Shown one piece after another: positions 1-64,000 of a stretch of DNA of 64,000 nt. The translations under genes and the position numbers were made by a program. The notes under the pieces are model-generated. The model was not told the origin of the DNA and made no database searches. It saw only the letters and a program-made list of their open reading frames with translations. Each line of letters begins with the position of its first letter. Within the stretch, counting starts at the first letter, position 1. The DNA lies in assembly GCF_007748115.1 (NCBI RefSeq), contig NZ_CP036289.1, positions 3,410,001 to 3,474,000 on the forward strand. Reading direction: 5' to 3'. The DNA comes from Bremerella volcania. Its GTDB lineage: Bacteria; Planctomycetota; Planctomycetia; Pirellulales; Pirellulaceae.

Positions 1-1124
1 CGTTCCGTTACCTTGCCGGTGAGATCGACGAAGTGTTTTGCACGACGAAGCGTCTCAACAAGGCTATTCAGGGAGAAGACGCCGTTCACCTTTTGATTCG
101 CTTTGCCAGCGGAGCAATGGGTACCTGGGATGCGAATAGGTACAACGAATCGCTCTGCACTGATCCTCGTTATACCTTTGGCACATTCGTTCTCGAAGGC
201 AACGAGGGATCGATCTGGGTCAATGAGGAAGGTGAAATCACCGTCGCCCGACTCGGAGACACCCCGAAACGACACGAATTCGAGGCACCACGAACCGGCT
301 TCGCGGGGGACTGCGTACTGGCAGCCCAAAGGCACTTCATAGACTGCCTACAAACGGGCAATCTCTTTGAGACCAGTGGTAACGACTATCTTGCCAATCT
401 GCGGATCGTGGAGTCCGCGTATGACTCTGCCGCACGAAATCGTCCAGTACGTATCGAGCATCACCAACCCAGCCGCCAAATCATTGACTTAAGCATCCCG
501 ATAAATAACCGTCTGCCGGGAGCCGAGATTACAGCATGCAAGACGGTTGACCAGGATGGTTGGAACGCGACAACGATTTCGTTGTATTCCCACTGCGGAA
601 CGCATATGGACGCTCCGAAACACTTCCTAACGCAGGGGACAAGCATCGACCAGATGCCACTTGAACCCTTCATTGGAACGGCAAAAGTCATCGACTTGAC
701 GCCGGTCATTCCCAAAGAACTACTCACGGTAGAGCGGATAACGGAAGCTACCGGGACAATTAATGCAGGGGATCGCGTGCTCTTGCGCACTGACTGGCAC
801 AGGAATCTGGGGACGTCCAAGTATCGCAATGAACTTCCGCGAATCTCCCCAGAACTCGCTCGATGGTTTGTTGAAAAACAGGTCGCACTTGTTGGCGTGG
901 AACCGCCATCCGTTGCCGACGTAAACAATCTGGATGAGTTAACGGAAGTACACCGGATTCTCCTCGAAGGCAACATCGTCATCGTCGAAGGACTGACCAA
1001 TCTCGATCAGTTGACTCGCGATGAAGTTGAATTCATCACCCTTCCTCTACGCATCGAAAGCGGAGATGGATGTCCGGTACGAGCCATCGCGATCCAATCC
1101 AACACACAAACGCCCCTCAGGTAA
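1..1124 (+). CDS. Gfo/Idh/MocA C-terminal domain fused to a cyclase-family (kynurenine formamidase-like) domain, 5' partial
   Basis: The reading frame (codons from position 3) is open to the window edge, so the N-terminus, presumably the Rossmann NAD-binding domain, lies outside. The first ~145 visible residues resemble the C-terminal domain of Gfo/Idh/MocA dehydrogenases (a GTWDANRY segment, a strand listing an acidic sugar-like site, then FIDCLQTG). The remaining ~210 residues are a cyclase-family (PF04199) hydrolase: it starts IIDLSIPI and carries the metal-binding motif HCGTHMDAPKHF, then RVLLRTDW and GVEPPSV. The cyclase part is complete and the join is in frame without a stop. It lies 9 bp before the acid-sugar kinase gene, so it probably belongs to that operon, perhaps as a dehydrogenase/lactonase pair; that role is inferred. 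A sequencing error merging two genes is the main alternative. Confidence 0.75.
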   Translation, partial: FRYLAGEIDEVFCTTKRLNKAIQGEDAVHLLIRFASGAMGTWDANRYNESLCTDPRYTFGTFVLEGNEGSIWVNEEGEITVARLGDTPKRHEFEAPRTGFAGDCVLAAQRHFIDCLQTGNLFETSGNDYLANLRIVESAYDSAARNRPVRIEHHQPSRQIIDLSIPINNRLPGAEITACKTVDQDGWNATTISLYSHCGTHMDAPKHFLTQGTSIDQMPLEPFIGTAKVIDLTPVIPKELLTVERITEATGTINAGDRVLLRTDWHRNLGTSKYRNELPRISPELARWFVEKQVALVGVEPPSVADVNNLDELTEVHRILLEGNIVIVEGLTNLDQLTRDEVEFITLPLRIESGDGCPVRAIAIQSNTQTPLR

Positions 1125-1133
1125 ACCAACTGT

Positions 1134-2402
1134 ATGCCGCCAATTTTGGGATGCATTGCCGACGACGTCACAGGTGCCAGCGATCTTGCGAGTGCATTGA
1201 CTGTTGGCGGCATGCGCACGCAGCTTTGGTTCGGAGAGCATCAAGAGTTGAAGGATGTTGATGCAGTAGACGCGGTCGTTATTGCTTTAAAAACACGTTC
1301 CTTGCCAAAAGAGCAGGCGGTCGCACAATCACTCAAGGCGCTCCGAGTACTTCAAAACTGTGGCGTTACGCAATTCTTGTTTAAGTACTGTTCAACGTTT
1401 GATTCGACCGACGAAGGGAACATTGGTCCTGTGGCCGAAGCATTGATGGAAGCTCTTGCGACCCCTTACACGCTATTCTGCCCGGCAACGCCTGAGAACG
1501 GACGAACCGTCTATTGCGGCCACCTTTTCGTTAAGGGAAAGCTGCTCAACCGCTGTGGTATGGAGAATCATCCACTTAACCCCATGAAGGCGTCCGATCT
1601 GACGTTGGTGCTTCAGCGTCAATCGCAATATCGTGTCGGCTTGATTCCTCACAACGTCGTTGCCTGCGGCCCTGCCGCGATCGAGAAGGAGATTGACGTC
1701 AACCTCAGCCAACAGAAAAGACTGCTGGTTATCGATTCGATTAATGATGCCGATCTCCAAGTCATTGCGGATGTGGCAGCAGAGTTGCCGCTTGTCACCT
1801 CCGGCTCCGGCCTTGGCTTGAAGTTACCACGATCTTACGTAAAGGTGGGCAAAGCGTCATCACTGCGATGCCAGGCAGCCCCACCATCGGCTAGCGGCAA
1901 CGCTCTCGTGCTTGCGGGGAGTTGTTCGGAAGCAACGCGAAAACAGGTGAAGTCCTGGCCGAGTGAATGGCCTTCCTTGTGTTTGGATGTCGCAGCGCTG
2001 GTTCGTGGTGACCTGACGGTCGATGTAGTCGTTAATTGGGCTAAGATGCAGTTGCCCAACAGCCACGCATTGATTTTCAGTTCCTCACCACCAGAACAAG
2101 TCGAATCACTTCAAAGCCAACTGGGTATTGAGCGTACTGCCGCAGCAATTGAAGAAACGATGGGCTGCCTGGCCCGCGCCTTGGTTGCCGATGGACTTCG
2201 CAAGTTGATCGTTGCCGGAGGTGAAACTGCCGGTGCGGTTGTACGAGCGCTCGGCGCGACTCGATTTCGGATTGGTCCTGCCATTGCTCCAGGCGTCCCA
2301 TGGATGGAAACAATAGACGATCCAGCGCTGGCGATCGCCCTCAAGTCAGGCAATTTCGGAGACGATCACTTCTTCCGTTCTGCCTTGGAGATGCTTCCAT
2401 GA
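1134..2402 (+). CDS. Four-carbon acid sugar kinase, OtnK/DUF1537 family
   Basis: ATP-dependent kinase of the family shown to phosphorylate threonate or erythronate-type acids. The protein is 422 residues, normal for the family. The N-terminal substrate domain opens with the diagnostic ADDVTGASDLA (about residues 9-19). The C-terminal nucleotide-binding domain has IVAGGETAGAVVRAL (near 361-376), PGVPWM and the closing LKSGNFGDDHFF. It is 9 bp downstream of the fused oxidoreductase/cyclase gene, and its TGA overlaps the ATG of the aldolase gene (ATGA at 2399-2402), which indicates translational coupling. Family and kinase activity are well supported; the exact acid (threonate, erythronate or other) cannot be read from sequence. 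Confidence 0.88.
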   Translation: MPPILGCIADDVTGASDLASALTVGGMRTQLWFGEHQELKDVDAVDAVVIALKTRSLPKEQAVAQSLKALRVLQNCGVTQFLFKYCSTFDSTDEGNIGPVAEALMEALATPYTLFCPATPENGRTVYCGHLFVKGKLLNRCGMENHPLNPMKASDLTLVLQRQSQYRVGLIPHNVVACGPAAIEKEIDVNLSQQKRLLVIDSINDADLQVIADVAAELPLVTSGSGLGLKLPRSYVKVGKASSLRCQAAPPSASGNALVLAGSCSEATRKQVKSWPSEWPSLCLDVAALVRGDLTVDVVVNWAKMQLPNSHALIFSSSPPEQVESLQSQLGIERTAAAIEETMGCLARALVADGLRKLIVAGGETAGAVVRALGATRFRIGPAIAPGVPWMETIDDPALAIALKSGNFGDDHFFRSALEMLP

Positions 2403-3031
2403 GCGAACGTGAATTGCGCGAACAGATTTCCGAGTACGGCAAGTCTCTCTTTAATCGTGGCTACGGCGTAGGAACATCCGGCAATATAAGCGTACGTTTG
2501 CCTGACGGAATGCTGATCACGCCGACCAATTGTTCGCTGGGAAAAATCGATCCGGAACGGATTTCGAAGGTGTCATTGAACGGGTCGCTGCTGGAAGGAG
2601 ATAAGCCTTCCAAAGAGGCCTTTTTGCATCTGGCCATGTATGGTGCGCGAGAACGCGATGATGCCGTGGTACATCTGCATTCTACCTACTCGGTTGCCTT
2701 ATCCTGTCTTCAGGATGTTGACCCGGAAAATGTCATTCCACCTCTGACAGCCTACTTCGTCATGAAGGTGGGACGCGTGTTTCGCGCACCGTACTATCCA
2801 CCTGGTGACGCGCAGTTGGGAAACGCAGTAGGCAAGATTGCTTCACAATACCGGGCTGTGCTACTAGCAAATCACGGTCCACTTTTCTCTGGCTCAACTC
2901 TCGATTCGGCGGTCGCCGGAATCGAGGAAATGGAGGAAACGGCCAAACTTGTTTTGCTTCTCAAAAATGAAAAGGCCAGCTCCCTTACTCCAGAACAATG
3001 CCAAGATCTACTTGAAAGGTCATCCTCGTGA
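2399..3031 (+). CDS. Class II aldolase/adducin family protein, OtnC-like
   Basis: Zinc-dependent aldolase or decarboxylase of the L-fuculose-1-phosphate aldolase family; OtnC members decarboxylate 3-keto-tetronate 4-phosphates in the acid-sugar pathway. The protein is 210 residues. Metal and catalytic residues are in the family positions: Glu73 (PSKEAFLH), His92 and His94 (VHLHST) and His159 (LANHGPLFSG). The ATG at 2399 was chosen because it overlaps the kinase stop as ATGA and gives the standard N-terminus MSERELREQI; a longer in-frame extension to 2300 lies inside the kinase gene and is not needed. The stop overlaps the GTG of the next gene. Confidence 0.87.
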   Translation: MSERELREQISEYGKSLFNRGYGVGTSGNISVRLPDGMLITPTNCSLGKIDPERISKVSLNGSLLEGDKPSKEAFLHLAMYGARERDDAVVHLHSTYSVALSCLQDVDPENVIPPLTAYFVMKVGRVFRAPYYPPGDAQLGNAVGKIASQYRAVLLANHGPLFSGSTLDSAVAGIEEMEETAKLVLLLKNEKASSLTPEQCQDLLERSSS

Positions 3032-4161
3032 TTGAAAGTGTTGGTGACGTATCGGCACAGCGTCTAAACCTCCAGAAAAAATATACGATCGCACTCCTAC
3101 CTGGGGATGGAATAGGTCCCGAGGTGATGGATGCGGCTGTTCATATCGTGAATAGCCTGCCAAGGGTACTCCCGAACCTTGGCATCGAATTGCAAACCCA
3201 TGAAGCCGGCGCTCAGCACTATCGAAAATCGGGCGAGGTCCTGCCAAGGGCCGCGCTCGAGGCGTGCCGAAGTGCCGATGCCGTGCTCCTTTCCGCGATT
3301 GGCTTGCCGGACGTGCGCCAAATTGACGGTACCGAAGTTCAGCCGCAAATGATGATGGGACTACGGAGAGAACTGGATCTCTTCGTGGCGGTTCGCCCCG
3401 TCAAGTCATACCCAGGCGTACCGACTCCGCTGAAGAGCGATGCGAGCATTGACCTGGTTATCTTACGCGAAAATCTGGAAGGCCTTTTCGCTTCGTTCGG
3501 CGGCGGATGCGTGGTGCACGATCAAGTCGCGACCGATTCGATTGTGATTACTCGTAACGCTACTTCCCGTCTGGCCGAGTTCGCATTTAGACTTGCCAGC
3601 CGACGATCAGGCCGTCCCTCAGACGGTAAGCGAATGGTTACTTGCGTCGATAAGGCCAATGTGTTTCGGAGCTTTGCTTTTTTTCGGAAAGTGATGTCCG
3701 AAACCTCGATGGCATATCCCGACGTTCAGTTCGATGCCCAATACGTCGACGCGATGGCGCTTTATCTGGTACAGAATCCCAGCGCTTACGATATTCTCGT
3801 GATGGAGAATCAATTTGGGGATATTCTCTCGGATCTTGGTGCGGGGCTGGTTGGCGGACTTGGCATGGCTCCTTCCGCAGAGATTGGCCCAAGGCATGGG
3901 TTGTTCCAGCCCTCACACGGTTCGGCCCCCCACCTCGCTGGCCGGAACTTAGCTAACCCGATCGCAACAATCCTTTCCGCCGCAATGATGTTCGATTGGC
4001 TGGGAGACAAACACAAAGATCCCGATGCCAAGCAAGCTGCCGTATTGATCGAAGAGGCCGTCATCCGCACGCTCCAGGAAGGCCGCGTCAAGACTCAGGA
4101 TATTGGCGGCAACTCCACGACAAGCGACGTCGCAGCTGCGATTGCTGACCACCTTGGATAA
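3028..4161 (+). CDS. Isocitrate/isopropylmalate dehydrogenase family beta-decarboxylating dehydrogenase
   Basis: NAD(P)- and Mg-dependent oxidative decarboxylase of 2-hydroxy acids, 377 residues. Landmarks in family order: LLPGDGIGPEVMDAA near the N-terminus, LRRELDLFVAVRPV, ILRENLEGLF, the catalytic-lysine motif CVDKANVF, QFGDILSDLGAGLVGGLG with the metal-binding aspartates, and PSHGSAPHLAGRNLANP. It starts with GTG inside the aldolase stop (GTGA, 3028-3031), so the two are coupled. No leucine biosynthesis gene is nearby, so a role in the acid-sugar pathway is more likely than LeuB: it could oxidise a phosphorylated acid in the way PdxA2 does. The substrate is inferred; a tartrate/malate-type dehydrogenase is the alternative. 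Confidence 0.82.
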   Translation: MIESVGDVSAQRLNLQKKYTIALLPGDGIGPEVMDAAVHIVNSLPRVLPNLGIELQTHEAGAQHYRKSGEVLPRAALEACRSADAVLLSAIGLPDVRQIDGTEVQPQMMMGLRRELDLFVAVRPVKSYPGVPTPLKSDASIDLVILRENLEGLFASFGGGCVVHDQVATDSIVITRNATSRLAEFAFRLASRRSGRPSDGKRMVTCVDKANVFRSFAFFRKVMSETSMAYPDVQFDAQYVDAMALYLVQNPSAYDILVMENQFGDILSDLGAGLVGGLGMAPSAEIGPRHGLFQPSHGSAPHLAGRNLANPIATILSAAMMFDWLGDKHKDPDAKQAAVLIEEAVIRTLQEGRVKTQDIGGNSTTSDVAAAIADHLG

Positions 4162-4221
4162 TTCTCGCCCAACGAGATCCACCATCACTTTGATTTGACG
4201 TTGAAACACGAGCCCCACGCC

Positions 4222-4914
4222 ATGTTAAGAAGACTCTCCCTTTCGATTCTTCCTATGCTACTTCTGGCCCTTGGCGGCGACATTCTCAGTCGCACATCGC
4301 TATCGGCGGACCGTGACGCCGTCTCTTTTGAGAAAGACGGCCTTCTGATCGTGGAGGCTGAAGCGTTCACCGATCAGAAAAAAACGAAACATCGCGCATT
4401 TCACCTTATCTCAAATAGGGTTTCGATAGACGTAACGCCAGATGGGGACGATGCCCATTGGAAAGATGCCAGCGGAAACGCTTATCTAGAGGTCTTACCA
4501 GATACCCGGCGGACACATGACGACAAGTTGGTTGAAGGCGAGAGTTTTGCCAATGAGCCCGGCACGGTCGCCGTGCTTACGTATCCGGTTCAAATCTCAA
4601 ACCCGGGCCGATATTACGTCTGGGTTCGTGCTTACTCGACGGGGTCCGAAGACAACGGTATTCATGTTGGCCTAGATGGCAAGTGGCCAGAAAGTGGTCA
4701 ACGTATGCAGTGGTGCCAAGGCAAGAACAGCTGGCGTTGGGAAAGCAAACAGCGCACCGCCAAGAATCATTGTGGAGAGCCTTACAAGATCTTTCTCGAT
4801 ATTAAAGAACCTGGTCGACACACGATCGAGTTCTCGATGCGCGAAGACGGATTCGAATTTGATCAGTGGCTGATCACCACGGATCGAGAATACCAGCCCC
4901 AACAAGTAAACTAA
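4222..4914 (+). CDS. Secreted protein with a carbohydrate-binding-like beta-sandwich (GH115 C-terminal-like)
   Basis: The ATG at 4222 gives MLRRLSLSILPMLLLALGG, a good signal peptide; an earlier TTG-type start would only add nine charged residues. The mature ~205 residues read like a beta-sandwich found at the C-terminus of GH115-type glycosidases and in many planctomycete exported proteins: LLIVEAEAFT, YPVQISNPGRYYVWVRAYS, then IHVGLDGKWP and FDQWLITTD at the end. No catalytic residues are recognised. It follows the acid-sugar enzymes by 60 bp on the same strand, so it may be the last gene of that operon and bind a substrate polymer outside the cytoplasm. Function is not known. Confidence 0.6.
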   Translation: MLRRLSLSILPMLLLALGGDILSRTSLSADRDAVSFEKDGLLIVEAEAFTDQKKTKHRAFHLISNRVSIDVTPDGDDAHWKDASGNAYLEVLPDTRRTHDDKLVEGESFANEPGTVAVLTYPVQISNPGRYYVWVRAYSTGSEDNGIHVGLDGKWPESGQRMQWCQGKNSWRWESKQRTAKNHCGEPYKIFLDIKEPGRHTIEFSMREDGFEFDQWLITTDREYQPQQVN

Positions 4915-5151
4915 CTCTCCGTACTGTCTTTGCCTATGGCACGCTGCCCCGACGATCTCGAAGTGCGCTTGGGTTCATTTAGATCATGAGCTTGTTCGTC
5001 GGCAATCGAGCATCATGGACGGACCCGCGCATCGGTGGGAGCGGGCGGAATGGTTCACTCATTGACAATTTATGTGCGGATTCGCCCACCAGGATTTCAG
5101 ACGGACGTCAGAAACGCCGTCAATTAGAGAGGAAGTTTGCTAGAAGCTTCT

Positions 5152-5167
5152 TGGCACTCCTTTTGCA
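5152..5167 (+). promoter_or_regulatory. Sigma-54 (-24/-12) promoter
   Basis: TGGCAC, five bases, TTGCA: an exact match to the sigma-54 consensus with the obligatory GG-N10-GC spacing. Transcription would start near 5178, about 107 bp before the ferritin-like gene's ATG. A sigma-54 activator gene sits 8 kb away in the same island. Confidence 0.8.
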
Positions 5168-5195
5168 CTTTCCGTATCGCATGCAGGCCATTTAG

Positions 5196-5208
5196 TGAAC
5201 AATGTTCA
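5196..5208. promoter_or_regulatory. 13-bp palindrome TGAACAATGTTCA
   Basis: Perfect inverted repeat (TGAACA-A-TGTTCA) about 18-30 bp downstream of the expected sigma-54 start site, with a second partial arm (GTGTTCAG) close behind. It could be a repressor operator in the 5' leader or an mRNA stem. The arm spacing is one base short of a Gram-positive LexA box, so I do not assign it to LexA. Confidence 0.35.
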
Positions 5209-5284
5209 TACACCTAGTTCCCATTGTGTTCAGCAACTCTCGGCACAATAACAACCGAGAGGTTTGGGCCCCGGAGACATTGCG

Positions 5285-5737
5285 ATGCCATCAAAACAGG
5301 TCAAAGACATCTTGGATCACGTCCGAGCCGTACATCACCAACTGAATAAGGCTTGCAAACAACTTTCCGCGAGCGAGCCTGACACACGTTTGCAATTGCT
5401 ACTGGATTACGTTGGACGCCACGAAGAGGCCTTCAATATTGCTCTCCGACGTTATGAAAAAGAGGCCAATGCCAAAGCAGCTATCGATACATGGCTTCAG
5501 TTTTCCGCAGACGAAACAATCAATGAAGCACTGCGTGAGATGGATCTCCATCCCGGCATGACGGCGGAGGAAATTGTCGAGCAGGTACTTTCGTTCGACG
5601 CCAAGCTTATGGCTCTTTATCGAGATCTAGCCGAATCAACGTCTTCAGCGCAAGTTCGTGAACTTTTCTCCGATTTGATCCAGATGGCCGAGGGTAAGCA
5701 GCATCAATACGCTCGAATACTGCAAGATTGGCAATAG
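5285..5737 (+). CDS. Ferritin-like four-helix protein of unknown function
   Basis: The protein has 150 residues, almost entirely helical by composition, with no signal peptide. Histidine and glutamate pairs (for example AVHHQLNKA near 15, GRHEEAF near 40, EGKQHQYARIL near the C-terminus) suggest a ferritin/rubrerythrin-like bundle, but the full diiron EXXH set is not clear, so metal binding is unproven. The ATG at 5285 has GGAG nine bases upstream, a better start than the TTG at 5264. It is expressed from the exact sigma-54 promoter at 5152. Its company (Hsp20, BON, CsrA, two-component genes) suggests a stress or stationary-phase protein. Confidence 0.6.
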   Translation: MPSKQVKDILDHVRAVHHQLNKACKQLSASEPDTRLQLLLDYVGRHEEAFNIALRRYEKEANAKAAIDTWLQFSADETINEALREMDLHPGMTAEEIVEQVLSFDAKLMALYRDLAESTSSAQVRELFSDLIQMAEGKQHQYARILQDWQ

Positions 5738-5891
5738 TAGATTCGGCAACCTACTACCTCCTTGCGATGGCTGGATCACCTGCCGCCTGGAACGACCTTT
5801 TGGCCGCTTTCAAAAATTGAGTTCCCCTGCCGTATCGGAACGCGGCATGATGAACTCGACGAAGCCCAGCATAGATTGCCAAGATGGATGG

Positions 5892-5941
5892 CGTCAAAAA
5901 AGAAGTTGCGCCGCCAACCGCTGCCAAGTTGGAGGCGCAAC
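5892..5941 (-). terminator. Rho-independent terminator of hsp20
   Basis: On the - strand, GTTGCGCC (5934-5941) pairs with GGCGCAAC (5905-5912) and, after one mismatch, GTTGG-type inner arms add five pairs. A TTCTTTTTT run follows at once. It lies just past the hsp20 stop codon and also faces the ferritin-like gene end, so it may work for both convergent genes. Confidence 0.75.
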
Positions 5942-5951
5942 CATCGAGGCT

Positions 5952-6422
5952 TTAGTTACTCTTCACCTCGATATGACGCGACCGGGCTTCCGGCGATTTG
6001 GGAAGCACGACGGTCAGAATGCCGTCTTTCATCATGGCGTCGATCTTGTCTTCCTCGACGGCACACGGCAGCATCGTCGATCGCGAGAAGCGTCCGCTTC
6101 GGCGTTCGATGCGGTGATAGGTCTCACCCTTCTCTTCGTTTTCCTCTTTTCGTTCCCCGCTGATCACCAACTGATTTCCATTCAATTGGATGTCGACTTC
6201 CTTGGCTTCCACCCCAGGCAGATCCAATCGAACGGTGATCTCCTTGTCCGATTCCTTCAGATCAAGGGCCGGTGACAACATCTGGCCACCCCAGATGTCA
6301 CCATTCTCATCCCAGAAGCGATGAAACATGTGTTCCATTTCTTCCCGCAATGCAGGAAGGTTGCCGCCTTGAGCCCAGGGGAATAGGCTGCGGCTTTGCC
6401 GGCTTGCAAGTGGAGCGTTCAT
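5952..6422 (-). CDS. Hsp20/alpha-crystallin family small heat shock protein
   Basis: ATP-independent holdase that keeps unfolding proteins soluble. The 156 residues show the normal layout: a variable N-terminus with FPWAQGG and a MEHMFHRFW helix, the alpha-crystallin domain from about residue 50 (ALDLKESDKEITVRLDLPGV), the conserved RRSGRFSRSTMLP stretch and the beta-8/9 turn ending KDGILTVVLPK. The C-terminus lacks a clear IXI/V anchor, which may limit large-oligomer formation. Island palindrome A lies about 148 bp upstream of the start, and a terminator follows the stop codon. Confidence 0.93.
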   Translation of the reverse strand: MNAPLASRQSRSLFPWAQGGNLPALREEMEHMFHRFWDENGDIWGGQMLSPALDLKESDKEITVRLDLPGVEAKEVDIQLNGNQLVISGERKEENEEKGETYHRIERRSGRFSRSTMLPCAVEEDKIDAMMKDGILTVVLPKSPEARSRHIEVKSN

Positions 6423-6561
6423 GGCCTTCTCCTTTTGAATGTGTCGGAGAAATAAACCAAGGCAAACCAGTTTGCCAAGGCTAACTTACTGACTGTTCAA
6501 CTTTGCTTGAATTTTCACCTTTATTGGTCAGTTCACCAATCGAGAAGAACTTGATTTCAAC

Positions 6562-6578
6562 ATGGTGGAAGCCACCAA
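6562..6578. promoter_or_regulatory. Island palindrome, site A (hsp20)
   Basis: ATGGTGG-AAG-CCACCAA, a 7-3-7 inverted repeat with only the outermost pair mismatched, between the BON gene stop and hsp20 and centred ~148 bp before the hsp20 start codon. It matches the copies at 7321, 13561 and 18307. Confidence 0.5.
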
Positions 6579-6582
6579 GCTT

Positions 6583-6882
6583 TCAAGAGCATCGCCGATC
6601 TTCTCGGCGGACGCTGCTAAGCCCGCAACTACTGACAACATCGACATTGTTCACCACTTGTTTCACCTCGGGAATGTCACGAAGCAACTCCTGGAGGTTT
6701 TGCTTGAGGTAAAAGCTCGGTACGCAACCAGTTAACGTAAGCGTTCCGTCATCAAAACTGACGCTGACTTTTCGAAAGATGAAGCCATATCGGCATTGAT
6801 CCATCCGGCGTCTTACGAGTCGCATTACAACTTCATGAGCATGTAGCTGGCTCTTTCGGTTACGGGATCTTGGGATAAGCAT
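6583..6882 (-). CDS. BON-domain protein
   Basis: A single small alpha/beta BON domain makes up most of the 99 residues: VSFDDGTLTLTGCVPSFYLKQNL (about 42-64) followed by LLRDIPEVKQVVNNVDVV. BON domains are thought to contact membranes or small ligands in stress proteins such as OsmY. No signal peptide is visible, so this copy is probably cytoplasmic. It starts 17 bp after the csrA stop on the same strand, so the two are very likely one transcript. Confidence 0.8.
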   Translation of the reverse strand: MLIPRSRNRKSQLHAHEVVMRLVRRRMDQCRYGFIFRKVSVSFDDGTLTLTGCVPSFYLKQNLQELLRDIPEVKQVVNNVDVVSSCGLSSVRREDRRCS

Positions 6883-6899
6883 CGAATGTCTTCTTCCAA

Positions 6900-7169
6900 C
6901 TAGGGGACTTGAATAACCGAGGCCGGAACGTTTTCAAGAGCGAACTGCAAGCCCGGCTTCGGAGTGGGGTGTACTTGGATAGACCCAGGTAAACTCTCGT
7001 CGGAATCCTGTTGGCCGACATCGTCACGAAGTTCCCCGCGAAGAATGGAAACTTCCGTCGGAGCCTCGATCCCCAAACGGACCGTATTGCCAGAAACTCC
7101 CAAAACCTTCACAGTAACATCTGCGCCAATGTGGATGATTTGACTGGCTTTTCGACTGAGTACCAACAT
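6900..7169 (-). CDS. csrA: Carbon storage regulator CsrA with a C-terminal extension
   Basis: RNA-binding post-transcriptional regulator that recognises GGA motifs in mRNA leaders. The first ~48 residues are canonical: MLVLSRKASQIIHIG, VTVKVLG, VRLGIEAP and VSILRGEL, with the RNA-contact arginines at the expected places. The protein runs to 89 residues, against about 60-75 usually; the tail is acidic then proline-rich and unlike the common CsrA C-terminus. It is followed by the BON gene. Palindrome B is ~160 bp upstream, with a possible sigma-54 element between. Its target could be leaders of the same island, but that is inference. Confidence 0.93.
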   Translation of the reverse strand: MLVLSRKASQIIHIGADVTVKVLGVSGNTVRLGIEAPTEVSILRGELRDDVGQQDSDESLPGSIQVHPTPKPGLQFALENVPASVIQVP

Positions 7170-7247
7170 GATTCTCCTCCATGGTTTTGATTCGACGCAG
7201 ATCTTTTTGCGCCTGGTTGTCGGGCCTTAGCGGACGGGTCGAGGTCG

Positions 7248-7263
7248 AGCGTCTTGCTTGCCA
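7248..7263 (-). promoter_or_regulatory. Possible sigma-54 promoter of csrA-BON
   Basis: On the - strand TGGCAAGCAAGACGCT: the -24 half matches (TGGCA) and GG-N10-GC spacing is right, but the -12 half (ACGCT) is poor. It sits 79 bp before the csrA start and about 60 bp downstream of palindrome B. Confidence 0.35.
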
Positions 7264-7320
7264 TGAAAAAATATGACGATTCTCTGAAGTTTTCGAAATC
7301 GAGTTAAACTCCATTTCGAC

Positions 7321-7337
7321 ATGGTGATTTCCACCAT
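7321..7337. promoter_or_regulatory. Island palindrome, site B (csrA)
   Basis: ATGGTGA-TTT-CCACCAT, a 7-3-7 inverted repeat with one mismatched pair, centred ~160 bp before the csrA start codon. Confidence 0.5.
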
Positions 7338-7587
7338 CCTCACTTTCAACAGGCCGTGAACGACTGATCAGGTCCATGTAACAGCGTTAAACAAGATACG
7401 GGCAACCTTCCCGCTAAATGCACTCCTCGAACCAAACCACCGAGTTGGGTGGAGCGGAAGCTGAGTATTGTGCGGCCCCAACAACTACTTGATGATCGTG
7501 ATTACATATTGGAACGGCTCAACTTATGATTAGTGAGCGTGGATGAACTACTTCGCTGCGGAAGCGGTGCACTGACCACATGCTTGA

Positions 7588-9471
7588 TTGGGCGTTCGCG
7601 TGTCCGATATTCAACCAAATACGCTGTCTCTCACTGTGCTCGTAATCGAAAGCGCTCCGGATACGCGCGGTCATATTCAAGACGTCATCGAGCACGATGG
7701 ACACCATGTCCGCTTAGCGTCATCATTCGATGAGGCAATTGAGCAGGGAGATTGGCAAGAGATAGACGTCATTTTGCTAGACACGGAACTTGCATGCGGA
7801 GATGCCCGTGAAATACTTCCCCGCTTGCGAAGGCTCGCCCCGCATGCGGCTATCGTATACGCCGCCAGCAATCCCAACGTTGAAGATGCCGTCCAGACGC
7901 TTCGCGAGGGAGCGTACGACTATCTCCTAAAGCCCATCAATGCGGATATTCTACGAGCAACTTTGCTGCGAATCAGCCAGCTCAGTTACACCAGGGCTTC
8001 TTTGAAACTCGAAACGGACGCTCGGCAATATGCCGAGAATCAGCATCGTTTGCTTGCCGAAGCAATTGCCCACCTAGGGGAAGGCGTTGTGATCACCAAG
8101 ACCGAGTTCAATGGTTCGTGTCCGCGCATCGTATTTGTCAACGAAGCGATTTGCCGGATTACTGGGTACCATAAGACCGAACTTTTGGGCGAAACGCCTG
8201 AGATCTTTCACGGAGAAAATACGGATTCGCAGTCCGTCGAAGAGGTGTCCGAGGCAATTCACGCTCGTCGCCCGTTTCAGGGGGAGTTGCTCTTTTATCG
8301 GAAGGACGGAACGACCTATGACGCGGAAATCATCTGTACACCGATGATTGATTCGGAAGGCCGCTGTACCAACTATGTTTCCATACATCGCGACATTACC
8401 GAGAAGATTAGATCCGCTCGTCAACTTAGCGAACGAGAATCGCGGCTGCGCGCGATTCTTCAAACGGCAACCGATGCCATCGTGACGATCGATCCGAAGG
8501 GAATGATAGTCGGTGTCAATCCGGCCACATTACGGATCTTCGGCTACGAAGAAAGGGAACTGATCGGCACCAACGTAAGCATTTTGATGCCGGAGCCCTA
8601 TCGGAGCGAACACGACGATTATCTTTCCCGCTACTTGCGAACAGGCGAAGCCCGAATCATCGGCATCGGACGAGAGGTTATCGCCAAAAAGAAAGATGGA
8701 TCGACGTTTCCCGTTCATCTGGCAGTCAGCCGAATCGATGCCCCACCTCTGTTCACCGGCATCATTCGCGATATATCCGCGCTTAAGGAATTGCAAAAAC
8801 AAGTGCTGGAGATTGCTGCCGAAGAAGACCGTCGTATCGGTCATGAACTGCATGACAGCGTTCAGCAACAACTTACCGGGCTGGGCCTACTCTCACAAAC
8901 CGTAGCCGAGATGCTCTCGGATTCGAACGACTGGGAGGCTCGCTGTCAACCGACGGTGGCCAAGGTGGCTCGGCTGGCTGACCGCGTCGCTCGAGGCATA
9001 AGCGAAGCCGCGCGCGAAGTCCATAACCTTTCGCGCGGACTGGTCCCCGTGGAGATCGATGCGGAAGGGCTTCGAGCCGCACTGGAAGAACTCGCCGAGC
9101 GAGTCAGCATACAATATGGAGTTGTTTGCGCGTGTGAATTTCGGGGCGACATCAACCTGACCAACAATTTCGTTGCAACGCATCTATTCCGAATCGTTCA
9201 GGAGGCGGTTACGAATGCCATGAAGCATGGGGACGCTTCGCGAATTGATATTCGACTGGTAGGCACGGACCGAACAATCTCGCTGGAAGTTATCGACAAC
9301 GGGCGGGGCATTCAAACGGGAACGCTATCCAATCTGGGAACGGGGCTTAAGATCATGCAGTACCGCTCTAGTTTGATCGGAGGCGTCATCAAGATCGTTC
9401 CCGGTCCAGATGGTGGCACGCTCGTCAACTGCACTGTTTCCCGCGAAGGCAATCTTGAGGTGACACACTAG
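7588..9471 (+). CDS. REC-PAS-PAS sensor histidine kinase (HisKA_3 type)
   Basis: Cytoplasmic sensor kinase, 627 residues, with no membrane segment. Order: an N-terminal receiver domain (about 14-135; phospho-acceptor Asp65 in VILLDTELA, Lys in LLKPINAD), PAS 1 (~155-275, closing VSIHRDITEK), PAS 2 (~285-400, closing IIRDISALK), then a HisKA_3 helix with His422 in GHELHDSVQQQ and an HATPase_c domain (IVQEAVTNAMKHG, VIDNGRGIQ, GTGLKIMQ). The receiver placed before the kinase lets it take input from another kinase. The start is unsure: TTG 7588 or GTG 7600, neither with a good ribosome site. Its partner regulator follows after one base. PAS 2 resembles FixL-type sensors, so a redox or oxygen signal is possible. 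Confidence 0.88.
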   Translation: MGVRVSDIQPNTLSLTVLVIESAPDTRGHIQDVIEHDGHHVRLASSFDEAIEQGDWQEIDVILLDTELACGDAREILPRLRRLAPHAAIVYAASNPNVEDAVQTLREGAYDYLLKPINADILRATLLRISQLSYTRASLKLETDARQYAENQHRLLAEAIAHLGEGVVITKTEFNGSCPRIVFVNEAICRITGYHKTELLGETPEIFHGENTDSQSVEEVSEAIHARRPFQGELLFYRKDGTTYDAEIICTPMIDSEGRCTNYVSIHRDITEKIRSARQLSERESRLRAILQTATDAIVTIDPKGMIVGVNPATLRIFGYEERELIGTNVSILMPEPYRSEHDDYLSRYLRTGEARIIGIGREVIAKKKDGSTFPVHLAVSRIDAPPLFTGIIRDISALKELQKQVLEIAAEEDRRIGHELHDSVQQQLTGLGLLSQTVAEMLSDSNDWEARCQPTVAKVARLADRVARGISEAAREVHNLSRGLVPVEIDAEGLRAALEELAERVSIQYGVVCACEFRGDINLTNNFVATHLFRIVQEAVTNAMKHGDASRIDIRLVGTDRTISLEVIDNGRGIQTGTLSNLGTGLKIMQYRSSLIGGVIKIVPGPDGGTLVNCTVSREGNLEVTH

Positions 9472-9472
9472 A

Positions 9473-10135
9473 ATGGGTTCAACATCATCTCCCAGCCGAA
9501 TTCTTATTGTTGACGACCATCCGATCGTCCGCGAAGGATTGGCCGCTCGCATCGACGGTCAACCAGATCTTGAGGTTTGTGGGGAAGCAAGCGGTATCAA
9601 TGATGCCTTGTCCCAGTATCGTTCTCTTTCGCCCGACTTAACGCTCGTGGATATCCAGTTGGAAGATGGAAATGGGATCGAACTGATCAAGGAGATTTAC
9701 TCCCGCAATTCGACCGCGAAGATGCTAGTTGTCTCAGCCTTTGATGAGTCGCTTTATGCGAATCGAGCCCTACGGGCTGGGGCGCTCGGGTATGTTAACA
9801 AGCGAGAGCTACAGGATAAGGTAATCGACGCGATCCGAACGGTTCTCAAAGGTGATCGCTACCTAAGTCCTAAAATGACGCAGCAACTTCTCAGCCAGGT
9901 CGTATCCAATAAAACAACCATGGACGAGGATCCCATCCAGCGTCTTAGTGATCGGGAACTGGAAGTGTTTCAGCTAATCGGCCATGGCAAAACTACGGCG
10001 GCTATCGCCGCGCAATTACAGCTAAGCGTCCATACGATTGATACTCACCGTGAGAAACTACGCCACAAATTGGGGGCGAAAAATAGCGCGGAATTGATGA
10101 AGCTGGCCGTCCAGTGGGTATTGGAAAACGGCTGA
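9473..10135 (+). CDS. NarL/FixJ-family response regulator
   Basis: The protein has 220 residues: a receiver domain with acid pair Asp14/Asp15, phospho-acceptor Asp60 (LTLVDIQLED) and Lys in GYVNKRE, then a LuxR-type helix-turn-helix (LSDRELEVFQLIGHGKTTAAIA and SVHTIDTHREKLRHKLGA). All key residues are present. It begins one base after the kinase stop, so the two form a cognate pair in one operon. Targets are unknown; the neighbouring stress genes are the obvious candidates. Confidence 0.93.
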   Translation: MGSTSSPSRILIVDDHPIVREGLAARIDGQPDLEVCGEASGINDALSQYRSLSPDLTLVDIQLEDGNGIELIKEIYSRNSTAKMLVVSAFDESLYANRALRAGALGYVNKRELQDKVIDAIRTVLKGDRYLSPKMTQQLLSQVVSNKTTMDEDPIQRLSDRELEVFQLIGHGKTTAAIAAQLQLSVHTIDTHREKLRHKLGAKNSAELMKLAVQWVLENG

Positions 10136-10153
10136 TTCCCCGACTAGATCACC

Positions 10154-11167
10154 TTATGAGTCCATCAAGAGAACTTTGGCACCCTTGACACTTCCCTGTT
10201 TCAACTCCATGAGTGCCCGATTCGCTTCCTCCAGCGGGTAAGCAGTGACCGTCGAGCGAAGAGAAATCTCAGCCGCCAGCGGCAAGAATTCGCGAATATC
10301 ATAGTGCGTGATGTTTGCGACCGTCTTCACTTCCCGCTCCATCCACAGATGCTCGTGGTAGCTGAGTTGAAGAAGTCGTTCTTTGTCTGCATCCTCCTTG
10401 CGAATCGCATTGATGACCAGCCGCCCACCTGGCGCCAGATTGGCCAACCCCTCAACGACGGGCTGCCAAGCTGGCGTTGTGTCGATGATGGCGTCCAGAG
10501 GCACGGGGGCACGATCCGTAGTGTGTCCTGCCCACTCAGCCCCGAGTTCCCGGGCAAAGACTTGTTGATCCGGATCACGGGCAAACACAAAGATTTTCGT
10601 CCGTGGAAATTGATGCCTTACCATCTGCAGAACCAGGTGCGCCGACCCACCAAACCCGGTCAGGCCAAGAGTCCGTCCGTCCTTGATGCCTGTCAGTCGC
10701 ACGGCTCGATAGCCGATGGCTCCGGCACACAATAGTGGAGCGGCTTCGGCATCAGAAAAACTTGAGGGAATCGGATAGGCGTAGTCCGACGGTACCGTCA
10801 TAAACTCGGCATATCCGCCATTAACGTCTCTGCCTGTAGCACGAAACTTGGGGCTGATGTTCTCCCGCTCATCGCCACTGGACGAATGAATCCAACCGAC
10901 GCCAACTCGATCACCGACGCGATGACTTACGACGCCATCTCCGACTTCGTCGACATAACCGACGACTTCATGTCCCGGCACAATCGGCAAGTTGGGCGGA
11001 GCCGTTCTTCCTTCGATTTCATCTAGCTCCGTATGGCAGACGCCACATGCGGCAATTCTGATCCGTATTTCGCCTCGGACGGGACGCGGCGTGGGAACGT
11101 CAACGAGTTCCAGCGGTGTCGAAACATCGCGAAGTGACACCACTTGGCGGAGTATTTGGGCCCTCAT
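10154..11167 (-). CDS. Zinc-dependent alcohol dehydrogenase lacking the structural-zinc loop
   Basis: Medium-chain NAD(P)-dependent dehydrogenase, about 337 residues. The ATG at 11167 has AGGAGG five bases upstream and is preferred over the GTG two codons earlier. Catalytic zinc ligands are present: Cys41 (CGVCHTEL), His66/Glu67 (PGHEVVG) and Cys147 (LLCAGAIGY), plus the glycine-rich Rossmann turn LTGFGGSAHL. Where relatives carry the four-cysteine structural-zinc loop, this protein has only HSSSGDERENISPKF, with no cysteine and a deletion of several residues. It is probably still an alcohol/aldehyde oxidoreductase, perhaps with altered oligomerisation. Substrate is unknown. Confidence 0.87.
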   Translation of the reverse strand: MRAQILRQVVSLRDVSTPLELVDVPTPRPVRGEIRIRIAACGVCHTELDEIEGRTAPPNLPIVPGHEVVGYVDEVGDGVVSHRVGDRVGVGWIHSSSGDERENISPKFRATGRDVNGGYAEFMTVPSDYAYPIPSSFSDAEAAPLLCAGAIGYRAVRLTGIKDGRTLGLTGFGGSAHLVLQMVRHQFPRTKIFVFARDPDQQVFARELGAEWAGHTTDRAPVPLDAIIDTTPAWQPVVEGLANLAPGGRLVINAIRKEDADKERLLQLSYHEHLWMEREVKTVANITHYDIREFLPLAAEISLRSTVTAYPLEEANRALMELKQGSVKGAKVLLMDS

Positions 11168-11349
11168 CAACACCTCCTACGCGCCACGTCCCCCAAGTTC
11201 ATCGATACTATGCTAGGGCGTAACTTGGCGACTGTCGTTTTTCGACCTAAGCACTTCACTCGAATGGATTGCGTCGATATTCCATTGTCGTCATCGAAGG
11301 AATATTGAGAAGACCATTGTTCTAGGCTCCGACGGACGAGGCCGATTAG

Positions 11350-12009
11350 TTATTCGTTGTCTTTTGATGGTAAGTATTTAGAGAACCAATCTCCAGTCAA
11401 CCGTGCCACGTGCTCTAATACACTTGGTTCCGTTAGCGGCCGTGCTGCGTCACTTACGAGTTCGAGGTGCTTAACGCAGCTAAGTTTATTGAGAGCTTTT
11501 CGATTCAATGAGATCGCACATTCATCGTCCCCTCCGACCATCAGCAGCGTGGGGACCGTCACTTTTGGAAGGTATGCTTTCGCCAAGTCAGGGCGACCTC
11601 CCAAGGATACGACCGCCCCCAGACTGGTACCACTCAAAGCCGCCGCGACCAATGCAGCTGCAACACTAGTACCAAACCCGAAACAGCCCTGGGGGAGACT
11701 AGCAATCATTGGCTGATCCCGCGCCCAGCTCTCGACTTCTCGCAGTCGTAGGGCTAGAAGAGGAATGTCAAAAAAACACCAGGGGTCGCTCGCTTCACAC
11801 TCATTCAGCAAGTCAATTAACAATGTGGCGAATCCCCTCTCTTGCAATGCCAGCGAGATATTCTGCGTTTCAGAACCCATCCGACTACGCCTATCGCCTT
11901 GGGCGACCAAGATCAGTCGTTTGGCTCCCGGCGGAACGCAAAGTGTACCAGGCATTTTTTCTGGTCCGATTAGAACGTTCGACTCGTGTGCGGCTACACA
12001 AATGGCCAT
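11350..12009 (-). CDS. Dienelactone-hydrolase-like alpha/beta-hydrolase, probable pseudoenzyme
   Basis: The protein has 219 residues from the ATG at 12009 (an upstream TTG would add 12). It aligns by eye to the dienelactone hydrolases that accompany stress islands: GFATLLIDLL, FDIPLLALRLR, VVSLGGRPDLA, PTLLMVGGDDE. The nucleophile elbow usually written GASTG is GFGTS here, so the catalytic serine position is Gly113 (a serine sits two places later). The histidine expected in GATHLFEEP is replaced in DAARPLTEP by Arg190. The acid position (Asp161/162) is kept. A catalytic role is doubtful; binding or scaffolding is possible. It lies 88 bp downstream of the sigma-54 activator gene and may share its transcript. 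Confidence 0.72.
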   Translation of the reverse strand: MAICVAAHESNVLIGPEKMPGTLCVPPGAKRLILVAQGDRRSRMGSETQNISLALQERGFATLLIDLLNECEASDPWCFFDIPLLALRLREVESWARDQPMIASLPQGCFGFGTSVAAALVAAALSGTSLGAVVSLGGRPDLAKAYLPKVTVPTLLMVGGDDECAISLNRKALNKLSCVKHLELVSDAARPLTEPSVLEHVARLTGDWFSKYLPSKDNE

Positions 12010-12097
12010 TGTTATGCCCTTTGAGCTGCTATGGATACTCGTCAAACCTGGTTAATTTCAGAACACGTCACTCGACCAACAGAGACTCTCCAACTCG

Positions 12098-13435
12098 TCA
12101 CACGATCTGATACTTTTCCAACAGACGGTATAAGCTACGACGGCTCACACCTAAAGCGCGGGCTGCGCGGACTTTGTTCCCTTTCTCTCGCGACATGACC
12201 ACTTCTATCTGCTGGCGCATCAACGATTCCAAGTCATCATTTCGGGGAGGGATGGAACGACTTGCCGCAGATGTGCACTGAGCGACCTCTGTCGGCAGGT
12301 TCTGTAAAAGGATCGTCTCGTCGTCGGACAAGATCTTGGCTCGTTCAAGGGCGTTAATCAGTTGGCGGATATTTCCAGGCCAGTGGTACCGCTCGATGGC
12401 CTCCATTGCATCCATATCGATTTGCCAATCATTGCCCATGAAGTGATGCGTCAGCAAGGCAATGTCATCTCCTCGATGGCGTAGTGGAGGCAACTCAAGT
12501 CGCATCACGTCGATTCGATAAAACAGATCTTCCCGGAACCGTCCCTCTTTGACCTCTTGGAAGAGGTTTCGATTCGTGGCCGTGAGCAAACGAACGTTCA
12601 CACGTCGTTCCTCAGTCCCGCCAACACGCCGAAACGAACCATCCTCCAAGACACGCAAAAGTTTGGCTTGAATGCCACCGGCCATCTCACCGATTTCATC
12701 GATGAACATGGTTCCTCCGTCGGCGAGTTCAAACAAGCCCGGCTTGGTACTCGCAGCTCCTGTAAAAGCCCCCTTTTCGTGACCGAAAAGCTCACTCTCG
12801 GGTAAAGCAGCACAGTTCACGACCACCATCGGTTGATCTGCTCGATGGCTTACCTGATGGACGGCCTTGGCGACCAATTCCTTGCCCGTCCCGCTTTCTC
12901 CCTGGATCAGAATTGGTTGTTCCGTAGGACCGGCACGTTTGATCAGACGAAATACTTCCTGCATGGGGGCTGATTGCCCGACCATCAATGACCTTTTTCC
13001 ATGCCTGTTATGTGGACGTCCGTTAACTGATTGGCGTTGTCGGCGAGTCGCCTTGAACGCATTCTCGACGGTCTTCTGCAGTCGCGACATCCGCACCGGC
13101 TTGGGCAAATAGTCGAACGCACCAGCCTTGAGCGCTTCGACGATCGACTCTGCAGCTGAGATTTCAGACACACATACGACTTCACAAGCAGCTCTCTCCT
13201 TAAGTTGCCGAAGTCTTTGCAGTGAAGCTGGCGTGACTGACGCCATTTCGAATATGATGACATCGTAGTCGGCTCGATCGACTCGTTGAAGCGACTGATG
13301 CTCGTGTTCAACTTGATCGACATGGACCGTCTGGCTGCTAAGAAACTCAGTCACGATTTGTCGGAAACGTGGATCACTATCAACCAACAGCAAACGACAA
13401 GGAAAAGCACTGGGGGCCGGTTCAGTAATGTTCAT
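12098..13435 (-). CDS. Sigma-54-dependent NtrC-family activator with Asp-to-Glu receiver
   Basis: The protein has 445 residues. The receiver (about 14-125) has the acid pair Asp19/Asp21 and Lys in LPKPVRM, but the phospho-acceptor place in DYDVIIFEMASV is Glu63 rather than Asp. The AAA+ domain is intact: Walker A GESGTGKE, the sigma-54-contacting GAFTGA loop, Walker B GTMFIDEIGEM and the arginine-finger region. A Fis-type helix-turn-helix ends the protein (VRAARALGVSRRSLYRLL). The exact sigma-54 promoter at 5152 is a natural target. Perfect palindrome D lies 134 bp upstream of its own start, which suggests autoregulation; this is inferred. Confidence 0.92.
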   Translation of the reverse strand: MNITEPAPSAFPCRLLLVDSDPRFRQIVTEFLSSQTVHVDQVEHEHQSLQRVDRADYDVIIFEMASVTPASLQRLRQLKERAACEVVCVSEISAAESIVEALKAGAFDYLPKPVRMSRLQKTVENAFKATRRQRQSVNGRPHNRHGKRSLMVGQSAPMQEVFRLIKRAGPTEQPILIQGESGTGKELVAKAVHQVSHRADQPMVVVNCAALPESELFGHEKGAFTGAASTKPGLFELADGGTMFIDEIGEMAGGIQAKLLRVLEDGSFRRVGGTEERRVNVRLLTATNRNLFQEVKEGRFREDLFYRIDVMRLELPPLRHRGDDIALLTHHFMGNDWQIDMDAMEAIERYHWPGNIRQLINALERAKILSDDETILLQNLPTEVAQCTSAASRSIPPRNDDLESLMRQQIEVVMSREKGNKVRAARALGVSRRSLYRLLEKYQIV

Positions 13436-13578
13436 CCTGACTTCCTTGAATGGGAGCGATATCAGCGCTGATTCATCGGGTACTTCGTGGGCGCATGCGC
13501 CTAACTCCCAATATCGGCGTACCGCCGCTTGTCGGTAATCAGAGAATTCACCGCCTCGCGATGGCGGTTTCCGCCATC
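13436..13578. promoter_or_regulatory. Upstream region of the sigma-54 activator gene, cut by the IS
   Basis: This 143-bp stretch contains palindrome D at its IS-proximal end. I found no GG-N10-GC sigma-54 promoter for the activator gene here and no coding sequence. Confidence 0.4.
13561..13577. promoter_or_regulatory. Island palindrome, site D (sigma-54 activator)
   Basis: ATGGCGG-TTT-CCGCCAT, a perfect 7-3-7 inverted repeat (with one further pair outside, GAT/ATC) that ends one base before the left end of the IS at 13579. It is centred ~134 bp before the sigma-54 activator start. Confidence 0.6.
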
Positions 13579-13590
13579 TGACCTGCCCCC
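13579..13590 (+). repeat. IS left terminal inverted repeat
   Basis: TGACCTGCCCCC, perfectly matched in inverse at 14849-14860. Confidence 0.9.
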
Positions 13591-13602
13591 TTCAACAGCG
13601 TC

Positions 13603-13630
13603 CATTCGGTAAATTAGTTTTTGCTGAATG
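13603..13630 (+). other. Conserved stem in the IS mRNA leader
   Basis: CATTCGG (13603-13609) and CTGAATG (13624-13630) form a seven-pair stem with one G-U and a 14-base loop, 26 bases before orfA. The related fragment at 44220-44247 has CATTCGG/CCGAATG, so pairing is kept (G-U to G-C) while the sequence differs. Confidence 0.4.
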
Positions 13631-13656
13631 CATGCCCATTTGAAGGGAGATTTCTT

Positions 13657-13935
13657 ATGCCTAGAAGAAGATTCACGCCTGAGCAGATCATCCAGCATCT
13701 CCGCGAAGCGGAGGTGCTTCTCTCTCAGGACAAGACGATTGCCCAGGCCTGCAAGGCGATCGGCGTCACGGAGCAGACTTACTATCGCTGGCGGAAGGAG
13801 TACGGCGGTGTTCGTACCGATCAGGCCAAGCGTTTGAAAGAGCTCGAGAAGGAGAATGCTCGCCTGAAGCGACTGCTGGCTGATGCCGAACTCGACAAGG
13901 CGATCCTGAAGGAAGCCGCTTCGGGAAACTTCTGA
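13657..13935 (+). CDS. IS3-family transposase OrfA
   Basis: DNA-binding helix-turn-helix subunit, 92 residues. Starting at the ATG at 13657 (GAAGGGAG eight bases upstream) it reads MPRRRFTPEQIIQHLREAE, a helix-turn-helix around AIGVTEQTYYRWRKEYGG, then a leucine-zipper-like coiled coil rich in KELEKENARLKRLLADAEL that mediates dimerisation. It ends at TGA 13933-13935 just past the slippery heptamer. The OrfAB fusion made by frameshifting would be the active transposase, as known for IS3 elements. Confidence 0.92.
   Translation: MPRRRFTPEQIIQHLREAEVLLSQDKTIAQACKAIGVTEQTYYRWRKEYGGVRTDQAKRLKELEKENARLKRLLADAELDKAILKEAASGNF
13923..13929 (+). promoter_or_regulatory. Programmed -1 frameshift heptamer G GGA AAC
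   Basis: In the orfA frame the codons are GGA AAC, preceded by G, giving the X-XXY-YYZ slippery pattern three bases before the orfA TGA. A -1 slip continues as CTT CTG AGC (LLS), straight into the open orfB frame. Confidence 0.6.
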
Positions 13936-13967
13936 GCCCGGACAAGCGACGGCGAATCGTCGAGCAC

Positions 13968-14831
13968 GTGCGAGATACTTTGGGACGCGAGCGAGTATCA
14001 GAACGGAGGGCCTGCCGGGTGCTGGGACAGCCTCGTTCCACTCAGCGCCGTGTTCGCTGGGTCCCCGACGACGAGCCTCGCCTGGTCCGGGAGATGATTG
14101 AACTTGCTGAACAGTATGGCCGTTATGGCTATCGGCGAATCACTGAGATGTTACGCCGGAAAGGTTGGCAGGTGAACCATAAACGCATCGAACGCTTATG
14201 GCGTCGCGAGGGCTTGAAAGTACCAAAAAGGCAGCCGAAACGACGTCGCCTGTGGCTTAATGATGGTTCGTGCGTTCGCCTGCGGCCGAGTCATCGTGAT
14301 GAGGTCTGGAGCTATGACTTCGTGCATCACCGAACGCACGATGGTCGAGCCTTCCGTATGCTGACGCTGATCAACGAGTATACTCGCGAGTGCTTGGCGA
14401 TCGATGTGGCTCGTCAACTGACCAGCGAGGATGTCTTGGAGCGTCTTAGCGACCTGTTCGTTCGCCGTGGCGTGCCAGACTTCATTCGCAGCGACAACGG
14501 CTCAGAGTTCACCGCCACTAAGGTCCGTGACTGGCTGGAGCGAGTCGAGGTGAACACCCTGTACATCGAACCTGGCAGCCCGTGGGAGAATGGCTACATC
14601 GAATCCTTCAACGGGAAGCTGCGAGATGAACTACTCGATCGAGAGATCTTCGACACGCTGCTGGAGGCAAAAGTGTTGATCGAACGGTGGCGAGTCGAGT
14701 ACAACACGGTACGCCCGCACAGTTCGCTGGGGTACCGTCCACCGGCACCGGAGGCAATTCTTCCAGGGGAAGCTGCTTCCGCTACGCTCCAGCACCTTCC
14801 CCTGGAAGAATCCTTGAAGACTACAACTTAA
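13968..14831 (+). CDS. IS3-family transposase OrfB (DDE integrase core)
   Basis: The protein has 287 residues from the GTG at 13968; the frame is open further upstream past the orfA stop (KLLSPDKRRRIVEHV), consistent with production as an OrfAB fusion. An HTH_21-like segment (YGRYGYRRITEMLRRKGW) precedes the rve integrase core, with catalytic Asp in WSYDFVHH, Asp in RSDNGSEF and Glu in SPWENGYIESFNGKLRDE, then the usual YNTVRPHSSLGYRPP ending. The DDE set is complete, so the element may be active. Confidence 0.92.
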   Translation: MRDTLGRERVSERRACRVLGQPRSTQRRVRWVPDDEPRLVREMIELAEQYGRYGYRRITEMLRRKGWQVNHKRIERLWRREGLKVPKRQPKRRRLWLNDGSCVRLRPSHRDEVWSYDFVHHRTHDGRAFRMLTLINEYTRECLAIDVARQLTSEDVLERLSDLFVRRGVPDFIRSDNGSEFTATKVRDWLERVEVNTLYIEPGSPWENGYIESFNGKLRDELLDREIFDTLLEAKVLIERWRVEYNTVRPHSSLGYRPPAPEAILPGEAASATLQHLPLEESLKTTT

Positions 14832-14848
14832 AGACTGGTTTCATTCGT

Positions 14849-14860
14849 GGGGGCAGGTCA
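14849..14860 (-). repeat. IS right terminal inverted repeat
   Basis: GGGGGCAGGTCA, the inverse of the left end. The reading frame of the truncated downstream gene begins immediately after it. Confidence 0.9.
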
Positions 14861-14871
14861 GTGCCCGACTG

Positions 14872-16068
14872 ATGAAAACCTTCGGCCCCCTGGAGGCCGT
14901 CACACAGCCGACGCCAGATCCCGGAGAGAAGAACCTTCACGAGTGCCACTGGAAGCCGTCGCTACACATACAGATCCCACCAAATTGGTTGAGTGGCGTT
15001 TACATTGGGAGGCTCACAACCATTCCCCAACCGGGTGAGCCCTATTGGCAAAGCTACATTATCTTTGTCGTCCGAGACGATCGTCCCGCCGACATTCTCT
15101 TTCAGGTGAGCGACAACACTTGGCAAGCCTACAATCGTTGGCCGAACAATTATTCGATCTACACCCATCCCCGTGGAGTTCAAGGTCCATGGGCGGATGT
15201 TAGTTTTGACCGCCCCTACGCCCGCGAAGCCCAACACAACGGAGTGGTCGACGACCCACGAACGGTAGGTTCTGGTGAGTTCCTCCCTTTCGAGTTTCCA
15301 CTCGCCTATTGGTTGGAACAGCACGGCTACGATGTCACGTATTGTTCCAACAGCGATATGCTTTCTCCCGAAAAGGGGTTGAAGTGTAAGACGTTTATCA
15401 GCGTTGGACACGATGAATACTGGGACCTCCGGCAATTCCACTCCGTCGAAAAGTTGCGGGACGAAGGAGTGAATCTTCTATTCCTTTCCGGAAACAGCGT
15501 CTGCTGGGTAACGCCTTTCCGCGATAGCAGCGCCGGCGTGGCTAATCGCATCATCTTTCGCGGAGGCCCCTACGGAGGGAACCAATCGTACGCCGTGACA
15601 CGCGAGCAAGAGCATGGCCCGTTTCCGCGTCATGGACCAGACGAAGGGATGCTCATGGGCGCGCGAAATGTCGAGCCCGTGAACGGTGGAGGTGACTGGA
15701 CGATCACTCGTCCCGATCATTGGATCTTTTCCGGTACCGGAGTCAAGCAGGGCGAATCGATCCCTGGATTGGTCGGCTGGGAATACCATGGCAATCCTCC
15801 AGCGATTGATGGGCTGGAAGTGGTCGCCGGCGGAACCGCCTGGCAGGGAGGCGTGAATCCTCAACAGTGGACCGCAACCATCTACCCCGGGCCCAAAGGC
15901 AACTTTGTCTTCAACGCGGCAACCATCTTCTGGGCCCAAGGGCTGAGTAGCCCGCCTGGGCATGTACTGCCCTGGTCGCATTGGAGTCGACCACACGGCC
16001 CAGATGCCCGCGTACAGCAGATTACGCATAATCTGCTTCGTCGGGCCCTAGGTGTTACGGCTGTTTAA
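14872..16068 (+). CDS. N,N-dimethylformamidase large-subunit-like protein, 5' end lost to the IS
   Basis: The 398 residues match the C-terminal catalytic-type domain of DMFase-beta-like proteins (PF20254): YIIFVVRDDRPADILFQ, NTWQAYNRWPN, SFDRPYAR, FPLAYWLEQHGYDVTYCSN, SVGHDEYWDLRQF and FLSGNSVCW. Relatives have a longer N-terminus with a signal sequence. Here the frame is open from the ATG back to the exact IS end (Ser-Ala-Arg-Leu-Met), and nothing similar lies on the far side of the IS, so the 5' part has been removed, not just interrupted. Without its N-terminus and export signal the product is probably non-functional. Glutamine amidotransferase-like fold is an inference. Confidence 0.75.
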   Translation: MKTFGPLEAVTQPTPDPGEKNLHECHWKPSLHIQIPPNWLSGVYIGRLTTIPQPGEPYWQSYIIFVVRDDRPADILFQVSDNTWQAYNRWPNNYSIYTHPRGVQGPWADVSFDRPYAREAQHNGVVDDPRTVGSGEFLPFEFPLAYWLEQHGYDVTYCSNSDMLSPEKGLKCKTFISVGHDEYWDLRQFHSVEKLRDEGVNLLFLSGNSVCWVTPFRDSSAGVANRIIFRGGPYGGNQSYAVTREQEHGPFPRHGPDEGMLMGARNVEPVNGGGDWTITRPDHWIFSGTGVKQGESIPGLVGWEYHGNPPAIDGLEVVAGGTAWQGGVNPQQWTATIYPGPKGNFVFNAATIFWAQGLSSPPGHVLPWSHWSRPHGPDARVQQITHNLLRRALGVTAV

Positions 16069-16092
16069 TCGTCTGATTAAGGAATAGTTCGC

Positions 16093-18252
16093 ATGGTCTT
16101 GCGTTCCCTACTTGCCCTGGTATTCATTCTGTCGACCGCATGCTCTTATGGCGACGGACTCTCCCTCAAATCCATTCACGTTCCAGAGGGCTACAAGGTC
16201 GAGTTGGCCGCCCCAGCGTCCCTGGTCCGTCACCCAATGATGGCAGACTTCGACGAACAAGGGAGGCTTTACGTAGCGGCAAACGCGGGCGAGAACCTTC
16301 CCCGAGCCGAACTGGAAAAACAGCTTCCCAACTTTATTCGACGATTGGAAGACACGGACGGAGACGGTGTATTCGACCAGGCAACGACATTCGCCGATCG
16401 CATGACATTCCCTCAAGGATGTCTCTGGTTGGATGGGTCGCTTTACGTCGCGTCGAGCGGTGCCATCTGGAAGCTCACCGATACGGATGATGATGGCGTA
16501 GCCGACCAGAGGCAAAAGCTGGTCGGAGACTTTGGCTACACCGGCAACGCGGCGGACGTTCACGGTCCCTTCCTAGGCCCGGAGGGCAGAATCTATTGGT
16601 GTGAAGGACGCCACGGACACGAAATATTGGACGACGAGGGGAAAATCATCAGCAAGGGAAAAGCCGCTCGCATCTTTTCGTGTCGCACTGATGGAAGTGA
16701 CGTGCAAACCTTCGCGACCGGTGGCATGGACAATCCGGTCGAGATTGTCTTCACCCCGGAAGGAGACATGCTCGGAACAGTCAACTTGATGTACGCCCAG
16801 CCACGGGGCGACTGTCTGGTCCATTGGCAATATGGCGGTGTTTACCCACGCGAGGACTTCGCGGAAAGCCTCGAACAGGAGTTCATTCGCACCGGCCCAC
16901 TCTTGCCGGAACTCTACAACTTCGGACATGTGGCGGTGTCAGGACTTTGTCAGTTCGAAGGCAACGGCTGGGGACCGGATACCAGCGGGTCGTTGTTCGT
17001 CACTCAATTCAATACCAATAGGGTTGTCCAGGTTCATTTGAAGCCCCATAAATCAACCTACGAAGTGAAGGAAGTCGAAGACTTTCTTGTGTCCAGCGAC
17101 AAAGATTTCCATCCGACGGACGTACTGCAATCACCCGATGGATCGCTGTTGGTCATTAACACCGGCGGATGGTTTCGAATCGGTTGCCCTCAATCTAGCG
17201 TTGCAAAATCACACATCCACGGTGGTATCTATCGCATTCGACGAACAGAACTTACCCAGCAACCCGCAAACGATACCAAACCACAAAGAACATCAGACAT
17301 TGAGCACCTCTGGCAAATTCGCCGAAAAGCATCGAACAAATCTCTCAGCGAACTAGGGAAACAATTAAAATCTGAGAATCCGACAATACGTCAGATCGCC
17401 GCTCGTGCTTTGCTTGACGTTCCGCCTGGACCGACTCGAGATCAATCGATTCCCCAGCTTGCTCAACTGGCGGCCCAGGGTTCACCGTCCGAGAGGCGGA
17501 ATGCGATCGCCACGCTCAGCCGTTGGGAAGTCAACGACGATCAATACACAAGCACGCTGCTTGAGATACTGCCGCATACCCAGAATGACCCTATGCTTCA
17601 TCACGCGGTGATTTTAGGGTTGATTCGTGGTGGTCGACGGGACCTACTTCGCCAAGCCGTCCTCGATCCCAATCCCACAGTCAGCGGCGGTGCCTCTTTG
17701 GCATTGGCCGAGCTTCATCGGCTCTCCGAGAAAAAAGTAGCCAGCCAATGGTTGGACATTCCAGCACCGTCGTTGGGAGAACCTCTTACCCTGCCGCAAC
17801 AGCAAATGCTTCTCCAAATGGAGTCCCGACTCGACGACGGCAATCCAATCCGTGGCCGCGAAGTTTTCTTTTCAACTCAGGCGACCTGTAGCAAATGCCA
17901 TCGCGTTGCTGATCGCGGAGGTCAAGTTGGCCCCAACTTAAGTACCATCGGTCGCAGTCGTTCTCGTCGCGATTTGTTGGAATCAATCCTCTTTCCCAGT
18001 GCCACGTTTGCGCGAGGTTTTGCTCCTTACATAGTTGCCACGTCCGATGGCAAAACCCATAGCGGCATCATACTTGGCGAAGGAACGGATCAGCTACGAC
18101 TAGGGCTCGATCAGGAAAAGTCCATAAGCCTACCCAACGCATCTATTGAAGCAATTCGAGGCAGCAATAGCTCCATTATGCCGGCGGATATCCAAAAAAC
18201 TCTCTCTGAGAGGCAACTCGCCGACTTACTCGCCTTTCTGCAGTCGCTTTAG
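16093..18252 (+). CDS. Exported PQQ-propeller-like / HEAT / c-type heme domain protein
   Basis: The protein has 719 residues with signal peptide MVLRSLLALVFILSTACS (a possible lipobox STAC). Residues ~25-385 are the putative membrane-bound dehydrogenase propeller of planctomycetes and Verrucomicrobia (TIGR02604 type: VPEGYKVELAAP, DFDEQGRLYVA, DTDGDGVFDQ repeats). HEAT-like helices follow (~400-570), then a C-terminal heme-binding domain (TIGR02603 type) with the single c-heme site CSKCH at 599-603 and VGPNLSTIG. It probably oxidises a sugar-like compound and passes electrons to its heme in the periplasm. It lies 24 bp after the truncated DMFase-like gene, so they may have been one operon. 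Confidence 0.85.
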   Translation: MVLRSLLALVFILSTACSYGDGLSLKSIHVPEGYKVELAAPASLVRHPMMADFDEQGRLYVAANAGENLPRAELEKQLPNFIRRLEDTDGDGVFDQATTFADRMTFPQGCLWLDGSLYVASSGAIWKLTDTDDDGVADQRQKLVGDFGYTGNAADVHGPFLGPEGRIYWCEGRHGHEILDDEGKIISKGKAARIFSCRTDGSDVQTFATGGMDNPVEIVFTPEGDMLGTVNLMYAQPRGDCLVHWQYGGVYPREDFAESLEQEFIRTGPLLPELYNFGHVAVSGLCQFEGNGWGPDTSGSLFVTQFNTNRVVQVHLKPHKSTYEVKEVEDFLVSSDKDFHPTDVLQSPDGSLLVINTGGWFRIGCPQSSVAKSHIHGGIYRIRRTELTQQPANDTKPQRTSDIEHLWQIRRKASNKSLSELGKQLKSENPTIRQIAARALLDVPPGPTRDQSIPQLAQLAAQGSPSERRNAIATLSRWEVNDDQYTSTLLEILPHTQNDPMLHHAVILGLIRGGRRDLLRQAVLDPNPTVSGGASLALAELHRLSEKKVASQWLDIPAPSLGEPLTLPQQQMLLQMESRLDDGNPIRGREVFFSTQATCSKCHRVADRGGQVGPNLSTIGRSRSRRDLLESILFPSATFARGFAPYIVATSDGKTHSGIILGEGTDQLRLGLDQEKSISLPNASIEAIRGSNSSIMPADIQKTLSERQLADLLAFLQSL

Positions 18253-18306
18253 CCAGAGTACCCGGACTAACACCACGGGGTTTCGGAAGGCAGGCGAGCT
18301 TGGGGA

Positions 18307-18323
18307 ATGGCGGATTCCACCAT
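18307..18323. promoter_or_regulatory. Island palindrome, site C (ATP synthase relic)
   Basis: ATGGCGG-ATT-CCACCAT, a 7-3-7 inverted repeat with one mismatched pair, 59 bp before the ATG of the decayed atpD. Confidence 0.5.
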
Positions 18324-18381
18324 GCACAAAACGGGAATCCTTAGATTTCATAAGTGAGGGATCACATCGTACAATAGGCGC

Positions 18382-19113
18382 ATGAGTCCACATTCAGATA
18401 ACGCATCAGCCAGCGGTGTCGTCACGACCGTTCGAGGAACGGTTCTGGATGTTCAATTCGATGGAACAAGCCCGGCAATCGGAACAGGTCTGTATTGCCA
18501 AGTTTCTGAGGATAGTGTGATTACTGCGTACGTGCATTCCCATCTGGGAGAAGGCGCGGTACGGGCCATCGCGATCGACTCGACGCGGGGACTAAGTCTT
18601 GGATGGCAAGTGACAAGCGATGGCCGGCCGATTGATGTGGTTGTTGGAGACGAGTTGTTAGGCCGCGTGGTTGACTTGAAGGGAAGTCCTTTGGACGGCG
18701 GGGCAACGATTAAAGCGGTAACACGATGGCCGCTTCATCGAACTCCGCCGCCCCCCTCTGAACGGAGAACCGGCAACGAGATTTATTCAACCGGCATCAA
18801 AGTGATCGACTTGTTTTGTCCTTTCACATTGAGCCAGGCCTTGTCTTGGTTACGACTGCCGGCCAAACAACCTTTGATGGAACAGCCGGTGGGTTATTCC
18901 GCTGCGATGGCCAACAAGCGAGCCTCCTGACGCCGCTTGCGGTGTACGGAACGGACATGCTGAACGTGGCCAACCAGTTAGAAGCCGCACTGGATAAACC
19001 CAGCGTCGAACTTGAGGCACGGGAGACTTTTTGGACGCCTTGAGCGTAGCATACTCCGCGAATTACAAGATAGCGGTGACGACATGGTACAACCAAGTGA
19101 GAAAGGCGCCTGA
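18382..19113 (+). pseudogene. Relic of an alternative (N-type) F1Fo ATPase locus: atpD 5' part, possibly joined to atpC 3' part
   Basis: Residues 1-149 of the first frame are a clear F1 beta subunit N-terminus: VVTTVRGTVLDVQF, VRAIAIDSTRGLSLGW, LLGRVVDLKGSPLDGG, then TGIKVIDLFCPFT, exactly where the P-loop should follow. The P-loop and everything catalytic are missing and the frame ends in unrelated residues at 18930. A second frame continues with GQTTFDGTAGGLFRC and LLTPLAVYGTDMLNVANQLEAAL, and a third with RLERSILRELQDSGDDM to a stop at 19113. The latter two resemble the epsilon (AtpC) end of N-ATPases, but that match is tentative. Several indels are needed, so the locus is dead. Confidence 0.7.
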
Positions 19114-19596
19114 ATGATTCATTCCAAGATCGTTGCCGGCTCTCGAAGGAAGGGGCTCTTCTCAAGTACGTAAGATACGGCCCATGATTCTCTAGCTTCG
19201 ACCCAGATAATCGAGGCGGGAAGTGCCTCTATCTCGCGCTTGCAGCAACTTTTAGGCCCCCATTCTTACCGTTAAATATTCCTGTTTTCATTATTTCTGT
19301 ATTTCTTCAAAAACCTTAGGTAGGTTTGTGACGTCACTGTACGATTGCTGATAGAGAGCTTGCCAAGGCAGAGCGCAATGTCCACTGGATACACGAGTTA
19401 AACGCCAGAATGAGAGCAGCTTCACGATCGCTACGAGACTTCCACTTTGCCAAATAATGCAGGAGCGCGATCGGGTTCTCACTACTATTCCTTCTCCACT
19501 CCCACATTGGTCCGATTCGGAAGACGTGTTTCAGTGGTGCTAGCCGGTCCATAGCTACTCACCTCCCGCCTCCCCCTACCCCAGTTGAGTCACTTC
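19114..19596. other. Intergenic region with no recognised gene
   Basis: Nearly 480 bp of lower coding quality. A 72-residue frame on - (19334-19552) shows no motif, no ribosome site and no similarity I recognise. It may be further debris of the ATP synthase operon or plain leader of the next gene. Confidence 0.4.
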
Positions 19597-22500
19597 ATGC
19601 TGCATCGCTCGATTCAAACACTATTTTCAATAGCGCTATTCTTGCTCACCTGCTCATCACTCGTCGCTCAGGACGACGCGGTCAGCGCGGATAAGCTCAA
19701 GTTCTTCGAGATGCACGTTCGTCCCCTGCTAGCTCAACACTGTCTTGAGTGCCACAGTGCTGAGAGCCAGAAAGGCATGCTGCGGCTCGATTCAAGAGCG
19801 GCCATGCTCAAGGGGGGCGAATCTGAAGAAGCCGCTATCGTCCCCGGTACTCCTAACGAAAGTCTGCTCATCTCCGCCGTGCGGTACGAGTCGTACGAAA
19901 TGCCGCCTAAAGGCCAGTTGCCCGAGAAGGACGTTGCCGTTCTGGTGAAATGGATTGAGCTTGGTGCTCCCTGGCCAGGCGGTGATAACTCATTGATAAT
20001 TCGTCAGGATGCGGACCGCATCACCGAAGAAGATCGCAAGTGGTGGGCCGTCCAACCAGTCACGGACCCGGCCGTACCTCATGCCGGCGATGGCTGGGCA
20101 AGGAATGAAATTGATCGATTCGTTGCCAGAAAACTGAACGAGGCAGGACTTGAACCAGCGCCGGAAGCCGATCGCTATGAGCTGGTGCGACGAGCCTATT
20201 TCGACCTACATGGTTTGCCGCCGACACCAGAGCAAATTGATGCATTTGTCCACGATGATCGCCCAGATGCCTGGCAGCGTCTGGTTGACCAGCTGCTGGA
20301 AAGTCCACGATACGGGGAGCGTTGGGCTCAGCATTGGCTTGATGTGGTTCGATATTCGGAAAGCGACGGCTACAACGAAGACGCTTTTCGACCAGATGCC
20401 AGCGCCTATCGTGACTATGTCATTCGATCGTTGAACGACGACAAGCCTTACAATCAGTTCGTTCGCGAACATCTGGCGGGAGATGAAATCGCCCCCGATG
20501 ATCCCGATGTCTTCATTGGCACGGCGTATCTCCGTCACGGCGTTTACGAATGGAATCAGCGCAACGCGAGGATGCACTGGGATCTGATCATCAATGAGAT
20601 GACCCGCGTGACCGGTGAGGCATTCCTGGGGATCGGAATTGGCTGTGCGCAATGTCACGATCATAAATTTGATCCGATTCTGCAGAAGGATTACTACGGT
20701 TTGCAAGCATTCTTGTCGTCGGTGGCCTGGCCAATGGATCGACCTTTGGCAAATCCAGATCAGATTGCGGCTTATCAGCAGCAACAACAGAAGTGGGAAG
20801 AAGCAACCCAGTCAATTCGAGACGAAATCGATGGCTTGGTCGGCGATGGGATCGCTTCCAATCAGCGCAATATCGTCAAGCAGTTTCCGCCAGACGTTCA
20901 AGAAATCTACAACAAGCCGGAATCAGAGAAATCAACGTTCGAGAAGCAGCTTTCGTATCTGGTTTGGCGGCAGGTTGACCGTGCAAATAAGTCCTACGAC
21001 CGGGCGAAAGGACTTAAGAAGTCGCCCGACAAGCTAAAGCGTTATGAAGAGTTGGAGGCCGAATTGAAGAAATTCGATTCGCTCAAACCCAAGCCACTTC
21101 CGGTTGCGTTCGTCGGGACCGACATTGGGACATCACCGGCACCAACTTACCTGATGACGCGTACTACCACAGAAGAGGTTCAGCCATCGTTCCTCACACT
21201 GCTCGGCGACAAAGAACCGGAGATCCATCCGACCGAGACCACCACAGGCCGTCGAACGGCATTGGCGAATTGGATTGTCCGAGAAGACAATCCTCTGTCA
21301 ACGCGTGTGATCGTCAACCGGATCTGGCAACGGCACTTTGGCCAGGGCATTGTGCCGACACCAAACGATTTTGGCACACTTGGTGAGTCACCAAGTCATC
21401 CCGAACTTCTCGACTGGCTGACTAGGCGATTTCTGAATGGCGGGTGGAAGACCAAACCCATGCATAGGCTGATCATGGACAGTGCCGCGTACCGCCAAAC
21501 CGCGCGATTTGAGGGCAATGTCGCACGACAGCACACTTCGAGCGATGAACCGGCGGTTCGCCCGATCGATATCGATCCTACCAACCGTTTGTTGTGGCGA
21601 TTTCCGCCTACGCGGCTCGACGCCGAACAGTTACGTGATGCAATGCTCGCCGTATCTGGCGAACTGAAACATCGCGATGGTGGTCCGTCCGTCAGTGGCT
21701 CGACGCCAAACCGAAGCGTCTACGTCATCAAGAAACGAAACAAACCGGATGAAATGCTTAGTGGGTTCGATGCGCCATTGTGTTTTGAATCCGCTCCAAC
21801 CCGAGATTCGACGACGACCCCAATTCAATCGTTGTTACTGGCCAATGGAGCCTGGACTTTGGACCGTTCACGAGCCTTCGCGAAGCGGCTCCTTGCAGGA
21901 AAAGAACAACTAGACGCAGCCGACGTTCGCAAGGCCTGGCAATTAGTCTTCGGTCGAGAAGCATCCGACGAGGAAATCACCGCGGCATTAACGTTCATCC
22001 GCGAACAGACAGAGTCGATCACCGCTCCCCCGATCGTTGCCAAGTATCCCAATGAAACGGGCCTAAGGCCGGTCACGCAGCATTTCGCAGCGGTAAAGGA
22101 TTTCGGACTGGGTAAACAGGCTCTATGGATTCAGCCGGGCAGCCGATTTGAACGCCTTCACGTAAAGGAAACGGACGGATTCGATGATCAGTTCACGGTG
22201 GAAGCCGTTGTGATTCTCGATCGTCTGTATCCCGACGCCAGCGCCAATTCGCTGATTTCGCGTTGGAATAGCAATACCAAAACAAATGGCTGGACGGTCG
22301 CCGTCACCAGTACCAAGTCGGCCTATCAGCCGCGCAACTTCGTCGTCGCGTTAGCTGGCCGCGATTTTCAGGACCAGGCTACATTCGAAGTCGTCGCCTC
22401 GGGATTCAAGGTCCCATTGAATAAGCCGGTCTATCTCGCGGCAGTAATTTCAGCAACTACATCGGAAGACGATCCCACTTCCGGGTCAGTCACGTTCTAC

Positions 22501-22893
22501 ATGAAAGATCTGTCGGACCCGAACTCTGAAGTGGAAACATCAAAGGTGCCAACCTCTGTCGTGTCACAAATTCAGAATCCGGCAATGAGGGTCATCGCTG
22601 GGGGTCGAGATGCAAACGGACACCTGTGGGATGGCCAGTTTGCGCGTCTGACGATCAGTCGTGGAGCGCTTCCACGTCAACAACTTTTAATCGGCGAACA
22701 ACCGAAAAAGGCGGTGCGAATCCTTGACTGGCGATTCAACGATGAAGATGGCGAGCAGCCTGCTCCCAACACGCAGTGGTTGCGTCCGAGCCAGGAAAGT
22801 GGCGACTCGCAGTCTGAAACAAAAACGCTTCGGGCCGTTACCGATTTTTGTCACGCCCTATTCAATTCCAACGAGTTTCTGTACCTCCAGTAA
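19597..22893 (+). CDS. Planctomycete cytochrome PSCyt1-DUF1549-DUF1553 protein with inserted LamG domain
   Basis: The protein has 1098 residues from the ATG at 19597 (an upstream TTG adds four). A signal peptide (MLHRSIQTLFSIALFLLT) is followed by PSCyt1 with heme motif CLECH (49-53), DUF1549/PSCyt2 (~170-370) with a second CAQCH at 350-354, and DUF1553/PSD1. Between the two halves of PSD1 sits a ~210-residue LamG/concanavalin-like domain (~828-1038: FTVEAVVILDRLYPD, NSLISRWN, GSVTFYMKD), and PSD1 resumes with FCHALFNSNEFLYLQ at the end. Probably a periplasmic electron-transfer or sugar-binding protein; biochemical function of the family is not established. It pairs with the DUF1501 gene 46 bp downstream. 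Confidence 0.88.
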   Translation: MLHRSIQTLFSIALFLLTCSSLVAQDDAVSADKLKFFEMHVRPLLAQHCLECHSAESQKGMLRLDSRAAMLKGGESEEAAIVPGTPNESLLISAVRYESYEMPPKGQLPEKDVAVLVKWIELGAPWPGGDNSLIIRQDADRITEEDRKWWAVQPVTDPAVPHAGDGWARNEIDRFVARKLNEAGLEPAPEADRYELVRRAYFDLHGLPPTPEQIDAFVHDDRPDAWQRLVDQLLESPRYGERWAQHWLDVVRYSESDGYNEDAFRPDASAYRDYVIRSLNDDKPYNQFVREHLAGDEIAPDDPDVFIGTAYLRHGVYEWNQRNARMHWDLIINEMTRVTGEAFLGIGIGCAQCHDHKFDPILQKDYYGLQAFLSSVAWPMDRPLANPDQIAAYQQQQQKWEEATQSIRDEIDGLVGDGIASNQRNIVKQFPPDVQEIYNKPESEKSTFEKQLSYLVWRQVDRANKSYDRAKGLKKSPDKLKRYEELEAELKKFDSLKPKPLPVAFVGTDIGTSPAPTYLMTRTTTEEVQPSFLTLLGDKEPEIHPTETTTGRRTALANWIVREDNPLSTRVIVNRIWQRHFGQGIVPTPNDFGTLGESPSHPELLDWLTRRFLNGGWKTKPMHRLIMDSAAYRQTARFEGNVARQHTSSDEPAVRPIDIDPTNRLLWRFPPTRLDAEQLRDAMLAVSGELKHRDGGPSVSGSTPNRSVYVIKKRNKPDEMLSGFDAPLCFESAPTRDSTTTPIQSLLLANGAWTLDRSRAFAKRLLAGKEQLDAADVRKAWQLVFGREASDEEITAALTFIREQTESITAPPIVAKYPNETGLRPVTQHFAAVKDFGLGKQALWIQPGSRFERLHVKETDGFDDQFTVEAVVILDRLYPDASANSLISRWNSNTKTNGWTVAVTSTKSAYQPRNFVVALAGRDFQDQATFEVVASGFKVPLNKPVYLAAVISATTSEDDPTSGSVTFYMKDLSDPNSEVETSKVPTSVVSQIQNPAMRVIAGGRDANGHLWDGQFARLTISRGALPRQQLLIGEQPKKAVRILDWRFNDEDGEQPAPNTQWLRPSQESGDSQSETKTLRAVTDFCHALFNSNEFLYLQ

Positions 22894-22939
22894 ATCGTGC
22901 TGACGACAATTCAAACAACTCAAAACCTGGACTCCAGTC

Positions 22940-24376
22940 ATGAAATATTCCATGTGCAACAACGTCGAACACCCAAATTCGCGGCGAGATTTTCTTTGCC
23001 GTGCTGGTGGTGGATTCGGGGCATTGGCATATGCGGCACTCACCGGGGAGTCGCTATTTGCTGCTCGTAACGACAGCCCAGCAGCAGAGAAGATCCCGCA
23101 TTATCGCGGCCGAGCGAAGAATATTATCTGGCTCTTCATGGAAGGTGGCCCAAGTCACTTGGACCTGTTCGATTACAAGCCAGAACTAAACCGTCTAGCT
23201 GGCCAAACGCTTCCCGATAGTTTTCCTCGACCAGTCACGGCCATGGGTGAGATCAACTCTCCCATTCTCGAATGCAAACGAAAGTGGTCGCAGTGTGGAG
23301 AAAGCGGGCTGTGGATTTCTGACTGGTTACCTCATCACCACGCAATCGCGGATGAACTTTGCGTCATTCACTCGTGCGTATCGGACGGAATCAATCACGC
23401 CGGCGGCGTCTGCCAGATGAATACGGGAGCCGTGTTCGGCGGGCGGCCGTCTTTAGGGGCATGGATCTCTTACGGCCTGGGCTCAAGCAGCAGAAGTCTG
23501 CCTGACTTCGTCGTGATGAAAGACAGCAACTCGATGGTGGTCAATGGGGTCCGCGCGTGGGGTTCCGGATTTATGCCCTCCGGTCATCAGGGAGTGCTCT
23601 TCGAAGGGGGGGAAGAGCCGCTACGGAATCTCAATAACCCCCAAGGAATTTCCGATTCACAGCAGCAGCGCAAGTTAGCTTTTATCAACCAATTGAACCG
23701 CAAGCATTACGTCGGACGGGAATCGAACACCGACCTTGAAGCTCGCATTCGCAGCTATGAACTGGCAGCACGGATGCAGACAGATGCTCCGGAAGCGATC
23801 GATCTTCAGAACGAGCCAGAGCACATTCGAAAGATGTACGGTCTGGATGACAAAGAGACCGAAGTTTACGGCCGGCAGTGTCTACTGGCTCGACGGCTAG
23901 TCGAGCGGGGCGTTCGATTTATTCAGCTCTACTCAGGCGCTGGAAGCAAATGGGACAGCCATAGCAATATCGAAGGTAATCATTCACGTCTTTGCCGCGG
24001 CGTTGATAAGCCAATTGCGGGCTTGATTGCCGATCTGAAACAACGCGGACTCTTGGAAGATACTCTGGTCATGTGGGGTGGCGAATTCGGACGCACGCCA
24101 ATGAGCGAAAAGGGAACCGGGCGGGATCACAATCCGACTGGCTTCACCATGTGGATTGCCGGCGGCGGAGCGAAGGGCGGACAGACGATTGGTGCCACGG
24201 ACGACCTTGGCCTGTATGCCGTCGAAGATAAACTGCATGTACACGACATTCACGCCACGGTGTTGGGCATGATGGGACTGGATCACACGAAGGTTGTCTA
24301 CATGCACAAAGGCCGACCCGAGCGGGTCGATCTCAACGAGGGGCACGTGCACAAGGGACTCGTCTCCGGCGCGTGA
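22940..24376 (+). CDS. DUF1501 family Tat-exported protein
   Basis: The protein has 478 residues. The N-terminus has a twin-arginine signal (NSRRDFLCRAGGG). The DUF1501 core, a sulfatase/alkaline-phosphatase-like fold, shows [72 protein letters not shown] and DIHATVLGMMGL. It directly follows the PSCyt gene; such pairs are a standard planctomycete arrangement, implying joint action in the periplasm. Enzymatic activity is not known. Confidence 0.9.
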   Translation: MKYSMCNNVEHPNSRRDFLCRAGGGFGALAYAALTGESLFAARNDSPAAEKIPHYRGRAKNIIWLFMEGGPSHLDLFDYKPELNRLAGQTLPDSFPRPVTAMGEINSPILECKRKWSQCGESGLWISDWLPHHHAIADELCVIHSCVSDGINHAGGVCQMNTGAVFGGRPSLGAWISYGLGSSSRSLPDFVVMKDSNSMVVNGVRAWGSGFMPSGHQGVLFEGGEEPLRNLNNPQGISDSQQQRKLAFINQLNRKHYVGRESNTDLEARIRSYELAARMQTDAPEAIDLQNEPEHIRKMYGLDDKETEVYGRQCLLARRLVERGVRFIQLYSGAGSKWDSHSNIEGNHSRLCRGVDKPIAGLIADLKQRGLLEDTLVMWGGEFGRTPMSEKGTGRDHNPTGFTMWIAGGGAKGGQTIGATDDLGLYAVEDKLHVHDIHATVLGMMGLDHTKVVYMHKGRPERVDLNEGHVHKGLVSGA

Positions 24377-24441
24377 CGCGCACGTATTCCACTGCCTGCT
24401 AATAACACCAACGCGTGATGCCTAACGTAGTGGCTTCTATG

Positions 24442-24459
24442 GTGATGTGAAGACATCAC
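24442..24459. terminator. Hairpin between convergent genes
   Basis: GTGATGT-GAAG-ACATCAC: a perfect seven-pair stem with a four-base loop, between the DUF1501 gene end (24376) and the sulfatase gene end (24521). There is no T-run, so terminator function is only suggested by position. Confidence 0.4.
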
Positions 24460-24520
24460 AATTTGCGAGTTTCAAACCTAAGAGAGTTCTCATGTCCGCA
24501 AGGAGGACAATCGAACTACT

Positions 24521-26164
24521 TCACTGCTGAGTTGCCTCGCTTAAAAACTGGCTCCTCAACTCCTCCCAACGAGATGCCATGGCTTTCAATCGCTCTGGCT
24601 CTTTGTCTGCCAAGTCGTGTTGTTCGGCACGATCAGCTGAGAGATTGTATAGGTGCCAATTCACGCTTAAATCTTCTTTACGTTTACTGCCATCGCTCTT
24701 TGTTCGTGGCCCATCCTCTGAATCGGCTGCGTATACGATCTTCCAGTTCCCCTGCCGATAGGCTCGGTTTTGGTTGTGATAAAACCAAAGCTCGTCATGC
24801 AAGACAACTTCATCCTTCAGCAAACCAGGCTTAAGACTCACGCCAGCCATCGGGGGGCCCTGCCCGCCTTCGACCCTGACGCCTGCCAGATCAAGAATGG
24901 TTGGAGCGATGTCAATAACATGCGCCATGGAGGATCGCAATTCGTTCTTAGCTTTTATACCGCTGGGCCAATGAACGATAAAAGGTGTAGAAATTCCACC
25001 TTCATGGACCCAAGTCTTATGGCGACGAAACGGTGTGTTTGCGGCGCTCGAAAAACCTGGCCCCAGGCACAGATACGTCTCAGCTGATCCCATGTCCGCT
25101 GTCGTATCATGACCGTCACCTCGCACCATGATTTCAGCACTTGCACCATTGTCGGATAGAAAGCAAATGAATGTATTCTCCATCACGTCCATACTTCGTA
25201 ATTGCTCGAGAATACGACCGATCTCGCGGTCCATCCGATCAATCATGGCTGCATGGATCGCCATTTTGGTTGCCTGGAATTGCTTTTGCTCCTCGGTAAG
25301 CTCCTCCCAAGGTAAGGGGCGATTGATCTCGCCCGTGCCAAGCAACTTGATATGTTCGGGAAATGCATAAGGAGGCCCAACCTCGGGCTCAAGTGCCGAT
25401 AACTCAGCAACATCAATCCCAAGTCCTTGCTGTCGCTCATGACGTTCCTTCCGCAATACATCCCACCCCTGCGTGTAACGGCCGCGATATCGTTCGATGT
25501 CCTCTGGCAGAGCATGCAGCGGAAAGTGGGGCGCGCGAAAGGCCACGTATTCAAAGAATGGCCGTTCGGCAAACTTCGATGCGTGTTCCTTTAAACACGC
25601 GATCGCAAAGTCCGCTGTATCAATCGTCTCGTAGTATTTGGGATCACGTGTTTTCTTTTTGGTCGTTTCAAAGAATCCAGGACCTCGTGTCGTCGGATCG
25701 GAACGGTCGAAACCATTCTTCGTTGGCTCACCGTCGACGTGCCACTTACCCGAATGGTAGGTTCGATATCCTTCGGCTTTCAGGTAATCGGCAACGGTTT
25801 TCGCCCACTCCGGTCGTTTGCCTCGGCCGCCGAAATTGCCCGGTGCTCCCGGCATTCCGTCGCGTCGAATCTGCTGCGGATAGTAGCCCGTCAAAAGTGC
25901 CGATCGTGTCGGCCAACAGCGGGCCGTGTTGTAGAAATGGGTAAAACGTAAGCCACCTTTGGCAAGTTGGTCTAGATTCGGCGTCAAGATTTCTCCACCA
26001 TAGCAACCAGCATCCGAATATCCCATGTCATCCGCAATGATCACCAGGAAGTTCGGCCGATCGTCCGCTCGCGAGCTGCGGGCAGAAGAGAATACGAGGA
26101 GAAACAGCAAAAGCAGCGTCCAGGCCTTTACAGTCCTAAGTGTGACAGGCATTGTCAAGTTCAT
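24521..26164 (-). CDS. Sulfatase (arylsulfatase family), exported
   Basis: Hydrolyses sulfate esters, probably on polysaccharides, using a formylglycine made from cysteine. The protein has 547 residues. Signal peptide to about residue 33, metal-binding Asp45/Asp46 (IIADDMGYSD), the formylglycine site Cys83 in CWPTRSALLTG, then the distal metal/active site FICFLSDNGASAE and HKTWVHEGGISTPF. Start supported by GAGGAG seven bases upstream. It reads like the arylsulfatase A/B branch. The maturing enzyme is not in this window. Confidence 0.93.
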   Translation of the reverse strand: MNLTMPVTLRTVKAWTLLLLFLLVFSSARSSRADDRPNFLVIIADDMGYSDAGCYGGEILTPNLDQLAKGGLRFTHFYNTARCWPTRSALLTGYYPQQIRRDGMPGAPGNFGGRGKRPEWAKTVADYLKAEGYRTYHSGKWHVDGEPTKNGFDRSDPTTRGPGFFETTKKKTRDPKYYETIDTADFAIACLKEHASKFAERPFFEYVAFRAPHFPLHALPEDIERYRGRYTQGWDVLRKERHERQQGLGIDVAELSALEPEVGPPYAFPEHIKLLGTGEINRPLPWEELTEEQKQFQATKMAIHAAMIDRMDREIGRILEQLRSMDVMENTFICFLSDNGASAEIMVRGDGHDTTADMGSAETYLCLGPGFSSAANTPFRRHKTWVHEGGISTPFIVHWPSGIKAKNELRSSMAHVIDIAPTILDLAGVRVEGGQGPPMAGVSLKPGLLKDEVVLHDELWFYHNQNRAYRQGNWKIVYAADSEDGPRTKSDGSKRKEDLSVNWHLYNLSADRAEQHDLADKEPERLKAMASRWEELRSQFLSEATQQ

Positions 26165-26307
26165 CGAAATCTCCTCTTATCAGTTTGACGCCGTGTTCAT
26201 AATAGATACCGATCAGCCCTGTTGTGGAGTCTTGCGATGTGAAAGGACTCATTCGGATGGGTCTAGAACTATCCGATTCAAGCGATCATTTTACCCTAAA
26301 AATCAAC

Positions 26308-27651
26308 TCAAGGCTTCGCACTCCAACTTCGGACAAGCGACGCATCAGCCACTTTCCATAATCTCACTTCACCATCAAACGACCCGCTCGCCACTAATTC
26401 ATTTGCGGGATCGTTCTGCCCAGGCTGGAAAGTTACCGACAACACCCAGTCGCTGTGTCCTTTGAATTCTTTGGCGACCTTATTGCTCTTTAAGTCGACA
26501 CACTGGACACGGGCATCGACACACGGAATCAGAACATTATCCCCCTGACGAACGATCTTGCTGCCATCGCTGCCCAGCCCTACCTCGGCAACCTTCTTGT
26601 TATCGGCAATATTCCAGCGGTGCAATTTGCTGTCATCCCCGATCGAGACAACTTGCTTGTTTTCAGGAAGGATGCTCACGCCACGAACGATGTCTCCGTG
26701 TCCCAGATAGCTGGAAATCAATTCGCCGGAGGTGCCATCGTACACCTTGGCAGATTTATCGCGACTGCTGGACGCAAGCAACTTGCCATCGTCGCTCCAG
26801 GCCACCGAGGTGACCCAATCCGCGTGACTGGCGATTGTGCGGACATCTTTCAATGTCTGCATATCAACGATACGAATCGAACTATCCGCCGAAGCGACGG
26901 CAAGTTCCGAAGTGCCGGGACGAAAGGCAATGTCCAACACGACATCGCTGGTTCTCGCGGTGACTCCTTTGACTTCGCCTGTCGCGAAATCAATAAGTCG
27001 CACCTCACCACTCTTTCCAGGTTCGCCGCATCCGACTCCCAACGTCTTTCCATCAGCAGAAAAGCTCATCGCAAACACACGTTGGCCAACGTTCGGAACT
27101 CGACGGACAAGCGCACCGTTCTCGACATTCCAAACGTTCAGTTCATGGTATCCGCCTGAGATCACCGTTCTCCCATCTGGCGAAAACGCCACCGCCGTAA
27201 TCGGCACCGGGTGTCCGTAATGCTTTGGTGGGCTCGCATACGTTGGAGGAGGGATCACAAGAGCCAGTGTCTGGGCGGGATTTTCGCCATCGAACTTCGC
27301 CCCTTCGGCAATCCACTTTTGGAACTTAGCGATCTGATCGGCGGAAAGTGGCTCGCTTTCGGCTGGCATCCGTTCTGATTCGTCATCGCACGAAATTCGG
27401 CGTACCAGCTCACTTGGATCGTTGGCATTCGCGCCAATCGGGGACTCGCCTGAGTCTCCTGCCTTGAATAACTCTTTGTAACTGTCGACGCGATATCCTC
27501 CTTCCGCCTTCTTCGCTCCATGACATGCAAGGCAGCTATCCTGAAGTATGGGAGCAATATCGGTACGGAAACTAACCGGCGCATCGGCACCATAGACCAT
27601 CCCAGTTAGACTGCCCAGGACAAGAATCGACAGGTAAGCGTGATAACTCAT
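26308..27651 (-). CDS. c-type cytochrome with WD40 propeller, exported
   Basis: The protein has 447 residues. Signal peptide MSYHAYLSILVLGSLTGMVYG, then a PSCyt1-like heme domain with CLACH at 40-44 and MPAESEPLSADQI, then a WD40 beta-propeller of about seven blades (~145-445: AVAFSPDGRTVISGG, SVAWSDDGKLLASSSRDKSAKVYD, LVASGSFDGEVRLWK). The propeller probably binds a partner protein or polymer. It lies 58 bp downstream of the giant DUF1549/1553 gene, so it is likely co-transcribed and part of one periplasmic assembly. Confidence 0.87.
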   Translation of the reverse strand: MSYHAYLSILVLGSLTGMVYGADAPVSFRTDIAPILQDSCLACHGAKKAEGGYRVDSYKELFKAGDSGESPIGANANDPSELVRRISCDDESERMPAESEPLSADQIAKFQKWIAEGAKFDGENPAQTLALVIPPPTYASPPKHYGHPVPITAVAFSPDGRTVISGGYHELNVWNVENGALVRRVPNVGQRVFAMSFSADGKTLGVGCGEPGKSGEVRLIDFATGEVKGVTARTSDVVLDIAFRPGTSELAVASADSSIRIVDMQTLKDVRTIASHADWVTSVAWSDDGKLLASSSRDKSAKVYDGTSGELISSYLGHGDIVRGVSILPENKQVVSIGDDSKLHRWNIADNKKVAEVGLGSDGSKIVRQGDNVLIPCVDARVQCVDLKSNKVAKEFKGHSDWVLSVTFQPGQNDPANELVASGSFDGEVRLWKVADASLVRSWSAKP

Positions 27652-27709
27652 GGATTGTTCTCGGAGTCTTGCTTGTCGTTGTAAACACCGTCAATACAGA
27701 CAACGTTGC

Positions 27710-30700
27710 TCAATGCTGAAACAAAAACTCATCCGTGTTGAACAGTGCCCAACAAACATCCTCGATACCCGATACGGGATCGGTCGCCTTCGAGCAGTGA
27801 TCCAGCGCCGCTTTTAGTTCCACTTCGGATGGCAAACGACATAAGGCGGCGAGGTAAAGCTCTTTGATGGTCTCTTCGGTACTCTTACCTTCGGTAAGGC
27901 TTGTTCGGAAGCGATTATTCTTGTCTCGCAGCTTCTCATGGATCAGCGATCCGTTGAACAGTTCAATTGCCATACCAAGATTGGAATCACTGGAACGTTC
28001 GCACGCGCAAACGGTGCTGCGCTCCGGTTGCCCAAACACCTTCAGGAAATCGACTTTCGCGACATCCGGTGCCGGCATCTGGGTCGCCAACGTTCCTGTC
28101 GGCAAACTGCCCAGTTTCTGGTTCAGATTCAACGTATGATTGATCGCGTCAAGCAACTGTTCGGCTCCCAACATACGTGGTTCCTGGTGCGAGAAATAGG
28201 TTGTATCTTCGCGATTCATCTCGTTGGTCGCGTGGCTCGCTTGATAGGTCCGACTGTTCAAGATTGCTCGCAACAAATGCTTTCGATCGAATCCGCTGTC
28301 AACGAAATCTTTTTCCAATGCATCCAGCAACGGGCCATTCGCAGGAGGATTCGAGTCACGAAAGTCGTCGATTGGTTCGACAATCCCTCGAGCAAATAGG
28401 TGGCTCCAAATTCTATTGGCTTCGATTCGAGCGAAATAAGGGTTTTCAGCGTTGACGAGCCACTCGGCAAAAGCGATCCGCTGATCAGAATCGGACGCGC
28501 GTTCGATAGTGCCAACTTGTGGTAGCCATGGAGCCATCACCTCTCCAGTCCGCGGCTGCGTGACCTCGCCTGAGAGTGATGTGTAGATGAACATCTCTCC
28601 GGGGCGATCGGTATTACGGTGCTGCACTCGATTGAAGAACGCTCCTAGGCCATAGTAATTGTCTTGCGTCCACCGCTCGAAGGGATGATTGTGACACTTG
28701 GCACACTGCAAGCGCGCCCCGAGAAACACCTGCGAGATCGTTTCGACACATTGGTTCATGTCGGCAGCCGTACGATAGAAGTTCGCCGGTGGGTTCGCCA
28801 AGGTGCTACCGGATCCGGTCAGAAGTGCCGTGGCAAATTCGTCGTAAGGCATGTTCGTGCGGAGCGTGTCTTCGACCCAGCGATGATACTTATACACGCC
28901 GTCATCTCCGACCTCTTTACTAGTCATTTTCAGAAGATCACCCCACTTGAGCGCCCAGAACTTGGCGTACTCGTCCCGATCCAGAAGTGCATCGATCAGC
29001 TTCGATCGCTTATCAAGGGAAGCATCCGACAAGAACGTTGAGGTCTCCTCAACCGTGGGCAACACGCCAATTAGGTCCAGGTGAACTCTTCGAATGAACT
29101 CTGCATCGGTACAGGTTTCCGCTGGGAGGTACTGGAGCTGCCTCAGTTTCTCGTTAACCAGTTGATCAATGTAATTGGCAGGCGACGGCGCCGCCCATTG
29201 AAAACCTGGCTGGTTTTCGACGAACATCAATGGGACCGATTCAATGTATTCCAACAATCGCACGAGAACCACCGCTTCGCCGCGGGCATGCGGCGTGACG
29301 AGTCCATTCGCATTGACCGTCGCAACCGTAGTATTCGACGACTCGTACGCCGCAAGATGGGTAACATCGCGCGAGTCGCCATCGGCGAAGTGTGCCGTTA
29401 CTGCCAACTGCTGACTACCGTCGGCGACCCAACGAACTTGCTTTCCACTCGGAGTGACTTCGAGCCTGGTCACCCTGGGAGTGTCAGCCGGATCCGAGTG
29501 CGCGCCGCCGGCGATCCAGTCTCGCAGGATGGCATAAGCTTCGTCTCCTTTATGCAATTGCTTGCCACCGCCGTGAGCCACACTCATCAGCGGCTTAAGC
29601 AACAAAAGGCTCTTCTCAGGTTCGATCAGGTTAACGCGGCGGCCGAAATCCTCGTGAATCAAGGTGAGTTGATCCAGCTTCAGATCAAACGCTCTCAGGG
29701 ATAATCGAAATCCTCCTTTACCGCTGGGAGATCCATGACAGGCACCTGAGTTGCATCCCTGCTTTGACAGGGCCACCAGCACCTCGGACTCGAATTGGAC
29801 CGGGCGACGCGTCGACGTCTGCGACACCTTCACCGGAATCACTTGATGCGCAGTCCCAACTTCGATGTTGATCTCTGCTTGGCCGTCTGCCAGCGGATAA
29901 ACGACCCCGTTACGCACCTCAGCGATTTCTGGGCGGGACGAAGTAATCCGAGCATGCCGCGACCAATCACGCGACTTACCGGTTTCGTTACTACCGATGA
30001 CCACGATTTGTTGGCGGCCCATGGAGTCGTTCAGCTCGATTGCGGTGGGATAGATAGCCAACTGTTTCGGGCTTTCGATCACCAATGGCATTTCGTGGGT
30101 TGAATCCACGGAGAAATCCTGCCCCTGAAACTTGCTAGCAGCTTGAATCGTTAGCTTCTGGGGGACGTCGAGAGATACGTCACTACCAATCTTTAGTTCA
30201 AAGTCCGTCGTGGATTGATCGGCTGAAATTACGATCGATTCAGGGCCAGTGATACCTGGCGGAAGATTGGCAAATGTCAGGGTTACAGGCTGATGTTCGC
30301 CTCCTTCACGAATTAAGCTGGCACGAACATGCACGGAACCGCCTCGCACGATCGGCTCGTTAAACGACAGTTGTACCTTAAGAGGATCCATCCATTGGAT
30401 CGGTACATTGATTGTTTCCAAACGTCCGACCCCTTTGAACTCTCCATAGGCCTGAAGTACAAGATGATCGGGCTCGCCGGTCGCCCTTTCGTTTCGCGTG
30501 AACGTCAGCTTGTAGGCGTCTTTGTCGGCCTTAGCCTGAGCACCCCAGCCGGCCGGTAACGTCTCGGCAAGGACTTCGACGCCTGACTTGAATTCGCCTT
30601 GCAGTCGTTTGAGGTTCATTTGGGCGGTATGGGAACGAAGCGGGCGGGCAAACGAAATTGGTCCCGCCGCTTCCATTGCGAACGGGGAATCTGTATTCAC

Positions 30701-32323
30701 GCTCGCCGATAGAATCAAAGCTCCGTCCAATTGAGAATTGGGCGTCAATACGAAGGGTTCTTTTGCTCGGTGAATCGAGTGGCTATTGACGATGCACGAG
30801 TTGGCAGGATTCCCCGAGGCCGTGGCGACAAGTTTCACCGATTCCAACTGATCGAGCTTCCAGTTTTCGCTAGCCACGAGGTATACCCGTGACGAATTCG
30901 CTTTGGCTGGTATTCGTGAGTTCACCAATCGGATGCCACAATCGGGTTTCGTCAGCGCCAGGTCGATTTCGCCGTCAAAGCCAAAGCGAATTACGTCGAG
31001 ATCAATCGCACAGGCGCCGTTGTTTAGCTCGATCGCGAATTGTTCTCGTGTCTTAGCGTCTCCTTTAATCGACACCGAGAAGGTTCCCGCCGGTACCAGT
31101 TCGACCCAATAGCTGAACTCTTCTCCGCCCCGCTTTAACAGGTCAGAAACTTCCAGTCGATATTCGCCATCGTCAGGAAATGTCGCGTCCATGCTCCATT
31201 CGTCCGTATCAGACACTTTCGTTTCAGTGATCTTGCCGCCCGACGCGTTGAGCAATTGCATCTGAAGCAAAGTAGGGCTATTGAGGCTTCGCGTTTTCGA
31301 CCTGAAACGGACCAATTGCCCCTTAACTCCCTGGATGGGATAGACGTCGACTTCTTTGGGTTCATTCAGGCGACCACTAATACCGATAGGCGGTGAGGAG
31401 ACTGGAATCGACGAAGACTCGGTGACTTGGGGGTATTTACTGGTAAGCAGCGGAACCCACGTGGCCGATTTTCCTTCCATCGTCTGAGCCTGAAGGTTGA
31501 CCATCGCGGGTGCATCGGACGGAATCTGAATTTCACGACCCGGTACTTGCCCGGCGTCTGGCCCTAGAAAAGAGACTTCAGCCTTGTGATCCGTTTGCAC
31601 GGCAAGTGGAAAGCTTTGATTGACTGTGGGAAAATCGCCTACCCGCAGTTGGTATGGCGCACCACCAGCCGCATTGCGATTGTCGTGGACTTCGATCCAG
31701 TAATTGCCTTCCTGGGGAAACACGTAGTGGAAGCGAATATCAGGACCAATCTCAGAATCGTCTGCCTGGATAAGGGTCTTTCCTGTTTCGTCAATGACGC
31801 GGCATACTGGATCCATCGCCGAGTGTAAGATCTGCGTATGCACCTCAAATGAAACGCGTTGCCCAGCTTGGACGTGTAACCGATAGAAGTCGCTCAACGA
31901 CGGATCGCACGTTCCCTCGACCGAAGCCAGCGCAGGAATCTCCTGTGCCGACTCGCGGGAATGATTATTTCCGTTATCCGCTACGGCTTCCATCCCATCC
32001 ACCAGAAGCGTACGAACCTGAGCTGTCCCGTTCTTTCCCGCTATCCAAAGATGTACCGGTCCAAGAGGGTGATCCGCCGGTACATGAACCGATACGACTG
32101 CTTGGGTCGGCTCGATCTTCTCAACTTTCCAGGTGATGTCGGGCGTACTCAGCGCCAACCGCAGCGTGTCGGAAAGGTCTTTCCCATGGATGACCACGTT
32201 GGTGGATTGTCCTGGCCTACAGGTACGCGGATGGATCGCTTCGAACGTTTCGGCACAAGCGGACAACTGCCACGTGGCTATCACAATGCCCAGTAAGACA
32301 GTTGAAATCGTTCTCATTCGCAT
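27710..32323 (-). CDS. Giant DUF1549/DUF1553 cytochrome with Ig-like and pre-peptidase-like domains
   Basis: The protein has 1537 residues. After a signal peptide (MRMRTISTVLLGIVIATWQLSA) come ~800 residues of repeated beta-sandwich modules, including pre-peptidase C-terminal-like segments (YWIEVHDNRNAAGGAPYQLRVGD, YRLEVSDLL) and IPT/Ig-like parts. A heme site of the CX4CH type, CNSGACH, lies at 857-863, a Big2-like module (TVATVNANGLVTPHARGEAVV) after it, then DUF1549 with CAKCH at about 1207-1211, and DUF1553 ending CWALFNTDEFLFQH. Much larger than the usual 800-1100 residues. The N-terminal half suggests binding to a large external substrate; function is inferred. Confidence 0.87.
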   Translation of the reverse strand: MRMRTISTVLLGIVIATWQLSACAETFEAIHPRTCRPGQSTNVVIHGKDLSDTLRLALSTPDITWKVEKIEPTQAVVSVHVPADHPLGPVHLWIAGKNGTAQVRTLLVDGMEAVADNGNNHSRESAQEIPALASVEGTCDPSLSDFYRLHVQAGQRVSFEVHTQILHSAMDPVCRVIDETGKTLIQADDSEIGPDIRFHYVFPQEGNYWIEVHDNRNAAGGAPYQLRVGDFPTVNQSFPLAVQTDHKAEVSFLGPDAGQVPGREIQIPSDAPAMVNLQAQTMEGKSATWVPLLTSKYPQVTESSSIPVSSPPIGISGRLNEPKEVDVYPIQGVKGQLVRFRSKTRSLNSPTLLQMQLLNASGGKITETKVSDTDEWSMDATFPDDGEYRLEVSDLLKRGGEEFSYWVELVPAGTFSVSIKGDAKTREQFAIELNNGACAIDLDVIRFGFDGEIDLALTKPDCGIRLVNSRIPAKANSSRVYLVASENWKLDQLESVKLVATASGNPANSCIVNSHSIHRAKEPFVLTPNSQLDGALILSASVNTDSPFAMEAAGPISFARPLRSHTAQMNLKRLQGEFKSGVEVLAETLPAGWGAQAKADKDAYKLTFTRNERATGEPDHLVLQAYGEFKGVGRLETINVPIQWMDPLKVQLSFNEPIVRGGSVHVRASLIREGGEHQPVTLTFANLPPGITGPESIVISADQSTTDFELKIGSDVSLDVPQKLTIQAASKFQGQDFSVDSTHEMPLVIESPKQLAIYPTAIELNDSMGRQQIVVIGSNETGKSRDWSRHARITSSRPEIAEVRNGVVYPLADGQAEINIEVGTAHQVIPVKVSQTSTRRPVQFESEVLVALSKQGCNSGACHGSPSGKGGFRLSLRAFDLKLDQLTLIHEDFGRRVNLIEPEKSLLLLKPLMSVAHGGGKQLHKGDEAYAILRDWIAGGAHSDPADTPRVTRLEVTPSGKQVRWVADGSQQLAVTAHFADGDSRDVTHLAAYESSNTTVATVNANGLVTPHARGEAVVLVRLLEYIESVPLMFVENQPGFQWAAPSPANYIDQLVNEKLRQLQYLPAETCTDAEFIRRVHLDLIGVLPTVEETSTFLSDASLDKRSKLIDALLDRDEYAKFWALKWGDLLKMTSKEVGDDGVYKYHRWVEDTLRTNMPYDEFATALLTGSGSTLANPPANFYRTAADMNQCVETISQVFLGARLQCAKCHNHPFERWTQDNYYGLGAFFNRVQHRNTDRPGEMFIYTSLSGEVTQPRTGEVMAPWLPQVGTIERASDSDQRIAFAEWLVNAENPYFARIEANRIWSHLFARGIVEPIDDFRDSNPPANGPLLDALEKDFVDSGFDRKHLLRAILNSRTYQASHATNEMNREDTTYFSHQEPRMLGAEQLLDAINHTLNLNQKLGSLPTGTLATQMPAPDVAKVDFLKVFGQPERSTVCACERSSDSNLGMAIELFNGSLIHEKLRDKNNRFRTSLTEGKSTEETIKELYLAALCRLPSEVELKAALDHCSKATDPVSGIEDVCWALFNTDEFLFQH

Positions 32324-32398
32324 AATAGTGACATTGGCGGTGGAGGGAGGAAAAGTTGGAAGGCGGGTGTTTAAATATTGTCCGAATGAGGGAGCGGT

Positions 32399-33757
32399 CT
32401 ATCCGACGAGCAAATCCTGCAAGATTCTGCCGGAACAAACATGATGAGGCCGGTTCTCACGATCCAGTAACGATTGCGTTGTGGAAACACCCATTGCATG
32501 CAGGATGGTTGTCGCGAAATCTTGAGGGGTGACGGGATCGGAAACGGGATAGGCAGCGTGTTTATCGCTGGCACCATAAACAATCCCCGGCTTGATTCCG
32601 CCGCCAGCCAATAGGCCGTTGTAGCAGAATGGCCAATGCTCTCGCCCGGCATTGTTCTGACTGATTTGGGGCTTACGACCAAACTCTCCGACCCAAGCCA
32701 CGAGAGTTTCGTCCAACATGCCGCGTTCTTCCAGGTCTTGCAATAACGCCGCAAGCGCCATGTCAGCCGGAGGAATTAAATCGTTCTTCAAACGATTGAA
32801 ATTGTTCCCATGCGTATCCCAAAAGTTCTTGCCATCGTTATGCCAATTGACTGAAACCAACGGCACACCATGTTCCACCAAACGGCGTGCCATCAAAACA
32901 CACTGGCCGTGTATGTTCCGGCCGTAACGCTCCCGTGTCTCGGGAGTTTCCTGGGAAAGATCAAATGCACTGCGAACCTTGGCGGAACCGATCATTTCGA
33001 GTGCTCGTGTCTGGTGACTTTCAAAGGATGAAGCCGCCAACGACTTATGAATTCCAACACGCTGTGCATCCATCATCTTCATCAATTCGACCCGAGATTG
33101 TAGACGCCCCAGTTCAATATCCGCAGGCAAACCGAGTCCTTGTGGACGCCAGTTCGGATCGTTCAGGTCTCCGCCAAGAAGCATTCCATCGTATGCCGAC
33201 CCAAGCCACCCGCCATGCTGCCCAGGTGCCTCGCCACCGGGCGCCGCCGGGTGAAGCGCTTTCCAAGGCATGGCCACGAAGGATGGCAGACCGTTGTCGT
33301 TGGGTCGCAATTTCGATATCAGCGAGCCGAGGTGAGGTGAATCCTTGGAACTTGGCGGATCGGCATCGCTCTTGACAACTGGTGCCAATTGCCCAGTAAG
33401 GGTAGCGTGCCCGCTGGATAAGTGCGCAGGATCATCGTGCGTAAGCGAACGGACGATTGCCAGTTTGTCCGTCCACTGTGCCACCCGGCCAAAGTGCTCG
33501 CAGATCTGGGTTCCTGGCACCTTCGTCGCAATTGGTTTGAAATCGCCACGCACTTCGGCCGGTGCATCCGGCTTCAAGTCGAATGTCTCGAGTTGGCTGG
33601 GGCCGCCCCACATGAACAAGAAGATGCATGCCTTGGCGCGTTTTCGCGGCAAGCTTTGATGATGTTCCGCCGCAGCAAGATGGGCCTGTAAATCTCCCCA
33701 GCCAAGTCCCAAGGCACCCAGCGCGCCGGCTTGAAGTATCTGTCGACGATTAATCAT
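32399..33757 (-). CDS. DUF1501 family Tat-exported protein (first of an adjacent pair)
   Basis: The ATG at 33757 gives MINRRQILQAGALGALGLG, a twin-arginine signal; the longer frame to 33814 adds residues without signal character. The protein has about 452 residues. Core motifs: CIFLFMWGGPSQLETFDLKP, RRLVEHGVPLVSVNWHNDG, LVAWVGEFGRKP and CYNGLLAGGGIKPG. It lies 75 bp upstream of the giant cytochrome gene and 215 bp downstream of a paralogue, all on one strand. Confidence 0.88.
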   Translation of the reverse strand: MINRRQILQAGALGALGLGWGDLQAHLAAAEHHQSLPRKRAKACIFLFMWGGPSQLETFDLKPDAPAEVRGDFKPIATKVPGTQICEHFGRVAQWTDKLAIVRSLTHDDPAHLSSGHATLTGQLAPVVKSDADPPSSKDSPHLGSLISKLRPNDNGLPSFVAMPWKALHPAAPGGEAPGQHGGWLGSAYDGMLLGGDLNDPNWRPQGLGLPADIELGRLQSRVELMKMMDAQRVGIHKSLAASSFESHQTRALEMIGSAKVRSAFDLSQETPETRERYGRNIHGQCVLMARRLVEHGVPLVSVNWHNDGKNFWDTHGNNFNRLKNDLIPPADMALAALLQDLEERGMLDETLVAWVGEFGRKPQISQNNAGREHWPFCYNGLLAGGGIKPGIVYGASDKHAAYPVSDPVTPQDFATTILHAMGVSTTQSLLDRENRPHHVCSGRILQDLLVG

Positions 33758-33972
33758 CGAAGCGGTTTGGAATTCGTGACATCCACTGGATCGATTTGTT
33801 TTGCGCCGGGACATTCTATTTTGGTTTTTTGAGAGAGTTCAATTGGCAAAAAGGGAGAGCCAAGCGATTCGAGCGCAGATTGATAAGGCCCGAAGCAATG
33901 GCCTGCGACAAATCGGGGCATGTGATCCGTCTTGTTGCCACTCATTCGATGGAAGAGAGCCCAGTCGAGTCG

Positions 33973-35364
33973 TCATACGCTGGCTCCCGTGTAAAGATTA
34001 GAAATCACCGAACCATTGAGCAGGTGATGCGGGCGCGTCAATGGATCGTAGATGGTGGCATCCGCGTTAACCCCAACAGCGTTGAAAACCGTGCTGCAGA
34101 CATCGGCCGGAGACCAGGACGTGGTGATCGGATAAGCGGCTTTTGAATCGGTTTCTCCCAGGACTTGACCTCCTTGGATTCCAGCACCTGCGAACAACCC
34201 GCTGTACGCGTGTGCCCAATGATCGCGTCCCGGAATGGTTTGCCCCGGAAGCGTTGAGACCTTCGGCGTGCGACCAAATTCCCCCATGACGATCAATAAC
34301 GTTTCATCAAGTTTGCCCGAGTTCTCCAGATCGTCCGTCAATGCCGCTAATCCTTGATCGAGTTCAGGCAGAAGTCGGTTCTTGAGTTTCCCCCAATTGT
34401 CGACGTGAGTATCCCATGTCTGCACGATTCCCATCGTTGCCTGCACGATGGGCACGCCTGCGTCGATCATCCGCCAAGACAACAGCAGAGACTGTCCGAA
34501 CTTATTGCGACCGTACCGCTCGCGAGTCTCGTCCGATTCGCGACCGATATCAAATGCCTGGGCCAGTTTTCCGGAATTCAGTAGTTTATAGGCGACGTCT
34601 CTTTGGTCGCGAAGCGAGTCCGTATTGATTCCGGACAAAGGTGCACGGCCGTGGTTCAGGTCGTCGAGCAATTGGTGACGCGATTGCAGGCGATCGAGCG
34701 AAACGCCATCCCGCATTGACAGTGCCTCGATACGAAAGTTCTTATCATTTGGATCACCGTTGATCTGCCAAGGGTCGTGTTTAGCCCCCAGGAATCCAGC
34801 GTGCTGCCCTGGCCAGGTAAGTGGTCCCTCGATCAAGTAATTTGGAAGCGAAACACCACTCGGAATTCCATCGGTCCGGGGACGAATGAAATCGAGAGCT
34901 GCCGCGAAATTGGGAAAGTCATTGCGAGACTCCACCCGGTCCAGGTCCGATCCACCACGTGGCAGCGGAGTTGGCCGACCGGTAAGAGCCACGTGCGTCG
35001 CCAGAAGATGGTTGTGCTCGCGATGAGCCATGGTTCGCACAATTGCCCAGCGTTGCATTTGACTGGCAAGCTTCGGAAGGTGTTCGCAAACGCAAATTCC
35101 CGGCACCTTCGTTGAGATCGGATGAAACTCACCTCGTACCTCTTGGGGAGCATTCGGCTTGAGATCGAGAGTGTCGAGTTGGCTGGGGCCGCCACTCAAT
35201 AGCACAATCAAAACCGACTTTGCCTTCCCAAACCCAATTGGCCGGTTTTCGCCTGATTCGGCAGCGGAAATCGGCAAACTGGGTAGAGTTGCTCCCATAA
35301 CGCCGCCTGCGGCAATACGCAACATGTTTCGGCGATCCAAACCGAATAGCGGAGTAGTTTGCAT
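33973..35364 (-). CDS. DUF1501 family Tat-exported protein (second of an adjacent pair)
   Basis: The protein has 463 residues with DRRNMLRIAAGG as Tat-type signal. Motifs: VLIVLLSGGPSQLDTLDLKP, HNHLLATHVALTGRP, LIVMGEFGRTPKVS, GRDHWAHAYSGLFAGAGIQGG. It differs enough from the neighbour at 32399 to be an old duplication, or each copy may serve a different partner; only one cytochrome gene accompanies the two. Probably the first gene of the 26.3-35.4 kb operon. Confidence 0.88.
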   Translation of the reverse strand: MQTTPLFGLDRRNMLRIAAGGVMGATLPSLPISAAESGENRPIGFGKAKSVLIVLLSGGPSQLDTLDLKPNAPQEVRGEFHPISTKVPGICVCEHLPKLASQMQRWAIVRTMAHREHNHLLATHVALTGRPTPLPRGGSDLDRVESRNDFPNFAAALDFIRPRTDGIPSGVSLPNYLIEGPLTWPGQHAGFLGAKHDPWQINGDPNDKNFRIEALSMRDGVSLDRLQSRHQLLDDLNHGRAPLSGINTDSLRDQRDVAYKLLNSGKLAQAFDIGRESDETRERYGRNKFGQSLLLSWRMIDAGVPIVQATMGIVQTWDTHVDNWGKLKNRLLPELDQGLAALTDDLENSGKLDETLLIVMGEFGRTPKVSTLPGQTIPGRDHWAHAYSGLFAGAGIQGGQVLGETDSKAAYPITTSWSPADVCSTVFNAVGVNADATIYDPLTRPHHLLNGSVISNLYTGASV

Positions 35365-35506
35365 GGCAAGTGGTTGTTTGCTTAGAAAAGCGGGTAGGTC
35401 CGCATCCGGTGCGGGGTAAGGCGAGTTCAGTCAATATCGGCCATTCGCCGACGAATTGCAACAGAAATATGGGGTATCACTCCCATCAAGTGGGCCTCAA
35501 TTTCAT

Positions 35507-35528
35507 GTTCCCCGAAGGCAAGGGGAAC
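35507..35528. other. Short hairpin in the gap 35365-35606
   Basis: GTTCCCC, eight bases, GGGGAAC: a perfect seven-pair stem about 80 bp past the end of the PLP-enzyme gene on -. No T-run follows; nothing else is seen in this 242-bp gap. Confidence 0.25.
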
Positions 35529-35606
35529 CGCGAGAGCAAAACAGGCCGGGCAAAATGGGATACTCCTAAACGAATGATCCTCACCCAAACCTCATTAAGA
35601 CCATGG

Positions 35607-36722
35607 CTAATGAATCATACCACGGCAATCGACCGGAATTCGTTCAGACTTCCCGGCGCCGTCAAGCCATGAAACCGTATCATGAAGGTTGATGCAGAGG
35701 CAAATGTGATTTGGGATGATGGCTACTCTTTCGCCAAGACGTGGCCGAGATGGACTATTCGAGATATCAATTTCGCCATGTTCTTCGCTGAGTCGTACGA
35801 TCTTGGCTTCTGGATACTCAATGACGTGGCCAAAACCTGAATCTGGAATTATCCAATTTCGGTCGCTTGAAAGGGCTTTAGTTCCAGCATCAACCACGAC
35901 TTTTCCAGCAACAGCGGTGCTTACCACGGTCGCAATAACCACTGCGGCGCACTGGTCTATGCTGCAGAAGCCACCTCGAACGGTATTCATGTCATTGAAC
36001 ACATACGTACCTGGGCGAATCTCCGTCTGGCACGTGATCAGGTGTGATTGAAACGCCGTCGGTGTTGAACCCCCGGATACGACATTGATTTCGATTCCCG
36101 TCTCTTGGCAACGTTTTAGAGTCCTCTGAAGTTGAACGTCAATTCGCTGCAAAGCGTCTTGCTGTTGATCAGGTGGTGCCGTGATGTGCCCAGGATAGAA
36201 GAAGATTCCGTCTAGACGAATCGCACCAGGCTTGTTGACTACGAACTTGGCTAGTTCTACGACCCCATCCGCCGACGAAATACCCGTTCGATGAAAGCCA
36301 ACATCTTGATCGACGAGTATCCCAATCGTCGTGCCATGCAGCTTCGCGGCGTTTGCCAATGCGTCGACCCCCTCCTGTGAATCTACCGTAACTCTTAGAT
36401 TGATCTTCTTGGCAAGCTGAGCTATCCGATCGCACCTCGACGCATCGATAGCAGGGTAGGCAATCAGCAAGTCATCGCATTCTTGACTCAGAACCTCTGC
36501 TTCACCCACTTTGGCAACTGATAACCCTCGACTACCCACATTCAACTGCTCTTGAGCGACGCGTAGCGACTTGTGCGTCTTGGCGTGGGGACGCACCAGT
36601 AAATTGTGCTGCTGCGCATATTGTTGAAGCGCCTCAAGATTTCGCCGCACGAGTTGTGAGTCAATAACGAGACGAGGTGTGGCAAGCTGCTCGAATTTCA
36701 CGGACAACAATCGATCGAACAT
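35607..36722 (-). CDS. D-serine dehydratase-like / D-threonine aldolase family PLP enzyme
   Basis: The protein has 371 residues; alanine-racemase-type TIM barrel followed by a D-Ser dehydratase C-terminal domain (PF14031). PLP lysine Lys48 sits in RPHAKTHKS; the phosphate-binding VSGGSTPTA and ETEIRPGTYVFND segments are typical; the zinc ligands are His339 and a Cys in PNHICLC. Members split D-threonine or dehydrate D-serine in the cytoplasm, and some act on D-3-hydroxyaspartate. No signal peptide. It is unrelated in sequence to its cytochrome neighbours; perhaps it handles D-amino acids from peptidoglycan or glycans. Confidence 0.85.
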   Translation of the reverse strand: MFDRLLSVKFEQLATPRLVIDSQLVRRNLEALQQYAQQHNLLVRPHAKTHKSLRVAQEQLNVGSRGLSVAKVGEAEVLSQECDDLLIAYPAIDASRCDRIAQLAKKINLRVTVDSQEGVDALANAAKLHGTTIGILVDQDVGFHRTGISSADGVVELAKFVVNKPGAIRLDGIFFYPGHITAPPDQQQDALQRIDVQLQRTLKRCQETGIEINVVSGGSTPTAFQSHLITCQTEIRPGTYVFNDMNTVRGGFCSIDQCAAVVIATVVSTAVAGKVVVDAGTKALSSDRNWIIPDSGFGHVIEYPEAKIVRLSEEHGEIDISNSPSRPRLGERVAIIPNHICLCINLHDTVSWLDGAGKSERIPVDCRGMIH

Positions 36723-36839
36723 CTAGATATTCCCCTCCCCGGACACTTCCTTGAAAAGTCCGCTCCCAGAGAGCATTCTCTTTGCAGACTTGGGCAACCG
36801 ACTTTTCCTGAGAGGTTTACTCTCCTTAATACCGTACAG

Positions 36840-38306
36840 TTAGCTGATTACCTCGCCAATCACATGCCCGAAGTCTCTCTCCAATCGCTTTCTTCCAGGC
36901 ACATGCATCGCACGAGGGTCGAGACCGAGTTGGTGCAAAACGGTGGCGTGAACATCCGTGACGTAATGTCGATTCTCCACCGCATGGAAACCTAATTCAT
37001 CGGTCGCCCCATGGGCCACACCCCCTTTGATACCTCCGCCAGCCATGGCGATCGTGAATCCATATGGGTGATGGTCTCGTCCATCGGCGCTTTGCGAACC
37101 AGGCGTCCGGCCGAATTCAGTCGCCCAAACCACAAGCGTCTCGTCGAGAAGCCCACGCCGCTTCAGATCCTTCAGGAGTGCCCCAAGCGGTTGATCGATT
37201 TGCTTGCAGAGCTTGGCGTGACTCGCCTTGAGGCCTTTATGGCTATCCCATTGTCCAGCCCCGCCATTGCTTCCATGATAAATCTGTACAAACCGCACTC
37301 CACGCTCGACCAAACGCCGGGCGGCGAGTAGCTGCTGTCCAAAAGTCTTCGTTTCCTTTTGTTCAATCCCGTAGAGATCCGTCGTCTCTTGAGTTTCATC
37401 TGAGAACTGAACAACCTCCGGCACGGCCGTTTGCATGCGATAGGCGAGCTCATAGGAACGAATCCGAGCAGCCAGGGCATCATCGTCAGGGAAGTTGTCG
37501 GCAGTGAGTCCGTTCAGCTTGCGAAGGAGTTCAAATTGACCGATTTGCTCCTCCTGAAATGTCCCTTGCGGAGGCTTAGCATATGGAAGTGGGTTCGCGG
37601 GGTCGATATTCAACGGAACGCCATCATATTGAGGTCCAAGATAGTTCGCCCGATGACACTCTCGCCCTCCGCAACAGTCGGCAACCGGTGTCCCCATGAC
37701 GACAAACTGAGGCAGATTATCATTGATTGAGCCTAGCCCATAATTGACCCATGAACCGATCGTCGGAAAGAATCCTTCGACGCGATGCCGCCCAGTATGA
37801 AACTGTAGCTGCGCGCCGTGATTGCTATCTTCAGTCCACATGGATCGGATTAAACAGAGATCGTCGGCCCGGTCGCCAACATGCGGTAGCCAGTCACTGA
37901 TCTCCAGTCCACTCTCGCCCCGTGGAGTGAAGCCGATCTGCATGGGAAACAGCTTATTGCGGATAAATCCATTATTCGGATCGAATGCCACGACCCGTTC
38001 GTTTTCCAGAAACGAAGACTTCAGGACGGCGGCATGAGGAGTCTCTTCAATCGTCTTGCCCGCATATTTGTTGAGCGCCGGCTTCGGATCAAACGTCTCC
38101 AGGTGACTCGCTCCTCCAATCATGAACAGCCAAATTACACTCTTCGCACGAGGCGCTATCTGCTGCAGTTGGGTTCCGGCAAAGCCATCGTTTGCCAGCA
38201 TGGTGGAAAGGGCGATACTGCCGAATCCCAGGCCTAGATCATTGAGAAACTGACGACGAGTAAAGCCCTCGGTGGGCAGATCGATTTGGCGGGTGTAATG
38301 GCTCAT
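36840..38306 (-). CDS. DUF1501 family Tat-exported protein
   Basis: The protein has 488 residues. Tat signal around [16 protein letters not shown], then [72 protein letters not shown] and [14 protein letters not shown]. The pattern is closest to the copy at 22940 and unlike the pair at 32-35 kb. Its start overlaps the stop of the upstream cytochrome gene by four bases, so the two are translationally coupled. Confidence 0.9.
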
Positions 38307-40945
38307 CGGACGGTCACAAAGTCGTTATGGTTGAAAAGAACGTGCACGAGGTTTTCACGGGCACGTTGGGCTGAATCATCAGCCGCAGGCACCCCAGCCT
38401 TCGCGCCACTAGCAATCGGGGTTAGCTCTCCGGAATAACTTAGCCGCTCTGTCTGGCTTACCAGAAACTCCTGACACGCTGCGAGTTCCTCAACGGTACA
38501 GTCTCGACAAAGAATGGATTCAAAAGCCGCGCGAATAAAACCCTCTGCCTCGGGAACCTCGCCACTAAGCCGAGCAGCTAAGCGGCGCGATTGCTCGACA
38601 ACCAATGAACTATTCGAAAGGGCCAGCGCCTGCTGCGGGATCACGCTTTGAGACCGCCGATAGCACTCGTTTGGCGCAGCGGCATCAAACGTGACGAGCA
38701 TCTGCATCTGCTTTTCGTAAGCATGGCGAAAATAGAGGCTGCGGCGATAAACCTTTTCCCCTTGATCGAAATCAATGTCGGGACCTCCTAGCGTTCGATC
38801 CAATCTACCAGCCACATGCAGAACGCTATCGCGGATGCTCTCGGCATCGAGTCGCTGAATATTTGACCGCCAAAGCAGTCGGTTATCGGGATCCTGCGCT
38901 CGATTAGCCATGAATTCCTCACCAGAAACGCTCGATGCACGACGATAAGCGGCCGAGGTCAAAATCAATCGATGCAGATGCTTCATGCTCCAATCACTTT
39001 CCATGAACTCGACTGCCAACCAGTCTAGGAGATCAACGTGTTCGGGCTTGGGCGAGCGTAGGCCGAAGTCGAATACGTTTTCTACCAGTGGTTCACCAAA
39101 GTGACGCATCCAGATGTGATTCACGGCCACGCGTGCGGTGAGCGGGTTGCGCCGGTCGGTAATCCAGCTAGCCAGGGCGGAACGCCTGCCGGTACTCTTT
39201 GGAGGATAAGCGGTACCGATCGACGAATATTCGATAGCATCAAGGCTGTTCACTAGACGCTCGGCTTCCTCCCGCTTCTTCATTGCCTCGTTGACTTCTT
39301 TCCGCGATTTCTCCACCGCTGCTTTCTGTTTTTCGTCGGTTTGTGGGCTTGACTCGGCTTGCGAAAGCGATTGTTCCTTAAGAAGCACCGTATGTCTCGC
39401 TCGTTCCAATTTGGCAGTGTTTTCAGCCATAGCGGCTCGTTTGGCAAGCTGCTGCAACTTCACTGAATCCGCATCCTCGGCATACTTCGCCCGATCGGCT
39501 GCCCAGCGAGCTTTCAGCGATTCATACTCAGCAGTCGCGGCAACCAAGTCTTGCTGGTGTACCGACTTGTCGGCAGGGTCCGTGGTCTCGGCAATCTTCA
39601 TTTCGCTGGCTTTCACCTTGGCTGCCGCTGATTCCAATTGTTCCTGCTCAATGAACTCCTTGAGACTCGGATAGACAGCGAGTGGCGGCAAATCGATTGG
39701 ATGCGGTTCGTACGGCAATTCGATCACCTCAGGCACACCGGGCTCCACGGGATGCTCTTTGTCAGGATGCTTCTCGTTACCGGCGATGTACACGTAGGTA
39801 GGCTCGTCAGGCTTCGCGTCGTAAGCGCGGACTAGACCTTGCTTGACGAGATCCGCCTCACCGGGCAGTCGTTCGGTGCGTACCTCATGCGGCTCGAAGA
39901 CAGCCCGCATCGCGTAGTATTCAGACTGCCCGATCGGATCGAATTTATGATCGTGACAGCGTGCGCAGTCGATCGTCATTCCGAGGAACGCCTTGGCGGT
40001 ATGCTCTACTGTGGCATCAAGCCAAATATTCCGATTGCTTTTATGATAGTTTCGGGCCAAATAACCAGTTGCTCTCAGGACGTTTTGATCCGTAGGAGCA
40101 ATCTCATCTGCCGCCAGCATTTCCCTAATCATGCGGTCGTACGGCTTGTCGGCATTGACGGATTCAACAATCCAATCTCGCCACCGCCAAATATGCCGCT
40201 GACTACCACGGAGTTCGTTTTTATAGCCGTCCCAGTCGCTATATCGCCAAACGTCCATCCAATGTCGCCCCCAACGCTCACCGTACGCCGGATCGTCGAG
40301 TAGTTCATCGACCAATTTTTTCCATGCATCAGGCGAAGGATCGTCGAGAAACGCGCGTTGCTGGTCTGCCGTCGGGGGCAAACCAATCAAATCCAAGTAA
40401 ACCCTACGCACCAAGGTAGACCGATCGGTGTGGGGTGCGGCGGATAACTGATGATCTTGGAGATTCGCAAGCAGAAATGCATCAACCGGATGCAACTCGC
40501 CCAATTCGTTCTTGACTCGAGGTAGTTCAACCTTTCGCGGCACTTGGTAGGCCCAATGCTGCCGCGGGTCCGGGGGTATCTCTTCTGTTTTGGGAAACTT
40601 CGCTCCACCTCGTATCCATGTCGTCAATAGGTCAACCTGCCCAGGCGTTAATGGCTCGCCCTCACCATCAGGCGGCATGCGCAGATCGAGATCGGCGGTT
40701 TGAATACGACTAAGTAGCAAGCTCTCGGTTGGCTTCTCTAAATCAATGACGGGACCAGTCGCTCCACCAGAGTGAATCAGCTGGCCGGCATCAAGCCGCA
40801 AATCAGACTCCTGCTTCAGCGCCCCGTGACACGCGAAACACTTCATGGCAAGGAGCGGCTTGATTTGCTCTTCGTAGAAGCTTTCATCAGCCTGAACAGG
40901 CAGACTAAAAAGCTGTAACACAAACGCTGCGAGGAGAAGTCTCAT
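38303..40945 (-). CDS. Planctomycete cytochrome PSCyt1-DUF1549-DUF1553 protein
   Basis: The protein has 880 residues. Signal [19 protein letters not shown], PSCyt1 heme CFACH at 36-40, DUF1549 with a second motif [11 protein letters not shown], and C-terminal DUF1553 ([38 protein letters not shown]). Between the halves lies a ~150-residue charged, alanine-rich segment that should form a long coiled coil ([13 protein letters not shown] through [11 protein letters not shown]). Coupled to the DUF1501 gene at 36840. A long inverted repeat lies 33-64 bp upstream of its start. Confidence 0.9.
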
Positions 40946-40977
40946 GGCATCTCGAGGTTGAGACAGGTGCGGGTGGG

Positions 40978-41009
40978 ACAGCCGTGATATCAGGTCATAT
41001 CACGACTGT
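40978..41009. promoter_or_regulatory. Large inverted repeat upstream of the 38-41 kb cytochrome operon
   Basis: CGTGATAT-CAGGTC-ATATCACG, extended by ACAG/CTGT arms after one mismatch (12 of 13 pairs). It starts 33 bp before the cytochrome start codon. It could be an operator or a leader stem. The rest of the gap to 41340 shows no gene. Confidence 0.45.
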
Positions 41010-41340
41010 TCGCTGATGATACCCGAAATCGCTCCGAGAGGCGAAACGATTTTTTTAACAATCAGCGATTCCCCGGAAAGTTAGCGTGATTCCACTCTCC
41101 GATCATCACCCAGAAATAGATCCCGTAATCGAGTAAGATGCAGCGGGCGAAGCAATTCAAGGGACGTAACTTCTCCAAACTACCGCCTAGCCGACGCCCT
41201 CTCTGAGCAACCAAATGTTGGTCAATGGACCTTTACTTTCTAACAACTGGAGTGTTTTGAAGAACCGTTATCGAGCAAAACATAGAGCAGTGACAACACC
41301 GAAAGGGTTACGGCAGCACAAAGTCTCGACGCATAACAGC

Positions 41341-42261
41341 TTATTGGGCCGGCAAGGCTCCGGACCGGCGGAAACTTTCGGCATGGAATTGAACAAGTTC
41401 CAGGCCACGTTTGTCGTAGATCTTCTGAGCGCTATGCGGGGCTCCTGCCACGATAATTCGCTCGAAAGGAATTCTCAGCGACTCGAGAAACTTCATGTAC
41501 TCCAGGTTGTTGTTGTAGTTAAACCCTTCGGTGCCGACGTGCAACATGATGCGTAATGGGGGCTCTTTGCTTTCGGCATAATTTCGTGCCAGATCCCAGG
41601 TATTGTCGCCGGGGGCGAAGACCAGGTTTTCACTCTCGCGACCGTTCTCTTCCGAGATTCGCTTCTCGGTTTCGTAACCCGATCCCCCTGGAGCAGCCGA
41701 ACAGAACAGGTTGGGATGTTTGAACATAATCCGTGTTGTTCCGCGACCTCCTTGCGAGAAACCTTCGAGGCCACGCCCTTTGCGATCGGCAATGGTGCGA
41801 TACGTCTTGTCGATAAATGGGATCAGTTCATAAACGAAGACATTCTCACCCATCGCGTTCTCACGGTCGGCAAGATTATAGTGGCTCACTGGACCACCGT
41901 TGACGAACACATAGATCATGTCTGGCGCTTCCGAATTGGTCATGTAGCGTTGGAAATAGTTCGCCAGCCCAATACTCTTGGCCTCACTTCCTGGTCGGCC
42001 CCCATGCAAGTAGTAGACGACCGGATAGCGACGATCCGTATCCTTTTCGTACGATGGTGGCAGGTAGATGCAGTAACCCACATCCTGCTTCATCGATGGG
42101 CTCTTAAAAACGCCATGCTGCACACCGGGTGGCAACATACGAGGTGGATTGACCCAGTTGAATGGCGGTGGTGTCTTCTTCTTGGCGTTCTGCGCCACTA
42201 AGTCCGTGATTTGCAGTGCGAGCAACAGCATTGCGATACCAAGAAGTATGATTCGACGCAT
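41341..42261 (-). CDS. Exported esterase, feruloyl-esterase/esterase-D-like alpha/beta-hydrolase
   Basis: The ATG at 42261 gives MRRIILLGIAMLLLALQ, a signal peptide, with a purine-rich GAAGGGAAGAA just upstream; a longer frame to 42351 has no signal character. The protein has about 306 residues. Nucleophile elbow GFSQGGRG, oxyanion region YYLHGGRPG and a late histidine (GAPHSAQ) form a catalytic set. The YCIYLPPSYE start and length fit putative esterases (PF00756) that remove acyl groups from plant or algal polysaccharides. It lies 97 bp downstream of a sulfatase on the same strand. Confidence 0.82.
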   Translation of the reverse strand: MRRIILLGIAMLLLALQITDLVAQNAKKKTPPPFNWVNPPRMLPPGVQHGVFKSPSMKQDVGYCIYLPPSYEKDTDRRYPVVYYLHGGRPGSEAKSIGLANYFQRYMTNSEAPDMIYVFVNGGPVSHYNLADRENAMGENVFVYELIPFIDKTYRTIADRKGRGLEGFSQGGRGTTRIMFKHPNLFCSAAPGGSGYETEKRISEENGRESENLVFAPGDNTWDLARNYAESKEPPLRIMLHVGTEGFNYNNNLEYMKFLESLRIPFERIIVAGAPHSAQKIYDKRGLELVQFHAESFRRSGALPAQ

Positions 42262-42357
42262 TTCTTCCCTTCTTCCTAAGTTCAAGGGTATGGTGTTCAG
42301 GTTGTCTAACCCTAATTTGTAGCAAGCTGCGTTTGCAAGCGGACATTGCAATATCGT

Positions 42358-43881
42358 CTATTTGGGTTCGGCGGCTTCGTACCCACCAACAATCGCTTCA
42401 GGTTCATTGGGATCCAATTTCCAGAGTGGCGGCGGAATGAAGCCGGCCTGCCCGATCCCGTACGGAGGGACCGCATCCTTAGGTTGTAGTGCTCGGTGTT
42501 CGATCAACTGCCTGGCTAGTTGATTAACCTTCTTCGGCCTCTGTTCTTTTAGATTCGTCGTTTCGTTCAGATCTTGCTCGAGATGAAACAGATGAACTTG
42601 ATTTGAACCACTTCTCAACTGCTTAACGCTAGTCAAATGAGGACCATTGACCACCAGCTTCCATCCCTTATCGATGATTGCCAGGTGTTCAGAAGATGCT
42701 CCTGATTGTCCGTGATACGAAAACCAAGGCCTGTCAGCAACGGTCGACTCGGGTGCCGCAAGAACTGAGGTCAGATCTATGCCATCGATGGGCTTCTCCG
42801 TGAGATCGGTACACTGTCCACCAGCAATTGCGACCAACGTCGGCAAAAGATCGATGTATCCGCAGACGACATCGGTCGATTGCCCGGCCTTGATCTTCTC
42901 TGGCCAGCGAACGCACGCTGGCACGCGAATTCCTCCTTCAAACACAGTAAGTTTTGAACCTTTCAGCGGTTTGTTTATGCCTCGCAAGTTGCCCACGCCG
43001 CCATTGTCGCTGAAGAACCAAACAATCGTATTGTCGGATTCTCCGGTGGCATCCACGGCTTGTAAGATACGCCCGATACCTTCGTCCATTCGGCCGATCA
43101 TCGCCTTATAGATTTCTCGATGCTTTTCATCTCGGCCGTTCACTTCCGATAAACTGCCATAAAGTTCGACGGCGTCGTCTGGGGCCTGATACGGAGAATG
43201 GGGTGCATTGAATGGCACATAACAAAAATACGGAGCGTCTGAAGTAGCGGACTGTCTAATCCACTTCGTTGCAGCATCGGCAATCAGGTCGGTTGCGTAT
43301 CCCATTTCATCGGACGAATCGTATCCGACGTGCCAATCGCGCACGCCATCCCTAGATAGGTCAAAGTAATCAATCGCACCGTTGTAATGCCCATGGAAAT
43401 AAGTAAAGCCCTGTGACAGTGGATGCCATTTCGCGCGGCGATGACCTAGATGCCACTTGCCAAAGACGCCCCGATTCTCGTAGCCAAGAATCGACAACAT
43501 CTCGGGAAGGGTTACTTCCGAAGTTGGCAGGCCAAAGTCTCGGTAAGGTGGAATCACGGCTCGGGCACAGCCGAATCGAATCGGATAGCGTCCGGTCATC
43601 ATGCCGGCCCGCGTCGGAGAACACATCGGCGCGACGTAAAACCGGTTCAACGTAATTCCACTGGCAACCAGGGAATCGATATGCGGCGTCTGGAATTCCT
43701 TGTTATGGTAGCCGACGGAGTTCCATCCAAGATCATCCGCAAGGATCACCACGATATTGGGCAACTGACTAGGCGCTGCATCGCTCTTATTCGAGCCTGC
43801 GGAAGACAGTTCGTCGGCCAAAACATTGCCGGAAAGCAGACCAATTAAGATTACGAATGTACGACCAATACGTAGCAGCAT
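42358..43881 (-). CDS. Sulfatase, exported (GalNAc/aryl-sulfatase branch)
   Basis: The protein has 507 residues. Signal MLLRIGRTFVILIGLLSGNVLA, Asp49/Asp50 in VILADDLGWN, formylglycine Cys87 in CSPTRAGMMTGRYP, and the distal site IVWFFSDNGGVGN with KGSKLTVFEGGIRVPACVRWP. The FGHYNGAIDY-type stretch and the C-terminal LVVNGP...LFHLEQDLNETTNL fit the arylsulfatase B-like group. The gene is followed by an acyl esterase, fitting joint removal of sulfate and acyl groups. Confidence 0.93.
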   Translation of the reverse strand: MLLRIGRTFVILIGLLSGNVLADELSSAGSNKSDAAPSQLPNIVVILADDLGWNSVGYHNKEFQTPHIDSLVASGITLNRFYVAPMCSPTRAGMMTGRYPIRFGCARAVIPPYRDFGLPTSEVTLPEMLSILGYENRGVFGKWHLGHRRAKWHPLSQGFTYFHGHYNGAIDYFDLSRDGVRDWHVGYDSSDEMGYATDLIADAATKWIRQSATSDAPYFCYVPFNAPHSPYQAPDDAVELYGSLSEVNGRDEKHREIYKAMIGRMDEGIGRILQAVDATGESDNTIVWFFSDNGGVGNLRGINKPLKGSKLTVFEGGIRVPACVRWPEKIKAGQSTDVVCGYIDLLPTLVAIAGGQCTDLTEKPIDGIDLTSVLAAPESTVADRPWFSYHGQSGASSEHLAIIDKGWKLVVNGPHLTSVKQLRSGSNQVHLFHLEQDLNETTNLKEQRPKKVNQLARQLIEHRALQPKDAVPPYGIGQAGFIPPPLWKLDPNEPEAIVGGYEAAEPK

Positions 43882-43968
43882 GAGGGGACATCTCGCAGGA
43901 AGAGTTCGAATGGCGAATCTCTATTGTAAATGCCTCGCGGATCACTGCCATGCAATTGCCCCGTTGGA

Positions 43969-44010
43969 TATCTGATCAGGCGAATGCCGCTTGCGTCTCT
44001 TGGTTGACAT
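43969..44010 (-). pseudogene. Start of a second, different IS3-type OrfA (fragment)
   Basis: On -, AAGGAGG (44019-44025) then ATG at 44010 begins MSTKRRKRHSPDQI, the standard opening of another IS3-type OrfA (relatives continue with VRKLRDAD). Similarity stops there and a stop codon soon follows. A leftover of a second IS whose body is gone. Confidence 0.5.
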
Positions 44011-44140
44011 CGTCGAAACCTCCTTGCCAAAATCGGCTGAAAGACTTCATAACGAGTGGATCAGAATTTTGATAGCAGGCCAGAAACGACAGTACCCACC
44101 GTTCCCGACGTGCCGCGTCCGCGACAGCCCAGAGCCATTG

Positions 44141-44271
44141 GCTTCGCGGAGATGTTGGATGATCTCCTCGGGCGTGAATCGTCTTCTGGGCATAAGAAAT
44201 CTCCCTTCAAATGAGCATGCATTCGGCAAAAACTAATTTACCGAATGGATGCGGCTGAAGGGGGCAGGTCA
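44141..44271 (-). mobile_element. Left-end fragment (131 bp) of the same IS type as at 13.6 kb
   Basis: On -, the fragment starts TGACCTGCCCCCTTCA (end at 44271), keeps the leader stem, the GAAGGGAG ribosome site and the first codons MPRRRFTPEEIIQHLREA, then diverges abruptly after GCGAAGC at about 44141. It differs from the intact copy at a number of bases, so it comes from a separate, older insertion. Position in a 466-bp gap (43882-44347) otherwise without genes. Confidence 0.85.
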
Positions 44272-44347
44272 AGGCCCGGGGATGCCTGCTGAGGAGGTTA
44301 GCCAGAAACGGTCTCTACCAAGCGAGAACAGCCAACCATTGTTGCCA

Positions 44348-45742
44348 TTAAATCAAGAATCGTTGAATCGGCCCTTTTTGATCGAGATGCTGGAGCCCAA
44401 CGTCAAGCGAACCGAAATGTTCGACCCCGTTGCCATAGGCATTAAGAATCGTTGTGTACCAGTTGCCTAATGTTTTGTGTCCCTCTTGCCCGTAATTCGG
44501 AAGTCGGATGTAACGCCTCCCAAGGTCTAGTCGGCAGTTATTGCCGGCCATCACGATGAATGGGAATTCTGTCCCGTGCGAGTGATGTGTTTCGCCTGAG
44601 TCTGGGAAGTAGAACAGCATCGTGTTGTCGAACATGGTCCCACTACCTTCAGGAATGCTCTTTAACCTCGTAACAATTCGTTCGACTAGCGTCATATGAT
44701 GATGACGACACCGGGCTCGGATCTCCTCGGCTTCAACTCCTCCTATCGATTTGCCATGCCCGATATCGTGCATGTTTACTTTCTCGCCTTCGAGTCCAGG
44801 TATACCTGTATATTCGTGACCGAGTTCATCCACGGTGAAGGCCGCAACATTCGTCAGGCCAGAAATTAGCGAACCTAGAAGGACTTCGGTGTGGCCGATT
44901 TGACGATCGAACGTGCTCACATCTGGACTCAAATGCTTCGAATCCAACTCGGGAATATGTCGGCGGATCACATCGGCCATGGCATCGATTTTCTCATTTC
45001 GTCCGCGAATCTCTTCAATTGCCCCCGAGTAATTCGCGATCTTAGCTTTTTCATGCCCCTCGAGTCCACGAGCCTGCGCGTTCTCATTGCTGGCAATGAA
45101 TTTCAATAACATACGATCCAGTTGATACTGGCTTTGCGTCGATTGATCCTTCGCAACCGACTTGAACAATTCCGCCAAGGCAATCTTGGGAGATCCATAG
45201 GCATAGTTTGGTTGCTGCGGACCTCGTGCAGAGAAGCCTTGGGCGATTCCATCGAGAGAACCTCGGGCATTACCTCCTCCAAGAGGAAAGCATGCCAGCT
45301 CAATATGACCGACAGGCGATGGAAACAACTTTGCCAGTTCAAAGTCAACAGTCGCCCATTTGATCGAACTAATCCGTTCATTGGCTTTATAAACGCCAAG
45401 TGACGAACACCATGAATGGTGTCCGGTCGTACACATTTTTCCCGAGAGTCCTTGGAGGATAGTCAGGTTATCGACGTGATCAGCGAGTGGACTCATCCAG
45501 TGCGGCAACTCGTGCCCATCCAAATCGACCTCAAACGCCTCTTTGCGTGACTCCTTCTCCATCAGCTTATCATCGAAAGATGGTGGGACCATGACTTTCG
45601 GAAACAAGCCATTACCGCGATGCATGAAGATGAACCGCGTAGGGGGTCGAACGTCCGAGGCAATCAGGCGCGACGGATTCATCATCGCCATAACGCCCAC
45701 ACTGAACAGGCTTGTTTGCAAGAAGTCGCGTCGTGATGTCAT
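44348..45742 (-). CDS. DUF1552 family Tat-exported protein
   Basis: The protein has 464 residues. MTSRRDFLQTSLFSVGVMAM is a Tat signal. Family segments: FIFMHRGNGLFP, TGHHSWCSSLG, TMLFYFPDSGETHHSHGTEFPFIVMAG and LRLPNYGQEGHKTLGNWYTTIL. DUF1552 replaces DUF1501 as partner of the DUF1592-type cytochromes, and that cytochrome gene lies 55 bp upstream here. The biochemical role of the family is unknown. Confidence 0.88.
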   Translation of the reverse strand: MTSRRDFLQTSLFSVGVMAMMNPSRLIASDVRPPTRFIFMHRGNGLFPKVMVPPSFDDKLMEKESRKEAFEVDLDGHELPHWMSPLADHVDNLTILQGLSGKMCTTGHHSWCSSLGVYKANERISSIKWATVDFELAKLFPSPVGHIELACFPLGGGNARGSLDGIAQGFSARGPQQPNYAYGSPKIALAELFKSVAKDQSTQSQYQLDRMLLKFIASNENAQARGLEGHEKAKIANYSGAIEEIRGRNEKIDAMADVIRRHIPELDSKHLSPDVSTFDRQIGHTEVLLGSLISGLTNVAAFTVDELGHEYTGIPGLEGEKVNMHDIGHGKSIGGVEAEEIRARCRHHHMTLVERIVTRLKSIPEGSGTMFDNTMLFYFPDSGETHHSHGTEFPFIVMAGNNCRLDLGRRYIRLPNYGQEGHKTLGNWYTTILNAYGNGVEHFGSLDVGLQHLDQKGPIQRFLI

Positions 45743-45797
45743 CCTTTACTCCTGAATCGTATGAATGCGGCTCATGCTGACCGAGCTGGTCAACACT

Positions 45798-48317
45798 CTA
45801 GGAAGGCTTTCGGTACATGAAGGAATCGGAAGTCAACAAGGAAATGATGACCGCTTTAAAGCTTCCACCACTGGAGACATAGGCTCGATCGGCATCGATA
45901 AGTGTCTGCGAGTCCGATAGCATTTCGTTGCGTCCCAGGTAAAAGCGGAACGCATGGCGAATAATTGACTGCCGTACTTTTGCCGATTCGGCCAAAAGAT
46001 CGATCAACTCGAACGCATCAGCGACTTCACCATCTAGCTTGGGGTCTCCCGTGCCGATCAATTCACCTTGAGAGACAATCGGCGCGGTCTTGTAGACGTC
46101 GAAAGTCGATTTTCCATTACCCGATCGAATCAAGTTCTCCGCATTCTCAAGAGGTTCGTGCGTCCGAAAGCGTCCGAAGTCATCAAAGACCTCAAACGCA
46201 AAGCCGAGCGGGTTCATCTGCTTATGGCACTTCCAGCATTCGCTTTGCTGCGTCACCATCTCGACACGTTGACGAAACGTCTTGTGAGGATCTTCCGGAA
46301 CTTGGGCGTCAACGGTGATCGGTACGTCAGGCACGCGACCTGCCAATAACTTCTCCCGAACCCAACGACCTCGCTTGATCGGATCGGTATGAAAATTCGA
46401 CGAATGAGCAATGAGCCAGGCTGGGTGGGTGAGAATGCCTTTGCGATGTTGGATCTTGAAAGGTTGCTCAGGCGGGTAATCCCAAAATTCCTTTGGCGCT
46501 AGATCGCTGATATATTTCAACGATCTCCAACTACCGTAGCGCCCAATGACGGGAGTTGGCGGCAGATTGTAAAACGGCGCATGATGAAAGTAGTAACCAT
46601 GTGCCCAAGGGACGGTGGTAAATGGGTTACGTCCCTGGCCGAATGACTCTTCAAAATAGTGCATATAGTTGACGAGTTCCCCCGGTCGGGATGCATCCTT
46701 GATACGCATCGCTTCGTGCGATTTCAGAAAATCTAGATTTTCGTCCAGGACTCGCTGGGGATCTGTCTTCCACTCCGTGTCTTTGAGGGCCTCGTAGACC
46801 TCGCGCCACTCCCTGAGAACCTTACGACCTGTTTCGTTGTCTTTGTCGTGGTAAACGAAGAACTCGTCAAATGTCAGCAGGTTCTCGAAAACGTTCTCAT
46901 CTTTTTCGACGTGACGAGTAACGATGCGATCTGCCTCCAGAATGAGCCGACCTGGCGTACCCTGGCTGCCCCGGTCGGGATTCATATACTTCCCTTCGCT
47001 GCGGCCGCTGTCCTTGAAAACTTTCAACGCGCCTGGGTAACCGAAGAAGTCACGGAAGAAGCGGACGATCCGGGGATGCGACGTCTCGTTCGATTGATAG
47101 TGTTTGCCGTTGAGCGAGGGATCAATTTGTCCTCGATAGAAATTGTCATCATTGAGAAGCCGCGTCACTTCGCGGCGATAATCCTCATGGGTCGTCAACC
47201 GCCCTTGCTGAGCGGCCTCGATTAGCTTCCGATCAGGATTTCTATCACCAATTGCGTATGATATGGCATACGCGGCTTCGCGTGGAGAGAGCTTCATTCG
47301 GCCGTATTCGTCTGCCGGGCCCTCACCAAATTCAAGGCGGTATAAGAATTCTGATTCCAGGAGGACAGCGGTCAGCATCTGTTGCAGTCCTACCGTGTTG
47401 CCGCTCAATTGGATTGCTTCCTTGGTGAGCACCAGGTAGCTGTTCACCTCATGTTGTGTCGCAGGTCTCTGCAGAACCAATCCAAACTGTTTTTGTATCG
47501 CGTCGATCAAATCTGTATCGGAGGGAGTGGAATCATTCAGAATGATAGCCTCGAATTCTCCCGGCGTTGAAGGAGGCAACCATCGATCTTTCTCATTGGG
47601 AAATTCATTGGCCTCCATCTCCTTATTCAACACGCGGGCGCGGTGAGTCTGCTTTTCCGAAACCCACTTCGCGTTGTCGAGCATGACCAGAAGGTGGCCA
47701 GCGTCGAGCGTGGACAAGTCGAAATCGCGGACGCCGGAACGCTCGGGCAAGATAAATGGGTTCGTCACGCCATAAAACGCCCTGCCCTGCTTCGAATAAA
47801 AGTCCCGTTCGCGTCCCGACAATTCAAAGAGGTCAATCACGCGCTCATGAAAGATCTGCGGTCGCACGCGCCAGCGTCGTGCCGGCGTGTAGGCCTTGTC
47901 GGTGACCTCACCAGAGAAGAGTTGTTCATGGTCGACTAGGTTGCCATTGCCTAGATATGGAAGTCTTGCATCTAGCTGGGAAACGCCATGCCCCTGCAGT
48001 TCACCACGCATCCAATCAGCTAGTCGTTTATGATCGCCAAGTGCAAGTTGATCCGAATCCTCGGGCGGCATCAGTCCAAAGAAGAGCTGATCTTGGGCAC
48101 GGTTCAATAAGCTGAGCTGTGTTTCGACGTTGAGCTGATTGAGGTTATCGAAGCGTACGCCACCTTCACTAGCATCCTCACCATGACAGCCATTGCAATG
48201 ATTAGCCAACGTGGCCTGAACTTCTGTGGGTACAGGAATCGATGCACTAGGTGCCGCCTCGGCAAGCTGCGATCCGGACAGCAAAACAATGAGTGCCGTG
48301 AGTGAAAGAGTTTTCAT
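45798..48317 (-). CDS. DUF1587/1595/1592/1588/1585 planctomycete cytochrome
   Basis: The protein has 839 residues with signal MKTLSLTALIVLLSGSQLAEA. An N-terminal heme domain (CNGCH, 41-45; FGLMPPEDSDQL) is followed by DUF1587-type, DUF1595-type (LSPREAAYAISYAIGDRNPD) and DUF1592 parts (RFFRDFFGYPGALKVFKDSGR, FENLLTFDEFFVYHD), then DUF1588 with the second heme motif CWKCHKQMNPLGFAFE and DUF1585 (LIDLLAESAKVRQSIIRHAFRFYLGR). Two c-hemes imply periplasmic electron transfer. Forms an operon with the DUF1552 gene. Distinct from the DUF1549/1553 type elsewhere in the window. Confidence 0.9.
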   Translation of the reverse strand: MKTLSLTALIVLLSGSQLAEAAPSASIPVPTEVQATLANHCNGCHGEDASEGGVRFDNLNQLNVETQLSLLNRAQDQLFFGLMPPEDSDQLALGDHKRLADWMRGELQGHGVSQLDARLPYLGNGNLVDHEQLFSGEVTDKAYTPARRWRVRPQIFHERVIDLFELSGRERDFYSKQGRAFYGVTNPFILPERSGVRDFDLSTLDAGHLLVMLDNAKWVSEKQTHRARVLNKEMEANEFPNEKDRWLPPSTPGEFEAIILNDSTPSDTDLIDAIQKQFGLVLQRPATQHEVNSYLVLTKEAIQLSGNTVGLQQMLTAVLLESEFLYRLEFGEGPADEYGRMKLSPREAAYAISYAIGDRNPDRKLIEAAQQGRLTTHEDYRREVTRLLNDDNFYRGQIDPSLNGKHYQSNETSHPRIVRFFRDFFGYPGALKVFKDSGRSEGKYMNPDRGSQGTPGRLILEADRIVTRHVEKDENVFENLLTFDEFFVYHDKDNETGRKVLREWREVYEALKDTEWKTDPQRVLDENLDFLKSHEAMRIKDASRPGELVNYMHYFEESFGQGRNPFTTVPWAHGYYFHHAPFYNLPPTPVIGRYGSWRSLKYISDLAPKEFWDYPPEQPFKIQHRKGILTHPAWLIAHSSNFHTDPIKRGRWVREKLLAGRVPDVPITVDAQVPEDPHKTFRQRVEMVTQQSECWKCHKQMNPLGFAFEVFDDFGRFRTHEPLENAENLIRSGNGKSTFDVYKTAPIVSQGELIGTGDPKLDGEVADAFELIDLLAESAKVRQSIIRHAFRFYLGRNEMLSDSQTLIDADRAYVSSGGSFKAVIISLLTSDSFMYRKPS

Positions 48318-48397
48318 TGGTTGCCTAATCTTCTATTATGCGCGGAATGTTGCAAGGTGCTTTGAACCTCCGCGACATTCGTTTCGGTGGCAAAGCC

Positions 48398-50287
48398 TCA
48401 TCCCTTCTGAGCTGATTCGAGGACAGCTTTTGCTTCTTCAATTCGCCGCATCTCGTCTTGTTCGCGGAGAGCTTGGATGATCTTGCCCCGGTCTCCTCGA
48501 GAAACTGGCAGCTCCGTGTCCGCACTAAGCACACCCTTGGGAACAAATTCCAACGCCCAGTCGTCACTCCGCTGCGTAGCGAATGGAAGATCCAGATTTC
48601 CGATCGCTTGCAAATTAGCTAGTGGATTTCGACCCCATGCATAGCGAAAGTGAAGCGGATTAGGGACCAGCGGGCTGGTCAATATGAGCTGACGACGATC
48701 GTATTGCGTTCGCCCTCGGTCGTCCTGACCTTTGACCGCATAGGTAACGTTTGCCGGATGAAACCTGCGGTCCTCTCCTGCAATCGCAAAGCCCTGAATT
48801 TCCCCTTCTTCTGGGTCTCCGACCTGGGTGTCAAATGTGAGGCGCAGCTCATTGCTGGCGGTCTCTGTGCCGTCCAGCATGGGTGGCTTCCATTGGAGCT
48901 GCCGATCAAATCCATACTGTGTTGCCAAGGCCCAGCGGGCAATTCGCTCGCCGGCCGGCACCTTGAGCTGCGGATGGTACCATCGCCGACGGAGATCATA
49001 CGTACTTACAAAACCGATTTGCTTGTCATCCGCACGGTAAAGATCCAAAAACGTTTCGTACTGTGCGGCACGTATGTAAACGCCAGCGTCAAACATCATT
49101 TCGCAGTAGTTGTCACGCGTTTGGGGATCACCGGCGGTACAGAGTGAGAGTATGCCAAATGGCATGTCAGGCGTATTGAAAGCACTTCGCCATGCCTTGA
49201 TCATCTCCGGAAAGACATCGCGATACATTTCTGCCCCCGTGGAGCCATCAAAAGCGTTATTGAAACCTTGGTGGAAAATCGCTCCCTTGATCGAGAGTCC
49301 GGCCAACGGCGCGATCATTCCTGCGTAACAATTGCCGGGATAGTTGGCATCGCCAAGAGGACCAACTCGCAAATCGTTTGGAGCTTCCAGTCGATCGGCT
49401 GGGATTTCCTTTCCTTCTTCACGCTGCTTTTCCAGCCAATTGTTGTGCTGATCGATGCGTTTGTTCAGGTCATCCTCTGCATCCCACTCGGAAACCTTAA
49501 TATCGAACTGCGACAGCTTGGCCTGGGTAGCTTTGCTATCGAGTGAGCGAAGCACACTCATTGGAGTCCACGTCTCGACGGTGGTTCCTCCTCGACTGGC
49601 ATCGATCACGCCAATTGGAATGTTGCTGGCCATATGAATTCGACGGGCAAATACATAGCCGATGGCCGACAACTCGCGTGCGATCTCGGGCGTGCAGACA
49701 TCCCAGTCACCCTTGCGAAAGTGGCGACTTGACCAGTCGCTCCATTGATGAAGACGGGCGAAGCTCTGTTTTTCTTCCGGGCCTTGGTCGTGCGGAATCG
49801 ACAGAATCCGGATCAAGGGAAAGTTTGCCGACGCAATTTCCAGCTGCCCATTCTCGACCTTCGCCAACTCAAATTCCATATTGCTTTGACCACCGAGAAC
49901 CCAGACGTCGCCAATAAGTAGATTATCGAGCACAACTGTCTCGCTCTCACCGCGGACCGTCATCCTTTGCGGAGCACTGTTGGCAGCCATGGCGGTAAGG
50001 GAAACTTTCCAAGCGCGGTCCTTACCAGCCGTTGTTGTCGCCATTTCGTCTGCAAAGCTGACGGTGACTTCTTCGCCAGGTTTCGCCCATCCCCAGATGT
50101 GGATTGGTTTATCACGTTGCAGAACCATATTGGTCTGGAACAAATTACTCACGCATAGTCCATCACCAATCGCGGGGACATCAATGACGTCCTCGCGCGG
50201 CATTTTCTGAGCGAGTAACTGTTGCGTGAAGATGATGATGATCCCCAGAACGATGGAAACCATCCATTGCCGGATTTGTGTCTTCAT
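48398..50287 (-). CDS. Sialate O-acetylesterase-like SGNH hydrolase, exported
   Basis: The protein has 629 residues. Signal MKTQIRQWMVSIVLGIIIIF. A beta-sandwich N-terminal part (SNLFQTNMVLQRDKPIHIWGWA) is followed by the SASA/SGNH domain with nucleophile Ser135 in LGGQSNMEF, GVIDASRGGTTVETWTP and GAIFHQGFNNA; the C-terminal YDLRRRWYHP holds the likely Asp/His. The last ~40 residues form a charged helix (IIQALREQDEMRRIEEAK). Removes acetyl esters from sugars. Divergent from the AraC-type regulator; a TCGTTTTCA half-site like the regulator's repeats lies 19-27 bp before its start. Confidence 0.85.
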   Translation of the reverse strand: MKTQIRQWMVSIVLGIIIIFTQQLLAQKMPREDVIDVPAIGDGLCVSNLFQTNMVLQRDKPIHIWGWAKPGEEVTVSFADEMATTTAGKDRAWKVSLTAMAANSAPQRMTVRGESETVVLDNLLIGDVWVLGGQSNMEFELAKVENGQLEIASANFPLIRILSIPHDQGPEEKQSFARLHQWSDWSSRHFRKGDWDVCTPEIARELSAIGYVFARRIHMASNIPIGVIDASRGGTTVETWTPMSVLRSLDSKATQAKLSQFDIKVSEWDAEDDLNKRIDQHNNWLEKQREEGKEIPADRLEAPNDLRVGPLGDANYPGNCYAGMIAPLAGLSIKGAIFHQGFNNAFDGSTGAEMYRDVFPEMIKAWRSAFNTPDMPFGILSLCTAGDPQTRDNYCEMMFDAGVYIRAAQYETFLDLYRADDKQIGFVSTYDLRRRWYHPQLKVPAGERIARWALATQYGFDRQLQWKPPMLDGTETASNELRLTFDTQVGDPEEGEIQGFAIAGEDRRFHPANVTYAVKGQDDRGRTQYDRRQLILTSPLVPNPLHFRYAWGRNPLANLQAIGNLDLPFATQRSDDWALEFVPKGVLSADTELPVSRGDRGKIIQALREQDEMRRIEEAKAVLESAQKG

Positions 50288-50305
50288 AGGAACGGTTTAT
50301 TGAGT

Positions 50306-50314
50306 TGAAAACGA
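50306..50314 (-). promoter_or_regulatory. Possible half-site of the AraC-type regulator
   Basis: On -, TCGTTTTCA matches nine bases of the 15-bp repeat at 50914 and sits just upstream of the SGNH esterase start. A single short match; could be chance. Confidence 0.25.
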
Positions 50315-50571
50315 ATGGGAGGGATTTTATTGGTCGACGGAAAGTTGCGAGAGGATAACGGGAGGTGGAAATGACGCGATTCAACCTACGCCAGGAAGCT
50401 CTTGGCTAACAAATATCTTGACAGGTGAGTGCTCAAGGAGGGGGGACGTCTCCGTCGTAGATGATGTCGTAATCAAATGCCAATCCATTCTCGGTGACAT
50501 TCAGGGCATCCCCGATCTCGTACAGCTTGTACTCGGAAACGCCCATCATTTTGGATTCGTTGTTCAATTCC

Positions 50572-50738
50572 ATAGAGCCTGTTTCAAAACCTTATTACGG
50601 CTGCGATTGTCATCTCGAACGCTGCCGCTTCGTCGGCGTGCATCGACGAATCTCGTGGATTCGCCTGCTCCGGCCTCCTTGCATCAGGCATTCGACCTAA
50701 CAATCTCGCTCTCGAAAACGGTTTTGAAACCGGCGCTA
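50572..50738. repeat. MITE-like element with imperfect terminal inverted repeats
   Basis: GTTTCAAAACC (50581-50591) and GGTTTTGAAAC (50720-50730) are a perfect 11-bp inverted pair; extended outward, about 17 of 20 bases match (TAGNGCCNGTTTCAAAACC). The ~165 bp between carries an internal stem (TTCGTCG 50629-50635 / CGACGAA 50644-50650) and no credible gene. Size and ends fit a small non-autonomous transposon; no clear target duplication. The rest of the 50288-50954 gap holds only the regulator's promoter region. Confidence 0.4.
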
Positions 50739-50894
50739 GAAGGAAATCCGTTCGACCGGTTCTCCATCTGATTTTCCAACGGCTACAAACCTGATAGGAA
50801 TAAACGACAGATGTCGGAACGAGGTGTATGGATTTATTTGGGACGATCCCTAGCGAGAGCATGGATTCGGCAATGCAAAAAAACATACATAGAC

Positions 50895-50900
50895 TAATAT
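50895..50900 (+). promoter_or_regulatory. Likely -10 box of the AraC-type regulator
   Basis: TAATAT in an AT-rich stretch, 14 bp before the first direct repeat; no good -35 match at the right distance. Start of transcription near 50907. Confidence 0.35.
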
Positions 50901-50913
50901 TAATCGTTGCGAA

Positions 50914-50949
50914 CCTCGTTTTCAGGAAAAAGATCCTCGTTTTCGGGAA
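50914..50949 (+). promoter_or_regulatory. Direct-repeat operator, two CCTCGTTTTCRGGAA copies with 21-bp period
   Basis: Copies at 50914-50928 and 50935-50949 differ at one base and are exactly 21 bp apart, two helical turns, the spacing of AraC half-sites at araI. They lie between the likely -10 box and the regulator's start codon, a placement that suits autorepression. Confidence 0.65.
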
Positions 50950-50954
50950 TGCTT

Positions 50955-52118
50955 ATGAAAGGCAATACACGTCGAGTTGCCCTCGTTCTAGAGCTTGACT
51001 GGGCCTACAAACGGCATGCCAGCGTATATGCGGGGACGCAGCAATACTTTGACGAACAAGGCTGGGAGTCCGTCATCGACGAGTATGCGCTCGACTCACT
51101 ACCTTCACGCCGCGGTACGGCGATTCCGTATGATGGCGTTATCGCCAGGGCAACGAAGTCGCTGGCCCAGCGCTGCGACAAGTTGAACGTCCCCTTGGTG
51201 AATGTATGGAGTAGTTCGGCCTTGCGTGACGAGATTCCCGGCGTTTACCCCGATTATCAAGCGTCCGGAAGACTGAGAGCCGAACACCTGCTTGCCCGTG
51301 GACTTTGCAACTTTGCTGTTCTCGGTTCCCGCCGAGACTCCGCTGACTATCTCGAAATGCAATCGTTCGTCGAAACGATCCGCGACCAAGGCCATGCCTG
51401 CGAGGTTGCCTGGATGTCGCGAATGTTCTCGGACTCACTATCCCAGTGGCGGACCTTCAACCAAACGATTGCGACCTGGATGGATAAGTGGGAACTACCC
51501 GTCGGTACATTTATCGGGGCGGACAGCGTCGGGCGAATTGTCGTTCAGAAATGTAAGGAGCGGGGTTGGCGCATTCCAGAAGACGTCGTGATGATTGCCG
51601 GTCGAAACGAGGAAACGCTTTGCGAAAGTCCGCGTCCTTCCATCACGAGCATGGAAATGGGGTATGAACGCGTGGGATATGAAGCAGCCAAGCTCTTACA
51701 TCGCTTGATGAATGGCGAGCATTTGCTGGAAAATACCGTGCATGTTCCGCCTCAAGGAATCGTCGTACGGGAGTCGACTGACTTCCTTATCACCGAAGAT
51801 GAGTTGATTGCTGCGGCTTTGTCTTTCATCGCTTCCAATAGCCATCGTAGAATTGGCCAAGACGACGTCGCCAGGGCACTGAGCGTGGAAACACGGACAT
51901 TGCAGAATCGATTTCGGAAAGTCTTGGATCAGTCCATCGCGGCTACCATTCGCAGAGTCCGGCTGGAACGTGCCAAGCGAGAACTGGTTCAGAGCAATCG
52001 TTCATTGAAGAATATCGCCCGGGACGCTGGGTTCGGTTCCGCCATGCGCATGTACGACCTTTTCAAACGCGAGTTAGGAATGACCCCAACCCAGTTCAGA
52101 AAGCAACGCCGTCTCTGA
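50955..52118 (+). CDS. AraC-family regulator with periplasmic-binding-protein-like sensor domain (XylR type)
   Basis: The protein has 387 residues from the ATG at 50955. A frame open to 50907 would read through the operator repeats (repeating SFSG), so a later start is chosen; ATG 50949 is the alternative. Residues ~5-275 form a LacI/PBP-like sugar-sensing domain (RRVALVLELDWAYKRHASVYAGTQQY, GVYPDYQASGRLRAEHLLARG, TFIGADSVGRIVVQKCKERGW). Residues ~285-385 carry two AraC helix-turn-helices (DDVARALSVETRTLQNRF; IARDAGFGSAMRMYDLFKRELGMTPTQFRK). Cytoplasmic; probably senses a sugar released by the sulfatase/esterase set around it. Confidence 0.9.
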   Translation: MKGNTRRVALVLELDWAYKRHASVYAGTQQYFDEQGWESVIDEYALDSLPSRRGTAIPYDGVIARATKSLAQRCDKLNVPLVNVWSSSALRDEIPGVYPDYQASGRLRAEHLLARGLCNFAVLGSRRDSADYLEMQSFVETIRDQGHACEVAWMSRMFSDSLSQWRTFNQTIATWMDKWELPVGTFIGADSVGRIVVQKCKERGWRIPEDVVMIAGRNEETLCESPRPSITSMEMGYERVGYEAAKLLHRLMNGEHLLENTVHVPPQGIVVRESTDFLITEDELIAAALSFIASNSHRRIGQDDVARALSVETRTLQNRFRKVLDQSIAATIRRVRLERAKRELVQSNRSLKNIARDAGFGSAMRMYDLFKRELGMTPTQFRKQRRL

Positions 52119-52238
52119 GCACTGTGAATTCCGAGCCCGGGTCGGTCTCCACGTGAGCGAGTCGAACCCTTCGCGAATAATCAGGGGTTACCAGAAACGT
52201 TTCCTCTCGCATGGACAGCCTCTCTCTGGCATTCGATT

Positions 52239-52293
52239 CCGCTGAAACACGAAAACACTATTGATCTACGTTGTTGCGTATCAGCGGCTTTTT
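52239..52293 (+). terminator. Possible terminator of the regulator gene
   Basis: CCGCTGA (52239-52245) pairs with TCAGCGG (52281-52287), followed by CTTTTTAA. The 35-base loop is long, so this is tentative. It lies between the convergent regulator and sulfatase genes. Confidence 0.4.
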
Positions 52294-52304
52294 AATTGGC
52301 CGTG

Positions 52305-53777
52305 CTAGTTGGAAGCACCATCTCTGGATGGAACACTACTCGCGTGAAACGCTTTGTGCCCCGTGGATCCCTCTCCGAGGATTGGATGACTGGTTTGCGG
52401 TAGGTGCTTACGATGCTGCTCGATCACCGTCTTCATCTCCGAGTGGCTAATGAGATTGTTCCACTCATGCGGATCGCTGTTGTGATCGTAGAACTCTTCA
52501 CTCCCGTCGTTATAGCGGATAAAGCGGTATCTTTCCGAGCGTATGCTGCAGTTGCCGGGGCCAAAGCTGGTCCGAGCCATGTGGGGCCAATCTGCCTTCG
52601 GGTTTTTCAAGAGCGACAGCAGTGAATGCCCCTCAAGCCGTGAATCCGGTTTCAAACCGGATAATTCCAACAAAGTCGGGTAGATGTCTACGAGTTCTAC
52701 CGGTTTCTTACATATCTGACCACTAGGTATTCCGGGACCAGCGATGATCAGTGGAACATGTGTCGAGTCTTCCCATAGTGAGCGTTTCGCCCAACGTTCC
52801 TTTTCCCCAAGGTGAAAACCATGGTCGGAAAACAACACGATATAAGTATTGTCAGCGTACGGGCTCGCTTCTAACGCATCTAAAACCTTGCCGACTTGCT
52901 CATCGACGAAGCTCACACAGGCCAGGTAGGATTGAACGAGCGGCTTCCACTGATTGTTTTCGCTTACCCAATCTTGCGTCGGGGCAATATGTTTAAGACG
53001 GGTCAGGTTGATGGCGTAAATTGAGAGGTCGTTTAAATCATCCTTGGGAACTGAAGGCAGTTGCATAGATTCAAGCGGGTACATGTCAAACCACTTCTGT
53101 GACGCATACTGGGGCACGTGGGGACGGTAGAAGCCAACTCCCAGAAAAAATGGCGTATCAAATTCCTTTTTCAGTTGCTGTGCTCCCCACTGTGCGATTC
53201 GATAGTCCGGCGTTTGCTCGTCTCTTTCCGGATAGACACCCCAGTCCCAAAGCTTCACTCCCTTAAAGGAGGAGAGTTTCTTCTTAGGTAGCGGACCGAA
53301 TCCGCCGAATGATCCAGCGTAACTGGCGAAGTATTGCTTGTTCTCTGCATTGTGATACAGCTTTCCGGCAGCAGACACATCATAGCCTTCGTCATGGAAC
53401 CGGATTGGCATCATCGTCCTTTCTTCTGCTACGGGCGATGTCGCGAAGGGCGGATTAAGAAAATAGATACCTGACGTCTCCGGATAGGTTGACGACATCA
53501 TGCTCGCTCTGGACGGGTTACATACCGGCGACTGGCAATGAGCATTGGCAAAGAGAACCCCTTTCTTGGACAGACGATCGATGTTCGGCGTGGTTGCCTG
53601 AGGGTGTCCTCCAAGTACGCCTATCCAGTCATTCAGATCATCGACCGCGATCAGTAGGATGTTTGGTTTTTTCGATTTATCTGCCGCAGAAAGGTCCGTG
53701 CTGGCAACCATAAGGAAAACAGTGAACAAAGGGATACAGTATACAGAGACGCGTTTGTTTAAATGGCAGGGCTTCAT
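52305..53777 (-). CDS. Sulfatase, iduronate-2-sulfatase-like, exported
   Basis: The ATG at 53777 yields a signal peptide (VYCIPLFTVFLMVAS); the longer frame is not needed. The protein has 490 residues. IAVDDLNDWIGVLGGHPQAT with the metal aspartates, formylglycine Cys86 in CNPSRASMMSS and distal [27 protein letters not shown] plus SDHGFHLGE places it in the iduronate-2-sulfatase-like (choline-sulfatase-related) branch, shared with the copies at 57272 and 58903. The serine of CNPSR rather than threonine also marks that branch. Confidence 0.93.
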   Translation of the reverse strand: MKPCHLNKRVSVYCIPLFTVFLMVASTDLSAADKSKKPNILLIAVDDLNDWIGVLGGHPQATTPNIDRLSKKGVLFANAHCQSPVCNPSRASMMSSTYPETSGIYFLNPPFATSPVAEERTMMPIRFHDEGYDVSAAGKLYHNAENKQYFASYAGSFGGFGPLPKKKLSSFKGVKLWDWGVYPERDEQTPDYRIAQWGAQQLKKEFDTPFFLGVGFYRPHVPQYASQKWFDMYPLESMQLPSVPKDDLNDLSIYAINLTRLKHIAPTQDWVSENNQWKPLVQSYLACVSFVDEQVGKVLDALEASPYADNTYIVLFSDHGFHLGEKERWAKRSLWEDSTHVPLIIAGPGIPSGQICKKPVELVDIYPTLLELSGLKPDSRLEGHSLLSLLKNPKADWPHMARTSFGPGNCSIRSERYRFIRYNDGSEEFYDHNSDPHEWNNLISHSEMKTVIEQHRKHLPQTSHPILGEGSTGHKAFHASSVPSRDGASN

Positions 53778-54021
53778 GATCACAATCGTTACGTAAGATA
53801 TTTGAACGAGCTTGAGCAAAGGCAGGCAAAATGGCGATGCCAACGGATCTTCGTCATCGTATTGTTATTCTAGGTCTGAATGCAATGAGAGAATTCGTGG
53901 CGATCTTCTTTGTATTCTGGTCCGATTTCACGACGATTCGGTTGCCGAAGTGGCCAATATGCTCGCCCTATCGTTGGGCGTTGCTTCGATAGGAAACGGA
54001 CGATCAAGCAACGAGTCAGTG

Positions 54022-55362
54022 TTAGTCTTCCAAAATATACTCCTTCTCGATAGCCATGAATTCGTCAAGGGCCATCTGAAGCCGATCACGTTCGTCGCCA
54101 TACTCGCCACGTGACGTCTTCTTCTCGAGGTAGCGTTCTTTATCTGATGTGATCGGAATGTCGTACAGCACGCCATCCTGGTTGATGCGGAAGCGTTGTT
54201 CCCGCACGAAGTATCCCTTGCCGTAGTTGATTAGCACGTGACGACGGTCTCGGCCGGCGGCCCCCGTCAGGTTATGCGACAGATCCATGCCATCGACCTG
54301 GCCTTCGAGTTTGATGCCTGCGACCGAAGTAATGGTAGGCAGCACGTCGACGAGGCAAAATAGTTCATCACGCACGCCTGGTTCAATCGTGTTCGGCCAC
54401 CATGCCAGCAACGGCACTCGCGTCCCTGCTTCGGTCATTGTTGCCTTACCGCCTCTTATGGACATGTCAGGCAACCTGCTGGTGATTCGGTGATCGGTGC
54501 CATTGTCGCCGGTGAACAAGACCAGCGTGTTCTTCTCAAGTCTGTGCTCTTTGAGTTTGGAAAGGATCTTGCCAACGATATTGTCCATGTAGGTAATCAT
54601 GTGACCGTATGCTTGAGTTGGCTTATCGAGATCATCCGTATACTTGCTTCGTGCAGGCTCTTCCAGCTTCGGTGGATGAACGAAAGGAGAATGCACTAGC
54701 GCCATCGGATAATAGATGAAAAATGGCTTGTCCTTGTTCTGGTCAATGAAGTTCAGCAGATAATTGCTGTAGTGGTCTGGACCAAAGTCCGTCTCGGCTC
54801 CCTCAATAACCTTGCCGTCTTGGTATAAATGAGGACTGTAGTAACGGCTGGTCTTCTCGCCGTCGTAGAGCCAGGTCCACATGCAATAATGATCGAAGCC
54901 GTGCTCGATCGGCTGGTTGGGGAACTCATCGAACTTTCCGAGCTGCCACTTCCCGGCAATGGCCGTCTGGTAGCCGGCGTCATGGAAGTAGTGCCCGAAT
55001 GTCCTGATACTCGCAGGCATACGAACACCTTCACGCTTGCCTATCAATGCCTGGAACCCTGTACGGTTTGGGTACAGCCCGCTCATGATCATCACGCGAG
55101 TCGGAGTGCAGAGCGGAGTCGCGTAAGCGTTATTGAAACGGACTCCCTCGTTCGCCATCCGATCAAGGTTAGGTGTGGTGTAAATCGTACTGCCGTAACA
55201 ACCCAAACCTTCGGCACCGATGTCGTCGGCCATGATCAGAATAATGTTGGGCCGATCCGCGCCCTGCGCGATACCTGCAAGCAAAATAGACGTGAGCATT
55301 ACACACATCGCCAGCTTGGTGACTAGCGTGGTAATCTGAGCGAGACTCTTGGCTCGTCTCAT
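54022..55362 (-). CDS. Sulfatase, arylsulfatase A-like, exported
   Basis: The protein has 446 residues. Signal to about residue 35, IIMADDIGAEGLGCYG, formylglycine Cys85 in CTPTRVMIMSGLYP, distal site LVLFTGDNGTDHR and RGGKATMTEAGTRVPLLAWWP. Slightly shorter than its neighbours at the C-terminus. Divergent in branch from the flanking copies, which suggests different sulfate positions. Between it and the next sulfatase (55363-55597) no gene was seen. Confidence 0.92.
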   Translation of the reverse strand: MRRAKSLAQITTLVTKLAMCVMLTSILLAGIAQGADRPNIILIMADDIGAEGLGCYGSTIYTTPNLDRMANEGVRFNNAYATPLCTPTRVMIMSGLYPNRTGFQALIGKREGVRMPASIRTFGHYFHDAGYQTAIAGKWQLGKFDEFPNQPIEHGFDHYCMWTWLYDGEKTSRYYSPHLYQDGKVIEGAETDFGPDHYSNYLLNFIDQNKDKPFFIYYPMALVHSPFVHPPKLEEPARSKYTDDLDKPTQAYGHMITYMDNIVGKILSKLKEHRLEKNTLVLFTGDNGTDHRITSRLPDMSIRGGKATMTEAGTRVPLLAWWPNTIEPGVRDELFCLVDVLPTITSVAGIKLEGQVDGMDLSHNLTGAAGRDRRHVLINYGKGYFVREQRFRINQDGVLYDIPITSDKERYLEKKTSRGEYGDERDRLQMALDEFMAIEKEYILED

Positions 55363-55597
55363 GATGTTAAACTCCTTCGTTCAACATTGAATTCCATCAA
55401 TCACGGATGACTTTTCTTGATATCTGCGCCCCCAATCCGGTCGGGGCGACCAACGGAAGTCCCGGAATTAGTGGCAAAATGCCTGGCGGAGGAATTCGAT
55501 TTCGTACGCAGACATCAAAAGATCATTTACAATCAATTGCGGCATGTTCATCGATGAGTCAACGGCGCGTTGAAAGCATCGACAGTACGACCTTACG

Positions 55598-57004
55598 TCA
55601 CATCTGCTGCGTTTCCATTTTCCTTTCTTTCCTTCGAGTTTCTGAAGCGTGATCATCGGGAAGACGTCCAATCGGTCGACTGTTGGCTTCGAGTTCCTCG
55701 ACCGCTAACTCCATCCTGCGTTGCAAGTCTGCGACGATTTCAGGATGGTCGGCCGAAACGTCACGGGTCTCTCCCGGATCGGCTTCCAGGTCAAATAGCG
55801 ATCCCGCCCGAGCTGATGGTCGTTTACCTTCTCGGCCGCTCTTACCACCCGGATTTAATTCGCGAACTAGCAGTTTCCATCGTCCGTGACGAATCACAGA
55901 ACCGGGAACAATGAATGACTCGTGAATGGGTGTCCTAACGTCTGCGCCCTTGAGGTACGGCAGAATGTTTCGACCGTCAATGACTCGGTCGACCGGCGGG
56001 TCGACTCCAGCGATCGCACAGAACGTCGGCAACAAGTCGATGATCCCAGTGATCTGACCGCAGTTTGCACCCGGTGTAATGGTGCCCGGCCAATGCATGA
56101 TGCACGGAACGCGTATCCCACCCTCGAAATCGGTCCACTTACCGTCGCGAAACGGGCCAGCATCGCCGCCATTTATGCCGAGTACCGGACCGTTATCCGA
56201 GGCAAAGATGAATAGTGTTTTCTCCGTCAAGCCTTGTTCTTCGAGAGTTCTCATGAGTTCACCGACCTGCCAGTCGATTTCGCGAATCACATCACCGTAG
56301 GTACCTCGCTGTGATGTCCCTTGAAAACGTTCATTAGGGATCCACGGAGTGTGTGGCAGCGGAGATGCATAGTAAAGAAAGAATGGACGCTCATTGTTTT
56401 CCTTGATGAAGCCGATTGCCGCGTCGAGCAGTTTCGGCGAATGCTCCCCGTCGGTCTTTCGCTTGATGGATTCCACACGGTTCAGGTTCCTGTATATGCC
56501 GGTGCCCTGATCGAGATCAATCATGAATCCGTAGAAGAAGTCGAAGCCATGACGAGTTGGATTAAATGTGTCCCATTCTCCGAGATGCCACTTCCCAACG
56601 ATTCCCGTGGTGTAGCCTGCGGATTTCAACAGCTCTGGCGTCGTTACCTCGTCCGCGTTAATTCCTATGCGGTCTTTGTTATAAATGACTTTGGTACAGC
56701 CAGCGCGATGCGCGTGCGAGCCCGTCATCAATGCCAGTCGAGTTGGCGAACAGCGCTGATGCACATAAAAGTCGGTGAACTTCATCCCTTGCTTACATAG
56801 TTGGTCAATGTTCGGAGTCTCGAGAGACTCGGATCCGAAGCAACCAAGATCGCCGTAGCCTTGATCATCTGTCAAAAAGACAACAATGTTTGGCCGGTCG
56901 GCTGCTATGGCCAACTTTCCACTGAAGATCAACATTGCGCAAAGGAAGACCTGTGAAGTGCAAACCAAAATCTTACGCAAGACCTCTTCTCTTTTTGCTT
57001 TCAT
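55598..57004 (-). CDS. Sulfatase, N-acetylgalactosamine-sulfatase-like, exported
   Basis: The protein has 468 residues. Hydrophobic signal after a charged start (KILVCTSQVFLCAMLIFSG), VVFLTDDQGYGDLGCFG, formylglycine Cys85 in CSPTRLALMTGSHAHR, distal LFIFASDNGPVLGINGGDAG and DFEGGIRVPCIMHWPG. The C-terminus has the LFDLEADPGETRDVSADHPE block and a charged tail. Belongs to the arylsulfatase A/B group. Confidence 0.93.
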   Translation of the reverse strand: MKAKREEVLRKILVCTSQVFLCAMLIFSGKLAIAADRPNIVVFLTDDQGYGDLGCFGSESLETPNIDQLCKQGMKFTDFYVHQRCSPTRLALMTGSHAHRAGCTKVIYNKDRIGINADEVTTPELLKSAGYTTGIVGKWHLGEWDTFNPTRHGFDFFYGFMIDLDQGTGIYRNLNRVESIKRKTDGEHSPKLLDAAIGFIKENNERPFFLYYASPLPHTPWIPNERFQGTSQRGTYGDVIREIDWQVGELMRTLEEQGLTEKTLFIFASDNGPVLGINGGDAGPFRDGKWTDFEGGIRVPCIMHWPGTITPGANCGQITGIIDLLPTFCAIAGVDPPVDRVIDGRNILPYLKGADVRTPIHESFIVPGSVIRHGRWKLLVRELNPGGKSGREGKRPSARAGSLFDLEADPGETRDVSADHPEIVADLQRRMELAVEELEANSRPIGRLPDDHASETRRKERKMETQQM

Positions 57005-57021
57005 CGTGTGCGGGCTATCTC

Positions 57022-57262
57022 CTAATGGGCATTATGGTAAGGTGTGACAACCTCATCTTGGCTCAGCCTTCTATCGAAGAGAGCCAGCTGACCGATTCGG
57101 CCATTCCGCACTTTTTTTGATCCCGCAACGGTGCCAAGCTAGGCAGTATCCCAGTCAAGTCACCTGTCGTCATAAAGCTGCAGTCGCTAACCATCAATCG
57201 TGACGACAGCGTTGCGCCCACTTTCCGCGGGATCCCTTTCGCTAATCTACTTCTTGTGCGAC
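57022..57262 (-). pseudogene. Decayed LamG-domain gene fragment
   Basis: One frame on - reads, with three internal stops, VVTIDG, RLQLYDDR, LDWDTA and then KKVRNGRIGQLALFDRRLSQDEV to a stop at 57022. NGRIGQLALFDRRLS is the hallmark end of LamG/concanavalin domains. Only the C-terminal ~75 codons remain, lying between two sulfatase genes. It is a dead remnant of an exported LamG protein. Confidence 0.5.
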
Positions 57263-57271
57263 GAACCATAT

Positions 57272-58813
57272 CTATTTTGGATCGGTATATGGCAGATATT
57301 TGGGCGGGGGCAAATAGTTTCCTTTGCCTCTTTCCCAGTAAAAAGTATCTCCATCGATCACGAGATCTTTTCGAGGGTTAAGTTTAGGTGCTGGCGAAGC
57401 AAATGCTGCGGGGGCACGCTCTCGCATTTCTGTCTTCTTGGCGGTGAACGCAGGGTCGCCGGCTAGATTGTGCCATTCATTGGGGTCGGACTTCAGATCA
57501 TACAGCTCTTCACCATCGTTGCCATAACTGATATACCGCCAGTCGCGGTTGATAATGGCGAACTCACCGGGATTCATATGCGGAAGCAGCACATTTCGAT
57601 CTTTCGCGGAAGTTGGATCTGCGAGAACCCTTGCCTGAGACACGCCCTCTAGGGATTGGTGTGGCTGGGGCAATCCACAAAGGTCGACTAGTGTCGGATA
57701 GATATCGATCAAGCTGACGGTGGCATCCGGCTCTTGTCCTTGTGCGATGCCTGGGCCGGCCCAGACAAATGGGACATTAGAGGTCCGTTCCCAAAGCGTA
57801 TGCTTTCCCCAGTCTCCCTTCTCGCCATGGTGGTAACCGTGGTCGCTCCACAGCACCACGATTGTGTTTTCCGCATAGCGACTCGCATCCAGGGCATCCA
57901 ATACCCGTCCCATCATCGCATCGGCGTAGCTGATGCAAGCCAGATATCCAAGGATGGCATCGTCAACAGCATCCAGTTCTTCCAGCTTCTGATGAATTCG
58001 AGAACGGGCCGTCTTCATTCGCTTTATCTTCAGAGGCAGGTCCTCAAGGTCATCTGTCTTGTATGGAGGAAGCTCGATGGATTTAGGATCGTAAAGGTCA
58101 AAGTATTTCTGCGGGCAGTAATTTGGATAGTGAGGAGCATAGATCCCCACTGCCAGAAAGAAAGGTTGCTCGTGTTTTTCGTGAAGCTTTGCTACGGCCC
58201 AGTTGATTCGCTGGGTATCGGCCATTTGTTCTTCCCGATCATTCGGGATGCCAGCCCATTCCAGGAAGAGTCCTCCAGTAATCTCTTGGCCTCGGTTGTA
58301 GATACTATTGGGAAATGGCATGGGAAAAGGCGTATCTTCACCCCACGAATCCAGATCCCAACCTCGTTTACGCTGAGTCTGGCTTCTCAAGTAGAATTCA
58401 TCCCAGCCGCGTTTGTCGACCAAACCAACGGGATGATGAAACAACTTGCCAGCGCCAAGCGTCTTGTAACCAGCCTTGGAAAAGCTGACTTGCAGCGGCT
58501 CAATTTCAGGGTGTTCAACGAAGTAGGTCGCTTCTTGATAACAACCGGTCGTCGATGCATATTGCCCGGTGAAAATAGCCGCACGGCTTGGGGCACAGAA
58601 CACGCCGGCTGTATGCGCATTGGTGAAATTGACTCCCCGGGCAGCCAACCGATCGATATTCGGTGTGATCGCCTGAGGCGTCGAATCCAAGCATCCGACC
58701 CAGTCGTTCATATCATCGACTGCCAGAAATAATACATTGGGCTTCTTATCTGCCGCGTACACCGGAAGACAGAAAGATAGCCCGAAAAGCAAGCCGAGAA
58801 ATATCCGCATCAT
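57272..58813 (-). CDS. Sulfatase, iduronate-2-sulfatase-like, exported
   Basis: The ATG pair at 58813/58810 gives [20 protein letters not shown], a signal peptide; the frame to 58900 adds a non-signal stretch. The protein has 513 residues. [20 protein letters not shown], formylglycine Cys73 in [15 protein letters not shown], distal [18 protein letters not shown]. The MNDW and SDHGYHHGE signatures group it with the copy at 52305. It keeps the C-terminal [14 protein letters not shown] block. Confidence 0.93.
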
Positions 58814-58902
58814 GGAAACACTGCTTTGAATAGGTCGTATTGACGGGTTATGGTTCGTAAGACTGAAGGAAGTAAATGACCTGAAAACCACTGATCGCAA
58901 CC

Positions 58903-60330
58903 CTATTTCCTTCGCACGTGCGGCAGAGGCTTTGCCATCTCAGTAAGACTTGGCAAAGCGTTTCGCAACGCCTCGATGGTGCTGGCGAAGCGAGTATTGT
59001 CGATTTCGTTGGTCCACTCGTGTGGGTCTTGGGCCGAGTCGTAGAACTCTTCCTGCCCGTCGCCATAGCGGATGTACCTTCCTTGGTCATTGCGGATGGT
59101 GATGTAACCCTGCGAAGAATCTCCACTGAGACAGGTCACTGCAGTGCTTTGCCAGGGGGCGTTCGGATCCTTGAGCAGAGGCACAAGCGACTTTCCGTCG
59201 ATGTAATCAGGTGCTTCCGTCCCGCACACTTCGGCTAATGTGGGGTAGATGTCTTGAAGCGAAACAAAACGCTCACTTGGCTGCCCTTGTGGTGTCATAC
59301 CTGGCACGCGAATCATCAGCAGGCTATGGGTTCCTTCTTCCCAAAGGGTAGCTTTTTGCCAGTGATGTTTCTCGCCCAGATGAAAGCCATGATCCGTCAA
59401 TAACACAACGATCGTATTGTCCTTGTGCGGACTTTCATCCAGCGCATTGAGAACACGTCCGATTTGAGCGTCGGCGTAAGCAATCGTCGCCAGGTAGGCC
59501 TGGACCGCTTCCTTATGTAGGCCATGCTCGAGAACGGCATCCACAAAGCGACTCTTGCCTTCGGTAAGAGCTTTTCCCAAGGGGGGCACATCGTCCAGAT
59601 CGTCCTTCTTCAACTCAGGTGTTGCGATCTCCGAAATGGGAAACATGTCAAAGTATTTCTGCGGGACATACCACGGCATATGCGGATTAAATGTCCCAAA
59701 GGCAATGAAAAATGGTTTGTCGTGTTGGCGTTGTAGCTCGGTGATCGCAGCATCGGCGTTCTTCGAGTCATTCATTTGTGCTTCAGGCAGATGAATGGGG
59801 CCCCAGTCCTGCTCTCCCTTACCAACGGCGGTCAAAGGGGCTCCCGGCGGCGCTGGATCTCGCTTATGTCCCAATCGGACATCCCAATGTTCACGTTGAT
59901 CCCAGCCGTGCGTGATCTTTCCGAAAGAGGCCGTGTGGTAACCGGCCTTTTTAAACATGCCGGCAAGCGACAACGCTTCGTTGAGTGGCTTGCTATCACG
60001 AACCTGCAAGGCATTATGGTAATGCCCTGATTTCCACGGGCTGACGCCAGAGAAGAATGCCGTACGCGAGGGAGAACAGACCGGCGCCGCCGTGTACGCC
60101 CGGGTGAAATTCACGCCACTTTGGGCCAACCGATCGATGTTCGGCGCGTTCACTTTACCTTGATAACGCGTTGCGTCGCCCAGCGGCCAGCTGTTCATGT
60201 CATCGGCAACAAGGAACAGTACGTTTGGCTTGGTCTTGGCTTCGTCGGCATACAACGATCTTTCTGCTAAAAGCTGGGCCCAAGCCGCGGCCAGACAGCA
60301 AACGAAAAGACTTATCTTTACGGATCTCAT
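58903..60330 (-). CDS. Sulfatase, iduronate-2-sulfatase-like, exported
   Basis: The ATG at 60330 begins [19 protein letters not shown], a signal peptide; 15 upstream residues are charged and were left out. The protein has 475 residues. [20 protein letters not shown], formylglycine Cys85 in [14 protein letters not shown], distal [18 protein letters not shown], and the [16 protein letters not shown] block near the end. Third of three closely similar members in this array, probably old tandem duplicates. Confidence 0.93.
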
Positions 60331-60390
60331 GGATTGCTCGCTCTCATTGTTTGACAACTTGCTTCTCATAAACACAGGATGGCAACGGCC

Positions 60391-61107
60391 CTATTTGACA
60401 AACTCTTTGACCTTCTCGACATACCGCTTGGCAAGTTGGTCATATCCGGCCATCGAGTAGTGAAGATGGTTACTCCCTTTCAGTGGCGTACCGTCTCGAT
60501 CTTTGTTGTCATCATTAAGATCATCGGTATTGACCCATGCACTTCGAGGGCCTGCTTCGCCCAGCTTCTGCTGGACCTCCCGAATCTTGTCCCAGTCTTT
60601 CCTCCCTAACCCCCAGTCGCTCAATCGGCCAATGACGTAGTTGACCTCTTGGGCGTTCAAGTCTCTCTTAATTTGCTCCAGCATGCCAAGAAAAGCTTTC
60701 TCGTATTGGTCGGAAAGATGTTCCTTCGCATCACGCTCTCCCTGCATCCAGATCAGGGTGACGGATTGGATTGATTTGCCATGGATGGCCACCTTCGTCG
60801 TTTTCATCAGCGACTCATACAGATCACCTATTTCAGCCGAATTCTGGTCTCCAGTGACCTTCCAATCTTTATACCAGCGGCGGATCGGCTGCCCTCTCTT
60901 GGCGACTTTCACGACCACAATATTGTCCGCACCGAAGTGCTTCTTCAGTTCTAGGGTGAAGACCCGGTCAGGGTCCAGGTTGGCCATGTTGGACTGCCCC
61001 GACAAAAGGAACAGGTGGACGGCAGGCGCGTCGACTGCCAACGCCGAGGAAGTACAACCGAAGAGAAGTCCGACGACGAGCACGCTCATCAATTCAAGAT
61101 GTTTCAT
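60391..61107 (-). CDS. SGNH/SASA carbohydrate esterase, possible lipoprotein
   Basis: The protein has 238 residues. N-terminus MKHLELMSVLVVGLLFGC resembles a lipobox with Cys18, so it may be lipid-anchored. The SASA domain has Ser39 in LLSGQSNMANLDP, the oxyanion/Asn region IWMQGERDAKEHL and the late His in NHLHYSMAGYDQLAKRY. Family members (CE6-like) remove acetyl groups from xylan-type or sialylated sugars. Sits between the sulfatase array and DUF1080 gene, same strand, fitting the same degradation program. Confidence 0.85.
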   Translation of the reverse strand: MKHLELMSVLVVGLLFGCTSSALAVDAPAVHLFLLSGQSNMANLDPDRVFTLELKKHFGADNIVVVKVAKRGQPIRRWYKDWKVTGDQNSAEIGDLYESLMKTTKVAIHGKSIQSVTLIWMQGERDAKEHLSDQYEKAFLGMLEQIKRDLNAQEVNYVIGRLSDWGLGRKDWDKIREVQQKLGEAGPRSAWVNTDDLNDDNKDRDGTPLKGSNHLHYSMAGYDQLAKRYVEKVKEFVK

Positions 61108-61187
61108 AAATGGCGGACCCTATCAGGAAAATCACTTCCTTCATTGCCACAGCACATAGCAGGATCTTCGACATGGCGGCCTGAGTG

Positions 61188-61895
61188 CTACTGTTTGACT
61201 TCGCGGATGCGAATGTTCCGAAAGGAAACATGACGGACCTTTTCCTCAGGGTTCTTCACCCCATGGACTTGCAGCGCCACGACCCCACGAGGATACTTTT
61301 TGTACGCTTCTTGGTTCACCAAGTCGGAGACGATCTCTCCATTAATCCAAGTCTGAATGCGAGGACCGACTGCTAGAACGCGAACCTTGTTCCACTGACC
61401 GTTCTTCATGAGATCGTGGCTCTTCAACGCCTCCTTGGGAGTAAACCATCCTCGATTACCTTGCCCATAGATGTAGCCGGAGCGACCAGGCGACTTCCCT
61501 AAATCGACTTGCGGTCCATGCACCGAGAACCTCGACTCGCCCTTATCATTCAGTCGGGACAAACTCGTTCGGATCTGTACGCCTGAGTTGAAGTCGGTAT
61601 CGTGAAGCATGACATCGAACTCGAGCTCGAAGTCAGCGAACTCTTTCTCCGTGTACAAAAACCGCGTCTGGCCGGAACTCGATCCTACGATCAAGCTGTC
61701 CTCAAGGGCAAACTGATCGTTGTCCTGAGAACGCGTCCACCCCTCGAGACTGGTCCCATCAAACAATACTTGCCAGTCGGCTGCCTGGAGAGAGCCGCCA
61801 CTCACAATCAAGGTGAAGGCCATTAACGCAATCCAGAAACTTGCAAGACGCGAGTTCCTGAGCCAAACGAGATGGCAACCTACTCTATGCAACAT
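61188..61895 (-). CDS. DUF1080 (3-keto-disaccharide hydrolase) family protein, exported
   Basis: The protein has 235 residues. Signal-like hydrophobic stretch [19 protein letters not shown], then one concanavalin-like domain: [70 protein letters not shown] and [14 protein letters not shown] at the end. DUF1080 proteins are glycoside-hydrolase-like; some act on 3-keto sugars made by Gfo/Idh/MocA dehydrogenases, and such a gene lies 54 bp upstream here. That combined role is inference from family and context. Confidence 0.85.
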
Positions 61896-61949
61896 GAATT
61901 CTACTCCGATGGAAACAGGATGGATTTACATTGGCGTGGGCTCGGCGAT

Positions 61950-63215
61950 TTATACCTGAGGCAAAGCGAACTGCGGTCGTCGTACCTTATCCAGTAACTT
62001 GTTCGCTTCCGGGTCGCCAGCAATTTGTTCCGTCGCGGCATCCCAATCGATTGGTCTACCCACGATTCGGCAGATATTGATGAGGTGAGAAACACTTGTC
62101 ACCAGGTGGCCAACCTCAACCGGGGCGTTAGGTTCTTCGCGAGACTGGACGCAATCTAGCCAATTGGCAACATGGCTCTCGGTGTCTTGTCCTTCAAACG
62201 CGGGCAATAATCCCTTCGGATTGCATGCGAATCGCCCGCGGTTGATTTCCATCTTTGCTTTATCACCGATAAAGATGCCACCAAACGCAGGGCCTCCGTC
62301 ACTTTCTAGGCGAATGACGGTACCGTCGGGGTAGTACAACCGGACTCCTCGCTCCCAGTAGTTGTCTGCGGCAAGTGTTGGTTCGATCCGCTTGGGAGCG
62401 ACGTTTTCCCACCCCATGGCCAAATGCACCATGTCGAGCGCATGGGCGCCACGATCGCAGATGGTTCCGCCAGTGAACGGATCGTATTTCCGCCATCGGC
62501 GGTGCAGGTCAACGTTGTATGGCATGAGGGGGGCCTGGGCACAAAACCGGTCCCAATTCATGCCTTCTGGAATTGCTTGCATTTCCAAACCATCGGCAGG
62601 GCGTGAGCCAGGCATATTCTTGACCAGAATGGTATGAACCTTGCCAAGTCCCCCCTCTCGAACAAACTTGCAGGCATAAAGATTGATCGCGGTACTTCGC
62701 TGCTGGGTTCCCACTTGTAAGATACGGTCATGCTTACGAACCGCTTTTACTAGGGCACGACCTTCGGGAATCGTGTAGCTCAGCGGCTTTTCGGCGTAGA
62801 TATCCAATCCGTGCTGACATGCCAGCACGGCGGCTCGTACGCGAGCATGATCAGGCGTCGCGATGATGACGGCATCCAAGTCGTCCGAGGCGAGCAGATC
62901 CTCGTAATTCTGATAGACATTCCACTTTGGGTCGGCCTTGATGTTCTGACGATGCTCGTTAGCCAAAAGGTCTACCTGCGGCAGATAACAATCGCAAACC
63001 GATACCAGTTCGGCTCGGCTTCCTTCGCGTGAGAGTGCTCTTGTTAGCCATTTAGCGCGATTTCCAGCACCGATCAGTCCGACGCGGATCTTGCCGTTGG
63101 CACCAGTACGGCCCGGTGCGGCAAGAACATGGGCGGGAATGATTGTGGGAAGTGCCAAAGTCGTTGCGGCTCCGGCGGTCTTCAAAAAAATACGGCGGGT
63201 GGTTTTGAAGGTCAT
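61950..63215 (-). CDS. Tat-exported Gfo/Idh/MocA family oxidoreductase
   Basis: The protein has 421 residues. Tat signal [19 protein letters not shown]. Rossmann fold with [12 protein letters not shown] (~45-56) and [13 protein letters not shown]; catalytic Lys in YAEKPLSY; C-terminal dehydratase-like domain with [21 protein letters not shown]. The presence of a Tat signal means it folds with its NAD(P) in the cytoplasm and is then exported, a type common in planctomycetes. It probably oxidises or isomerises sugars outside the cytoplasm together with the DUF1080 protein. Confidence 0.9.
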
Positions 63216-63301
63216 ATAAGGAGAAGTCCGTTGGTTGGGGCTATGGAGTGAAGAGGCGCCTATGTCGGCTTACATATGGAGCTCTGTTTTATTCAAGCAG
63301 A

Positions 63302-64000
63302 TTATTCTTCCTCGTCCTCTTCGTTGATTTTCCAATTGAAATCAGGCTTTAATTTGGCGAAGGTCGGCAGATGCGGCTGGTAGGATTCCATCTCAAACCA
63401 GCGCTCATGTCGACGAGGCTGAAGCACTGTTCCCTCGGGGTAATCACCGCCTTCGGCACTCTTCTCAATTGATTCCAGCATTTCGGCGATTTCGGACTTC
63501 ATCGCCTCGAAACGCGCAGGATGTTCCGCGGATACGTCCTTGGTTTCGCCTGGATCTGCTGCCAAGTCAAATAGTTTCCAAGGGCTGTTTCGCTTGCCAG
63601 CACTCCATAGCTTGAAGTCTCCGTCAATCAGGGCGAGTGCCTTGGCGGTAAACGGAATCGAGTGCTGTCGCTGGGGAGTTTGGCCATCGAACAGCGAGGC
63701 AATGCTTTCGCCATCGCGCACCTCGAACTGGGAATCGCTGGGGAGATCCAGCAGGTCAACGATCGTCGGCATGATATCCATAGTCGACGCAGGAAAATCC
63801 GTGACGGTCGGCTTAATGTGGCCTGGCCATTCGATGATCCCAGGCACGCGAATCCCTCCCTCGAGCAAACTTCCCTTGTTCCCTTGCAAATGGCCAACAC
63901 TGTCGGGATCGTCTGGCAGGCCGCCGTTGTCGCTGCAGTACCATACGATCGTATCTTCTTCGATCTTTAAGTTGCGCAGGCCTTGTCGCAGCATGCCAAT
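63302..64000 (-). CDS. Sulfatase, C-terminal part (gene runs off the window)
   Basis: The frame is open at the window edge (Ile-Gly before the first Met), so only the last ~232 residues are present. They include the distal sulfatase site IVWYCSDNGGLPDD, KGSLLEGGIRVPGIIEWPG, and the C-terminal LFDLAADPGETKDVSAEHP block. The formylglycine site lies outside. It ends in an unusual acidic tail (NEEDEEE). Same strand as the rest of the array. Confidence 0.9.
   Translation of the reverse strand: MGMLRQGLRNLKIEEDTIVWYCSDNGGLPDDPDSVGHLQGNKGSLLEGGIRVPGIIEWPGHIKPTVTDFPASTMDIMPTIVDLLDLPSDSQFEVRDGESIASLFDGQTPQRQHSIPFTAKALALIDGDFKLWSAGKRNSPWKLFDLAADPGETKDVSAEHPARFEAMKSEIAEMLESIEKSAEGGDYPEGTVLQPRRHERWFEMESYQPHLPTFAKLKPDFNWKINEEDEEE

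Follow-up and report, generated by a model that had tools for sequence, protein, structure and literature searches.

A palindromic promoter element of two stress-gene islands in Bremerella volcania as the predicted operator of a NarL/LuxR-type two-component system

The stress island and its four palindromes

The window analysed here is a stretch of 64,000 nucleotides of Bremerella volcania (contig NZ_CP036289.1, positions 3,410,001 to 3,474,000), and it holds a compact island of stress and signalling genes. On the minus strand lie genes for Hsp20 (5952–6422; PF00011), for CsrA (6900–7169; PF02599) and, directly downstream of csrA, for a BON-domain protein (6583–6882; PF04972). The plus strand encodes a histidine kinase (7588–9471), in which Pfam recognizes a receiver, two PAS domains, HisKA_3 and HATPase, and a NarL/LuxR-family response regulator (9473–10135) with Response_reg and GerE domains. 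An NtrC-type sigma-54 activator (12098–13435, minus strand) combines a receiver, which has a Glu at the usual phospho-Asp position, with an AAA+ domain bearing GAFTGA and a Fis-type HTH. Further on, the list of open reading frames includes an apparently broken N-terminal piece of an ATP synthase alpha/beta-type subunit (18382–18930, plus strand; PF02874), referred to below as the ATP synthase relic.

A pattern scan of the whole window finds ATGGYGRNNNCCRCCAW with no mismatch at 6562, 7321, 13561 and 18307, and all four places fall between likely genes; the original prediction of four real, intergenic palindromes at exactly these positions is thus upheld. One mismatch adds nothing beyond opposite-strand readings of the same four places, which agrees with the claim that the motif occurs nowhere else in the window. 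At up to two mismatches the window contains 19 strand-matches against 5.79 expected, a number reached by none of 100 shuffles. Two small, unsupported ORFs of the mechanical list (7024–7377 and 18146–18385) overlie palindromes. The palindrome centres lie 148 bp (hsp20), 160 bp (csrA), 134 bp (activator gene) and 67 bp (ATP synthase relic) before the start codons, so the distance of 134–160 bp ascribed to three of them is correct. The earlier description as a 17-bp palindrome holds for the sites and is refined here to a core of 15 nucleotides, TGGYGGAWTCCRCCA, with a 7-1-7 architecture; the GATT and the -10-like hexamer on the gene side had gone unnoticed.

A composite promoter and its distribution

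On the gene side of all four palindromes of the window, GATT follows CCA at exactly 21 nt, with a -10-like hexamer further on. The predicted operator of hsp20 (6562–6578, minus strand) is followed by GATT at 6538–6541 and GAAAAT at 6511–6516; that of csrA-BON (7321–7337, minus strand) by GATT at 7297–7300 and CATATT at 7270–7275; that of the activator gene (13561–13577, minus strand) by GATT at 13537–13540 and GATATT at 13510–13515; and the one before the ATP synthase relic (18307–18323, plus strand) by GATT at 18344–18347 and TACAAT at 18370–18375, which places the predicted RNA start at or adjoining the ATG (18382). The same palindrome element precedes csrA in genomes G001 and G002, and that of the activator gene is kept in G001. 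The composite promoter can be described as TGGYGGAWTCCRCCA, GATT 21–22 nt on, and a -10-like box 46–47 nt past the palindrome.

These spacings recur beyond the window. Among 60 sites that were not selected for GATT, 23 of the 120 flanks carry it at offset 21 (0.61 expected). Removal of near-copies leaves 37 of 40 promoters, whose consensus is TGGYGGAWTCCRCCA, and in 27 of these a -10-like hexamer (at least 4/6 match) stands at 46/47, against a control mean of 1.1 and maximum of 4; previously unused sites give 9 of 20 (control mean 0.5), and a further set 2 of 3. Six promoters have GATT at 22; a hexamer is present in four of them, in each case at 47, so these counts lend no support to a palindrome-to-(-10) distance that stays constant whatever the position of GATT. 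A layout with the palindrome centred at -41.5 and GATT serving as the -10 was dropped once the -10-like box had been seen 46–47 nt downstream. The GATT box is a conserved feature, falls at about -37 to -34 and may be contacted by the regulator. Together with an upstream GAAT, GATT looks by eye like one half of an inverted repeat, or like part of a tandem of degenerate operators; conservation of this pattern is weak.

In the whole 6.5-Mb genome, TGGYGGNNNCCRCCA-N21-GATT at up to one mismatch occurs at 18 places, all of them either in the window island or at C1:1861214–1943184, a stretch that holds another stress island, whose kinase–regulator pair is a paralog of the first; at up to two mismatches there are 59 places against 8 for the reversed pattern. 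For the composite element, the genome scan proposed as a check of the original prediction thus did not return the random placement with many coding sites that would have spoken against it, and the single regulon then suggested, which was not met in the literature searched, is supported. No composite site points at the kinase–regulator genes of the window, so autoregulation of this operon was not seen. A dispersed repeat or chance motif of no regulatory role is hardly credible: some palindrome copies do lie inside segmental duplications and one adjoins an IS3-type element, but the flanks of most copies are unrelated, with 37 of 40 promoters surviving the removal of near-copies, yet the GATT and -10 spacings are preserved, and composite places keep to the two stretches.

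Across the phylum, the tight composite is found in 4 of 294 genomes, which are all four sampled from the family of the window (control, 0), and within this family in 31 of 241 genomes, with one control match in all. A looser composite is weakly specific, with at least one match in 81 of 98 genomes, and was discarded as a presence test over that set.

The candidate reader of the palindrome

Two proteins of the island had been put forward as readers of the palindrome, with the NtrC-type activator as the likelier and the LuxR-type regulator as the alternative. An enhancer of the local NtrC-type activator, serving genes with sigma-54 promoters, would suit three palindromes at 134–160 bp before start codons, one of them preceding the gene of the activator itself, whose GAFTGA and Fis-type HTH fit such a role. 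A -24/-12 box is, however, absent between palindrome and gene at all four places in the window, where a sigma-70-type -10 stands at a nearly fixed distance instead. NtrC proteins of the island type (at least 63% identity) are found in 3 of 98 genomes (G000, G001 and G026), while the regions of ten others (G002, G003, G004, G007, G084, G072, G046, G031, G080 and G044) have palindromes near a LuxR-type regulator and no NtrC relative. Conversely, in G035 the palindrome is absent from the region in which a 53% NtrC relative and the regulator lie about 5 kb apart, and the second island of B. volcania itself is rich in sites with no NtrC-type activator seen in its ORF list. A strict sigma-54 scan of the window returns one promoter-like place before an island gene and one inside coding sequence (11674). 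The former, TGGCACTCCTTTTGC (5152–5166, plus strand), precedes the gene at 5279, lacks the TGGYGGAWTCCRCCA palindrome and has another one upstream, GTGCGGATTCGCCCAC (5074–5089, plus strand), which, as judged by eye, stands at the equivalent position in G001, G002 and G026. This second palindrome is possibly a sigma-54 enhancer site, and the NtrC-type protein may act at the promoter at 5152. The pattern GTGCGRNNYCGCYCAC was rejected as the mark of a genome-wide NtrC regulon, because its count does not exceed background (18, with 24 for the control). Both the choice of the NtrC-type protein as the likeliest reader and the enhancer interpretation of the four palindromes are accordingly given up as very improbable.

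Linkage and recognition point to the LuxR-type regulator. Sixteen genomes have both a strict palindrome and an ortholog of the regulator; of their 34 strict palindromes, 17 are found no more than 12 kb from that ortholog, where 0.16 would be expected, and an eighteenth lies at 12.3 kb; linked palindromes occur in 11 of the 16. The sequences are related rather than independent, so p-values are optimistic. The recognition helix reads LS[VT]HTI in all 16 site-bearing regulators counted, and its His is replaced by K or S in five of seven regulators with no nearby site. The His is not sufficient, since G074, L059, L060, L062 and L065 have it and no composite site; in G018 it is present and the strict site is solely on another contig. 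Among 20 regulator regions, five have no site at up to one mismatch and two more (G093 and G008) have one coding-looking site only. The idea of the operator standing beside regulators of other phyla was dropped: among 27 named loci of 80 retrieved, composite sites are found in L058, which is probably the same genome as G003, and in L061, and L072 has one site with a single mismatch. Both the linkage and the co-occurrence of the helix His thus back the regulator that had been named as the alternative, and the palindrome very probably serves as the binding site for a two-component switch that would activate the two stress-gene islands.

Another DNA-binding protein common to both islands might read the palindrome, with the linkage to the regulator a by-product of island inheritance. 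The islands travel as blocks, and in 9 of the 25 genomes where a strict palindrome occurs a clear ortholog of the regulator is lacking, so part of the strict sites must mean something else; moreover, neighbours were named by their kinship to the island genes of B. volcania, and a reader outside that set would have been missed. Against this, the distant genomes G072, G046, G044 and G080 keep kinase, regulator and site together with few other relatives of these island genes, and the recognition helix goes with the presence of the site. We consider such a reader improbable.

The kinase suggests the nature of the signal. One of its PAS domains (8434–8796, plus strand) matches the FixL heme domain (1d06, E 4.4e-34) and keeps a His and an Arg that we take to be at the heme-ligand and distal positions of FixL. 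A FixL-type PAS with both residues occurs in 14 of 17 kinases of site-bearing regions and in one of six others; for the kinases of G044 and G032 no PAS alignment was obtained. It is likely that the palindrome is the operator of the regulator at 9473–10135 and its paralog in the second island, and that this regulator, as partner of a FixL-type PAS kinase, switches on both islands at low oxygen, although oxygen is proposed as the signal on no other grounds than homology and two residues. Several gases are bound by heme PAS domains, the kinase also contains a second PAS and a receiver, and G046 keeps the site with a kinase that lacks the FixL-type His; with operator and regulator unchanged, the kinase might respond to NO or CO, to the redox state or to a different ligand, or the regulator might mainly repress. 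This is possible and, in our judgement, the less likely case, given that His and Arg are so widely kept, that the targets (Hsp20 and GroEL, with USP and ADH nearby) resemble hypoxia regulons, and that activation, more than repression, is to be expected where an operator lies upstream of a -10 at a near-fixed distance.

Relation to known systems and biological meaning

Under the low-oxygen reading, a fall in oxygen (or in another heme ligand) would lead the kinase to phosphorylate the regulator, whose dimer would bind TGGYGGAWTCCRCCA at a centre near -66, probably with the aid of a weak additional contact at the GATT box, and would recruit sigma-70-type RNA polymerase to the -10 box. The predicted outcome is activation, in both islands, of Hsp20, CsrA-BON, GroEL, SAM synthetase, an NfeD protein, the sigma-54 activator and others. 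As one of the predicted targets, the sigma-54 activator would be a second-tier regulator, possibly acting at the promoter at 5152.

The design resembles DosR/DevR of Mycobacterium and OsdR of Streptomyces in its NarL-subfamily regulator (receiver and GerE), its palindromic operators and the proposed heme-linked sensing, which is a feature of DosR/DevR-type systems. DosS and DosT use a GAF heme domain, whereas the kinase of the window has a FixL-type PAS and no GAF match in a Pfam search at E 0.001. Nor is DevR (1.5e-29) the best PDB relative of the regulator, as VraR (3.3e-34) and NarL (3.5e-32) score higher. The strong palindrome is here centred about -66 and the predicted targets include CsrA-BON and the sigma-54 activator, in both of which the system differs from DosR/DevR. 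FixL–FixJ is similar in the closest relative of the PAS domain and in the pairing of the kinase with a LuxR/NarL-type regulator; FixJ itself is a more distant relative (1.7e-10), and FixLJ targets are fixK/nif, whereas stress genes are predicted here. The likeness to NtrC/sigma-54 systems ends with the placement of three palindromes and the NtrC-type gene in the island. In the DevR promoters analysed in PMC3029386, the proximal site commonly overlaps the -35. According to PMC5069765, USPs, heat-shock proteins and a zinc alcohol dehydrogenase are among the clustered OsdR/DosR-type targets, and the OsdR consensus is AGGGCCGATCGGCCCT, which TGGYGGAWTCCRCCA does not resemble. A compact stress-gene island is also known from Burkholderia cenocepacia, whose lxa locus, proteobacterial unlike the present system, holds six USPs and is induced by low oxygen, according to PMC9104464.

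The best reading is that of an undescribed regulon of the low-oxygen type, DosR-like in design with an operator of its own and with NtrC as a target, and the system is very probably a new form of a regulator–kinase switch of a sort known from other bacteria. To our knowledge, operators of Planctomycetes have hardly been described, and none of this kind was found in the literature searched, among the matches listed. With somewhat less assurance, we lean towards an oxygen-dependent dormancy regulon of Planctomycetes of this order that evolved apart from DosR. It would couple a heme kinase of the FixL type to a NarL-type regulator, combine a new pairing of recognition helix and operator with a rigid palindrome–GATT–(-10) promoter, run two paralogous circuits through a single operator in one chromosome, make some of its targets as leaderless mRNAs, and use a captured sigma-54 activator as its second tier. 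The difference between His and Lys or Ser in the helix, which tracks the presence or absence of the operator, amounts to a natural experiment in the specificity of the NarL family. A low-oxygen or dormancy response of this phylum can now be tested directly, since the analysis supplies a concrete predicted operator, a scannable promoter geometry, the identity of regulator and kinase, and a list of targets.

Palindrome, composite promoter and the genes they face

The 17-bp palindrome occurs at 6562, 7321, 13561 and 18307, each copy being exact, with 0 mismatches, and, in line with the original prediction, it is found at no further place in the window with either 0 or 1 mismatch. All four copies lie between likely genes, again as predicted; two of them are overlapped, in the mechanical ORF list, by small unsupported ORFs. 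A single base separates an IS3-type element (13579-14860, inverted ends TGACCTGCCCCC / GGGGGCAGGTCA) from the operator at 13561-13577, on the flank facing away from the controlled gene.

The sites of both islands (the window's and a second one elsewhere on the same contig) and of their relatives were aligned. Sixty sites with at most one mismatch were taken from 24 regions without selection by downstream sequence. Of their 120 flanks, 23 have GATT 21 nt past the palindrome (0.61 expected), which is the strongest signal among about 17,000 word/position tests; 28 of the 60 sites have it at 21 or 22 nt on at least one side. A further set of 40 sites was picked by palindrome and GATT-likeness, leaving 37 non-redundant promoters once near-copies were removed; these have A/T-rich columns at offsets 47-52 and a TATAAT-like hexamer (at least four matches) at offset 46 or 47 in 27 of 37, against a mean of 1.1 and a maximum of 4 at other offsets. 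Such a hexamer is also present in 9 of 20 previously unused sites from the 241-genome family scan (control mean 0.5, maximum 2), and in two of three additional unused sites that had been left out earlier. With the -10 set at -12 to -7, the palindrome would be centred near -66 and GATT would fall at about -37 to -34.

The whole genome (6,496,182 bases, the window being C1:3410001-3474000) was scanned, as had been proposed as a check on the motif. At up to one mismatch the composite of palindrome and GATT has 18 places, all confined to two stretches, 1861214-1943184 and the window island. A slightly looser palindrome pattern has five sites within 16 kb (C1:1926769-1943185), and many of its remaining matches are ATGGCGATNACCACCAA and appear to be coding. 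Among the genes concerned, composites in the window face hsp20, csrA-BON, the sigma-54 activator and the ATP synthase relic, while elsewhere they face groEL (two copies), two hsp20 genes, SAM synthetase, a BON-like protein before csrA (two copies), a further BON-like gene, and genes for YflT-type, NfeD, receiver-only and 478-aa proteins. An MFS gene is also faced by a composite, without a clear -10, and the sole ORF faced by the composite at 1918609 is 150 aa long and has no Pfam match. The start codons of the ATP synthase relic and of the 478-aa protein (1926882) lie 6 nt after the predicted -10, so that leaderless mRNAs are predicted for both. The relic (18382-19043) is an apparently broken alpha/beta-type gene downstream of an intact composite promoter. 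The 478-aa protein (L025:11882-13318 and L346) has no Pfam match and, by eye, primase-like motifs; its palindrome-to-start spacing of 58 nt is identical in the compared genome G545, and the 6-nt distance in both genomes makes its mRNA a leaderless candidate.

The second island encodes, by eye, CsrA, GroEL, Hsp20, ADH and BON proteins and, by Pfam, SAM synthetase, PAC2, MFS, USP and NfeD proteins and a PAS kinase. It has a further kinase related to that of the window, with FixL-type residues, followed by a LuxR-type regulator with 55% identity to the window regulator; its ORF list showed no NtrC-type gene. Some of its promoters are borne by segmental duplications: 1896248-1897572 equals 1917300-1918624 at 100% identity, and part of groEL is duplicated at 97.8%. 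Across C1:1861093-1924718 (L261-L264, L025), duplicated segments, reaching 1325 bp with 100% identity, contain divergent composite promoters with csrA/BON-like genes and groEL.

The probable reader of the palindrome

The original prediction preferred the NtrC-type protein (12098-13435) as reader and took the palindromes for sigma-54 enhancer sites. Neither view is supported: no sigma-54 box lies between any of the four palindromes and its gene, and of 98 genomes the island-type protein (at least 63% identity) is present only in G000, the window genome, and in G001 and G026, other genomes reaching about 60% at best. In G002 the kinase, regulator, csrA, hsp20 and composite site occur in its absence. 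A 53% relative lies about 5 kb from the regulator in G035, with no palindrome there. In the genomes that have both strict palindrome and regulator ortholog there are 34 strict sites; a close NtrC relative is within 12 kb of 2 of them, in G000 and G026, and both are also near the regulator. The alternative that had been offered, the NarL/LuxR-type response regulator (9473-10135), fares better, since 17 of these 34 are no more than 12 kb away from it (0.16 expected), with an 18th at 12.3 kb. Of the 98 genomes, 25 carry strict palindromes, 39 have a clear regulator ortholog (E below 1e-40) and 16 combine the two (Fisher p 0.008); the linked sites are spread over 11 of these 16. Against this, 9 of the 25 palindrome-bearing genomes have no clear ortholog; of the 20 regulator regions fetched, 5 are without a site and in 2 more the only matches look coding; and no composite faces the window's own kinase-regulator operon. 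In G063, six strict palindromes (TGGCGGAWTCCGCCA) lie over six contigs, none of them that of the regulator ortholog, perhaps as a scattered regulon or a different use of the motif.

Among 24 aligned regulators, the recognition helix LS[VT]HTI[DE] is found in all 16 counted as site-bearing, including G032 with a 1-mismatch palindrome without GATT. Lys or Ser replaces the helix His in G064, G079, G093, G008 and G035, counted as without site (G008 and G093 have 1-mismatch matches that look coding and were scored as none); in G074 the His is present and no site lies nearby, and G018 has the His and a strict site on another contig only. With L062 (His, 1-mismatch palindrome without GATT) excluded, the counts are 16/0 against 2/5 (Fisher p 6e-4), the related sequences not being independent. 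The His is also present without a composite site at L059, L060 and L065, and is thus not sufficient. The partner kinase (7588-9471) has a second PAS that matches the FixL heme domain (4.4e-34) and keeps its His and Arg, at the heme-ligand and distal positions. Of 23 kinases, 15 have both residues: 14 of the 17 from site regions (L062 and L209 included) and 1 of the 6 others; G046, where the site is kept and the kinase lacks this His, counts against the association. By these comparisons the palindrome is very probably the operator of the NarL/LuxR-type regulator paired with the FixL-type PAS kinase, the loci with the helix His and no site counting slightly against this.

A possible sigma-54 tier

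The NtrC-type protein carries GAFTGA, and its phospho-Asp position is Glu in the window and G001 and Asp in G026; it is possibly phosphorylation-independent and controlled via its own expression. The gene at 5279 is preceded by a -24/-12 promoter at 5152. The pattern recovers this promoter in G026 too; in G001 and G002, where it was recognised by eye, C replaces the first T. A different palindrome, GTGCGGATTCGCCCAC, lies 78 bp upstream of this promoter, with like sequences by eye in G001, G002 and G026, and would be a candidate site of the NtrC-type protein; the palindrome pattern is otherwise at background genome-wide, and in G002 it is present although the island-type protein is absent. Within 5074-5737, promoter and palindrome precede a 152-aa protein without a Pfam match.

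Distribution and relation to known systems

A tight form of the composite occurs in 4 of 294 genomes of the phylum, these being all four drawn from the window's family (control matches 0), and a similar pattern in 31 of 241 family genomes (one control match in all), so that at that stringency the majority of the family lacks it. Composite sites also lie near the regulator in G072, G080 and G084, which belong to other families of the order. Named relatives of the regulator, for instance in Roseiconus nitratireducens (Pirellulales), point to a planctomycete as the window's host. Looser matches in 81 of 98 genomes count against specificity. In G026 a baeRF-family protein (PF18849; L194:6757-7902) is preceded by the palindrome and a near-GATT box, GATC. 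Outside the phylum, 16 of 17 regulators have Lys and one has Arg in place of the helix His; L072 is the single one of the 17 with a 1-mismatch composite site.

Among the matches listed in the open-licence literature, no paper on this operator was found. DosR and OsdR (PMC3029386, PMC5069765) are similar in design: palindromic operators serve a NarL-type regulator, and stress genes lie clustered round it; the conserved GATT box near -37 to -34 may correspond to their element at the -35. The operator sequence, however, differs from that of DosR/OsdR (OsdR operator from PMC5069765), the window kinase is not GAF-type and, as a difference from FixLJ, FixJ is not the regulator's nearest relative among solved structures. 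Judged from sequence, the system would therefore have a DosR/OsdR-like design, set apart by its operator sequence, kinase type and regulator kinship.
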